From contig JABDCN010000012.1 of NCBI GenBank assembly GCA_013288125.1, positions 1 through 42,998 of the forward strand: DNA of 42,998 bases, given 5' to 3'. Shown piece after piece: positions 1 to 42,998 of the stretch. The position numbers and the translations under genes were made by a program. Positions within the stretch are counted from its first letter, which is position 1. Every line of letters starts with the position of its first letter. Below the pieces are notes generated by a model. The model ran no database searches. It was not told where the DNA came from and saw only the letters and a list, made by a program, of their open reading frames with translations. Source of the stretch: Gammaproteobacteria bacterium. Lineage in GTDB: Bacteria; Pseudomonadota; Gammaproteobacteria; DSM-16500.

Positions 1-3000
1 ATTAAAACTATTAAGATCAAATGTCACACCTGCTGCATTTGCCAGTGTCACAGCACTACTTGATCCAATCCCATTATTTGCACCCAGTTTTAATGTACCC
101 ACATTAATCGTCGTCGCACCCGTATAAGTATTAGCTGCATTTAATGTCAATGTGCCTGCGCCTGATTTTGTGAGTCCACCCGTACCAGATCCCATTGTTC
201 CATTCAAATTAGTATTGCCTGAACCTGTGATGGTCAATGTCGCTGTATTGTTAGTGATGTTGCCGCCTAGCACTAACAAGGCATTTGCATTTGTCGATGT
301 AATCGTAGGCGTACCAGCTGCTGTTAATGTGATGGGATTATTCAAAGTATCTGTTGTACCAGCAGCAGTTGAATCAATGATTGCGCCTGTACCTGTCAGT
401 GTTAAGGTATTGGGATTGGCAAGTGTCGCGCCGCCCAGATTAAGACTTAACGTGGAAGTCGTTGCAACTGAGATCGTGCCACCCGTTGCACCACCTAAAC
501 CATTTGCATTTGTTACACTCAGTATTCCTGCACCTGAGATAGAAGTATTACCCGTATAAATATTTGCATTCGATAACGTAAGTGTGCCCGTTCCTGTTTT
601 TGTCAAAGCACCAGCGCCACTTACCACACCAGAAACAGTGTGATTACCTGACCCTGTGAATGTCAGAGAAGTACCGCCATTTGTGATGCCGCCGGTCAGT
701 GCCAATGTAGCAGTTGCATTCGTTGATGTAATAGTCGGTGTTCCTGCTGCTGCAACAGTGATCGCATTACTTAAAGTATCTGTCGTCGCTACTGCTGTTG
801 AATCGGTTAATGCCGCAGTACCTGCCAATGACAGTGAATTAGTATTAGCAAGTGATGCTCCGCCAAGATTTAAGAGTAATGTCGTACCTGTTGCCACTGC
901 AATCGTACCGCCAGTTGCACTGCCAAGGCCATTCGCATTTGTAATATTTAACGTACCCGCATTAACACTGGTATTGCCCGTGTAAGAAGTATTTGCATTC
1001 GACAACGTTAAAATACCATTGCCTGCTTTGGTGATACCGCCTGCTCCACTTACCACACCGGTAAGTGCTAATGTGGCATTCGCTGTCGTTGAAGTAATCG
1101 TTGTTGTACTGTTAAGTGAAATAGCATTACTTAAAGTATCCGTTGTAGCGGCTGCTGTCGTATCTGTTAATGCACCGCCTGCAAATGTCATGGTGCTATT
1201 ATTTGCTAAAGTATTACCGCCGAGATTTAAACTGAGTGTCCCGCCATTCACATTAATGCTTCCCGTCGTACCTAAAGCATTTTTGTTCGTCACACTCAAA
1301 GTACCTGCACTCACCGTCGTACCACCAGTGTAACTATTGCTTGCATTACTAAGTGTTGTTGTGCCAGCACCTACTTTAGTCAAAGTGAGCCCGATACTGT
1401 TCTCACTAATAATGCCGCTTAAAACAAGACTATTTGCGCCGCCAACCGCAGCACTTCCTGCCAGTATAATATTGTTTGATACCGTATCAGTTGTTGTACT
1501 TGAAAATAAAGCGCCTGCTCCACCAACTCCTGTGCCGTTGATTGTAATGTTAGCGGTATTATTACCTAACGTTGCTGTTGCAAAATTCGTATTAAGCGAT
1601 GCACCATTTGAAACGGTGACACTACTTGATTGTGTCGCACCAGAACCTAAAGCATTTACATTCGTCAAAATCAATGTGCCGGCACTCACATTAGTCGCGC
1701 CCGTATAAATATTGCTGCCAGCAAGTGTCATGCTGCCCGTACCAGATTTTGTGAATGCTCCCGTCCCACTCATCACACCGGTAAACGTGGTCGTTGTATT
1801 ATTGCCGCCAGCATTTAATGTCCCAGAACCTAAAGTCACATTACCGCCTAATGCACCACCGCCTGCCAAAGAACCAATCGTGTCATTGAAGTTATTAAGA
1901 TTAAATAAAACACCTGCAACATTTGCCAGTGTCACAGCACTACTTGATCCAATACCATTTGTAATACCGAGTTGTAGTGTGCCAGCATTGATAGTAGTCG
2001 CACCCGTATAAGTATTAGCTGCATTTAACGTCAATGTCCCCGCGCCAGATTTTGTGAGTCCACCCGTACCTGATCCTAACGTTCCGTTTAAATTAGTATT
2101 GCCTGAACCTGTGATGGTCAATGTCGCTGTATTGTTAGTGATATTGCCGCCTAAGACTAACAAGGCATTTGCATTTGTCGATGTAATCGTAGGCGTACCA
2201 GCGGCTGTTAATGTGATAGGATTATTCAAAGTATCTGTTGTTGCAGCCGCAGTTGAATCAATGATTGCGCCTGTCCCTGTCAGTGTTAATGTATTGGGAT
2301 TGGCAAGTGTCGCGCCGCCTAAATTAAGACTTAACGTAGAAGTCGTTGCAACCGAGATAGTGCCACCCGTTGCACCACCTAAGCCATTTGTATTAGTCAC
2401 ACTAACCGTACCTGCATTAACACTGGTATTACCCGTATAAATATTTGCATTCGATAAGGTGAGTGTGCCCGTTCCAGTTTTTGTCAAAGCACCAGCGCCA
2501 CTTACCACACCAGAAACAATGTGATTACCAGACCCCGTGAATGTCACAGAAGTACCGTTATTTGTGATGCCGCCGGTCAATGCCAATGTAGCAGTTGCAT
2601 TTGTAGAAGTGATAGTCGGCGTTCCTGCTGCTGCAACAGTGATCGCATTATTCAAAGTATCTGTCGTCGCTGCTGCTGTTGAATCAGTTAATGCCGCAGT
2701 ACCTGCCAATGACAGTGAATTACTGTTCGCAAGTGTTGCACCGCCAAGATTTAAGAGTAATGTTGTACCCGTTGCCACTGCAATCGTACCGCCTGTTGCA
2801 CTGCCAAGACCATTCGCATTTGTAATATTTAACGTCCCTCCATTATCACTGGTATTGCCCGTATAAGCCGTATTTGCATTTGATAACGTTAAAATACCAG
2901 CGCCCGCTTTGGTGATACCGCCTGCTCCACTCACCACACCGGTAAGTGCTAATGTGGCATTCGCTGTTGTTGATGTAATCGTTGTTGTGTTGTTAAGTGA

Positions 3001-6000
3001 AATAGCATTACTCAAAGTATCCGTTGTAGCGGCTGCTGTCGTATCTGTTAATGCGCCGCCTGCAAGTGTCAATGTATTACTGTTTTGTAGTGTATTGCCG
3101 CCAAGATTTAAACTAAGTGTCCCGCCATTGACTGCGATATTTCCTGTTGTGCCTAAAGCATTTTTATTTGTGATACTCAACGTTCCCGCACTCACAGTCG
3201 TGCCGCCACCATAAGTATTTGCATTACTAAGCGTTGTCGTACCCGCACCGACCTTAGTCAAACTGAAATTACTACCGCCATCGCTAATAATTCCGCTTAA
3301 GACAAGACTATTTGCGCCGCCAACCGCAGCACTGCCTGCCAGTATAATATTGTTCGACACCGTATCCGTTGTCGCACTTGAAAATAAGGCGCCTGCTCCA
3401 CCAACACCAGTGCCATTAATTGTAATGTTATTAGTGTTCCCCAATGTTGCTGTGGCAAAATTAGTGTTAAGAGATGCACCACTTGCAACGGTGACACCGC
3501 TAGATTGTGTCGCACCAGAACCTAGACCATTTGCATTCGTCAAAGCAAGTGTACCGGCATTCACATTAGTTGCACCTGTATACGTATTGCTGCCAGCCAA
3601 TGTCATGCTGCCCGTACCAGATTTTGTTAATGCGCCTGTTCCACTCATCACACCGGTAAACGTTGTCGTTGTGTTATCACCGCCTGCATTTAATGTCGCA
3701 GAACCTAAAGTGACATCATTACCGCCTAATGCACCACCACCGGCCAAAGAACCAATCGTGTTATTGAAATTATTGAGATCGAGCACTGCGCCCGCCACAT
3801 TTGCAAGTGACACAGCACTAGCGCTAGATAAGGCATTAGTAGCGCCCGCTTGCAAACTACCCGCATTAATTGTTGTTGCACCCGTATAAGCACTAGTACC
3901 AGATAGCGTTAAAGTACCTGCACCTTGTTTTGTCAAACCAAAATTCAATCCACCTGCATTACCTAACGTTCCTGAAAATGTCGTTGAGCTTGCATCCCCT
4001 ACTGTCAAAACCCTTGATGTGCCACCTGTATTTCTTACAATACCGCTACCAGAAAGATTCCCAATGGTTTGCGCAAAATTATTCATGTTATATGTGCCGC
4101 TACTTCCCACTGTAAATGTCGTCGTGGTAGGTAAAGCATTTGCTATACCATTTGCGAGCGTACCGCCATTAACCGTTGTTGAACTTGAAGTTGAACCATA
4201 CGTACTAGCAACACCAATGGTTAGTGTACCTGCGCCTGTCTTTGTCAGACTGCTTCCTGTTGCAGCTCCACTAATTGCATTAGTTGAAGTGGTAATATTG
4301 GCAGGCGTTGTGCCAATCGTATCTATCGTCAGTGCATTACCACCGATAGCTATCCCACCGCTGATAGTAAGTGTTGCGCCTGTTGAACTCGTTGCTTGAA
4401 TCGTGCCGCCACCCGAACCAATCGTAAAAGTGCGAGCAGCAGGTGCTGTAGCAGTTGCACCTGTGTAAGAAAAAATGCTGCCATTGTTGATGGTGATGCC
4501 ACCCGTTCCTACTTGACTGCCTGCCGCTAGTAATACACTCGCATTTAACTGACCACCATTAACAATGGTACCGCCAGAGTAAGTATTCGCTTGAGATAAG
4601 GTAAAAGTACCAGTTCCTTGTTTAACCAATGTCCCTGCGCCGCTAATAATGCCGGTTTGCGTTCCCACTCCCGTCAATGTTTTAAGATTTAAAATTAATT
4701 GTGCACCGGTAGCAATCGTAATGCCGGCATTAATTAGAATATTATTATCAGCGGACAAGGTCAGGTTACCATTGTTCCAACCAGTGATGGTATTGGCAAC
4801 AGTGATATTGCCTTGGCTACCGCCGCTTGTACCAGTATTAGTCGTGGTTACTTCAATATTCGTTCCACCACCTGCATTAAGTGAAGCCACCAAATTACCA
4901 ATATCGAGCGTTGAGGTTGCGGCACCTGAAGAAGGCGTATAGATATTACCAATATTTGTAATGTTGACATTTACACCACCATTGTTGCTTAGCGTGACAT
5001 CAGCAGGATCGAGTAACCAATTACCTGCTACCCCCTGCGGAGCAGAGGCATTCACCTTGCCGAAGGCATCCAAATATTGTTTACCAGATGTTTCAACGAA
5101 GCCTCCATTACCTGATTGCAAACCACCGCGTGCAAAAATACTTCCATAAAACTGCGTACCTTTATCAGACCAAACAATAACATTCCCACCATTACCGCTT
5201 TTTATTGCATCCGCCATTAAAATGACATGAGGGCCAACATAAGTGTATGCAGCATTTTGCTCAGGCCCTGCCCCATGGGCATTGCCACCAATCAAAATAG
5301 TGCCGCCCCCATTCTTGCCAGACACATCTATTTTTGCTTGATCAGTAACGGCTACTGTATTTCCCAATACTTTAACTGTACCGCCTTGTTCTCCCTGTCC
5401 TTTCCCCGTCGCAATTAATTTACCTGATACTTCTACATTGCCTTGATCACCACCCATCAAGACAACTTCACCTTTCTCTTGTTTCACTGATTTGACTTCA
5501 ACCATACCGCTCATATTAATGGCGTGATCTAAAACCTGTCCTGCTGTTTGCGCAGTCATTAATACTTTGCCGCCATTAGCAATGATCGTTCCTGCATTTT
5601 TCACCGCATCTTTTAAAGTGTTACCATTCTGGTCTTGCGCAGGTGATAAAATTGCTTTATCAACAGTAAAACTAATTAGACCATTACCGGAAAAATAAAG
5701 GGTAAATTCACTACCAGCAGCAAGAATGACCGTTCCTAAATTTGCTTCAATCTCTCCATTATTCACAACACCGGATCCAATAAGCGCAAGAAGACCTGCT
5801 TGAGCTACTTTAATCATCCCTTCATTAATCACAGCACCATTCCATCCTGGTACTTGAACAAAATGATAATTACCTGACATAAAATTTTGATCCGAAATAT
5901 TAGCTGTGCTGGCAACCAATCCGCTTACATTCACAAAAGAACCTGGACCAAAATAAATACCAGCTGGATTGATTAACCATACTTGACCGTTAGATGTCAG

Positions 6001-6297
6001 CTGACCATAAATTTGCGAAGCACCTTGAGTTGGATTAACGCGGTTAAGTGAAATGGATGATGAACCGGGTTGTTGATAATTTACTTTTTCTTGGGAAGAA
6101 ATATTGTAAGACTGCCAATTAATAACAGCCTTATTTGTCGATTGATTAACTTGCATTTCACTGTTAGCAGAAGAAATAGTGGCATTACCTGCAGCAACAG
6201 AGCCACCTTGCGGCAACGCAAACGCCTCATTACCATAAGTGAAAATAGTAAAGGCAAAGGCACAAATAAAAATAAAAATCCGATTTAATCTACGCAT
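1..6297 (-). CDS. Giant filamentous-haemagglutinin-type exoprotein (TpsA-like), N-terminal part
   Basis: The minus frame is open from an ATG at 6297 to the window edge, giving 2099 residues with no stop. GGGGAGA lies just upstream of the start. Residues 1-27 form a signal peptide, with likely cleavage after NEAFA. The segment after it has the look of a haemagglutination-activity (TPS) domain, including NWQSYNI, GQVWLINPAGIYFG and later GNWLLDPADVTLSNNGG. The rest is Gly/Asn/Thr/Leu-rich beta-helix repeat, with units like GAGTLVKQGTGTFTLSQANTYSGGT, the style of autotransporter-associated beta-strand repeats. In this family the signal-peptide-bearing exoprotein is exported through a TpsB outer-membrane pore to act as an adhesin or contact factor. 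No TpsB gene is in the window. The C-terminus is missing, so the final function (adhesin or toxin-tipped CdiA-like protein) cannot be judged. Confidence 0.9.
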   Translation of the reverse strand, partial: MRRLNRIFIFICAFAFTIFTYGNEAFALPQGGSVAAGNATISSANSEMQVNQSTNKAVINWQSYNISSQEKVNYQQPGSSSISLNRVNPTQGASQIYGQLTSNGQVWLINPAGIYFGPGSFVNVSGLVASTANISDQNFMSGNYHFVQVPGWNGAVINEGMIKVAQAGLLALIGSGVVNNGEIEANLGTVILAAGSEFTLYFSGNGLISFTVDKAILSPAQDQNGNTLKDAVKNAGTIIANGGKVLMTAQTAGQVLDHAINMSGMVEVKSVKQEKGEVVLMGGDQGNVEVSGKLIATGKGQGEQGGTVKVLGNTVAVTDQAKIDVSGKNGGGTILIGGNAHGAGPEQNAAYTYVGPHVILMADAIKSGNGGNVIVWSDKGTQFYGSIFARGGLQSGNGGFVETSGKQYLDAFGKVNASAPQGVAGNWLLDPADVTLSNNGGVNVNITNIGNIYTPSSGAATSTLDIGNLVASLNAGGGTNIEVTTTNTGTSGGSQGNITVANTITGWNNGNLTLSADNNILINAGITIATGAQLILNLKTLTGVGTQTGIISGAGTLVKQGTGTFTLSQANTYSGGTIVNGGQLNASVLLAAGSQVGTGGITINNGSIFSYTGATATAPAARTFTIGSGGGTIQATSSTGATLTISGGIAIGGNALTIDTIGTTPANITTSTNAISGAATGSSLTKTGAGTLTIGVASTYGSTSSSTTVNGGTLANGIANALPTTTTFTVGSSGTYNMNNFAQTIGNLSGSGIVRNTGGTSRVLTVGDASSTTFSGTLGNAGGLNFGLTKQGAGTLTLSGTSAYTGATTINAGSLQAGATNALSSASAVSLANVAGAVLDLNNFNNTIGSLAGGGALGGNDVTLGSATLNAGGDNTTTTFTGVMSGTGALTKSGTGSMTLAGSNTYTGATNVNAGTLALTNANGLGSGATQSSGVTVASGASLNTNFATATLGNTNNITINGTGVGGAGALFSSATTDTVSNNIILAGSAAVGGANSLVLSGIISDGGSNFSLTKVGAGTTTLSNANTYGGGTTVSAGTLSITNKNALGTTGNIAVNGGTLSLNLGGNTLQNSNTLTLAGGALTDTTAAATTDTLSNAISLNNTTTITSTTANATLALTGVVSGAGGITKAGAGILTLSNANTAYTGNTSDNGGTLNITNANGLGSATGGTIAVATGTTLLLNLGGATLANSNSLSLAGTAALTDSTAAATTDTLNNAITVAAAGTPTITSTNATATLALTGGITNNGTSVTFTGSGNHIVSGVVSGAGALTKTGTGTLTLSNANIYTGNTSVNAGTVSVTNTNGLGGATGGTISVATTSTLSLNLGGATLANPNTLTLTGTGAIIDSTAAATTDTLNNPITLTAAGTPTITSTNANALLVLGGNITNNTATLTITGSGNTNLNGTLGSGTGGLTKSGAGTLTLNAANTYTGATTINAGTLQLGITNGIGSSSAVTLANVAGVLFNLNNFNDTIGSLAGGGALGGNVTLGSGTLNAGGNNTTTTFTGVMSGTGAFTKSGTGSMTLAGSNIYTGATNVSAGTLILTNVNALGSGATQSSSVTVSNGASLNTNFATATLGNNTANITINGTGVGGAGALFSSTTTDTVSNNIILAGSAAVGGANSLVLSGIISENSIGLTLTKVGAGTTTLSNASNSYTGGTTVSAGTLSVTNKNALGTTGSINVNGGTLSLNLGGNTLANNSTMTFAGGALTDTTAAATTDTLSNAISLNSTTTITSTTANATLALTGVVSGAGGITKAGNGILTLSNANTSYTGNTSVNAGTLNITNANGLGSATGGTIAVATGTTLLLNLGGASLANTNSLSLAGTAALTDSTAVATTDTLSNAITVAAAGTPTITSTNATATLALTGGITNGGTSLTFTGSGNHTVSGVVSGAGALTKTGTGTLTLSNANIYTGNTSISGAGILSVTNANGLGGATGGTISVATTSTLSLNLGGATLANPNTLTLTGTGAIIDSTAAGTTDTLNNPITLTAAGTPTITSTNANALLVLGGNITNNTATLTITGSGNTNLNGTMGSGTGGLTKSGAGTLTLNAANTYTGATTINVGTLKLGANNGIGSSSAVTLANAAGVTFDLNSFN
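51..1934 (-). repeat. Super-repeat copy A (about 1.88 kb) in the exoprotein gene
   Basis: The landmark CAGCAC followed by TACTTGATCC occurs at 51 and again at 1935, a shift of 1884 bases or 628 codons. Many stretches between, such as the one around 140-360, recur around 2025-2245 with few substitutions. Each copy itself contains several roughly 300-base beta-strand repeats. The shift is a multiple of three, so the reading frame is kept. Further copies may lie beyond the left edge. Confidence 0.85.
1935..3812 (-). repeat. Super-repeat copy B (about 1.88 kb) in the exoprotein gene
   Basis: This is the second copy of the long unit. The same CAGCAC landmark returns at 3813, a shift of 1878 bases or 626 codons, and the pattern then fades into less similar repeats. 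Copies A and B differ by scattered, often synonymous substitutions and small in-frame indels, which fits an older in-frame tandem duplication under coding constraint. Confidence 0.85.
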
Positions 6298-6656
6298 TTT
6301 TCTCCCCTAACAAACTGATTACTTTAAACTATTCCTTGTTTAATTATAGGACATATAATGATAAAATGCTGATTAAAAGACATTTATTGACTAAGTATTT
6401 GTATAAAATGATACTTTTTTCATTTAATAATTTGATTTTGTTGGCTTATTGTGTATTTATAAGACATAATGTCAAAAAATTGACCGTATCTGCTTCGATT
6501 TTTTACAATGCCTTAACGTCGCAGAAATTTCTGGCTATGGACCAATTAAAATCATTTATTCGTTCTAAATCGAAAATAAATAACCTTTATGTATTGCAGA
6601 ACAGTGCCCATTTCAGATTAAATAGTCCATTATCATCTAAGGGATAGTTTTACGAA
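6298..6656. other. Divergent intergenic region without a gene
   Basis: This 359-base AT-rich spacer separates the exoprotein gene (minus) from the M15-type peptidase gene (plus). It should hold both promoters. A plus-strand reading frame of 103 codons at 6336-6647 has no usable ribosome binding site, low-complexity composition and no recognisable domain, so I do not call it a gene. Confidence 0.6.
6343..6348 (-). promoter_or_regulatory. Possible -10 box for the left exoprotein gene
   Basis: TATAAT on the minus strand lies about 45 bases upstream of the exoprotein ATG. No convincing -35 box is seen 16-18 bases further upstream, so the call rests on the -10 match and its position. Confidence 0.35.
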
Positions 6657-7424
6657 ATGACAAGTAAACGGATATTTCACCTCATATCTTTTTTACTCTT
6701 CAATTGTTTTATTCTTTCATCCTATGCAGAAATATCGCCATCGCTTTATCATTTAAAAAAAGCCTATCCGCAATACGTTCAATCTGTGACAAATCATTAC
6801 ATTTATTGGAAAGATGGCACACGCATCTCCATTCAAGGATCGTCATCCTTTTTAGATTGGATCAATCATTTTTTTTATTCAGGAAGTCCCAGCATCGATA
6901 CCATTTCACAAAAAGAAGTACAACGCGAGCATTACGAAGCTGTGTTTAAAAAAATGTATGGCGGGTCGATTAAAGAAGTGCGACAACATTTAAAAACGGT
7001 TTATTGGATGCCGCATGTGTATGGCAAACTTTATCCTTTAAAAGTAACAACCATTAATGGTATCGATAAAAAATTACAACGTATTTCTGCTGCATTAGAA
7101 AAATTACCGCCTTCTTATTTTAAATATCTTGCAAGACCAGCTGGCAGTTTTTATTGGCGACGCGTAGAAGGTGAGGATTATTTAAGTACACATAGTTTTG
7201 GTATCGCTATTGATATTAATAGTCATTATTCTAATTACTGGTTGTGGGATTATAAAAAAACACGTAAGCCACTTAATCAATTACGTCATTATAAATTAAT
7301 TTGTCACAATCGTATTCCCGATAAAATTGTAAAAATATTCGCAAAAGAAGGTTTTTATTGGGGTGGGAATTGGTATTTTTACGATACGATGCACTTTGAA
7401 TATCGACCAGATCTTTTTGCGTAA
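6657..7424 (+). CDS. Secreted M15-family peptidoglycan peptidase (VanY / L-Ala-D-Glu type)
   Basis: The 255-residue protein has an N-terminal signal peptide (hydrophobic residues 7-22, likely cleavage after SSYA). Its C-terminal half carries the M15 zinc-peptidase signature: H179-SFGIAI-D186, an EGFYWGGNWY segment at about 231-240, and MHFEYRP with H246. In this family the two His and one Asp bind zinc and the enzyme trims peptidoglycan peptides in the periplasm. The roughly 110 residues between the signal and the catalytic core are not recognised. AAGGGA lies about 12 bases upstream of the ATG, a rather long spacing, but the signal peptide supports this start. The gene stands alone and converges on the GGDEF/EAL gene across an inverted repeat. 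Confidence 0.8.
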   Translation: MTSKRIFHLISFLLFNCFILSSYAEISPSLYHLKKAYPQYVQSVTNHYIYWKDGTRISIQGSSSFLDWINHFFYSGSPSIDTISQKEVQREHYEAVFKKMYGGSIKEVRQHLKTVYWMPHVYGKLYPLKVTTINGIDKKLQRISAALEKLPPSYFKYLARPAGSFYWRRVEGEDYLSTHSFGIAIDINSHYSNYWLWDYKKTRKPLNQLRHYKLICHNRIPDKIVKIFAKEGFYWGGNWYFYDTMHFEYRPDLFA

Positions 7425-7463
7425 AAATTTTATTAATCTAGCAATACTACTTCCAAACGAAGC

Positions 7464-7547
7464 GTTGTCATCCTGAGCGTAGCGAAGGATCACTTGCAAT
7501 TATCATGACGTATTTTAGTGATCCTTCGCTACGCTCAGGATGACAAC
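7464..7547. repeat. Perfect 31-bp inverted repeat between convergent genes
   Basis: The arms at 7464-7494 and 7517-7547 are exact reverse complements around a 22-base loop. The core is TCATCCTGAGCGTAGCGAAG. A degenerate third piece follows at 7551-7573. It sits between two convergent stop codons, so it could act as a two-way terminator. The core resembles interspersed palindromes scattered through many bacterial genomes; that resemblance is from memory, not a search. Confidence 0.8.
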
Positions 7548-7580
7548 CTTGCTCAGGATAACAACGCTACGCTTTACTAA

Positions 7581-10178
7581 TCAAACCCTAGCCTTAATCA
7601 TGGGATGATGTACTAATTCTTCCAATGACAAAGGCTTCGTAAAATAAAACCCTTGTACATATTCACAACCCATTTTTTTTAGCATCTCAAATTGCTGTTG
7701 CGTTTCTACTCCTTCCGCAATAATTCTCAAACCCATACTATGCGCCAATTGAATAGTCGCATTAACAATTTCTGCATCAGGATGATTAGTAATGATATCA
7801 CGTACAAATTCTTGATCAATTTTAAGAACAGAAATAGGCAGCTTTTTTAAGTATTTCATTGATGAATAACTTACGCCAAAATCATCCAAAGCAAAATGTA
7901 CACCAAAATTTTTAAGCTGCACCATGATCTTTAATGCGTTATCAGGATTACGCATTAAAGCCGTTTCAGTTAATTCAAGTAACAAATTAGATGTACTAAT
8001 TTTCGTATCAGCAACGATATTTTTTAATACTTCAATAAAGTTAGCATTTTCTAGCTGCGTAACTGATATATTGACAGATAAAAGTAATGGATGATCATAA
8101 GCACTAAATACTTTTTGATAATCAGAACATGATTTACGTAATACCCACTCGCCTATTTGCTGAATCATTCCATTTTTCTCTGCGATGGGTATAAATTCTT
8201 CGGGAGAAATTTCGCCAAATTCTTCACTCTCCCATCTCACCAAAGCTTCTAGACCAACCGGCTGTCTAGAACGAGCATCGATCAACAATTGATATTTCAT
8301 CGAAAATTGCTGCCTTAATAAAGCTTGGCGCATGTATCTATCCATTTGATGGCGTCTATGAATCATTTTATAAATGATATTATCAAAAAATGCATAAGTC
8401 CCTTTACCTAATTCTTTTGCGTGATACATCGCAATATCTGCATTTTTAATTAATTCTTCAGTCTCTTCGCCCGCATCAGGAAAAAGCGCAACGCCAATAC
8501 TAATTGAGATATTGACCTCATCCCCATTAACGTAAATAGATTGATTCAGCAGATAGAAAATACTATCTAATAATGGACATATATCTATTTCAGGATGTAT
8601 GACATTTTCAATCACGATAGCAAATTCATCGCCGCCTAATCGAGAAAATGAATCTGAACTTCTCATTAATGATTTAATTAATTTAGCTGTAATTGATAAA
8701 ACACGATCTCCAATAGTATGCCCAAGATTATCATTAATTTGTTTGAAATTATCGATATCAATAAAACAAACGGCCAGTCTTGTTTTATTTACTTTTGCTT
8801 TTACAACAGCAGCATATAAATGCTTTAAAAATCCAGCACGATTTGGCAGTTCTGTTAATAAATCATAATATGCCATATGCTGCAATTCAGCTTCAAATTC
8901 TCGGCGTTGTGTAATGTCATTGAACACGACAACAGCACCTTTTATTTTATTTCCATCTTTGATAGGCGATGAAGTATATTCAACCCAAAAATAAGAGCCA
9001 TTTTTACGCCAAAAAGTTTCATTTGTAACATGCGAAATTTTTCCATATCTATAAGTATTATCAATTGGACAATTCTCTTTGGGATATATCGAACCATCTG
9101 CATGACTATGATGTAATATTTCATGTGTTGATCGACCAATAAAATCTTTTTCTTGATAACCCAACATTCGCTCCGCTGCTGGATTCATAAAAGTTAATTT
9201 TCCTTCCGTATCTATTCCATAAATCCCTTCACCTGCGGATTGCAAAATTAATAAATTTTTATATTCTTCATCTTTTAACGCTTTAATATGGAGATGAGCT
9301 TCCTGTTGAACAAGCATTTTTTGGCCGTTTATGATGAATAATACAATATTGACTAAAACGCAAAATAATAAAATACTCACTAGCATTAACCATAATTGCC
9401 ATGAAAAATGATCACTAGAAGAAATCACCGTAAGCGTTGCTTGGTTATTCTTTAATATAATTGAATATAAAATAGTGACACCAATGAAAACAATCGAAAG
9501 TGGAAATAAAATAGGTACAATTCTTTGTCTCCACATTTTTTTTGGATTTCCAAATAAAATTAAAACAGATGGCGTAAAAATTAAAACACCAATACAATCA
9601 CCTATCCACCATGTTTGCCAATTAATGAAATAATGATTTAATGGCATCAAACCAAGTAGTAATAATCCTGTATTACTCCAAGTTGAATTAATCAATGAAC
9701 CCAATGGACCAGATAATAATGCAAATAATAAAATATCATTGGGTTTAATTAATTGATTATTTAAACCGACTGTTTTTTTAATTAAATACCAAGCAAATAA
9801 AGTTTGTAAAGTTGCGCCAATTCCTATAATTAATGCAATATCGTAAGGAATACTTGTTTGCAAATCCATATTAAATCGCATTGTAATTAAAAAATTTGTC
9901 GCCCAAGAACCGAGAAAAATAGCGGGTAATATTCTTATGCCGTAAATCATAGCGATACCTAATGCAATACCTGAAGGAATCCAAATAGGTGTTGCATAGC
10001 CGGGTGGTATCGCAAATTTTAATCCGATATAGCCTGTTATTGCATATAATATTGCAACGAATAATACTGAAATAGGATAATCGAGATAATAATATATTTT
10101 CTTTATAAATGAGAACGAATCAGTTAACTTGGAATAATCAAATTTATTTTTTAATATTGACATAACAAAATGATTCAT
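7581..10178 (-). CDS. Membrane MASE1-PAS-GGDEF-EAL cyclic-di-GMP protein
   Basis: This 865-residue protein has a multi-helix N-terminal membrane region with MASE1 character (residues about 30-290, including PPGYATPIWIPSGIALG). A PAS domain follows (about 305-425). The GGDEF domain has an intact GGDEF motif at 515-519 and an RSSD inhibitory-site motif at 506-509, exactly five residues before it. The EAL domain has EAL at 644-646, and DDFG and EGVET are also present. Both active sites look intact, so the protein could make and degrade cyclic-di-GMP, with the membrane and PAS parts sensing an unknown signal. Its ATG overlaps the stop of the small upstream gene as ATGA, which implies translational coupling. 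Confidence 0.93.
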   Translation of the reverse strand: MNHFVMSILKNKFDYSKLTDSFSFIKKIYYYLDYPISVLFVAILYAITGYIGLKFAIPPGYATPIWIPSGIALGIAMIYGIRILPAIFLGSWATNFLITMRFNMDLQTSIPYDIALIIGIGATLQTLFAWYLIKKTVGLNNQLIKPNDILLFALLSGPLGSLINSTWSNTGLLLLGLMPLNHYFINWQTWWIGDCIGVLIFTPSVLILFGNPKKMWRQRIVPILFPLSIVFIGVTILYSIILKNNQATLTVISSSDHFSWQLWLMLVSILLFCVLVNIVLFIINGQKMLVQQEAHLHIKALKDEEYKNLLILQSAGEGIYGIDTEGKLTFMNPAAERMLGYQEKDFIGRSTHEILHHSHADGSIYPKENCPIDNTYRYGKISHVTNETFWRKNGSYFWVEYTSSPIKDGNKIKGAVVVFNDITQRREFEAELQHMAYYDLLTELPNRAGFLKHLYAAVVKAKVNKTRLAVCFIDIDNFKQINDNLGHTIGDRVLSITAKLIKSLMRSSDSFSRLGGDEFAIVIENVIHPEIDICPLLDSIFYLLNQSIYVNGDEVNISISIGVALFPDAGEETEELIKNADIAMYHAKELGKGTYAFFDNIIYKMIHRRHQMDRYMRQALLRQQFSMKYQLLIDARSRQPVGLEALVRWESEEFGEISPEEFIPIAEKNGMIQQIGEWVLRKSCSDYQKVFSAYDHPLLLSVNISVTQLENANFIEVLKNIVADTKISTSNLLLELTETALMRNPDNALKIMVQLKNFGVHFALDDFGVSYSSMKYLKKLPISVLKIDQEFVRDIITNHPDAEIVNATIQLAHSMGLRIIAEGVETQQQFEMLKKMGCEYVQGFYFTKPLSLEELVHHPMIKARV

Positions 10179-10444
10179 CCTTGTTTAGTCGGTGATCGGC
10201 TTGTTTCATCATGCTCTACACCAAGTTCTAATAAACACTTTAATATTTCATCTAATCTTGTTTTGGTTTCTATCGTGCTTCTCATATTTTCTTCTTCTGC
10301 AACTTCGAGTTCACGTTCGTCATATGCCCATCGACGTAAAATATCAATTTTTATTTCTCGAGATAACGATGTATCACTCAATACATCATGTGGATGATTA
10401 AAAACACTTGCGGGATCTAATTTCGCTTTATTTACATCGACCAT
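10175..10444 (-). CDS. Small conserved hypothetical protein coupled to the GGDEF/EAL gene
   Basis: This is an 89-residue acidic, soluble protein with no signal peptide or membrane segment. I chose the ATG at 10444 over an upstream TTG because AGAGAGGA lies six bases before it. The segment VFNHPHDVLSDTSLSREIKI, followed by DILRRWAYDERELEVAEEE, looks like a short conserved proteobacterial family of unknown role; I cannot name a domain. The C-terminal half is predicted helical. Its stop overlaps the start of the cyclic-di-GMP gene (ATGA), so both proteins should be made from one mRNA in a linked ratio. A role with the GGDEF/EAL protein is inference only. Confidence 0.75.
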   Translation of the reverse strand: MVDVNKAKLDPASVFNHPHDVLSDTSLSREIKIDILRRWAYDERELEVAEEENMRSTIETKTRLDEILKCLLELGVEHDETSRSPTKQG

Positions 10445-10697
10445 AAAGAATCCTCTCTTTCTGATCAAGCAAACTTATAATCGGGATCTAAAATATTCAT
10501 GTATATTAATAATATAGCATAAAATGAAGACCATTATTTTTTATTGATTAATCAATACATTTTTTCATATCATGAATTTCATCTTTATCACTTTGAATTT
10601 AATCATTTCTTAAGGATCTTAATAATATTTTATACAAAAAAATGATTATTAAATGAATAAGTTATCACTTGAATACAAAATAATCAAAAATTTAGGG

Positions 10698-10725
10698 TTG
10701 TTCATCTCTTTTTTTTCTGTATAAT
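10698..10725 (+). promoter_or_regulatory. Putative sigma-70 promoter of the mltD-like gene
   Basis: TTGTTC at 10698-10703 and a perfect TATAAT at 10720-10725 are separated by 16 bases. The ATG at 10733 lies only seven bases after the -10 box, where transcription would normally begin, so the transcript may be leaderless. Confidence 0.55.
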
Positions 10726-10732
10726 CTCTTGG

Positions 10733-11755
10733 ATGCAATATATTACAAGTCTAGTTAGATCAAAATTATTTATATCAGTTGTATTAAGTTGTCTCCTGAT
10801 TGTTGTGTGGAATAGTAGCAACAGAGATGTACCTGATCTTGTAAATTATTATTCTAGTAATAATCAAATTCGTCATTATCAACCTTTACCTGATAATAAA
10901 ACGTCGAGCATAAAATCAACTGACACTGTCTGGGAAAACATGAGCCGCGAGTTCAAGTTGGATCACCGGATTGAATCAGCGCGTGTGCAAAAAGAAATAC
11001 ATCGCATACTCGCAGATCAACATCATTTTTATAAAATTTTGAATGCTGCAATACCTTATATTCATTATATTTACCAACAAACACAAGCAAGAGGATTACC
11101 TGCAGAAATTGCACTTATTCCTTATATTGAAAGTGAATTTAATCCCAATGATAGATCCAATAAAGGTGCATTAGGTTTATGGCAATTGATGCCAGGCACA
11201 GCGAGAGGATTAGGCGTTAAAGTAAAATCTGGCTATGATGGGCGACGTAATGTCATTGCATCAACCAATGCTGCCATGTCTTATTTTAAAGATTTAGAAA
11301 AATTATTTAATGGTAATTGGTATTTAGCAATTGCTGCTTATAATTGTGGAGAAGGAAAAGTAAAATCCTCTATCAGACGATCTGGGCATAGAAATTTTTG
11401 GAATTTGCCTTTACCAAAAGATACAAAATATTATGTCCCGCGTTTATTGGCCATTGCTGCCATTATTAAAAATCCTGAATATTATGGCGTACAATTACCT
11501 CATGTAAAAAATAAAAAATATTTTACTGAAGTAAAAACAAAAAAACCTGTTAAATTCTCACATATCAGTAAACACATCACACGATCATCAACACGATCTT
11601 CAGGCATACAATTTGAAACTTTACGTGCATTAAATCCTGATTATTTACATCAAAAGAAGCCCAGCAAAAAAACAACGGATAGCTTTTTAATTCCTGCTGA
11701 AAATGAATTATCTGTCAAAGTAGAATTGGAAAACGCTCGTATATTAAAGAATTAA
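10733..11755 (+). CDS. mltD: Membrane-anchored lytic murein transglycosylase, MltD type, without LysM
   Basis: This 340-residue protein has an N-terminal hydrophobic anchor or signal (about 11-26) and an SLT (GH23) domain at about 115-235. The family's catalytic Glu is seen in PYIESEFNP, followed by GALGLWQLMPGTARGLG and AIAAYNCGEGKV. Such enzymes cleave peptidoglycan glycan strands to 1,6-anhydro products in the periplasm. E. coli MltD is longer and ends in LysM repeats; here the tail of about 100 residues is Lys/Ser-rich and shows no clear LysM. No Shine-Dalgarno precedes the ATG, which sits just after a TATAAT box. The 3' end overlaps the convergent FAD-monooxygenase gene by 12 bases. Confidence 0.88.
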   Translation: MQYITSLVRSKLFISVVLSCLLIVVWNSSNRDVPDLVNYYSSNNQIRHYQPLPDNKTSSIKSTDTVWENMSREFKLDHRIESARVQKEIHRILADQHHFYKILNAAIPYIHYIYQQTQARGLPAEIALIPYIESEFNPNDRSNKGALGLWQLMPGTARGLGVKVKSGYDGRRNVIASTNAAMSYFKDLEKLFNGNWYLAIAAYNCGEGKVKSSIRRSGHRNFWNLPLPKDTKYYVPRLLAIAAIIKNPEYYGVQLPHVKNKKYFTEVKTKKPVKFSHISKHITRSSTRSSGIQFETLRALNPDYLHQKKPSKKTTDSFLIPAENELSVKVELENARILKN

Positions 11756-12919
11756 CTCCATTTCTTGCAACATCGTCTTCACATAAGATTCTGCTACTAA
11801 GGGAATCAATTCTTGATACATCTCGACTAAACTTAAATTTCCTACTTGATTTTGAAACGCATGCAAATCTTCTTTTTTATCATAAACCATCGCGGATGAT
11901 GTTGCGTTTTCAAGTCGTGCTAATTGTTGGTAATGTTGTAATCGCATTTTTTCATAGGCTAAAAACGCATTATCCTGTTGATGTTGTAAATTTTTCAAAT
12001 AATGAAATAAGAAATAAGCATCTTCAATGGCTTGACTTGCGCCTTGCCCTAGAATAGGCCCTAAGGTATGAGCAGCATCACCGATTAATACAATATGCTG
12101 ATGTGATATTTTTTGAGATGACAAAATATTTATCGGCAAATAAAAACGTTGTTTGTTACTTGATGAAAATACCATTTGTTTGATTTCAGGTAACCAATCA
12201 TTACAATAATCATTTAACTGATGAAATTCTTTTTCTTGTGAATAATGTTCAAGCGGCATTTTCACGGGCAAATACCACATCATGCGTTGATGAACGGTTG
12301 GCCATGCAATAAATAGTTTATTAATTCCCATAGCCATATACGTTTTATTCGATAAAAAAGATGATGATTCATGATCCGCAATACCACCAAACCAACAAAA
12401 ATGACTGTATTGGTGTGCCGCTTCTCGGTTAATAGATTGCCGTACAGTTGAATAAAGTCCATCTGCACCAACTATTATATCTGCTGCATCTTCTGTTCCA
12501 TCTGAAAAATAAGCAGTTGCCTTATTGTTATCACTGCAAACATTGATACATTTTTTTGCGAGAAATAATGATTGAGTATCCAATTGTTTAAGTAAAGATT
12601 GCTGAAATGCGCTACGATCAATTGGTAAAATACTTCCACCAATTAATGAATATAATTCATCGTAATTTTCACTATAAATTTTTTCTCCCTCATCACTGAT
12701 TAAATCAATCCCATCTATTTTAATATCATATGGTTTGATATTGTCTGATAATCCTAGCCAATCAAGATAGCGTAATCCATGTGGCCATAATAAAATGCCT
12801 CCGCCAATATTTTGGAGTTGTTTTGCTTTTTCGTAAATGACGACTTCGATGCCGTGACGTTGACAAGCAATAGCTAACGTTAGACCTGCGATGCCAGATC
12901 CAATAATAATTACTTTCAT
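11744..12919 (-). CDS. FAD-dependent aromatic-ring-type monooxygenase (UbiH / salicylate hydroxylase superfamily)
   Basis: The 391-residue protein shows the three class A flavoprotein monooxygenase signatures: an N-terminal dinucleotide fold GSGIAG at residues 7-12, the DG motif in VGADGLYSTVR, and the GD motif in VLIGDAAHTLGPILGQGAS. Family members use NAD(P)H and oxygen to hydroxylate aromatic or related substrates. There is no signal peptide, so it is cytoplasmic. The substrate cannot be told from sequence; no catabolic or ubiquinone genes lie nearby. The ribosome binding site before the ATG is weak. Confidence 0.85.
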   Translation of the reverse strand: MKVIIIGSGIAGLTLAIACQRHGIEVVIYEKAKQLQNIGGGILLWPHGLRYLDWLGLSDNIKPYDIKIDGIDLISDEGEKIYSENYDELYSLIGGSILPIDRSAFQQSLLKQLDTQSLFLAKKCINVCSDNNKATAYFSDGTEDAADIIVGADGLYSTVRQSINREAAHQYSHFCWFGGIADHESSSFLSNKTYMAMGINKLFIAWPTVHQRMMWYLPVKMPLEHYSQEKEFHQLNDYCNDWLPEIKQMVFSSSNKQRFYLPINILSSQKISHQHIVLIGDAAHTLGPILGQGASQAIEDAYFLFHYLKNLQHQQDNAFLAYEKMRLQHYQQLARLENATSSAMVYDKKEDLHAFQNQVGNLSLVEMYQELIPLVAESYVKTMLQEMELIL

Positions 12920-12980
12920 TTTTTTATCCGAATGTATTCAGGAAATATTTTAAATTTTTAACGGGGCCCATTATATAATA

Positions 12981-13694
12981 TTAATACGGCCGAATTACAA
13001 CAAGTGTTCCATGAAAATGATTTGATACATTTGGACCATCTACAAAATGATATCGCAACCATCTCGCATCACTCACATGTAAACGAACACAACCGTGACT
13101 TTCGTTACCATACACGACTTCATCAGAACCATGCAAGGCTTGACCGCCATTAAAATACATACAATAAGGCATAGGGGCACCGCCATCTGGAACAGGAAAT
13201 TTTTTAGAATAACAATCTTCATCACCTAAAGAATAAATACGAAATGAACCAGTCTTCGTACGACAGGGTTTATCAATATCGCCGCACCAATTTGCGCCTG
13301 ATGTTGCCAATCCCCAACGTTCTAAAATACCTTTTTGATTATAAGCACCCCACGCGTGTTCTCGAGGATCAACAATAATAAATTTTTCGCTAGGTGATTT
13401 TATTTGACGCGGAAAGGGTGAGCTTCTTGCGGAACGATCTTCATCATCAGCTTGATAACCTTGATAGTCTTGATCATCTTGGTCATCTCGATCATTTCGA
13501 TAATATTTGGTAAACGCTTCATCAGCTTGCTGATAACGATTATCATTGTCATAATTATTATCATTGTCATTATAATAATTACCTTGATCATCTGTATATT
13601 CATATCCTTCGTCATCGTAATACACTTGTCCATGACTGACGAGCGGAAAGAACGTCAAAGACAAACACAGCAAAATGGTCCCTTTTAGCTGCAT
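12981..13694 (-). CDS. Periplasmic L,D-transpeptidase (YkuD domain) with an acidic Asp/Tyr/Asn-rich linker
   Basis: This 237-residue protein has a signal peptide (residues 1-22, ending VSHG). Residues 23-87 are a low-complexity stretch dominated by Asp, Tyr, Asn and Gln. The YkuD catalytic domain follows at about 103-237, with the nucleophile signature ALHGS (186-190) and SHGCVRL (199-205, catalytic C202). Such enzymes form 3-3 peptidoglycan cross-links or attach lipoproteins to the wall. Several extra Cys residues (137, 144, 161, 178) could form disulfides. The linker is unusual; it may be a charged spacer or metal-binding tract, which is inference. Confidence 0.88.
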   Translation of the reverse strand: MQLKGTILLCLSLTFFPLVSHGQVYYDDEGYEYTDDQGNYYNDNDNNYDNDNRYQQADEAFTKYYRNDRDDQDDQDYQGYQADDEDRSARSSPFPRQIKSPSEKFIIVDPREHAWGAYNQKGILERWGLATSGANWCGDIDKPCRTKTGSFRIYSLGDEDCYSKKFPVPDGGAPMPYCMYFNGGQALHGSDEVVYGNESHGCVRLHVSDARWLRYHFVDGPNVSNHFHGTLVVIRPY

Positions 13695-13800
13695 AGATGC
13701 CCCTTAATAGTTCATTTCTTTATTATACGAAAAATATATCCAAATTGAGATATAATTAAATCAGACAGACAATATTTCATGGGTGATTAAAGGATTAATT

Positions 13801-14244
13801 ATGAATGAACCTATTGATTTACATAACAAAATTTCTCTACTTCATCTCCAAGCCTGCTTTGCCGATTTATCAGAAAAAGAGATGGAAGTCTTGGCTTCAC
13901 TATTAGTTGAAAAACATGTTCCAGCAGGTGCTACCATTGTCACACAAGGCGATCCTGTTGATAGCGTTTACCTCATTGTTAGCGGGCAAGCTGATGTCAA
14001 AGTAGCAGAAATTCGTGATAATCAAATACATTATCAATCTGTTGCCACTTTAGGCGACAAAGATGCCATCGGATTAAATGAAACAGGATTTTATTCTATC
14101 TCTGGTGTCAGGACAGCAACTGTCGTCGCTATCACTGATATGGTTGTATTACGTTTAAGTGTTGCTGCATTTCACGGATTTGCTTTAGCATACTCGCATG
14201 TTAGTCAAGTGATGCGAACGTATGCAGAAAAAATGATTGGGTAA
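13801..14244 (+). CDS. Cyclic-nucleotide-binding (Crp-type) domain protein
   Basis: This 147-residue protein is almost entirely one cNMP-binding beta-roll: FADLSEKEMEVLASLL, then VPAGATIVTQGDPVDSVYLI and VSGQADVKV, ending with ATVVAITDMVVLRLSVAAF. No DNA-binding helix-turn-helix follows, so it is a stand-alone sensor or scaffold rather than a Crp regulator. The usual phosphate-binding RxA-type motif is not evident, so ligand binding is uncertain. I chose the ATG at 13801 because AAAGGA lies seven bases upstream; a GTG at 13783 is the alternative. The gene is divergent from the L,D-transpeptidase gene. Confidence 0.8.
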   Translation: MNEPIDLHNKISLLHLQACFADLSEKEMEVLASLLVEKHVPAGATIVTQGDPVDSVYLIVSGQADVKVAEIRDNQIHYQSVATLGDKDAIGLNETGFYSISGVRTATVVAITDMVVLRLSVAAFHGFALAYSHVSQVMRTYAEKMIG

Positions 14245-14256
14245 AAGTAACCAAAA

Positions 14257-14276
14257 CTGATAATGGTCATTATCAG
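14257..14276 (+). terminator. Weak hairpin after the cNMP-binding gene
   Basis: The 20-base palindrome CTGATAATG-GT-CATTATCAG starts 12 bases after the stop codon. It could end transcription of the preceding gene, but no T-run follows, so the call is weak. Confidence 0.35.
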
Positions 14277-14433
14277 AACTAACTATTGCAAATATCACTT
14301 CTGGAAGTTGTCATTTCTAGAAGTCGTGTTCAATTTATAAATGATGAGTTCAATAGGAAACTTACTCAGCTTTGGGAAGATCCAAGGAGTCAAATCGTTT
14401 TTCTCATAAAATGGCAATCATCCTAAACATCAT

Positions 14434-15396
14434 TTATTTTTCAGTTTTTGTTTTTTTAGTCATCCACGTAATTGCCGGATGACTCTGGATTGCTTGAATT
14501 AAACTTTCATCGCTAGTAAGTAATTGGGGTTTTATTTCTCCTGATTCACGAATCAAAGAGATAAACTCTATTTCCTCTTCATTTAAAGGAATCAGCATAG
14601 ATAAAGCCTCATGCAACTCATTTAAGATTTTAACTGCCCATTTCTGTAAATCAAGCTGGCCACGTGGTAAATCAATTTGACGCAACACAGGAAATAAGCG
14701 GTTACGAATATCTAAAATATTATATTCAATATGTTGAGGAGTAAGGTTGGATAGCTTAATTTCAGTCATTGCTAAATAAGCTACAAAAGCTATCCTTAAT
14801 TTTTTGGCCTCAATGTCACATTTCGTTAATAAATAATGAGCATCAAATAAGTCGCGGCTAGCGATGCGAGAAAAAAGAGCCGAAAGCTTGCCCGCCGCTA
14901 ATTCATGGATATCCAAAACTGGAACATGAATGGTTTTTTCAAATGGAATTTTTGGTATTAATGATTTTATCGGCCAAAGCGGTTGGCGATACATGTAATT
15001 CAGATCAATCTCTAAATTTCCTTTTTGCCCCAAAACACTCGGATATCGCCATACCATTTTTCCACCGGCATGATGAGTGGGGTTGCGGTCTAGTTCAAAT
15101 CGATTTTGCAAGAGAATTTGATTAATCGCATCGTGAATAAGGGGTCTTTCCTGTAACATGCTCTCCCGTTCAAGCTGCCCTATATAATTGAGATCAATAT
15201 CGACAGATAGCCTTGGAACTTCATCGAAATAAAATAAATTTAAAGCCGTGCCGCCTTTTAAAACAAGACGTTCTTTCAGATAGGGCACTGACATAAATTG
15301 ATTTAGTGTTATTAATAATCGATACACCTTTTCTAATATTTCTGGTTTATAATTATTTGCTCTAGCATTCTTTAACAATAAGTCTTTAGACATCAT
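14434..15396 (-). CDS. abiEii: AbiEii-type nucleotidyltransferase toxin (type IV toxin-antitoxin)
   Basis: The 320-residue protein matches the AbiEii nucleotidyltransferase family: LVLKGGTALNLFYFDEVPR, then SVDIDLNYIG with the catalytic acid pair, and later HELAAGKLSALFSR and SRDLFDAHYLL. In the family the toxin transfers nucleotides to an RNA target and stops growth on phage infection or loss of the antitoxin. Its start (two adjacent ATGs at 15396 and 15393) lies inside the end of abiEi, an overlap of 8-11 bases, and it has no strong ribosome site of its own, so translation is probably coupled. All key motifs are visible, so the toxin looks intact. Confidence 0.9.
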   Translation of the reverse strand: MMSKDLLLKNARANNYKPEILEKVYRLLITLNQFMSVPYLKERLVLKGGTALNLFYFDEVPRLSVDIDLNYIGQLERESMLQERPLIHDAINQILLQNRFELDRNPTHHAGGKMVWRYPSVLGQKGNLEIDLNYMYRQPLWPIKSLIPKIPFEKTIHVPVLDIHELAAGKLSALFSRIASRDLFDAHYLLTKCDIEAKKLRIAFVAYLAMTEIKLSNLTPQHIEYNILDIRNRLFPVLRQIDLPRGQLDLQKWAVKILNELHEALSMLIPLNEEEIEFISLIRESGEIKPQLLTSDESLIQAIQSHPAITWMTKKTKTEK

Positions 15397-16201
15397 GATC
15401 TGGTTCTTCCCAAGATTTTTTCAATACTCGTAAAGGCAATATAAGATTCCACCTTTTAACCAATTTCCCCCCTTCCCTTTCATGTGCCACAAGAGATTGT
15501 GGCGTTAATGGTTTTTTCTCCATTAATGGCTGTAGTACGTCACTATTAACGCTGAAAGCTCCCTGACGTTGTTCGAGAAAACATCCTACCTTTGCAGCCA
15601 AAATACGATTATTTAATAAAAGACAATACTTAATGACAGCGTTTACATCCAAAGCTGCCATATTACTTATTGAACGCACAACTTCTTCCCAGCCCCCGCA
15701 CAATTCAACTCGATCAAGTGTATCAACAAACGTTCGCGCCAAACTTGTTACTCGGATTGCCACCCCTTGTCTATCTAATTCTTCAATTCCAAAATTGGTA
15801 TTCCCACTCTCTTTTAATGCAATGGGAAATGCAACGGGTTGAAACCTCTGACCACGAAATTCAAATGGTTTGATTTTTTGAGCAGTTAAAAAAGTAAATT
15901 GTTCGAAGGCTGAATAAGCAACCCCATGAAGCTCAAGAGCAGTGTGATAAGCCAAAACACTATCATTAGATGCTTTGCTAGCGAGTAAATAGGGGTCTAT
16001 TGATACTTGATCTGGCGATACATCCGGCGGCACAACGGCGTACATGCCCCGCCGCACATTTATTAAGCGCCCCGTTTTTGTATAGTACAGCAATGCTTTG
16101 CGCGCGGCGCGCGGATTATTTATCCCTTGCTCCGCTTTTATATGCGCAAATTCTTCATAGCGAAAAACAGGATGTGTATGAAAAAAAGTCTCAATTTCCA
16201 C
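15386..16201 (-). CDS. abiEi: AbiEi-type antitoxin and autorepressor
   Basis: The 271-residue protein has an N-terminal winged-helix region (about 1-75, including VFRYEEFAHIKAEQG and LINVRRGMYAVVP). The C-terminal antitoxin domain follows (ASNDSVLAYHTALELHGVAY, FEFRGQRFQPVAFP). In type IV systems AbiEi does not bind the toxin; it represses the operon through inverted repeats at the promoter. The start is a GTG at 16201, chosen because GGAGA sits ten bases upstream. An imperfect palindrome overlaps the promoter just ahead of it, as expected for autoregulation. The pair lies beside a transposition-gene fragment, which suggests transfer. Confidence 0.88.
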   Translation of the reverse strand: MEIETFFHTHPVFRYEEFAHIKAEQGINNPRAARKALLYYTKTGRLINVRRGMYAVVPPDVSPDQVSIDPYLLASKASNDSVLAYHTALELHGVAYSAFEQFTFLTAQKIKPFEFRGQRFQPVAFPIALKESGNTNFGIEELDRQGVAIRVTSLARTFVDTLDRVELCGGWEEVVRSISNMAALDVNAVIKYCLLLNNRILAAKVGCFLEQRQGAFSVNSDVLQPLMEKKPLTPQSLVAHEREGGKLVKRWNLILPLRVLKKSWEEPDHDV

Positions 16202-16210
16202 TTTATTTAA

Positions 16211-16256
16211 TCTCCATTAATACCCTAATTATAGGGCTTATTGGAGATAATTTCAA
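16211..16256 (-). promoter_or_regulatory. abiE promoter with overlapping palindromic operator
   Basis: On the minus strand TTGAAA (16251-16256) and TATAAT (16228-16233) are spaced by exactly 17 bases. An imperfect palindrome at 16211-16247 has outer arms TCTCCA and TGGAGA and inner arms CCCTA and TAGGG. It spans the spacer, the -10 box and the Shine-Dalgarno. AbiEi family members bind such repeats, so this is the likely autoregulatory site. Confidence 0.6.
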
Positions 16257-16304
16257 TATCTATGGCCAAACAGATAATATCTCTGCCTTTGACATCGAAT
16301 ATGA

Positions 16305-17342
16305 TTAATTTAGCTCCCTGCATTTAAAATGCTCGGAAGTTAATTTAGGACATAGCTGATTTGAGTAAAATGGTTCTTGTACATTCCAAAATAATATATT
16401 TGCCCCTAAATAATATTGGGTAAAACGATAAAAATCAGAAAAAGTATAAGGTTTACCGGTTTGTGGGTTAATATAAGTGTAATCTGGTTCCTGAATGGCC
16501 ATGCTTATTAATAGATTTCCTTTGAGTTGATGAAAGAAAGGATAGCTATTTGCCATTTGAGCTTTTTTATAAGGCACCACATCAGGCCCACCTAACCCAA
16601 TGTGATGAGTCCTTGCATAATCAAAAAATCTGCTCATATAAAAATGATCATTGTTCCACTCACCAGGGAAAAAATTAACATATTGTACGACGGTACTTTT
16701 ATGAAACGCTTCACGTAAAACCGAAATATTTTCAAGTTCTGCATAAAAATACTTATCAGGGGTAAAATCTTTAGGAGGATCTTGCTGATCAAAATCGACC
16801 GCGGTTTCGGGTAAATTTATGCCATAAATTTTACCATCAAATTCTGTTGCTAATTTTTTAATAAGTAACTGAAAACGTTCTCGTACCGCAGGATCCCAAA
16901 CTCTAGCAACCCAACCTGACACAACCGGCTTACCTTCACCTGGTGAATCGTATTGCATCGCGACTCCACCGTGATAAATTTCTTCCTCACGAATGTAATC
17001 AGGCACATTAAAAACGTTTGGATCAAATGACCTGTCTTGCAACTGGATAAACAGCTTTTTGTCTATTTTATCCAATGAACGTAAATCATTTTTAATTTTC
17101 GAGAAATCATATAAATTTTTCTTAGGTTCTAATTGTTTCCACGAATAAATAATTTGGGCACCACTAATGCAAGGTCTATTTAAGTTAGCATTATATAATG
17201 CTGCTTTATCGCCACCTAAAAAAAGAAACAAATGAGGCAGGTTGTCTTGTGCTATCGCAATCTTATTCAGAGTCAATAAAATTAATAAGACACCAATAAT
17301 TATTATTTTGTCGACTACCTTCATTAAAGTAATTCTCATCAT
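16305..17342 (-). CDS. Secreted protein with glycoside-hydrolase-like features, function unknown
   Basis: This protein of about 345 residues has a hydrophobic N-terminal signal (KIIIIGVLLILLTLNKIAIA, probable cleavage before QDN). The segments GAQIIYSWKQLEPKKNLYDF, GKIYGINLPETAVDF and ILFWNVQEPFY look like strands of a TIM-barrel glycosidase, with Glu residues at plausible catalytic places (LPETA, NVQEP). I cannot assign a GH family or substrate. The ATG at 17342 is used; an upstream in-frame TTG and a later ATG at 17324 are alternatives, and no strong Shine-Dalgarno decides. It lies between the AbiE pair and a tniB fragment and may be transposon cargo. Confidence 0.6.
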   Translation of the reverse strand: MMRITLMKVVDKIIIIGVLLILLTLNKIAIAQDNLPHLFLFLGGDKAALYNANLNRPCISGAQIIYSWKQLEPKKNLYDFSKIKNDLRSLDKIDKKLFIQLQDRSFDPNVFNVPDYIREEEIYHGGVAMQYDSPGEGKPVVSGWVARVWDPAVRERFQLLIKKLATEFDGKIYGINLPETAVDFDQQDPPKDFTPDKYFYAELENISVLREAFHKSTVVQYVNFFPGEWNNDHFYMSRFFDYARTHHIGLGGPDVVPYKKAQMANSYPFFHQLKGNLLISMAIQEPDYTYINPQTGKPYTFSDFYRFTQYYLGANILFWNVQEPFYSNQLCPKLTSEHFKCRELN

Positions 17343-17357
17343 TATATTTACCAACTA

Positions 17358-17507
17358 TCATATTCTAATACTATTAGTATCAACACAAATTAATGGAATT
17401 TTTAATTCGTTGCCAATCAACCGTAAAACGTTAAGAAATTCACGTTGTTTATTATTTTGCCCAGCTAGCGCATTATGAATTTCATCAATAAAAGGTAAAA
17501 AACTCAT
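17358..17507 (-). pseudogene. tniB: tniB fragment (Tn7/Tn5053-type transposition ATPase)
   Basis: A 49-codon minus-strand frame reads PFIDEIHNALAGQNNKQRE, then FLNVLRLIGNELKIPLICVD and a stop. This matches the Walker B region of TniB/TnsC-like AAA+ ATPases (typically IDEIHNxLAG followed by QRxFLNxLR and IPLVxVGT). The Walker A region and the C-terminal half are absent, and a TAG lies in frame just upstream, so only about a sixth of the gene remains. No TniA or TniQ gene is visible. It marks a decayed Tn7-like element beside the AbiE patch. Confidence 0.75.
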
Positions 17508-17525
17508 GACACACTAGTATACTTT

Positions 17526-18818
17526 TCAAGAATGACGAATAACAGTAATCTTAATAATCCGATGCCCGCGCATTTTATTAATCACTAACGTAAAATGATC
17601 AAACACAATCCGTTCGTCTTGATTAGGTAAACGACCTAGACGATTTAAAATTAATCCTGTTACTGTTTCTGCTTGATCAGGGCCTGTCTCAATTTCTTGA
17701 TCTAATGCTTTTTCTAATGAATAAATAGAACAATCACCTCGTATCGTTAAACTTCCATCTTCATTAACTTGCCAATCATCTTGTGTACGATGAAACTCAT
17801 CTTTAATACGCCCAATTAATACATGAAGTAAATTATCTAACGTCACAAATCCAAGAATGTCATGACTTCTATAAATTAAGGCAAAATGAGTCGTTCCTTC
17901 GCGAAATTTTCCCAGCAAATCAATGGCAAATGAACGATGAGATATTTTAATAATAGGACGAATCAAAGATTTTAAATGATTAATTTCACCTTGCTGATAT
18001 AAAGTTGCAAATAAATCTTTAACATGAATTAATCCTATTATTTCTTCCTGATCATAAACAGGATAACGACTATAGTGTGTTTCCGCGACTTTTTTTAATA
18101 TTTCATCCATTGGCTGATCAATATTAAGTGTCACCATTTCATCACTTGGACGCATCATTTCAATGACTTTCAAATCAGCAAATTCCAAAGTATGTTCTAA
18201 AATTTCTGTTTCATCTTTAGTTAATTCACCATGAAGATGGCTCGTATTTAATATCAATTTAATTTCATCAGTAGAATATAAATATTCTCCTTTATGTACT
18301 CCGCCTAATCCGGTTATTCGCAATAGAAATGCTGCACAGTTATTTAATAACCAAATAATGGGATACATCAACCAATAAAATCCATACAAAGGAATTGCTG
18401 TCCAAAGCGACACTTGTTCCGATTGACGAATCGCTAATGATTTTGGCATTAACTCACCAACGACAATGTGTAAAAAAGATAAAAAAGTAAATGCAACGAT
18501 AAACGAAATCACTGTTACTAATTGCGGCGTCATGAAAGAAAAAGATAAAAAAATCGGGGAGAGCAATCGCGCAAAAGCAGGCTCACCAATCCAACCTAAT
18601 CCGAGTGAAGCGAGTGTAATGCCAACTTGACAGGCCGATAAATACGCATCCAAATGTTGATGCACGTAAGCGAGAATATTTCCTCTCATCCCGTAGGATT
18701 CTTTAATGGCTGCCACACGTGTGTGACGCAATTTCACCATGCCAAATTCTGCCGCCACAAAAAAAGCGTTCATTAGAACAAGGAGTAAGGCGCCTAGAAC
18801 GAACAAGAAATTAGTCAT
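17526..18818 (-). CDS. CNNM/CorC-family membrane protein (DUF21 + CBS pair + CorC_HlyC)
   Basis: The 430-residue protein has an N-terminal DUF21 membrane domain of four hydrophobic segments (about 1-190, with NAFFVAAEFGMVKLR, ACQVGITLASLGLGWIGEPA and VGELMPKSLAIR). A CBS pair follows (about 205-325, with MMRPSDEMVTL and HYSRYPVYD), then a CorC_HlyC C-terminal domain. Family members act in magnesium or cobalt efflux and transport; the old name hemolysin is not a functional claim. The ATG at 18818 is preferred to a GTG three codons earlier. A perfect 46-bp inverted repeat lies just upstream, between this gene and the divergent polyamine operon. Confidence 0.88.
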   Translation of the reverse strand: MTNFLFVLGALLLVLMNAFFVAAEFGMVKLRHTRVAAIKESYGMRGNILAYVHQHLDAYLSACQVGITLASLGLGWIGEPAFARLLSPIFLSFSFMTPQLVTVISFIVAFTFLSFLHIVVGELMPKSLAIRQSEQVSLWTAIPLYGFYWLMYPIIWLLNNCAAFLLRITGLGGVHKGEYLYSTDEIKLILNTSHLHGELTKDETEILEHTLEFADLKVIEMMRPSDEMVTLNIDQPMDEILKKVAETHYSRYPVYDQEEIIGLIHVKDLFATLYQQGEINHLKSLIRPIIKISHRSFAIDLLGKFREGTTHFALIYRSHDILGFVTLDNLLHVLIGRIKDEFHRTQDDWQVNEDGSLTIRGDCSIYSLEKALDQEIETGPDQAETVTGLILNRLGRLPNQDERIVFDHFTLVINKMRGHRIIKITVIRHS

Positions 18819-18850
18819 TGTGATCACTCGTAAATGAAATAAACTTTTCG

Positions 18851-18949
18851 GTTGTTGGGCTTCGCCCTGCTTTCGCAGGCCTCAGCCCAACCTACAATCC
18901 GAGTGTAGGTTGGGCTGAGGCCTGCGAAAGCAGGGCGAAGCCCAACAAC
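18851..18949. repeat. Perfect 46-bp inverted repeat
   Basis: Arms at 18851-18896 and 18904-18949 are exact reverse complements with a seven-base loop, forming a very stable GC-rich cruciform or hairpin in AT-rich DNA. A further short copy, GCCCAACAACC, follows at 18956-18966. It lies between divergent genes, upstream of both, so it is not an ordinary terminator. The composition suggests an interspersed repeat or miniature mobile element. Confidence 0.85.
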
Positions 18950-18989
18950 GACAAAGCCCAACAACCATATTACCCGGTACAGATTTCTC

Positions 18990-19017
18990 TTGCAAAAATA
19001 CGTCATGTTTGCATAAT
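18990..19017 (+). promoter_or_regulatory. Putative promoter of the polyamine operon
   Basis: TTGCAA (18990-18995) and CATAAT (19012-19017) are separated by 16 bases, about 40 bases upstream of the first ATG. The spacing and position fit a sigma-70 promoter; there is no other support. Confidence 0.45.
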
Positions 19018-19055
19018 GAGCATCTTTAATCATCTTTTTACTGGAGACTCGCTTG

Positions 19056-20096
19056 ATGGGCAAAACCAAGACAGCATTACTGGCCGCTGAAGTCCAGCAC
19101 ATAGACATCAAAAAAACAGATTTTACCAGCCTCATTGATGGCATGCAGCATACTGCTTTTCAGGCGAGAAATTTAAGCCGTGCCGCCCACATTTATGAGC
19201 AAATGTTAAAAGATAAAGATTGCAGCATCATTTTATGTCTGGCCGGTTCGCTGATCAGCGCAGGGCTCAAAAAAGTTGTTTTGGATATGATAGATCACAA
19301 TATGGTAGATGCCATTGTTTCAACGGGTGCAAACATTGTAGACCAAGATTTTTTTGAAGGTTTAGGTTTCAAGCATTACCAAGGCTCGCCATTTTTAGAT
19401 GATGTCGAATTACAAGAAATGGCGATTGATCGCATTTATGACACCTTAATTGATGAAGACCAGTTACGCATTTGTGATGATACAGTTTGCCAAATTGCAA
19501 ATACCTTAACGCCCAAACCATATTCTTCTCGAGAATTCATTTATGAAATGGGAAAATACTTAGATAAACACGCTAAAAATAAAGATTCTATTGTCTTACA
19601 TGCCTATCAAAAAAATATTCCCATTTTCGTTCCTGCTTTCAGTGATTGCAGTGCTGGTTTTGGATTAGTGATGCATCAAGTTGCGCATCCAGAACGACAC
19701 GTCAGTATTGATTCAGTAAAAGATTTTCGCGAATTAACTCAACTTAAAATTGCCGCTAAAGATACAGGTTTATTAATGGTGGGCGGTGGCGTTCCGAAAA
19801 ATTTTGCGCAAGATATTGTCGTTGCAGCCGAATTATTAGGTAAAAATGCACCACTTCATAAATATGCCATTCAAATCACCGTTGCTGATGAACGCGATGG
19901 CGCATTATCAGGATCAACACTTCGTGAAGCCTGTTCTTGGGGTAAAGTATCAGTCGTCCATGAACAAATGGTTTTTTGCGAAGCCACCTTAGCACTTCCT
20001 TTAATCGTAGGTTATGCCTATCACAAAAATGCTTGGCGTGACAGAAAAGCACGGGGCTATCATCATTTATTTGAAACTCAACACGTCACGGCTTAA
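19056..20096 (+). CDS. Deoxyhypusine-synthase-like polyamine enzyme
   Basis: The 346-residue protein has deoxyhypusine synthase fold signatures: CLAGSLISAGLKKVVLDMI, VSTGANIVDQDFFEGLG, VPAFSDCSAGFG, GGGVPKNF, and the active-site EACSWGKVSV with the catalytic Lys at 297. Family enzymes are NAD-dependent and transfer an aminobutyl group. In eukaryotes the acceptor is eIF5A; bacterial members act on small amines (homospermidine-synthase-like) or are uncharacterised. The ATG at 19056 is preferred to a preceding TTG because GGAGA lies eight bases upstream. It is first in an operon with speA (11-base gap), which points to a metabolic polyamine role rather than protein modification. Confidence 0.85.
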   Translation: MGKTKTALLAAEVQHIDIKKTDFTSLIDGMQHTAFQARNLSRAAHIYEQMLKDKDCSIILCLAGSLISAGLKKVVLDMIDHNMVDAIVSTGANIVDQDFFEGLGFKHYQGSPFLDDVELQEMAIDRIYDTLIDEDQLRICDDTVCQIANTLTPKPYSSREFIYEMGKYLDKHAKNKDSIVLHAYQKNIPIFVPAFSDCSAGFGLVMHQVAHPERHVSIDSVKDFRELTQLKIAAKDTGLLMVGGGVPKNFAQDIVVAAELLGKNAPLHKYAIQITVADERDGALSGSTLREACSWGKVSVVHEQMVFCEATLALPLIVGYAYHKNAWRDRKARGYHHLFETQHVTA

Positions 20097-20107
20097 GAGG
20101 TCGCACC

Positions 20108-22000
20108 ATGGCAGAATGGTCTATTCAGCAAGCGCGTGAAATGTATCACATTGCGCATTGGGGCGATGGTTTTTTTGATATCAGTGATCAGGGAACTGTA
20201 CGTGTATACCCTAAAGGTAGTGTTGATCAACAAACCCATATTGATTTACATGAATTAACGAAAGCCATGGTGCAATCGGGATTAAGTTTTCCGGTTTTAT
20301 TACGATTCACCGATATCTTGCACAGACGCATTCAAGCCTTGAATGAATCTTTTGCAAACGCCATTAAAAGCCACGATTATAAAGGCGGATATATCAGCGC
20401 TTATCCCATCAAAGTTAATCAACAACGCCGCGTTGTCGAAGCGATTTTAGAAAATGGCAAAGTACCTGCCGGCATTGAAACAGGCAGTAAACCAGAATTA
20501 CTCGCCGCATTAGGGATGAATAGCGTTAAAATGCCGCTCATTATTTGCAATGGATATAAAGACCGCGAATATATTCGTCTTGCTTTAATTGGACAACGTT
20601 TAGGTCATCAAGTCTTTATCATCTTAGAAAAATTTTCTGAATTGAAATTAGTATTAGAAGAAGCAAAAAAATTAAAAGTAGAAGCTTGTCTTGGTGTACG
20701 CGTACGACTCACTTCCGTTGGCGCAGGCAAATGGCGAGACTCTGGTGGTGATAAATCTAAATTTGGATTTTCTGCACCACAATTATTGCAAGTCGTCGAA
20801 ACACTTCGCGAACACAATTGTTTACACTGGTTGAGAGTGCTGCATTTCTTTATGGGATCACAAGTTGCCAATATTGCAGATATTCAACGCGGCACACATG
20901 AAGGCGTTCGTTATTATGAAGCATTGCGAACATTAGGTGCGCCAATTGACACCATTGATGTTGGCGGCGGATTAGGCATTGATTATGAAGGAACAAGATC
21001 ACGCAGTTCTTGTTCAATGAATTACAGCATACAAGAATATGCAAATAATATTGTTTACACAATTTCTGATTTATGCGATCAACATCATTTGCCTCATCCT
21101 AAAATTGTGACCGAATCAGGACGTGCGATTACAGCACATCATGCATTATTAATCACAGATATTATTGCAGTTGAACCGGCATGTGAAGTTGACGATCTTC
21201 ATTCACCAGAAGAAGATCAACCTTCTATTTTGCATGAATTATGGTTGAGTCATGTGAATCTTTCAGAAAGTACGGCACGTGAAGGTTATCATGATGCATG
21301 CCATTGGATGTCTGAAGTTAATACTATGTATATTCATGGATTAGTGGGGTTAAAAGAACGTGCTTATGCAGAACAAGTTTATTATGCCACTTGCATTAAA
21401 CTTCGCACTTTATTAAAACCAACCATACGTGCACATCGTGAAATTCTTGATGAATTAAATGAAAAATTAGCGCATAAATTAGTTTGCAATTTTTCTTTAT
21501 TTCAATCTTTACCAGATGCGTGGGCAATCAATCAAGTGTTCCCTATTATTCCTCTATCTGGTCTTGAACAATTTCCTTCATTGCGCGGTGTGTTACACGA
21601 TTTAACTTGTGATTCTGATGGCAGAATCGATACGTATGTCAATAATTATGGTTTAGAAAGTACATTGCCACTCGCACCTTATCATTCAGATAATCCCTAT
21701 TTAATCGGTATTTTTCTTGTTGGTGCTTATCAAGAAATTTTAGGCGATTTACATAATTTATTTGGTGATACACATTCTGTTGAAGTTTCCATACAAGATG
21801 ATGGCAGCTACAAACTTTCAAATTCGACCGATGGTGATACAGTTGAAAAAACATTACGTCATGTTAATTTTAATAGCGATGAATTATTACAATCTTATCA
21901 ACGTCAACTTCAATCCAGTGCATTACCTTCTGAAGAACAAGAAATTTTTTTAAGGGATTTAACACAAGGATTGATGGGGTATACTTATTTTGAAGAATAA
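20108..22000 (+). CDS. speA: Biosynthetic arginine decarboxylase
   Basis: This 630-residue PLP enzyme is close to the E. coli SpeA length (658). The PLP lysine lies in SAYPIKVNQQRRVVEAI (K102). Phosphate-binding glycines appear in IDVGGGLGIDYEGTRS, and WRDSGGDKSKFGFS is typical of the family. It converts arginine to agmatine and CO2. AAGAGG lies seven bases before the ATG, immediately after the stop of the upstream gene. Its own stop lies within the start of the downstream ureohydrolase gene, so the three genes form a tight operon. Confidence 0.95.
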   Translation: MAEWSIQQAREMYHIAHWGDGFFDISDQGTVRVYPKGSVDQQTHIDLHELTKAMVQSGLSFPVLLRFTDILHRRIQALNESFANAIKSHDYKGGYISAYPIKVNQQRRVVEAILENGKVPAGIETGSKPELLAALGMNSVKMPLIICNGYKDREYIRLALIGQRLGHQVFIILEKFSELKLVLEEAKKLKVEACLGVRVRLTSVGAGKWRDSGGDKSKFGFSAPQLLQVVETLREHNCLHWLRVLHFFMGSQVANIADIQRGTHEGVRYYEALRTLGAPIDTIDVGGGLGIDYEGTRSRSSCSMNYSIQEYANNIVYTISDLCDQHHLPHPKIVTESGRAITAHHALLITDIIAVEPACEVDDLHSPEEDQPSILHELWLSHVNLSESTAREGYHDACHWMSEVNTMYIHGLVGLKERAYAEQVYYATCIKLRTLLKPTIRAHREILDELNEKLAHKLVCNFSLFQSLPDAWAINQVFPIIPLSGLEQFPSLRGVLHDLTCDSDGRIDTYVNNYGLESTLPLAPYHSDNPYLIGIFLVGAYQEILGDLHNLFGDTHSVEVSIQDDGSYKLSNSTDGDTVEKTLRHVNFNSDELLQSYQRQLQSSALPSEEQEIFLRDLTQGLMGYTYFEE

Positions 22001-23048
22001 TATATTTGATTCAGAAACAGCCACCTTTGATCCTAATGCAGCAGCCGCTGCTGATTCAGGTATTTTTGGTCTTCCCTTTAATACAAATCAAGCAGCCTTA
22101 GTTTTAATTCCTGTGCCATGGGAAGCAACTACTTCTTATGGCGGTGGAACATCGCTAGGCCCCGAAGCCATTTTACAAGCCAGTAAACAAGTTGATTTAT
22201 TTGATATTGATCATGGCAATTTTTTCATGTCAGGTATTGCGATGGAAACAATTTCAGATGAATTAATCGAATGGAATCGCGAAGCACGAGAAGCAGCAAA
22301 ATTAATTATTGATGCAGATGATGAGTTACCTGATCTCGTTTTACAACAAGCAAAAGATAAAGTTAATTTTTATAGTAAAAAAATAAATGATTATGTTTAT
22401 ACACAAACAAAACATTTTCTTGATCAAGGAAAACAAGTTGGCATCGTAGGCGGCGATCATTCTGTGCCATTTGGCGCGATTCAAGCTTTTTTAGAAAAAT
22501 ATCCTGATATGGGTATTTTACATATTGATGCGCATGCTGATTTACGCAATGCTTATGAAGGCTTTGATTTTTCGCATGCTTCTATTATGTATAATGTTAT
22601 GACAAAAACAAATTTATCTCAATTAGTTCAAGTTGGTATTCGTGATTTTTGTGAAGAAGAATTTAATTTTATTCAAACCCATTCAAATAAAATTCACACT
22701 TTTTTTGATGCTGATCTTGCTTCGCAAAAAATGCAAGGAAAAAATTGGTCTTTAATTTGTGATGATATTGTTGCGGCTTTACCAAAAGAAGTTTACGTTT
22801 CATTTGATATCGATGGATTAGATCCAAAATACTGTCCACATACAGGTACACCCGTTCCTGGCGGTTTAGAATTTCAAGAAGTTTTATTTTTATTAAAAAA
22901 AGTTGCTGCTTCAGGACGAAGTATTATTGGTTTTGATCTCAATGAAGTTTCGCCGGGGGAAGAAGGTGTTGAGGTGAATGGCGAATGGGATGCTAATGTG
23001 GGTGCGAGGTTGCTTTATAAGTTGTGCGGTTGGACATTAAAATCATAA
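21990..23048 (+). CDS. speB: Agmatinase/arginase-family ureohydrolase
   Basis: This 352-residue ureohydrolase has all the binuclear manganese motifs: GGDHS (154-158), HIDAHADLR (178-186) and SFDIDGLDP (271-279), plus GFDLNEVSPGEEG near the end. With speA upstream, the likely reaction is agmatine to putrescine and urea. Aminopropyl-agmatine ureohydrolase is an alternative, because no separate spermidine synthase is seen here. It is longer than E. coli SpeB (306), with an added acidic helical segment at about 90-135. The start is a TTG at 21990 overlapping the speA stop by 11 bases; GGGG lies about ten bases upstream. Confidence 0.88.
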   Translation: MKNNIFDSETATFDPNAAAAADSGIFGLPFNTNQAALVLIPVPWEATTSYGGGTSLGPEAILQASKQVDLFDIDHGNFFMSGIAMETISDELIEWNREAREAAKLIIDADDELPDLVLQQAKDKVNFYSKKINDYVYTQTKHFLDQGKQVGIVGGDHSVPFGAIQAFLEKYPDMGILHIDAHADLRNAYEGFDFSHASIMYNVMTKTNLSQLVQVGIRDFCEEEFNFIQTHSNKIHTFFDADLASQKMQGKNWSLICDDIVAALPKEVYVSFDIDGLDPKYCPHTGTPVPGGLEFQEVLFLLKKVAASGRSIIGFDLNEVSPGEEGVEVNGEWDANVGARLLYKLCGWTLKS

Positions 23049-23179
23049 TTAAATATTTTTAAATAACTCATTGATTGATAAAAGAATTAAGTAATTCGCC
23101 CTCTTTCTCTTAAGACTATTTTAATAATATTTTGTTATTCTTATTTTTAAATTTTTATTACACAAATGAGAAAAACGCT

Positions 23180-23611
23180 ATGTTTAGATTATTTCAGCAG
23201 CGACAAGAACCGAAATTTTTATTTACAATAGGATATGCAGTCGGAATGCTCTATGCTTTTTCTAACATATTAAACGAACTGGTAAATCATAACAATTTCC
23301 AATTCGGGATGAGAATACCCGAACAACTAGATATGGTGTATCGAGAAGAATTTGATAATTTAATTGCACTCGCCTTTATCAACCCTAATAATTTTAATTT
23401 TACTGACCTATCCTTATATAACCTAATTGAAAGTGGCATAATTTCTTCGGCAGGTTTTATGTGTGGAAATAACATTGTAACTGCGTATCCTTTTATCACT
23501 TTGACTAACCTTATCCTGGCAATACCAGATGAAATCGGCGGGTCTCTCATTCAAAATTCTATCGCATCTGTGGGAGATGCAGTAGACGCTGTAATAAGAA
23601 GATTCGGATAA
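23180..23611 (+). CDS. Hypothetical protein
   Basis: This 143-residue protein is not recognised. I chose the ATG at 23180 over an earlier codon at 23132 because the upstream extension is low-complexity Phe/Tyr/Asn and GAG lies about ten bases before this ATG. The sequence has moderately hydrophobic patches (FLFTIGYAVGMLYAFSNIL and YPFITLTNLILAIP) but no clear signal peptide, and an amphipathic, glycine-containing C-terminus (SIASVGDAVDAVIRRFG). It ends ten bases before the convergent acylase gene. No function is proposed. Confidence 0.55.
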   Translation: MFRLFQQRQEPKFLFTIGYAVGMLYAFSNILNELVNHNNFQFGMRIPEQLDMVYREEFDNLIALAFINPNNFNFTDLSLYNLIESGIISSAGFMCGNNIVTAYPFITLTNLILAIPDEIGGSLIQNSIASVGDAVDAVIRRFG

Positions 23612-23621
23612 ATTATAATTT

Positions 23622-25910
23622 TTAACTTGACTGCAATATCAAACAATTTTTTTGTCCGTACACACAAGCAGCAGTTGATTGAATCATAATATATTTACCA
23701 TCACGCCATTTATTCAATAAATCTGTATAATGATGTGAAAATGGATTACCAGATTGTCCCATGGGAATAATATAAAGACTCTGATCGAAGTTACTTAAAT
23801 CAATAATTTGTCTGTAGGTCGCGCCTTTTGTTTGCTTAAAACTGTCCGGATCATATCCTCCTACATTCACTGTATAGTTTCCCCCTGAACTTTTAATTGA
23901 TCTATTCCAAATTGATTTAATCAAGGTAATTTTACCAAAGCCATTTGCAACAAACTCAGCTTGATGAAGTTTACCCCACTGCCAATTTGACAGATTGTTT
24001 CCTTGTTCTTTTATTAATGTTTCCATGGCAAGCGCTAAGCTTATTTGCAATGCCTTTGGCGAAATATTATTTTGCAATTCATGCAGTAAATAAAGCGGCT
24101 CTATTGTTTTACCTTGTTGTCGTAATATTTTTGGCACATCATCTGTAAATATACTAATCCAATAAGAAAAAATAGTTGGTGCAGCACTATTCATTACCAT
24201 ATCACCAGACCATTTTTGTAAAATATTGATAGCAAGTTGACTATTTTTATCTAAAGGCTTCACTTTAAGAAGATAAGGTTTGAGTTGTAACCAAAAATTA
24301 CTTTTAACATCCGCTTGAATGGCAGCGATATCATTCATAGATAATTTAGGTTTTTGTTGAATGAGTTGTATGATGCGATCAACGCGATAAGGTGTGATCG
24401 GCCAACGCGCATTAATTGATAAAGAATAATCATCACTTGTTACTTTATTATTTGCTGTTGCAATATATCCTATCGCTGGATTATAAACATGAGGTAAGCG
24501 TTCAAATGGAATATATCCTTTCCATTGATATTGTTGCTGAGTTGGCACAGGTGTTAAACTTTTCCAACCACGTATAGGTAGTAAACCTGGATAATAATAA
24601 CCAATGTTACCATTTGTATCTGCATACATAAAATTTTGTGTTGGTGTAATAAAATCTTTTAATGCTGTTGTAAATTCTTGCCAATTTTTTGCATAATTAA
24701 TTTTAATAAAGCTTTGCACAGTTGTATCGCCAGGGAAAAGTGCAGGCCATTTAAGTGCTATTTGATTTGGCATCTTATCTTTAAGCAAATGAAAACCAGG
24801 TGTGACTTGATTAATGATAGGACCATATTTACTTTCATATACGCGTAAATTAATACTAGCATTACCTCTTACCTTGATTAATTCATTGTGATAAGTCACC
24901 GTATCATTTTTATTGAGAATATAAAGTTCTGCTGCGTCGTTGTATCCACTCGTTACACCCCAAGCAATGTTATCATTATGTCCAATCGCAATGGCAGGTA
25001 AACCTGGGATAGAAGCACCCGTTACATGAAAAGAAGGTGTTCGAATTTCAACAAGATACCAAAGATTAGGCGCGGTTAATGATAAGTGTACATCATTGGC
25101 TAAATAAGGTTTTCCACTTATTGTTTTTGAACCAGCGACAACCCACCCATTCGATCCTAATGCAACGCTTGATGATAAATTTAATTGATCACGCAATTTG
25201 TCGTCTGCTGAAGCCATCTTAATTAAAGGTTTTTGTTTAAATGGAAGCGAATTTTTTTGATTTGCTAAAATAAGTGGTGCATTGCTTGGATAATCAGGAA
25301 AATATTTTTCAATCGCATGATTGCCAAAATTTAATTGAGCAAGCGCATAAGTAATTTTGTCATCCCAACTATGATTTTGCAAATTCCAACACATCATTTT
25401 TTGCCAAGCAATACTATCAATCACTGTCCATGGTTGTGGTTTATAATGTAGTAATTGTACTTCGATCGAAAAATTACCCTGCTTAATATAAGCATTCACC
25501 CCTTTGGTATAACTTTTAATGAATGCTTTTGTACGATCATCAAAGGCTGGCCAAGCTAATTCTGCCGCATGATAGAATCCGTAAGTCCGCAAATATTTAT
25601 CTATTTTTATTGTTTTCTTACCAAATAATTCACTTAACGTACCTGAAGCAACTCTACGCTGAAATTCCATTTGCCAAAATCGATCTTGAGCATGCACATA
25701 ACCCAATGCAAAAAACGCATCTTCATCATGATTAGCATTGATATGTGGAATACCATTTTTATCACGGTAAATGCTGACACTTCCCTGTAGATCAGAAAAA
25801 AATAATCTTCCTTTAGTCGTTATTGTTGATCTATAGGTTATATATCCTGCAATAGATATTATAATAATAAAAAACATGAAAATGAGTTTACGCACTACGC
25901 TGCCTGCCAT
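23622..25910 (-). CDS. Penicillin/AHL-acylase-family N-terminal-nucleophile hydrolase
   Basis: The 762-residue precursor has an N-terminal signal or anchor (about 9-26). The alpha-chain includes GYVHAQDRFWQMEFQRR (70-86). The self-cleavage site is VALGSNGWVV, placing the nucleophile Ser at 253. The beta-chain shows GKPYLANDVHLSLTAPNLWY and the oxyanion-type ATANNKV. Family enzymes are periplasmic heterodimers that hydrolyse N-acyl amides: penicillins, acyl-homoserine lactones or lipopeptide acyl chains. Its start overlaps the capA-like stop by 23 bases. As last gene of an operon with a possible N-acyl synthase, it may mature or destroy that product; this is inference. Confidence 0.9.
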   Translation of the reverse strand: MAGSVVRKLIFMFFIIIISIAGYITYRSTITTKGRLFFSDLQGSVSIYRDKNGIPHINANHDEDAFFALGYVHAQDRFWQMEFQRRVASGTLSELFGKKTIKIDKYLRTYGFYHAAELAWPAFDDRTKAFIKSYTKGVNAYIKQGNFSIEVQLLHYKPQPWTVIDSIAWQKMMCWNLQNHSWDDKITYALAQLNFGNHAIEKYFPDYPSNAPLILANQKNSLPFKQKPLIKMASADDKLRDQLNLSSSVALGSNGWVVAGSKTISGKPYLANDVHLSLTAPNLWYLVEIRTPSFHVTGASIPGLPAIAIGHNDNIAWGVTSGYNDAAELYILNKNDTVTYHNELIKVRGNASINLRVYESKYGPIINQVTPGFHLLKDKMPNQIALKWPALFPGDTTVQSFIKINYAKNWQEFTTALKDFITPTQNFMYADTNGNIGYYYPGLLPIRGWKSLTPVPTQQQYQWKGYIPFERLPHVYNPAIGYIATANNKVTSDDYSLSINARWPITPYRVDRIIQLIQQKPKLSMNDIAAIQADVKSNFWLQLKPYLLKVKPLDKNSQLAINILQKWSGDMVMNSAAPTIFSYWISIFTDDVPKILRQQGKTIEPLYLLHELQNNISPKALQISLALAMETLIKEQGNNLSNWQWGKLHQAEFVANGFGKITLIKSIWNRSIKSSGGNYTVNVGGYDPDSFKQTKGATYRQIIDLSNFDQSLYIIPMGQSGNPFSHHYTDLLNKWRDGKYIMIQSTAACVYGQKNCLILQSS

Positions 25911-26946
25911 ATAAACGATTCATCAATTTGAGTAATTTTACCTTATCTTTTTCATTTACCATATGTAATGGAATAATATGATATTGATTAGCTATTTTAT
26001 GTTGATAAAAATAATGTATTTTATAAGAATGTAAAGGATTATTTCCCTCTTTGCTAAGATTAACTTCTAATATCGGAATTAATTTTACCGTTGCTGCAGC
26101 AGCAAAGCCACAAAAATTTCCTAAATTATAAGCACATACTCCCTCTTCGAACCACTCTATTGATTGAAGTGTATGCGTATGGGCCCCAATAATAAAATCT
26201 ATCCCTTTATCATTGATTAAATTTCTTGCTAATGAACGTGTTTTTTGACAAGGAAAATGTTGAAATTCATATTCCCAATGCGGCAATCCGAATAAATAAT
26301 TCAACTGATAAGTATTTTTAATTTGACGCCAATCATGCGCAAGAATATGTTTCTGCCGATTAACGCCTTCATCATTCTCAAAGATGGGCCGATTAAGCCA
26401 TTCAGTCCATGCAATAAAACCAATACGCATACCATTTGTTTCAATCACATTCATCGGTAAATTATTTTCTTTATATCTCCCTAATGCCGTAATTTTCATA
26501 TCAGCTAAAATATCGTACGTTTGATCATAAGCAAAATATCCTTTATCACCGATGTGATTATTTGCTGTTGAAAGAATCCACTTGCTTGCATCTAAACCTG
26601 TTTGATAAATAATATCTTCTAAAAATCGTCTTGGCATATGAAATGAAAATCCATATTTAATATTTTTATCTGGATAATGATTGCCAAGCGGCGCTTCGCA
26701 ATTTCCAATAAAAAAATCAGCTGATTTTATTAGTGCACATAATGTTGGATGCAACACAGGAGGGATATCTTGATGCTGCACCATGATATCGCCGCAAAAC
26801 ATCAAACGTAAATGCGTGCTTTTATCTTTATAAAATAAATGGCTATCAGGTGCTATAGGCATGCCTGTATGATTACGATGAGATGGAAAACGATAATAAT
26901 ACGGCCAGCGCAATGTGTAATGCCACGGATAAGGTGAAAACATCAT
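25888..26946 (-). CDS. CapA/PgsA-like metallophosphoesterase-fold protein
   Basis: The 352-residue protein matches the CapA family (bacterial capsule / poly-gamma-glutamate protein): MFCGDIMVQ, FFIGNCEAPLG, STANNHIGDKG, FIAWTEW and IIGAHTHTLQ, then AYNLGNFCGF. These supply the metal ligands of a calcineurin-like fold. Poly-gamma-glutamate synthesis is doubtful because no CapB/CapC genes are present. No signal peptide is seen. I chose the ATG at 26946: it forms ATGA with the stop of the preceding gene, and AGGA lies nine bases upstream. A longer start at 26964 is possible. Confidence 0.82.
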   Translation of the reverse strand: MMFSPYPWHYTLRWPYYYRFPSHRNHTGMPIAPDSHLFYKDKSTHLRLMFCGDIMVQHQDIPPVLHPTLCALIKSADFFIGNCEAPLGNHYPDKNIKYGFSFHMPRRFLEDIIYQTGLDASKWILSTANNHIGDKGYFAYDQTYDILADMKITALGRYKENNLPMNVIETNGMRIGFIAWTEWLNRPIFENDEGVNRQKHILAHDWRQIKNTYQLNYLFGLPHWEYEFQHFPCQKTRSLARNLINDKGIDFIIGAHTHTLQSIEWFEEGVCAYNLGNFCGFAAAATVKLIPILEVNLSKEGNNPLHSYKIHYFYQHKIANQYHIIPLHMVNEKDKVKLLKLMNRLYGRQRSA

Positions 26947-27614
26947 AAATAAATTTCCTGACATGCCTGTGAATTCATTAGAGAATACATATCTTCCAAA
27001 AAGCTCCCTTTAAACAAAATATATTGGTGATTACCGCGATGCGGAATATTAAAACCAAGATTGGTATTTGTCACTTTAAAATGTCTAAATAAGCGCCTGA
27101 CGAGTAAAGTGCTATATCCAAAATAATAACGATAATGCGTTGTTGCTAAAGTTTGCATGCCCGCATACACAATCAAAGCATTCAGCAGATAAGGCATTTT
27201 GATTTCTGCTGAAATTAATAAACGAGTCCACTCGAGATAATCTTTTCTATAATTTTTACCAAGCAAACTCTCTACTCGATCTAAAGTAAGTAATTTTTCT
27301 GTTTCAAATGGGTGAGGACACAAGCGTACACTAGCGACCATTTCATCATGCAACCAAGCAGCATACACTTGACCATGCGCATCAAAGCAATCTTTACCAT
27401 CTTCATTCAATTCGGTCATCATATATGGTTTCTTTGCTTGATAATTTTTTTGTCTAAATTGTCCGAGCTGCCGCCACTCTTCATCGCTACTAATCTTACC
27501 AAATTGAATATCATCCGATTTCGGATGTTGAATAATTGATTTTGAAAACAGCTGAATAAAATTTTCATTCAGCTGTTTTTTTATCGTCGGAAATAGGAGG
27601 TTAGCAGCGCCCAT
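26943..27614 (-). CDS. FeeM/LuxI-fold N-acyl amino acid synthase-like acyltransferase
   Basis: The 223-residue protein resembles the GNAT-related autoinducer-synthase fold. It has EEWRQLGQFRQKNY (entry helix), MTELNEDGKDCFDAHGQVYA, ASVRLCPHPF, then LLTLDRVESLLG and LEWTRLLIS, with a C-terminal half typical of FeeM-type N-acyl amino acid synthases or exosortase-associated acyltransferases. Such enzymes join a fatty acyl group from acyl-carrier protein to an amine. No exosortase is visible. AAAGG lies nine bases before the ATG at 27614. It follows the diiron gene by 16 bases and overlaps the capA-like gene by ATGA. The fold call is recognition by eye; the substrate is unknown. Confidence 0.6.
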   Translation of the reverse strand: MGAANLLFPTIKKQLNENFIQLFSKSIIQHPKSDDIQFGKISSDEEWRQLGQFRQKNYQAKKPYMMTELNEDGKDCFDAHGQVYAAWLHDEMVASVRLCPHPFETEKLLTLDRVESLLGKNYRKDYLEWTRLLISAEIKMPYLLNALIVYAGMQTLATTHYRYYFGYSTLLVRRLFRHFKVTNTNLGFNIPHRGNHQYILFKGSFLEDMYSLMNSQACQEIYL

Positions 27615-27630
27615 CAATATAGGCCTTTTA

Positions 27631-28386
27631 TTATGCAGTTTTACTTATCATCTCTGCTGCTTTAATCGACTGGCTTACAACTTTTACGGCAGTGTAATCC
27701 GATTTAGATAATGTTTGATGATAGAGATCGATAAAATAGCCAACAAATATGCCATAAATATGATGAAGATGTTCAAACATTTTATTTTCATCTTTCTCAT
27801 TTTTAATCAGCGACGACAAAACATTCCAAACAAAATCATTATGCCCATCACGAATATCATGATCAACGTGTCCACGTGCACCCATTAAATTTTCTTTCCC
27901 AAATACACGTTCTAAATTATCTAACCAGATAGGCTGTGTTTTTCTTGTTGTATATTCGATAAAATAAGCGCTAACAATAGAAGCCATTGGACCTTCATGC
28001 TCTAACGTAAAATAAAAATATCCATTCAATAATTTAGTCGAAAATAAAAGTTCATATTGCTCATCTATTTCTGTCAACGTGATACCCGTTAATTTTTGCA
28101 AATCATTAGCAAACATTTTTCCATGCAACATTTCATCTTCTATATACTGCGCCCATAATTTAGCTAACTGAAGATCATGCTTAGTAAAATAATGAATGAC
28201 TAATGCATCAATCATACGTTTATGTTTTATTCTTAAAATGGTTTCTATGGTATGGCGTTTAAAATAATTCAAATCAATTAATTCACTGTCTTTCTGATAA
28301 TTAGCAAGAGGTGCATCTTGATAAAAGGCTGCAATCATTTTTTCTAAGGCCGCGTCTACACGTTCACGTAACTCATTTTCATGCAT
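27631..28386 (-). CDS. Heme-oxygenase-like diiron (TenA/UndA-type) protein
   Basis: The 251-residue all-helical protein has the metal-ligand pattern of the heme-oxygenase-like diiron oxidase superfamily: YIEDEMLHGKMF (E85, H88), LEHEGP (E131) and GHVDHDIRDGHND (candidates H176, D180 and H182). Members carry out oxygen-dependent chemistry such as fatty-acid decarboxylation to alkenes (UndA) or N-oxygenation; others are thiaminase-like. I chose the ATG at 28386 because GGGAG lies about nine bases upstream; a start 22 codons earlier is weaker. It is the first gene of the four-gene operon ending at 23622. Substrate and product are unknown. Confidence 0.7.
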   Translation of the reverse strand: MHENELRERVDAALEKMIAAFYQDAPLANYQKDSELIDLNYFKRHTIETILRIKHKRMIDALVIHYFTKHDLQLAKLWAQYIEDEMLHGKMFANDLQKLTGITLTEIDEQYELLFSTKLLNGYFYFTLEHEGPMASIVSAYFIEYTTRKTQPIWLDNLERVFGKENLMGARGHVDHDIRDGHNDFVWNVLSSLIKNEKDENKMFEHLHHIYGIFVGYFIDLYHQTLSKSDYTAVKVVSQSIKAAEMISKTA

Positions 28387-28521
28387 ACCATTCCACTCCC
28401 TTTTCTGTGGCGATTTCAGATAAAGAGAATAATAAACGATAAAGTGGAACAAGATGGTGACATGAAAGTAACAAAATTGTGGGAAAATTTAAGTTAATAC
28501 TATTAGTGCCTGGCACCTTTT

Positions 28522-29601
28522 TTATAAAGGAAAATACAGGTGAACTGTCGTACCAATGTTAATCTGACTGTTAATCGCAATCTTACCCTCATGCAATTCT
28601 ATGATAGACTTAACAATTGCCAAACCGAGTCCCAACCCACCTGTCTCAATTGAACGAGAGGAATCCACTCTAAAAAAACGATCAAATACTTTATTGAGGT
28701 ATTTTTCTTCAATCCCTATACCGGTATCACGAATTAAAATATAGACGTATTCAGGTATTGATGAAATCTGTATGTAAATTTCTCCATTATGCGGTGTATA
28801 ACGCAATGAGTTAGTAATAATATTACTCATTGCACGCCTAAATAATGTTGAATCAGCTTGAACCCTAACGTCACCAACACACTGAATACGAATATTATTC
28901 TCATGAATAATAGGCTCATAATAATCAATTATTTTTTTAATTTCAGTTTGACCACAAAGACTTGTTTTTTGTATTTTAAATTGCCCGTGATCTGCATGCG
29001 CAAGAAACAATAAACTTTCAATTAATTTTAAAAGATGCTGACATTCTTCCATATTCGATTCAAAAATAGTCTGCTGCTTTTCTTGAGAATAATTATTTAA
29101 CAAAGCAAGTTCATTAATACCAACTAAGTTATGAATTGGCGTACGCAACTCATGAGCGATATTCGCTGAAAATTGTGTCATCTGTAAAAATGATTTTTGT
29201 AATTTTTCCAGCATAAAATTATAAGATTCAGCCAAAGGCCTTAATTCGATAGGCATGTCATTAGGGTCAAATTTTTCAGTTAATGAATTAACAGTGACCA
29301 TTTTCATTTTATGAGAAAATTTTTGAATATATTTTATACTTTTGTTAGTAATTATTTTTGCAAAAATAACAGCGAGGATAACACTGACAATCAAGCTTAG
29401 CTCTAGTCGTTGCATACAAGCGCTAAAAAAATGATCTTGATAATCAATTTGATCTGCGTGATTAATTCTCTCAAGTGAGGGAAATAAAATACAAATCGCT
29501 AAACTAATGATAGTAATTGTTGTGAGGCTATAAACTAGAATAAGTCGATTAACAAGTGAAAGTGACCGTAAATTGATAAATCTACCTAATTTCCAAAACA
29601 T
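28522..29601 (-). CDS. Sensor histidine kinase, CusS/heavy-metal type
   Basis: The 359-residue kinase has two membrane segments (about 20-41 and 66-86) around a very short periplasmic loop of about 25 residues. A HAMP-like linker follows, then HisKA with SANIAHELRTPIHNL (phospho-accepting H150). The ATPase domain shows NIITNSLRYTP, DTGIGI, FDRFFRVDSSR and GGLGLGLAIVKSI. The short loop suggests it senses within the membrane or through a partner rather than binding a large ligand. Its start overlaps the response-regulator gene by 20 bases. Confidence 0.93.
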   Translation of the reverse strand: MFWKLGRFINLRSLSLVNRLILVYSLTTITIISLAICILFPSLERINHADQIDYQDHFFSACMQRLELSLIVSVILAVIFAKIITNKSIKYIQKFSHKMKMVTVNSLTEKFDPNDMPIELRPLAESYNFMLEKLQKSFLQMTQFSANIAHELRTPIHNLVGINELALLNNYSQEKQQTIFESNMEECQHLLKLIESLLFLAHADHGQFKIQKTSLCGQTEIKKIIDYYEPIIHENNIRIQCVGDVRVQADSTLFRRAMSNIITNSLRYTPHNGEIYIQISSIPEYVYILIRDTGIGIEEKYLNKVFDRFFRVDSSRSIETGGLGLGLAIVKSIIELHEGKIAINSQINIGTTVHLYFPL

Positions 29602-30256
29602 ATCCTACTCCTCTAATCGTATGGATGAGTTTTTTAGTAAAATTTCCATCGACTTTATCACGCAATCGTTTCATTGCCATATCAATTGTTTTTGTATCAC
29701 TATCAAAATTAATGTCCCAAACATGTTCGGCAATATAAGTACGTGATAACACTTCTCCTTGTTTTTTCATCAATAATAGTAACAACATAAATTCTTTGGC
29801 TGTAAGTGGAATATGCCGATCACTTCTAATGACTTTATGTTTCTGTATATCAATTTTAAGATCTGCTATTTGCATCAGATCAGACGATTGGGGTTGCTGA
29901 CGTCGTAATATAGTACGGATTCTCGCAACCAATTCTGAAAATGAAAATGGCTTGACTAAATAATCATCTGCCCCTAATTCAAGGCCTTTTATACGCTCAT
30001 TAATGGCATCACATGCGGTTAAAAAAACAATAAAAGTCTGTTGATTTGATTGTCGGATTGTTTTAATAATTGTCCAGCCGTCGTAATGCGGCAACATCAC
30101 ATCTAAAATAATAACATCATACTTATTTTGCATTGCATAAAATAAACCTTCTCGCCCATCATGAGCAACATCAGTGATAAAATAACTTTCTTGTAATGCT
30201 GTTTGCAAATATTTAGCTGTTTTTTTGTTATCTTCAATAATTAGTATGCGAGTCAT
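29582..30256 (-). CDS. OmpR-family response regulator, CusR-like
   Basis: The 224-residue regulator has a receiver domain (1-115) with the acidic pocket IIEDN, phospho-acceptor D52 in IILDVMLPHYDGW, and K in DDYLVKPFSFSEL. The winged-helix output domain (about 130-222) shows HIPLTAKEFMLLLLLM and IHTIRGVGYVLEIR. With the overlapping kinase it forms a two-component system of the heavy-metal/efflux type. The RND pump upstream and the acyl-synthase operon downstream are both plausible targets; the sequence does not decide between them. Confidence 0.93.
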   Translation of the reverse strand: MTRILIIEDNKKTAKYLQTALQESYFITDVAHDGREGLFYAMQNKYDVIILDVMLPHYDGWTIIKTIRQSNQQTFIVFLTACDAINERIKGLELGADDYLVKPFSFSELVARIRTILRRQQPQSSDLMQIADLKIDIQKHKVIRSDRHIPLTAKEFMLLLLLMKKQGEVLSRTYIAEHVWDINFDSDTKTIDMAMKRLRDKVDGNFTKKLIHTIRGVGYVLEIR

Positions 30257-30316
30257 TGGCTTATATTAATGAGTAAATTGGTACGCTAGAATATCGTATA
30301 TATATTAATATCGCTA

Positions 30317-30736
30317 CTACTCAATAAATGTTTCCACAGAAACATGGAATCGATCAGCAAGCTTTTTAATTTGATTAATATTAAGTTTACGTTTACCACT
30401 TAAAATTTCAGAAACGACCCCTTGACTGCCAATTTCAGGTAAATCAGATTGGTTAAGATTATTTTGTTCCATCAAAAATTTTAAGGCTTTAATCCCTGAT
30501 ATAGAGCTAATCTGATATTTTTTATGTTCATCATACATTGATATCATGTGACTAATGACATCAACAAGACCAATTAATTCATGATTCTCATCATCTCCAA
30601 CCATATCCAAAAAATGATCAAGTAAATTTGATAATCTCTCATAATCATTATCATTTAATGGCTCACGTATATTATGAGAAATATATTTCCAATGCTTGAT
30701 TGTATTTTTTAAATTATTTACTCGTAATGCTGACAT
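30317..30736 (-). CDS. higA: HigA-family helix-turn-helix antitoxin (partner toxin broken)
   Basis: The 139-residue protein has a family-typical acidic N-terminal half (DDENHELIGLVDVISHMI) and a C-terminal HTH with the strongly conserved LNQSDLPEIGSQGVVSEIL and SGKRKLNINQIKKLADRFHVS. HigA proteins bind HigB toxin and repress their operon. I chose the ATG at 30736 because GGAGA lies eight bases upstream and it starts two bases after the stop of the higB remnant; a longer frame from 30763 would overlap that remnant. With the toxin truncated, HigA may now serve as a plain repressor or protect against HigB toxins elsewhere. Confidence 0.88.
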   Translation of the reverse strand: MSALRVNNLKNTIKHWKYISHNIREPLNDNDYERLSNLLDHFLDMVGDDENHELIGLVDVISHMISMYDEHKKYQISSISGIKALKFLMEQNNLNQSDLPEIGSQGVVSEILSGKRKLNINQIKKLADRFHVSVETFIE

Positions 30737-30737
30737 T

Positions 30738-30821
30738 TTATCTTCTCCACTTTCCTGCATCATATTCTTTATGTGTTAATATATGACGGATATACACTTT
30801 TTGACGATTGATTGGAGCCCT
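30738..30821 (-). pseudogene. higB: Truncated higB toxin, C-terminal 27 codons
   Basis: In the frame just upstream of higA, 27 codons read APINRQKVYIRHILTHKEYD followed by AGKWRR and a stop. This is the characteristic C-terminus of RelE-like HigB mRNA interferases (VYxRHxLTHxEYDxGxW). A TAA lies in frame directly before it, and the N-terminal 70-80 residues with most of the active-site core are absent. The position fits the normal toxin-first higBA order. Confidence 0.75.
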
Positions 30822-30901
30822 TTATTTTTTAAATGGGGTCAGGCTGTTCATTTTTTCTTTAATAACTTAACCGCTCCAACGATAAGCGTTCCGCGATTAG
30901 G

Positions 30902-31075
30902 TCAATAAGTCACCGGACTAATCATTTGCGCTGCCGTAGTTGCGGCTTGATGACTACCAGCTTGATTTGGCACCACAGGAACATTTCGCATATCAGCAGA
31001 ATCATGAGAGGTTGGTCCTGATGAACAGCTTCCCAATGTTAAACATACTAAACACAACAATATAAATTTTTCCAT
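30902..31075 (-). CDS. Small secreted lipoprotein
   Basis: This 57-residue protein has a lipoprotein signal: MEKFILLCLVCLTLGSC, with lipobox LGSC and acylated Cys at 17. The mature part of about 40 residues is Ser/Thr/Ala-rich, ending AATTAAQMISPVTY. AAGGAG lies seven bases before the ATG, which fixes this start over longer frames. It begins ten bases after the end of the RND permease gene, so it belongs to that operon. It may be an accessory subunit of the pump, which is inference; no family is recognised. Confidence 0.72.
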   Translation of the reverse strand: MEKFILLCLVCLTLGSCSSGPTSHDSADMRNVPVVPNQAGSHQAATTAAQMISPVTY

Positions 31076-31085
31076 CACATTCTCC

Positions 31086-34000
31086 TTAAGTAATAGGTTC
31101 ATCTGCCAAATCATCATCTAACGCTTGTTTATGCGAATGATCAGCAGCCAGAAATAAATAAACTGCTGGCACAACAAACAAAGTAAATAATGTACCAATT
31201 GCAATGCCGGTTGCAATCACTAATCCAATATTATACCGACTCACAGCACCTGCACCACTTGCATTAATTAATGGAATCACACCCAGTACCATCGCAACGG
31301 TTGTCATTAAAATAGGACGTAAACGAATCGCAGCGGCCATTTGCACGGCTTCCCTTTTTTTCTTTCCTTCTGCTTGCAAATCATTTGCAAATTGCACGAT
31401 AAGAATACCATGTTTACTGATTAATCCGATGAGCGTCACTAATCCTACTTCAGAATAAATATTTAAACTCGCCCCTCCAACACCTAAACTAATAAAAATC
31501 ATTGCCCCGCAAATTGACATGGGAACACTAATCAATACAATCAAAGGATCACGAAAACTTTCAAATAATGCAGCGAGCGAAAGAAAAATCATGATTAACG
31601 CAAAAAAGAAAGTGAAGATAAGTGTCGCACCTTCCCTAATATATTGGCGAGATTGTGCTGCATAATCGATCGTATATCCTTGCGGTAAAATAGTCGTCGC
31701 AATTTCTTTTAGTTTCGCTAAGGCATCACCCATCGTAATACCTGGAAATGCAATAGCAGAAATCGTCGCCGAATTTAATTGTTGAAAATGATTCAACGAT
31801 TCCGGCATGACAGTTGTTTTTAACGATGCAATCGTTGATAAAGGTATTGATTCGCCACTTGCTGTTTTAATGTAATAATCCAACACACTTTTGCTATTCA
31901 AACGTGACATGCGTATGGTTTGCGGAATCACTTGATAAGATCGTCCCGCATAATTGAAATAATTGATATAGCCCTGACTTAAAGCAAAACCTAATACATT
32001 ACCGACATCTTGCATCGTCAAACCAAATTGCGAAATTTTATTTCTATCTAATAAAATCGTTGTTTGTGCCTTATCTATTTTTAAATCTGGATCAATATAC
32101 ATAAATAAACCAGTCGCGCGCGCTTTATCAACCAATAATTTTGTCACTGCGTTGAGATCATTAAAATCATTTGTTGTTGTGATAACAAATTGAATAGGTA
32201 AACCACTTCCGCCTCCCGGCAAAGAAGGTAATTGAAATGCAGCAATTTTTCCGCCTGTAATTTGATTCAAATCATTTTGTACTAACGGTTGTATTTCATT
32301 ACTGGTACGCGTTCTTTCATCCCAAGGCTTTAATACCATACCAACGATACTAACATTTAATCCATTTGCACCATCAATTTGAAAGGAATGCGCAAATTCA
32401 GGAAATTTTTTATAAATACTATAAATTTGATCTGAATATAACTTTGTCTGATAAATAGTCGCATTCGGAGCACCTGTTAATTGCGCAATGATAATCCCTT
32501 GATCTTCTTGTGGTGCTAATTCAGATTTTGATGTCACAAAAAGAAAATAATTGCTTAAAAAAATTATCGCAGCAAATACGCCAATCACAGGCAAAAAATC
32601 AAGCGCATGATGTAAAGTTCTTTCATAAGCTTGTTCTAATTTTTTAAATTGTTTATCGACATAATGAATAAAAGAACGTTTTGATTTATCCGTATCTGGT
32701 TTTAAAAATTTAGAACACATCATGGGAGATAAAGTTAATGCAATAATAGCGGAAATCGTCACTGCACCTGCTAGTGTAAATGCAAATTCAGTAAATAAAG
32801 CGCCGGTTAATCCGCCCATAAAACCAATTGGCAAGTAAACCGCGATTAAAACAACAGTAATCGCAACAATCGGGCCTGCTAATTCTCTTGCACCCAACAA
32901 CGCAGATTGCACGACAGATTTACCTTCTTCCATAAGCCGCTGCACGTTTTCAACAACAATAATCGCATCATCAACAACTAATCCAATCGCTAATACAAGC
33001 GCTAATAAGGTTAATAAATTGATAGAATAATGGAGCATCAACATAATGAAAAACGCGCCGATAATGGATAACGGTATTGCAATCAAAGGAATTAAAACAG
33101 AACGAAGTGAGCCGAGAAATAAATAAATCACGATACTCACAATCAAAAAGGCTTCTAACAATGATTTAATCACTTCATGTATTGAGCTATGAACATAAGC
33201 ACTCGCATCATAAACAATGTTACCTTCTAATCCTTTAGGAAATTGTTGTTGGATTTCAGGAAAGACTTGGCGAACATTATTGATGACTGATAATAAATTT
33301 GCACTCGGTGCCAATTTAATCCCAATATAAACGGCGGATTTACCATCGAAACTGACGGAAGAATCGTAATTTTGCGCACCTAATGAAACTGTGCTGACAT
33401 CACCTAAACGTACTAAAATATTATTTCTGGATTTAATCACCATATTGCGAAATTGGTCGACTGTCACAAGTCCTGTGTCAGCTGTTAGATTAACTGTCAC
33501 CATCCTGCCATCAGTACGCCCCACCGCAGAAATAAAATCATTATTAGCTAAAGCATTTGCCACATCATTTGCGGTGACACCAAATCCTGCCATCTTCACA
33601 GGATCTAACCACGCACGCAAAGCAAATTGCCGACTCCCTAAAATTTCTGCTGTTTGCACACCATTAATCGCTTGTAATTTTGGTTGCACAACACGAATTA
33701 AATAATCTGTAATTTGATTATTAGGAATGACATCGCTATAAAATCCCATATACATCGAATCAATGGTTTCACCAATAGCAACAGAAAGAACGGGTTGCTG
33801 AGAATTTTTCGGTAATTGATTTAATACAGCAGTGACTTTTGTTGTAATATCAGATAACGCTTTCAGTGGATCATAATTTAAAAGCAAATTGACTTGTATA
33901 TTACTCGTGCCTTGCGTACTCGTCGATGTCATATAATCAATGCCATTAGCTTGGGCAATCGAATTTTCCATCGGCGTTGTAATGAAACCTGCAACCGTTG

Positions 34001-34169
34001 CAGGACTAGCACCCGTATACGTTGTAATCACACTAACAACAGCATTTTGTGTAAAAGGATATTGCATGATCGGCAAACCAAAAATCGCGCGTAATCCCAA
34101 TACAAAAATAATGAGACTGACAACTGTCGCAAGCACTGGCCGTTTGATAAATAAATCAGTAAAAACCAT
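31086..34169 (-). CDS. RND multidrug efflux permease (HAE1/AcrB type)
   Basis: This 1027-residue inner-membrane pump has full AcrB-like length, starting MVFTDLFIKRPVLATVVSL. The proton-relay Asp pair is in LALVLAIGLVVDDAIIVVEN, and a second TM bundle ends GLISKHGILIVQFANDLQAEG and RLRPILMTTVAMVLGVIPL. It exports drugs or toxic organics using the proton gradient, together with the adaptor and outer-membrane factor encoded just upstream. Its ATG overlaps the adaptor stop (TAATG), implying coupling. Substrate range cannot be read from sequence. Confidence 0.94.
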   Translation of the reverse strand: MVFTDLFIKRPVLATVVSLIIFVLGLRAIFGLPIMQYPFTQNAVVSVITTYTGASPATVAGFITTPMENSIAQANGIDYMTSTSTQGTSNIQVNLLLNYDPLKALSDITTKVTAVLNQLPKNSQQPVLSVAIGETIDSMYMGFYSDVIPNNQITDYLIRVVQPKLQAINGVQTAEILGSRQFALRAWLDPVKMAGFGVTANDVANALANNDFISAVGRTDGRMVTVNLTADTGLVTVDQFRNMVIKSRNNILVRLGDVSTVSLGAQNYDSSVSFDGKSAVYIGIKLAPSANLLSVINNVRQVFPEIQQQFPKGLEGNIVYDASAYVHSSIHEVIKSLLEAFLIVSIVIYLFLGSLRSVLIPLIAIPLSIIGAFFIMLMLHYSINLLTLLALVLAIGLVVDDAIIVVENVQRLMEEGKSVVQSALLGARELAGPIVAITVVLIAVYLPIGFMGGLTGALFTEFAFTLAGAVTISAIIALTLSPMMCSKFLKPDTDKSKRSFIHYVDKQFKKLEQAYERTLHHALDFLPVIGVFAAIIFLSNYFLFVTSKSELAPQEDQGIIIAQLTGAPNATIYQTKLYSDQIYSIYKKFPEFAHSFQIDGANGLNVSIVGMVLKPWDERTRTSNEIQPLVQNDLNQITGGKIAAFQLPSLPGGGSGLPIQFVITTTNDFNDLNAVTKLLVDKARATGLFMYIDPDLKIDKAQTTILLDRNKISQFGLTMQDVGNVLGFALSQGYINYFNYAGRSYQVIPQTIRMSRLNSKSVLDYYIKTASGESIPLSTIASLKTTVMPESLNHFQQLNSATISAIAFPGITMGDALAKLKEIATTILPQGYTIDYAAQSRQYIREGATLIFTFFFALIMIFLSLAALFESFRDPLIVLISVPMSICGAMIFISLGVGGASLNIYSEVGLVTLIGLISKHGILIVQFANDLQAEGKKKREAVQMAAAIRLRPILMTTVAMVLGVIPLINASGAGAVSRYNIGLVIATGIAIGTLFTLFVVPAVYLFLAADHSHKQALDDDLADEPIT

Positions 34170-35383
34170 TATTCTTCACCATTACCGACAGTGGGATGAG
34201 GATTATTATCTGGCTCGACTGAATTATTAATTGCAACTCGGCTGCCATTTTTAATTTTAACTTGACCGCTTGTCACCACCATGTCTCCTTTTTTCAATCC
34301 CTTCAAAATAACCACTTGATCACCGCGTGTATCACCCGTTGTGACAAACACTTGTTGTGCCGTTAAGATGGGTTTGCCGTGCTTATCTTTTCCTTCTTTC
34401 TTGATCACATAAACAATATCACCATAAGAATTAAATGCGACCGCTGCTTGCGGTAATGTCAGATAAGATAATTTACTGCCAGAATTAACTTCTACTTCCG
34501 CGAACATACCTGGTGTTAATTCATATTGATGATTAGAGAAAGTTGCTTCAACTTCTACGTTACGTGTATTTTCATCAATCACTGGATTTATCGTTGTAAT
34601 TTTACCGTGATAAATTCGTTTTAAATGACTATTCGTTAATGTGACGATTTGTCCTGTTTTTAATTCAGATAATTGTTGTTGTGGCACGTAAAAATCAACA
34701 TAAATCGGATCCAACGCTTGTAGTGTCACAATACTATCACCTACATTAACATACTGACCGAGATTCACATTTCTAATGCCTAATCGACCTGTAAATGGCG
34801 CACGTATTGATTTTTTTTCAACCGTTGCAGCTTGCTGCATCACTTGTCCCGCAAAATTTTGAAAATTATATTTATCATTATCTACCGTTTGTTTGCTAAC
34901 AGCTTCTACATGATATTGCGCAAGATCACGATGATAAGTAATTTTAGCGAGCATTTTGCTGGCTTGTAATGCTTTTAATTGTCCTATTTCAGCATCTGCA
35001 TTTAATTGTACGAGTAATTGACCTTGTTTAACGATACTACCCGGTGTGAAATAAATCGATTGCACAAGACCTGCCAAAGACGTTGTCACATTAACTCCTT
35101 GAACCGCGCGCAAACTTGCGACTGCCTTGACATGTGGTTGCCAAGGTTGATAATCAATTGTAATCGCTGAAACTGTTACAGGTGGCGGGCCTGATGCAAG
35201 AAAATGATCCATTAATAATGTTTGAAACATTTTCCAAAGAAAAATAGCACTAAATAAAATGCCCAGTGAGATCAGCATCATTTTCATTGGTTTATTCTTT
35301 GGGTCGCTCATTAATTTATTGATATACTTGCTCATCGGATAATTCTTTAGCTTGTTAATGAACTTATTCATTAGATTATTCAT
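34169..35383 (-). CDS. RND periplasmic adaptor (membrane fusion protein)
   Basis: The 404-residue adaptor has a membrane anchor (about residues 35-55) and a biotinyl-lipoyl half (VQSIYFTPGSIVKQGQLLVQ, matched by KKSIRAPFTGRLGIRNVNLG and QYVNVGDSIVTLQ). A short helical hairpin, a beta-barrel (DPIYVDFYVPQQQLSEL) and a membrane-proximal domain follow. The cytosolic N-terminus is oddly repetitive and basic (MNKFINKLKNYPMSKYINKL). I chose the ATG at 35383 because AAAGGA lies six bases upstream and it forms ATGA with the stop of the outer-membrane-factor gene. Confidence 0.92.
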   Translation of the reverse strand: MNNLMNKFINKLKNYPMSKYINKLMSDPKNKPMKMMLISLGILFSAIFLWKMFQTLLMDHFLASGPPPVTVSAITIDYQPWQPHVKAVASLRAVQGVNVTTSLAGLVQSIYFTPGSIVKQGQLLVQLNADAEIGQLKALQASKMLAKITYHRDLAQYHVEAVSKQTVDNDKYNFQNFAGQVMQQAATVEKKSIRAPFTGRLGIRNVNLGQYVNVGDSIVTLQALDPIYVDFYVPQQQLSELKTGQIVTLTNSHLKRIYHGKITTINPVIDENTRNVEVEATFSNHQYELTPGMFAEVEVNSGSKLSYLTLPQAAVAFNSYGDIVYVIKKEGKDKHGKPILTAQQVFVTTGDTRGDQVVILKGLKKGDMVVTSGQVKIKNGSRVAINNSVEPDNNPHPTVGNGEE

Positions 35384-36858
35384 ACGCATTCCTTTACGCA
35401 CCATTCTTGATGCCACCAACCACCGCCTAAAGCTTGATATAATGCAGCAGTATCATTGTATCTTGCCGCTTGCGCTTGGATGCGTGCAAGCTTTGTGGTG
35501 ACATATTGTTGTTCCGCATTTAACAAATTAAGAAAACTCTGACCACCTAACTTAAATTGTTTACGTGTCAAATTAAAATTAATTCGCGCAGCTTCTTCTG
35601 CTTCTCGATCAGCACGTAAAGCACGTGCATCAGTTTCTAATGCTCGAAGGGTATCAGCCACATTTTGAAAGGCTTGTAAAACCACTTGTCGATATTGTGC
35701 ATCAGCTTGTTGATAAGCATCAATGGCTTGTCGTCTTGTAGCCCATAAAGCACCCCCATGAAAAAGGGGTTGTGTGATTGAAGCCATATAAGACCATACT
35801 TTGGTCCTGCTACCGAATAATTGTGCCGGTGCCACTGCCTCCCAACCATAATTCCCTGTTAAAGATATTTGTGGAAATAAATTTGCAGTTGCGACACCAA
35901 TTTGAGCACTTGCTGCGTGTAATAAAGCTTCTGAAGCACGAATATCAGGACGTTGTCTGACTAATCGTGATGGTAAACTCACAGGTAATGTTTTTGGTAA
36001 GGTAAGCGCATTTAAACGAATCACCGGTAATGGCCCGTTTGGAAAACTACCGACCAAAACAGAAAGTGCATGACGAGAAACCGATAATTGTCTTTCTAAG
36101 GGAGGCAAAGTTGCAATCGTTTGTGCGACTAACGTTTCTTGCGTGTGCACATTTTCACTTGATGCAGCACCTAATTTAAATTGTTGTTTGGTAATATGAA
36201 GAATCTCTTCTTGCATATGAATTAATTCATTGGTTGCTTCAATTTGAGCTTGTAATGAGGCAATGGTGACTGCTGTCGTCACAATATTGGCTGTCAATGC
36301 AATATGCGCACCAATTAATTGAAATTGTTGATAATCGACTTGTGCATACAAAGCTTCTAATTGACGGCGTGCCGCACCAAACAAATCCAAGGTATATGAG
36401 ACGCTGACAGATGTATTAAATAAATTAAAGACGGATGTTCCTTGAGGCACACCAATCGATGCATCTGAAAAACGTTGCCGCTGGCCCGTCAAACCCAAAT
36501 TAAAAGCTGGAAGCAATGCATTGCCAATTTGAATATTGACGGCTTCTTGCGCTTGTCGCAAAGCGGCGTAAGAAGAGGCCAAGTTAGGACTATTGGCCAG
36601 ACCTGTACGAATCAACATATTAATTTCGGGAGAGTGATAGAGCGCCCACCAAGCAGAAGAAATATCTTCTGCTGAAACAAAATACTGAGATTGTCCTGCT
36701 TTTTTAAGCGATTTTGCACTTGCTGTTTTTGAGGGAAGCGGTTTTTCGGTGTAACTGTCAACGGCCGGAGCTGCAGGCTGACGAAAATTGGGGCCTACCA
36801 TGCATGATGTAATAGCAGCAGTAAGGACAAGCATGATAAGACAGCGAAGTGCCCACAT
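35380..36858 (-). CDS. Outer-membrane efflux lipoprotein (NodT/OprM family)
   Basis: The 492-residue outer-membrane factor has a lipoprotein signal with lipobox ITSC. Two duplicated efflux halves are recognisable, including ANIVTTAVTIASLQAQIEA and ATANLFPQISLTGNYGWEA, with VRQRPDIRASEALLHAASA typical of the NodT family. It forms the trimeric exit duct for the RND pump. I chose the ATG at 36858 so that the signal peptide starts properly (MWALRCLIML); AGGA lies 11 bases upstream. It is the first gene of the pump operon, ahead of adaptor and permease, the reverse of the common order. Confidence 0.92.
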   Translation of the reverse strand: MWALRCLIMLVLTAAITSCMVGPNFRQPAAPAVDSYTEKPLPSKTASAKSLKKAGQSQYFVSAEDISSAWWALYHSPEINMLIRTGLANSPNLASSYAALRQAQEAVNIQIGNALLPAFNLGLTGQRQRFSDASIGVPQGTSVFNLFNTSVSVSYTLDLFGAARRQLEALYAQVDYQQFQLIGAHIALTANIVTTAVTIASLQAQIEATNELIHMQEEILHITKQQFKLGAASSENVHTQETLVAQTIATLPPLERQLSVSRHALSVLVGSFPNGPLPVIRLNALTLPKTLPVSLPSRLVRQRPDIRASEALLHAASAQIGVATANLFPQISLTGNYGWEAVAPAQLFGSRTKVWSYMASITQPLFHGGALWATRRQAIDAYQQADAQYRQVVLQAFQNVADTLRALETDARALRADREAEEAARINFNLTRKQFKLGGQSFLNLLNAEQQYVTTKLARIQAQAARYNDTAALYQALGGGWWHQEWCVKECV

Positions 36859-36940
36859 GTAAAAATCATTCCTGATTAATGCATAAATCAAATGGTTAGA
36901 ACATAATCTAGCACATTCTTATGGGTATCGCCAAATTGAA

Positions 36941-37987
36941 CTAGTAGAGTTCCAGCCCCAACATACTCTTATCATAATCGATTAATGCATTATCAGTTTT
37001 TAAATTCAATATCAAATTGGGATTAGAAATAAATAAGCGGCCAATAGCGACTAAATCACATTCCTTTTTATCGATTTTCGATTTAGCTGAATCTAAGTTA
37101 TAACCACCCGATGCAATTACTGTCCCGTTATAGACGGATCGAATAAAATCAGTCATCGTTTTATTATCAAGTTCAGGATATTCAATTGCATCATCAAATG
37201 TCCCAGTGTGAACATAAGCAATATTGAATAAATTCAATTTTTCTAATAAATAAGTAAAAGTATGTTTATCATGATGAGAAGTGATAATTTCATTCATATG
37301 ACCTGCTGGAGATAATCTAATACTGACTCGGTCATATCCAATAGCATTTCCACAGGATTGAATGACATCTAATACAAAACGACTTCTATTTTCTGGCGTA
37401 TTTCCATATTCATCTGAACGTTGATTGGTACATTCATGTAAAAATTGATCGATCAAATATCCATTTGCACCATGTAATTCGATACCATCAAATCCAGCAG
37501 CCATCGCATTCTTAGCGGCTTGAGTATAAGTTAAAATCAAACCATCAATTTCTTCTTTGGTTGCTTCTCTTGAAGGACTGCAAGGTAATTGAGTGCTGCC
37601 CAACATCACATTGGCATGGGTAGAAGATGATGAGATAGGAAATAATCCTTGGTGAAATTTTATATTGGAAATACGGCCGCAATGCCATAGTTGTATAAAA
37701 ATGATTCCACCATTTTGATGGACCGCTGTCGTTATTTTATGCCAGGCATTAATGTGTTCGTCAGTAAATATGCCAGGCACATTTCCATATCCAATAGCAT
37801 CTTCGCTGATTAACGTCCCTTCAGTGACAATCAAACCAGCATCTGCTCGTCTTGCATAATAAGGAACCATTATCTCTGTTGGCGTATGATCTTCTAATGC
37901 GCATCTTCTTGTCATGGGTGCCATGACAATTCTATTTTTAAGATAAATAGTATCTGATAATTTGTAAGAAGATAATAAAGTATTCAT
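36941..37987 (-). CDS. Old Yellow Enzyme-family FMN ene-reductase
   Basis: The 348-residue TIM-barrel flavoenzyme shows family motifs: NRIVMAPMTRR near the N-terminus, FIQLWHCGRIS, the substrate-anion pair in ELHGANGYLIDQFLHE (H172, N175), and SIRLSPAGHMNE. IASGGYNLDSA and CDLVAIGRLFISNP come near the end. Members reduce activated C=C bonds or nitro groups using NAD(P)H. It is a single gene, separated by about 80 bases from the pump operon and divergent from the TPR-like gene. The physiological substrate is unknown. Confidence 0.9.
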   Translation of the reverse strand: MNTLLSSYKLSDTIYLKNRIVMAPMTRRCALEDHTPTEIMVPYYARRADAGLIVTEGTLISEDAIGYGNVPGIFTDEHINAWHKITTAVHQNGGIIFIQLWHCGRISNIKFHQGLFPISSSSTHANVMLGSTQLPCSPSREATKEEIDGLILTYTQAAKNAMAAGFDGIELHGANGYLIDQFLHECTNQRSDEYGNTPENRSRFVLDVIQSCGNAIGYDRVSIRLSPAGHMNEIITSHHDKHTFTYLLEKLNLFNIAYVHTGTFDDAIEYPELDNKTMTDFIRSVYNGTVIASGGYNLDSAKSKIDKKECDLVAIGRLFISNPNLILNLKTDNALIDYDKSMLGLELY

Positions 37988-38126
37988 TTGATTAATCCAT
38001 TTGTAAGATTGAATTGTATAGTGAATTATAAAATTAATACATTATACTACTATGCTTAATAAAAATTGATCTATATAATACTTGCTAAGAATATTTAATT
38101 TTAATGACAATTTTCTAAGGACAGAT

Positions 38127-38876
38127 ATGAAACATATAGCCGAGCAATATCATTATATTGATAAAACATCATGGCAGATTGCGGATCAATTCATTCTTGA
38201 TTCAGAAAAGTTAACAGCAATTTCTCATTCAAGCCCTGAAAAAGTTAAACAAGTACAAAAAGTTAAACAAGTACAACTTGATTTATGTATTTTAGCTTTT
38301 CATTGTATTTGGAACAATCAAAATATTCCTCTTGCTCAAAATATTCTTAAACAATTAATAAAAGAAAGTGATCAATCATTATATCCATTTCTTTATTTTT
38401 TAGAATCTAAATTACATTATTTTAATGGCGATTATCAATTATCATTGGATTGTTTAGAAAAATCTGAAAATAATTTAACATTTGATATTAATAGTAACAT
38501 TGATTATAGAAAACTACTTATTTGTATTGGTTCAATTAACGAAACGGATCCCGACAACATTGAATATGCTGTGATGAAAGCCATTATCTCAAATGATAGA
38601 GGAAATAATTATAATGCGATAGGAGAATATGATAAGGCAATTGACGCATTCACACATGCACTAAATTTGCAAATTGAATCTTACTCTACAATGGCCCACG
38701 CAAATATTGCCTATACTTGTCGCTGCATGGGGAAAAGTTTTAAAGGGAAAAAAATGTATCTCGAAGCTTCAAAGCACTATCACGTGGCGCATTCTATTGC
38801 CAATACTGTCTACAAGGATGAAAGTCATCCTGAAGTCATTGCAATTAGAACTGCTCTTTTTTCAAATGCTCCTTAA
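38127..38876 (+). CDS. TPR-like helical repeat protein
   Basis: This 249-residue protein starts at the ATG at 38127, where AAGGA lies five bases upstream. The C-terminal half carries recognisable tetratricopeptide units (AIGEYDKAIDAFTHALNLQ, then YLEASKHYHVAHSIANTVY), and helical pairs can be followed back to about residue 60. It is probably a cytoplasmic scaffold for protein-protein contacts. A perfect 18-base tandem duplication (38241-38276) gives KVKQVQ twice near residue 40. Its 3' end overlaps the convergent LysR gene by 32 bases. Confidence 0.75.
   Translation: MKHIAEQYHYIDKTSWQIADQFILDSEKLTAISHSSPEKVKQVQKVKQVQLDLCILAFHCIWNNQNIPLAQNILKQLIKESDQSLYPFLYFLESKLHYFNGDYQLSLDCLEKSENNLTFDINSNIDYRKLLICIGSINETDPDNIEYAVMKAIISNDRGNNYNAIGEYDKAIDAFTHALNLQIESYSTMAHANIAYTCRCMGKSFKGKKMYLEASKHYHVAHSIANTVYKDESHPEVIAIRTALFSNAP
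38241..38276 (+). repeat. Perfect 18-bp tandem duplication inside the TPR-like gene
   Basis: AAAGTTAAACAAGTACAA occurs twice in a row without a mismatch, adding six in-frame residues. The perfect identity suggests a recent slippage event. Confidence 0.9.
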
Positions 38877-39720
38877 TTTTATTTGTTATCTCTTTAACTG
38901 CTGAAAGATGACGAATTTCATGACGATAGACCAAACAAATTTCATTACTATGAACCGGCGATTTAGGAACTCGACGCAGACTATCCGCAAATTGAGTTGC
39001 TACATAGCAATCAGGTAACATCCCAATTCCACAACCTGCCGCGGTTAGTGTTGCGATAGATTCAATCGAACTTGTTGTCAACATACGTGAAAAATTAATT
39101 TTAGATCGTTTAAGTTTTTTTAATAAAATATTTGTTTGAGCTAAATTAGGATCACAAATTAGAATATTATTCTTCGAATATAATTTTTTTTTAATAATGG
39201 GATCATCAGACATCCACATTGAGTATTCACTCTCATATAACTTTGTAATAATTAAATCTGGATGTTGAATAGGATTTGCTACAATACCAATATCAATTGA
39301 TAAATTAATAATTTTCTCATTTATACTTCTCGAAATATCATGATGAATATCAAATTCAAGGTTAGGATAGTTTTTTAATAATAAAGATAATATTTTTGTC
39401 AGCCTCATCATATAAATAGAATGACAACCGATACGATATTTTCCTTGTACTTCATTTTGATGATTTCGCGTTTCTAATTTTGCATTTTCCCAATAATGGA
39501 TAAGCGGTTTAACATGAGCGAGAAAATGTTTCCCTGCTTTCGATAATGTCACGCCTTTTTTATGTCTAATAAAAAGTGAGGCGCCTATTGTTAATTCTAA
39601 TCGTTTTATTGCTAAGGTAAGCGCAGGCTGACTAACGCCAAGTTGTGAGGCTGATTTTGATAGGTTCTCTGTTATCGCAGCCGTATAAAAATACGATAAT
39701 TCTTTTGCTGATGGCATCAT
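38845..39720 (-). CDS. LysR-family transcriptional regulator
   Basis: The 291-residue regulator has an N-terminal winged helix with typical LysR sequence (LSKSASQLGVSQPALTLAIK, then RLELTIGASLFIRHKKGVTL and AGKHFLAHVKPL). A periplasmic-binding-like effector domain follows (about 90-290). Two adjacent ATGs follow an AGGA site. It is divergent from the unknown gene at 39826 across 105 bases, the usual LysR arrangement, so that gene is the first candidate target. The effector is unknown. Confidence 0.92.
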   Translation of the reverse strand: MMPSAKELSYFYTAAITENLSKSASQLGVSQPALTLAIKRLELTIGASLFIRHKKGVTLSKAGKHFLAHVKPLIHYWENAKLETRNHQNEVQGKYRIGCHSIYMMRLTKILSLLLKNYPNLEFDIHHDISRSINEKIINLSIDIGIVANPIQHPDLIITKLYESEYSMWMSDDPIIKKKLYSKNNILICDPNLAQTNILLKKLKRSKINFSRMLTTSSIESIATLTAAGCGIGMLPDCYVATQFADSLRRVPKSPVHSNEICLVYRHEIRHLSAVKEITNKIKEHLKKEQF

Positions 39721-39825
39721 AAAAAATCCTTATTATAACTATATCTGTAATATATTTTATTAATACGATTAATTTATCTATCTTACTGTTGATTTGAATG
39801 AAACCACATAAAAGGATAAACATCA

Positions 39826-40536
39826 ATGTCAACAACAAGATTTTTACAAAGTGCATTAGGTCGTCACGGAAATTTATTTACTGATGACTTAGGCAATTTT
39901 ACGCCTGGGACAGTCTCAAATGGTTTAGAAGAAATTCATAGTAGTCAATCTTGGATAAAAGGAGAGGTTATTTCAACATTCAATGCAACACATTCCAGCT
40001 CAAACATTGTTTGTCCTGTCACAGGTGCAAGTTTTCTTCCTGATGAGGATACAGGATTTGCAAAGTTTTTACATCTCGGAACAGCTCGTATTTATAAGCC
40101 AGATGGTAGTATAGATGAAGAACGCTGGGATCAATTTGTCAATTATATAAGCGCTGGCCAAACTGATACGCCAATTAAAGTAAAATACAGCCGTCATATG
40201 GCTTATTTATTGGATTGCTATAACTATGATCCTCAAGAATCAAACACAGGTCGTAATACTAATTGCATGTTTTCTTCAAAGTACATACAAGGCACCGCAG
40301 CGACTCAAGCTTGGAATGAAATCTATGATCGTTTAACGTGCGGTTGGGAAAAAATGGAAGATAGTGATAATTTAGAACCTTATATTACATTGGATTTGAT
40401 ACGTTTATTTTATGAAGATACACGAAAAGCATTACAAAAAGCGAAAGATGGTGAATTACCTGTTAAGAAACCTGAAATTCAACCACAAGAATCTTCTTAT
40501 CGTACACCGCAATTAACTAAACTAAGACCATTTTAA
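39826..40536 (+). CDS. Protein of unknown function divergent from a LysR gene
   Basis: This 236-residue soluble protein has no signal peptide or membrane segment; AAAGGA lies nine bases before the ATG. It is rich in Asn, Ser, Thr and acidic residues and has a conserved-looking core (VCPVTGASFLPDEDTGFAKF, LGTARIYKPDGSIDEERWDQ), then a helical region (YITLDLIRLFYEDTRKALQK) and a disordered Pro-rich tail. I recognise no family. A hairpin follows the stop. Because it faces a LysR gene it is probably induced by a small molecule; an enzymatic role is possible but unproven. Confidence 0.7.
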   Translation: MSTTRFLQSALGRHGNLFTDDLGNFTPGTVSNGLEEIHSSQSWIKGEVISTFNATHSSSNIVCPVTGASFLPDEDTGFAKFLHLGTARIYKPDGSIDEERWDQFVNYISAGQTDTPIKVKYSRHMAYLLDCYNYDPQESNTGRNTNCMFSSKYIQGTAATQAWNEIYDRLTCGWEKMEDSDNLEPYITLDLIRLFYEDTRKALQKAKDGELPVKKPEIQPQESSYRTPQLTKLRPF

Positions 40537-40552
40537 TCTAAATGGCAAAACA

Positions 40553-40601
40553 GCATGCGTCATTCTTAAAAAGAATATTCAAAATAAGAATGACGTTATG
40601 C
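40553..40601. terminator. Bidirectional terminator-like hairpin
   Basis: Arms built on GTCATTCTTA (40559-40568) and TAAGAATGAC (40585-40594) pair perfectly, with outer GCAT/ATGC pairing. They lie between the stop of the plus-strand unknown gene and the stop of the minus-strand exoprotein gene, so the hairpin could serve both. Confidence 0.7.
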
Positions 40602-40633
40602 TTTATAGAGTATTTTTTAATGTTAATTAAGTT

Positions 40634-42998
40634 TTAATATTCAGAAAATTTTTCCGATGTTCGAGTTTGACTCCCTACGCCTGTTTGCCTAGTGGGTACA
40701 GGTAATGAAAGATGAGTGATATTATTATTGTTCGCAGTACACACTCTTGAATTTCCAACATACAGACACGAACCACCTTTTTGTTCATTGGATGATCCCT
40801 TTACATTTTGATATTGAATAGTTGAAGTACTACCTTGATTAGAACCATATAAATAAACGAAGAAAGTTTGCCCTGCTATTGATGTTAAATTAGTTGGAAT
40901 GACTACTTGATATGGCACACCTGTATTTGGAATAGACGGTGTTGGTGGTATAGGTGGTGTTGGTGGCGGTATGGGAGCTGCTGTAATCGAAGCAATTAGT
41001 CCTGTAGGTTGTGTCAAAATATAATTACCTGCAGCAGTACCAGTTAAACCTAAATTACTAACAATCACAGTAATATTCGTACCAATATTTGGTGTCGTAA
41101 AATTAGCTTGATAGCCGTTTGAATCGATGGATACATTGTCGATGCCAATTACTCCTATTAACATTGCGCTACTTAAGTTTAATGTTGTACTGGTTGTACC
41201 ATTGTAAACTTTATCATTCGCGACGATGCCGGATGAAGTGAGTGTGGCTGGGGTAATACTTAAATTCGCGCTATTATATGTCATTTGATAATTTGAACCT
41301 GCTGTCAGTGTTCCCACTGGAATTGGATAATTACCAACATTTGTTGCTACTACTGAGCCCAACGATCCACTCATGTGATCATTAATTAAGGTCGATACAC
41401 CCATCCAATTTGTCACACTATTATTAATTAATCCTATCGCATTATAAGTAAATGTAGGATTAGGATTACCATAGACAACACTGGCTGGATTAGCATTAAC
41501 AGTTAATGGTGCTGTCGTGATAGTTAAAATAGGATTATTTGAAGTATTGAATGACGACGCATTGTAATTGCCTGCTGCACTACCAGTTAAACTATTAAGT
41601 GTTCCTGAGGTAATATTATAGTTACCTGCATTTTCACCTGCTTGACGAGTGAGTGATGAAAGTGTTGTTGCAACATTTCCAATATCATTAATACTTGTTG
41701 CTCCATTCCATGTAATAATATTTGAATTATTGATGATGCCATTTAAAATAACTGTAATACCATTAAGTGCGGGATCACTTGTACCATAAACTTTATTTTG
41801 ATTTGCAATACTGCCAGTTAATGATGCAGGTGTAATCGTTAGTGTTGGTGTGCCAGTAAATACCGGTGAATTATAATTTGATGAAGGCGCAATGAATGTG
41901 CCAGACGTAATATTGTAACTTCCAACATTTTCACCAACTTGTCTTGTAAGTGATGAAACAATTGATGTGAGCGCACTATCATTGATGCTCACATTACCAT
42001 TCCATGTTGCAACAGTACGATTAATTAATCCGGTTAAGTTAACACCAATGCCACCAAGTGATGGATCATTTGCACCATATGCTTTAGATTGATTTGCAAT
42101 ACTGCCTGTTAAATTAGCACGGGTAATAGTTAAAGTTGGTGAACCGCTAAAGGTTGGTGCACTATAATTACCAGCTGCACTTCCTGTTAATGCATTAAAT
42201 CCTGCTGCTGTGATTGCATAAGGACTACCGCTTACTGATTCACCCGCTGTTCTTGTTAAGGATGAAAGCGTAGTTGCAACATTTCCTGTATCATTAATAC
42301 TGACTGTTCCATTCCATGTAATAATATTTGAATTATTGATGATGCCATTTAAAGTGACTGTAATACCGTTAAGCGCAGGATCATTTGCACCGTAAATTTT
42401 AGCTTGATTTGCAATACTGCCTGTCAATGATGCTGGTGTAATAGTGAGTGTTGGTGAACCAGTAAATATCGGTGCACTATAATTTCCAGCTGCACTGCCT
42501 GTTAGTGAATTAAAGCCAGCAGCTGTCACATTATAACTTCCAACATTTTCGCCTGCTGCTCTTGTTAATGAAGAAAGTGTTGTTGCAACATTACCGGTAT
42601 CATTAATACTAACTGTTCCGTTCCATGTGCTGATACTTGCATTATTAATAATGCCATTTAATGTAACACCAATGCTGCCAAGTGTTGGATCATTTGCGCC
42701 ATAAATTTTAGATTGATTTGCAATGCTACCCGTTAATGGTGCTGGCGTAATAGTTAAGGTTGGGGAACCACTAAATGTTGGTGCATTATAATTACCAGCT
42801 GCGCTACCTGTTAATGCATTAAATCCTGCTGCTGTTACATTATAACTCCCAACATTTTCACCTAGTTGTCTTGCAAGAGATGAAAGTGTGGTTGCAACAT
42901 TTCCTGTATCATTAATACTGACTGTGCCATTCCATGTACTAATATTTGAATTATTGATGATACCATTTAAAGTGACTGTAATACCGTTAAGTGCTGGA
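40634..42998 (-). CDS. Giant MBG/YDG-repeat exoprotein, C-terminal part
   Basis: The minus frame is open from the stop at 40634 to the right edge, 788 codons, and the true start lies outside. Most of it is tandem MBG-type repeats of about 97-105 residues (units with GSIANQxKxYGANDPAL, NGIINNSNIITWNG, ITAAGFNALTGSAAGNYSAP). A variant (TVNANPASVVYGNPNPTFTY) and a YDG-like domain (IVANDKVYNGTTSTTLNLSS) follow. The end is a Pro-rich linker and a unique tail of about 95 residues with two Cys (GGSCLYVGNSRVCT). Such repeats form extended stalks in large TPS-secreted or surface adhesins. No autotransporter barrel or LPXTG-like anchor is seen, so two-partner export is likely. Confidence 0.85.
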   Translation of the reverse strand, partial: PALNGITVTLNGIINNSNISTWNGTVSINDTGNVATTLSSLARQLGENVGSYNVTAAGFNALTGSAAGNYNAPTFSGSPTLTITPAPLTGSIANQSKIYGANDPTLGSIGVTLNGIINNASISTWNGTVSINDTGNVATTLSSLTRAAGENVGSYNVTAAGFNSLTGSAAGNYSAPIFTGSPTLTITPASLTGSIANQAKIYGANDPALNGITVTLNGIINNSNIITWNGTVSINDTGNVATTLSSLTRTAGESVSGSPYAITAAGFNALTGSAAGNYSAPTFSGSPTLTITRANLTGSIANQSKAYGANDPSLGGIGVNLTGLINRTVATWNGNVSINDSALTSIVSSLTRQVGENVGSYNITSGTFIAPSSNYNSPVFTGTPTLTITPASLTGSIANQNKVYGTSDPALNGITVILNGIINNSNIITWNGATSINDIGNVATTLSSLTRQAGENAGNYNITSGTLNSLTGSAAGNYNASSFNTSNNPILTITTAPLTVNANPASVVYGNPNPTFTYNAIGLINNSVTNWMGVSTLINDHMSGSLGSVVATNVGNYPIPVGTLTAGSNYQMTYNSANLSITPATLTSSGIVANDKVYNGTTSTTLNLSSAMLIGVIGIDNVSIDSNGYQANFTTPNIGTNITVIVSNLGLTGTAAGNYILTQPTGLIASITAAPIPPPTPPIPPTPSIPNTGVPYQVVIPTNLTSIAGQTFFVYLYGSNQGSTSTIQYQNVKGSSNEQKGGSCLYVGNSRVCTANNNNITHLSLPVPTRQTGVGSQTRTSEKFSEY
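41776..42998 (-). repeat. Tandem MBG repeats (about 291-315 bp each)
   Basis: The landmark encoding the YGxxDP segment recurs at about 41776, 42067, 42382 and 42691, with spacings of 291, 315 and 309 bases. The next copy begins at the window edge. All spacings are multiples of three. Confidence 0.85.

What the first reader, a model, noticed from the sequence alone, without database searches (positions are those of the whole stretch)
23622..28386. Four-gene operon pairing a FeeM/LuxI-fold synthase with a diiron oxidase, a CapA-like enzyme and an N-acyl hydrolase
Seen: four minus-strand genes with a 16-base gap, an ATGA overlap and a 23-base overlap, so they are almost certainly co-expressed. 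Known: FeeM-type enzymes make N-acyl amino acids, heme-oxygenase-like diiron enzymes oxidise fatty acids or amines (UndA, for example), and penicillin-acylase homologues hydrolyse N-acyl amides including acyl-homoserine lactones. Inferred: the operon makes, modifies and then matures or removes an N-acylated small molecule, possibly a signal or lipid. I know of no described pathway with this combination.
Basis: partly seen in the sequence, partly recalled or inferred. Interest (0 to 1): 0.78.

Follow-up and report, generated by a model that had tools for sequence, protein, structure and literature searches.

The report
Acylate-oxidise-release amino acid operon
Four neighbouring bacterial genes appear to attach an acyl cap to an amino acid, oxidise it with an iron enzyme related to the one that makes the plant toxin mangotoxin, and then cut the cap off outside the cytoplasm, a combination that looks like an undescribed small-molecule pathway.

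Summary
[quoted passage not shown] Its only significant solved relative is the acetylenase MboA (E 3e-22); all six MboA iron ligands and the catalytic Tyr are kept. Gene 2 (26943-27614) hits no Pfam model, but profile comparison places it in the LuxI/FeeM acyl-synthase superfamily (pairwise E 2.8e-8; 0 of 100 shuffles), with the LuxI signature residues. Gene 3 is a CapA-family metalloenzyme. Gene 4 is a penicillin-acylase-type hydrolase with a membrane anchor.

Among the 36 genomes held for the order, close homologues of all four genes occur in the same two, in the same order (G005 has two extra genes inserted) and in different surroundings. Legionella tunisiensis has genes 1-3; no gene 4 was found. 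In 4 of 6 more distant HDO loci opened, ATP-grasp ligases sit beside the oxidase; here an acyl-synthase-like gene does.

Best reading: an N-acyl amino acid is made, desaturated by the diiron enzyme, possibly epimerised by the CapA-like enzyme, and deacylated in the periplasm. Substrate and product are unknown. The paper searches run listed no such pathway.

The parts
27631..28386 (-). Heme-oxygenase-like diiron oxidase, MboA-related (251 aa). Fe ligands by alignment E85, H88, E144, H173, D177, H182; Tyr81 = MboA Tyr82; MboA Asp90 -> Gly89, Asn57 -> Lys56, Asp139 -> Ala140
   Evidence: phmmer to PDB 9ypi MboA E 3.1e-22; 9-homologue alignment with all six ligand columns and Tyr81 invariant; first seven Foldseek hits of the model are UndA, CADD-like and TenA proteins; MboA residue roles from PMC13185094
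26943..27614 (-). Acyltransferase-like protein of the LuxI / PEP-CTERM / FeeM superfamily (223 aa); signature R54, Y58, Y64, D75, D78, R97, E128, R131
   Evidence: hhalign prob 95, pairwise E 2.8e-8 over 170 columns, 0 of 100 column shuffles as good; signature compared with LuxI ORFs; no Pfam or NCBIfam match and no meaningful PDB match
25888..26946 (-). CapA-family (PGA_cap) metallophosphatase-fold protein; motifs GDIM, GNCEAP, NNHIGD, HWEYEF, GAHTHTLQ present
   Evidence: Pfam PGA_cap 117.6 bits vs cut-off 27; motifs; weak similarity to epimerase MslH, E 0.0018, far under its cut-off; no PDB match by sequence
23622..25910 (-). Penicillin-acylase-type Ntn amide hydrolase with N-terminal hydrophobic anchor (762 aa); predicted nucleophile Ser253 after Gly252
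   Evidence: Penicil_amidase 668.5 bits; best solved relative D-succinylase 7ea4, E 5.7e-69; hydropathy maximum 2.15 for 19-residue windows within residues 2-22
28387..28521 (-). Intergenic leader upstream of gene 1, presumed promoter region; no convincing consensus promoter
   Evidence: sequence; 30 promoter-like matches in 23400-28700 against 28.1 expected from shuffles
27545..27579 (-). Near-perfect 17-base inverted repeat (16 pairs and a 3-base loop when folded as RNA) in the non-conserved 5' part of gene 2
   Evidence: (z -4.44, 0 of 200 shuffles); no comparable hairpin in the first 85 bases of gene 2 in G005 and L. tunisiensis

Best explanation
A small biosynthetic operon that works on an N-acylated amino acid. 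(1) The LuxI/FeeM-superfamily enzyme joins an acyl group, probably from acyl-ACP, to the amine of an amino acid or similar carboxylate-bearing amine. (2) The MboA-related diiron oxidase holds the product by its carboxylate on Fe1 and removes hydrogen from the side chain; with no MboB-type reductase seen in the operon it should stop at the alkene (2-electron) stage or borrow a general reductase. (3) The CapA-family enzyme acts on the same residue, perhaps by epimerising its alpha carbon as its relative MslH does. (4) The membrane-anchored Ntn acylase cuts the acyl group off in the periplasm and releases the mature compound, a protect-modify-release logic. Shown: enzyme families, catalytic residues, linkage. 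Inferred: substrate, order of steps, CapA role, periplasmic release, product.
For: Gene 1: MboA homology with all six Fe ligands and the catalytic Tyr kept; MboA binds its substrate by the C-terminal carboxylate and, without MboB, makes only (trace) alkene (PMC13185094, passages). Gene 2: superfamily placement and signature. Amide-forming neighbour: in 4 of 6 HDO loci opened outside the window clade an ATP-grasp gene lies directly downstream of the oxidase (Streptomyces, Burkholderia, Paraburkholderia plasmids; G014), not in Enterobacter or G015; here gene 2 takes that place. Gene 4: Penicil_amidase, Ser nucleophile, membrane anchor; its best solved relative, D-succinylase, acts on D-amino acids (PMC11241749 passages; that these are N-succinyl-D-amino acids is recalled). 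CapA relative MslH epimerises a C-terminal residue (PMC9266682 passages). Linkage: close homologues of genes 2, 3 and 4 only in the same 2 of 36 order genomes and gene 1 close in those two; genes 1-3 together in L. tunisiensis.
Against: No substrate or product is known. Two of three guanidinium-binding residues of MboA are changed (Asn57 to Lys, Asp139 to Ala), so the side chain acted on is probably different and the reaction may differ too. MboA's Asp90 is Gly in the window clade only, Asp or Glu in the six other rows. No acylase match was found in L. tunisiensis (a draft, and an empty answer is weak), so release may not be obligatory. Enterobacter, with the nearest outside HDO, has neither an ATP-grasp nor a recognised acyl-synthase gene in the table. 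The MslH match is weak and short, so epimerisation is a guess. The gene 2 model is of low confidence (pLDDT 42) and its Foldseek matches are all E >= 0.4. Only 17 of the 36 order genomes are at least 90% complete with at most 5% contamination, so some absences may be gaps; the window genome itself is 65% complete.
Confidence: 0.45

Rival explanations
1. Lipid or signal operon: the LuxI-like enzyme makes an N-acyl amino acid or lactone-like signal that is oxidised and exported, and the acylase degrades or recycles it (quorum-quenching or self-limitation) rather than maturing it.
For: LuxI signature residues in gene 2; weak PvdQ-family similarity of gene 4 (43 bits); operon near a two-component system and an RND transporter gene.
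Against: No LuxR-type regulator among the six neighbouring ORFs scanned; PvdQ equivalog cut-off (950 bits) not approached; the nearest oxidase MboA acts on an amino-acid side chain. That L. tunisiensis shows genes 1-3 without a found acylase equally suits a stable signal.
Confidence: 0.2
2. The oxidase acts first on a free amino acid, and the acyltransferase then caps the toxic product as cytoplasmic self-protection, with periplasmic deacylation on export (prodrug logic in another order).
For: Some HDOs act on free amino acids (for example HrmI on L-lysine; PMC13108848 passages); the acylase has a membrane anchor.
Against: The nearest homologue MboA uses a capped (tripeptide) substrate (PMC13185094), and 4 of 6 related loci opened have ligase genes next to the oxidase.
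Confidence: 0.2
3. The enzyme acylates an amine made by decarboxylation: in G005 a pyridoxal-dependent decarboxylase gene sits between genes 2 and 3, so the building block could be beta-alanine, a diamine or a similar amine.
For: Pyridoxal_deC 3.8e-50 in G005 between gene 2 and CapA; best NCBIfam matches to tyrosine, diaminobutyrate and aspartate decarboxylases, all far below cut-off.
Against: Found in 1 of 11 genomes searched, G005 itself; not in the window genome (65% complete), and not among the ORFs of the L. tunisiensis locus.
Confidence: 0.1
4. Chance neighbours without a shared pathway.
For: No gene 4 match in L. tunisiensis.
Against: Same order and tight packing in two genomes with unrelated flanks, and no close homologue of any of the four found in the other 34 of 36 order genomes.
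Confidence: 0.05

Closest known systems
MboA, HDO acetylenase of mangotoxin biosynthesis (PMC13185094, PDB 9ypi)
   Same: Overall homology, all six iron ligands and catalytic Tyr; like MboA's cluster and 4 of 6 related loci opened, the oxidase gene is accompanied by an amide-forming enzyme class
   Different: No ATP-grasp ligase, MboB-type reductase or deiminase among the ORFs scanned; Arg-binding Asn57 and Asp139 and flexible ligand Asp90 replaced
FeeM N-acyl amino acid synthase / LuxI acyl-homoserine lactone synthase / PEP-CTERM-associated acyltransferases
   Same: Profile similarity across 170 columns and LuxI signature spacing (R, +4, +10, +21, +24; ExxR)
   Different: No match to the family models; close homologues found only in the two other copies of the operon (42-49% identical); Tyr at two aromatic positions that are Phe and Trp in LuxI ORFs L057-L060
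MslH (CapA-family lasso peptide epimerase) and CapA/PgsA of poly-gamma-glutamate
   Same: PGA_cap domain with the usual metal motifs
   Different: Only weak similarity to MslH; function untested
D-succinylase / penicillin G acylase / PvdQ (Ntn hydrolases, S45)
   Same: Full-length Penicil_amidase domain, Gly-Ser processing site, N-terminal anchor
   Different: Reaches no NCBIfam equivalog cut-off; acyl specificity unknown
Lipothrenin pathway (PMC10616846, passages)
   Same: Also an N-acyl amino acid with diiron oxidation and epimerisation
   Different: AurF-like diiron enzyme, ThiF-family protein linked to epimerisation, FabH-like gene; none of the four families here appeared in the passages read

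Membership tests
Heme-oxygenase-like diiron oxidases (HDO) | 3-His/3-carboxylate iron ligand set | tested here: met
   E85, H88, E144, H173, D177, H182 align with MboA ligands and are invariant in 9 homologues
Heme-oxygenase-like diiron oxidases (HDO) | Helical HDO fold | tested here: met
   Model of middling confidence (pLDDT 65.5); first seven Foldseek hits UndA, CADD-like, TenA with prob 0.98-1.00 but E >= 0.034
Heme-oxygenase-like diiron oxidases (HDO) | Pfam Haem_oxygenas_2 above curated cut-off | tested here: not met
   17.9 bits vs 28.9; G005 copy 22.5; the Enterobacter relative passes with 32.4
MboA acetylenase | Arg guanidinium-binding residues Asn57, Asp61, Asp139 | tested here: not met
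   Lys56, Asp60, Ala140: one of three kept
MboA acetylenase | Dedicated reductase MboB and ATP-grasp ligases in the operon | tested here: not met
   None among the ten ORFs between 21990 and 34169 scanned with Pfam; the rest of the genome was not searched for them
LuxI / FeeM acyl synthase superfamily | Profile similarity beyond chance | tested here: met
   prob 95, pairwise E 2.8e-8, 0 of 100 shuffles vs 17 pooled members; prob 91 vs 8 LuxI-like rows; weak vs 9 PEP-CTERM-like rows alone (prob 31, E 5e-4); prob 92, E 6.3e-7 vs 18 of 29 FeeM-family ORFs, taken by length (<= 310 aa), not by motif
LuxI / FeeM acyl synthase superfamily | Signature R..F..W..D..D..R..ExxR (its status as LuxI signature is recalled) | tested here: met
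   R54, Y58, Y64, D75, D78, R97, E128, R131; first five spaced as in LuxI ORFs L057-L060; two aromatics are Tyr; all eight invariant in the three operon copies
Pfam FeeM (PF21926) or Autoind_synth (PF00765) | Score above curated cut-off | tested here: not met
   No match; window genome without a match in both family searches
CapA (PGA_cap) | Domain score and metal motifs | tested here: met
   117.6 bits vs 27; five motifs, chosen from recall
MslH-type epimerase | Score above equivalog cut-off | tested here: not met
   16.7 bits vs 700
Penicillin-acylase family (S45) | Domain and N-terminal nucleophile after a processing site | tested here: met
   668.5 bits vs 21.3; many phmmer alignments to mature beta chains run from query Ser253 to chain residue 1
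PvdQ acyl-homoserine lactone acylase | Score above equivalog cut-off | tested here: not met
   43.4 bits vs 950
All four | Enzyme activity | not testable with these tools
   needs bench work

The most novel reading that the evidence does not exclude
A new class of natural-product pathway in which a LuxI-fold enzyme supplies an acyl cap instead of a peptide ligase, a diiron oxidase desaturates the capped amino acid, a CapA-family enzyme inverts its alpha carbon and a periplasmic Ntn acylase releases an unsaturated D-amino acid antimetabolite. It would join quorum-sensing-type acyl synthases and mangotoxin-type oxidases in one route.
Probability: 0.15. Interest if true: 0.8.

Novelty: new variant of a known kind. 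Interest (0 to 1): 0.56.

Why it matters
Only about a dozen HDOs had been functionally validated at the time of a 2026 review (PMC13108848 passages). This operon gives a compact, testable case in which the amide-forming partner seems to have been swapped from a peptide ligase to a LuxI/FeeM-type acyl synthase; it predicts the substrate class (N-acyl amino acid) and the last step (periplasmic deacylation). It also shows that the LuxI/FeeM superfamily holds groups that the family models used here do not detect.

Tried and rejected
Looking for wider distribution of gene 2: a class search with a two-row profile found only the window genome in 369 drawn; viral contigs gave 31 pattern stretches and no relative; plasmids none.

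AlphaFold of gene 2 gave a poor model whose Foldseek hits (several GNAT enzymes near the top; FeeM 2g0b at ranks 21 and 34) are all insignificant; I do not lean on it. A first LuxI alignment held a wrong ORF for one locus and missed two; its results (prob 71 and 0.1) were replaced. In one search the eight LuxI-like rows and nine of the ten motif-bearing FeeM-family rows (10 of 29 ORFs carried the motif; the tenth was left out as an odd long ORF) were picked with a motif pattern, which favours a motif match; the set, taken by length, gives the same verdict but may hold wrong ORFs, having been cut at the locus midpoint. hhalign E-values are for one pairwise comparison.

UndA-like fatty-acid decarboxylation was put lower because the sequence match is to MboA, although the model's first fold hit is UndA. 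The G005 decarboxylase as a fixed member was rejected. Promoter and terminator scans were uninformative. Rfam had no match in the window and no 16S gene was found in the genome, so the organism was not identified. A nucleotide search of the Enterobacter oxidase in E. coli genomes found nothing, and a paper search about that cluster was not pursued.
Full report
Observation. The four minus-strand genes exist as described: an oxidase at 27631-28386, a small acyltransferase-like protein at 26943-27614, a CapA-like protein ending at 25888 (start 26946 gives the ATGA overlap; a longer start at 26964 is possible) and a penicillin-acylase-like protein at 23622-25910. Upstream lie a two-component system and an HTH protein, then an RND transporter gene (31086-34169); downstream, convergent, a small hypothetical ORF (23132-23611) and an arginase-family gene.

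Gene 1. Pfam sees a sub-threshold Haem_oxygenas_2 match. Against the PDB its only significant sequence match is MboA, the mangotoxin acetylenase (E 3.1e-22). MboA uses ligands Glu86, His89, Glu143, His172, Asp176 and His181, with Tyr82 as possible base (PMC13185094, first sixth of the text and passages). By my reading of the alignment these are E85, H88, E144, H173, D177, H182 and Y81 here, and all seven are invariant in nine homologues. The residues that hold the arginine side chain in MboA (Asn57, Asp61, Asp139) are Lys56, Asp60 and Ala140: one of three is kept. MboA's extra ligand Asp90 is Gly in the window, G005 and L. tunisiensis copies, Asp in five and Glu in one of the six other rows. 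The three operon copies form a supported clade (99/99), with an Enterobacter plasmid protein (51% identity) next (91/95); the tree tool warns of long branches, G015 above all, so deeper forks are unsure. Without MboB, MboA makes only trace alkene; no MboB-like reductase is among the ten ORFs scanned, so a 2-electron desaturation is the default expectation.

Gene 2. No Pfam or NCBIfam match and no meaningful PDB match. The three operon homologues (42-49% identity) make a profile that aligns with 17 pooled LuxI-like and PEP-CTERM/FeeM-family proteins over 170 columns (prob 95, pairwise E 2.8e-8; best of 100 column shuffles scores 21.7 against 58.2). With eight LuxI-like ORFs alone it is prob 91; with nine PEP-CTERM-like rows alone only prob 31; with 18 FeeM-family ORFs of up to 310 aa prob 92. 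The HDO alignment as control scored prob 0.2, 1.9 and 0.2 against the three sets. The signature R54-Y58-Y64-D75-D78-R97-E128-R131 has the same spacing in its first five members as LuxI ORFs L057-L060. A published table lists FeeM Glu94 and Gln97, and LasI Glu101 and Arg104, among active-site residues (PMC9654057, passages); the ExxR of gene 2 resembles the LasI pair. The structure prediction was too poor to help.

Gene 3. PGA_cap domain with the usual motifs. The CapA-family protein MslH epimerises the C-terminal Trp of a lasso precursor, and a homologue acts in poly-gamma-glutamate synthesis (PMC9266682, passages). The sequence match to MslH is weak. Epimerisation here is an inference.

Gene 4. 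Full-length penicillin amidase with a hydrophobic N-terminal stretch. Many mature beta chains of solved acylases align from Ser253. [quoted passage not shown] PMC11241749, passages). Residue 22 after the nucleophile is His275; that this is the position of the His found in PvdQ and cephalosporin acylases is recalled.

Linkage. In the window's order (36 genomes held, 17 of them at least 90% complete with at most 5% contamination) homologues of gene 3 and gene 4 occur in 2 of 36, the window genome and G005 (G005 also has a second CapA gene at 29% identity). Gene 2 occurs in the same 2 of these 36, and in no other of the 94 relatives searched, and in 1 of 369 class genomes drawn (the window's own). 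Gene 1 matches in 4 of 36, two of them (G014, G015) distant HDOs at 27-29% identity in other gene settings. In G005 the order is HDO, gene 2, pyridoxal decarboxylase, CapA, small membrane protein, acylase. L. tunisiensis has HDO, gene 2 and CapA in a row, followed by glutaminase-like sequence, with an Lrp-like gene divergent upstream; its gene 2 ORF is short and CapA is split in that draft, which may be sequence error. It has no acylase match (the tool notes that an empty answer without a positive control shows little). No flanking window ORF of at least 120 aa matches the fetched stretches of the other two, so the block appears to sit in three different surroundings.

Context of relatives. 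Of eight plasmid records with an HDO match I opened four. In Streptomyces, Burkholderia and Paraburkholderia the HDO is followed directly by ATP-grasp genes; in Enterobacter by an M14/AstE-like metallopeptidase gene and an MFS transporter. Of the two distant loci of the same genus, G014 has an ATP-grasp gene directly downstream and G015 does not. So 4 of 6 loci have the ligase there, and the window clade has the acyl-synthase-like gene instead. This is the main argument that gene 2 supplies the amide bond of the oxidase's substrate.

Known or new. Paper searches combining HDO, diiron, N-acyl, FeeM, acylase, GNAT and related terms listed no pathway with this combination; for most papers only the listing was seen, and most subscription papers are not held. 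The families are known; the combination and the gene 2 subgroup appear undescribed: a new variant of a known kind.

Noticed in passing
L011 (G014) 9660-12908: An MboA-like HDO (29% to gene 1, Asn at the MboA Asn57 position) followed by an ATP-grasp gene, a second ORF that looks like another by eye, and an MFS-like ORF: a possible mangotoxin-like cluster in the same genus.
   Followed up: partly
L012 (G015) 6799-9909: A distant HDO between a PhzF-like ORF and a fatty-acid-desaturase-like ORF (names by eye).
   Followed up: no
L023 (Enterobacter chuandaensis plasmid pE20191216) 3984-16221: Unusual cluster with two HDO genes, U32 peptidase, aminotransferase, DUF2817/AstE-like peptidase, MFS and nucleotidyltransferase genes; one HDO is the nearest outside relative found (51%) of gene 1.
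   Followed up: partly
window 27545-27579: Strong stem-loop (z -4.44, 0 of 200 shuffles) followed by U's inside the variable 5' end of gene 2; no comparable hairpin at that place in the two other copies. Possible attenuator or inserted repeat.
   Followed up: partly
window 28506-28516: Near-palindrome GTGCCAGGCAC between the histidine kinase stop and gene 1; one copy in the window, none expected from shuffles.
   Followed up: no
window 23132-23611: Orphan ORF with only a sub-threshold DIP2116-like match, convergent with the acylase gene.
   Followed up: no
G005:C1:1095352-1096167: A second, 29% identical CapA-family gene elsewhere in G005.
   Followed up: no
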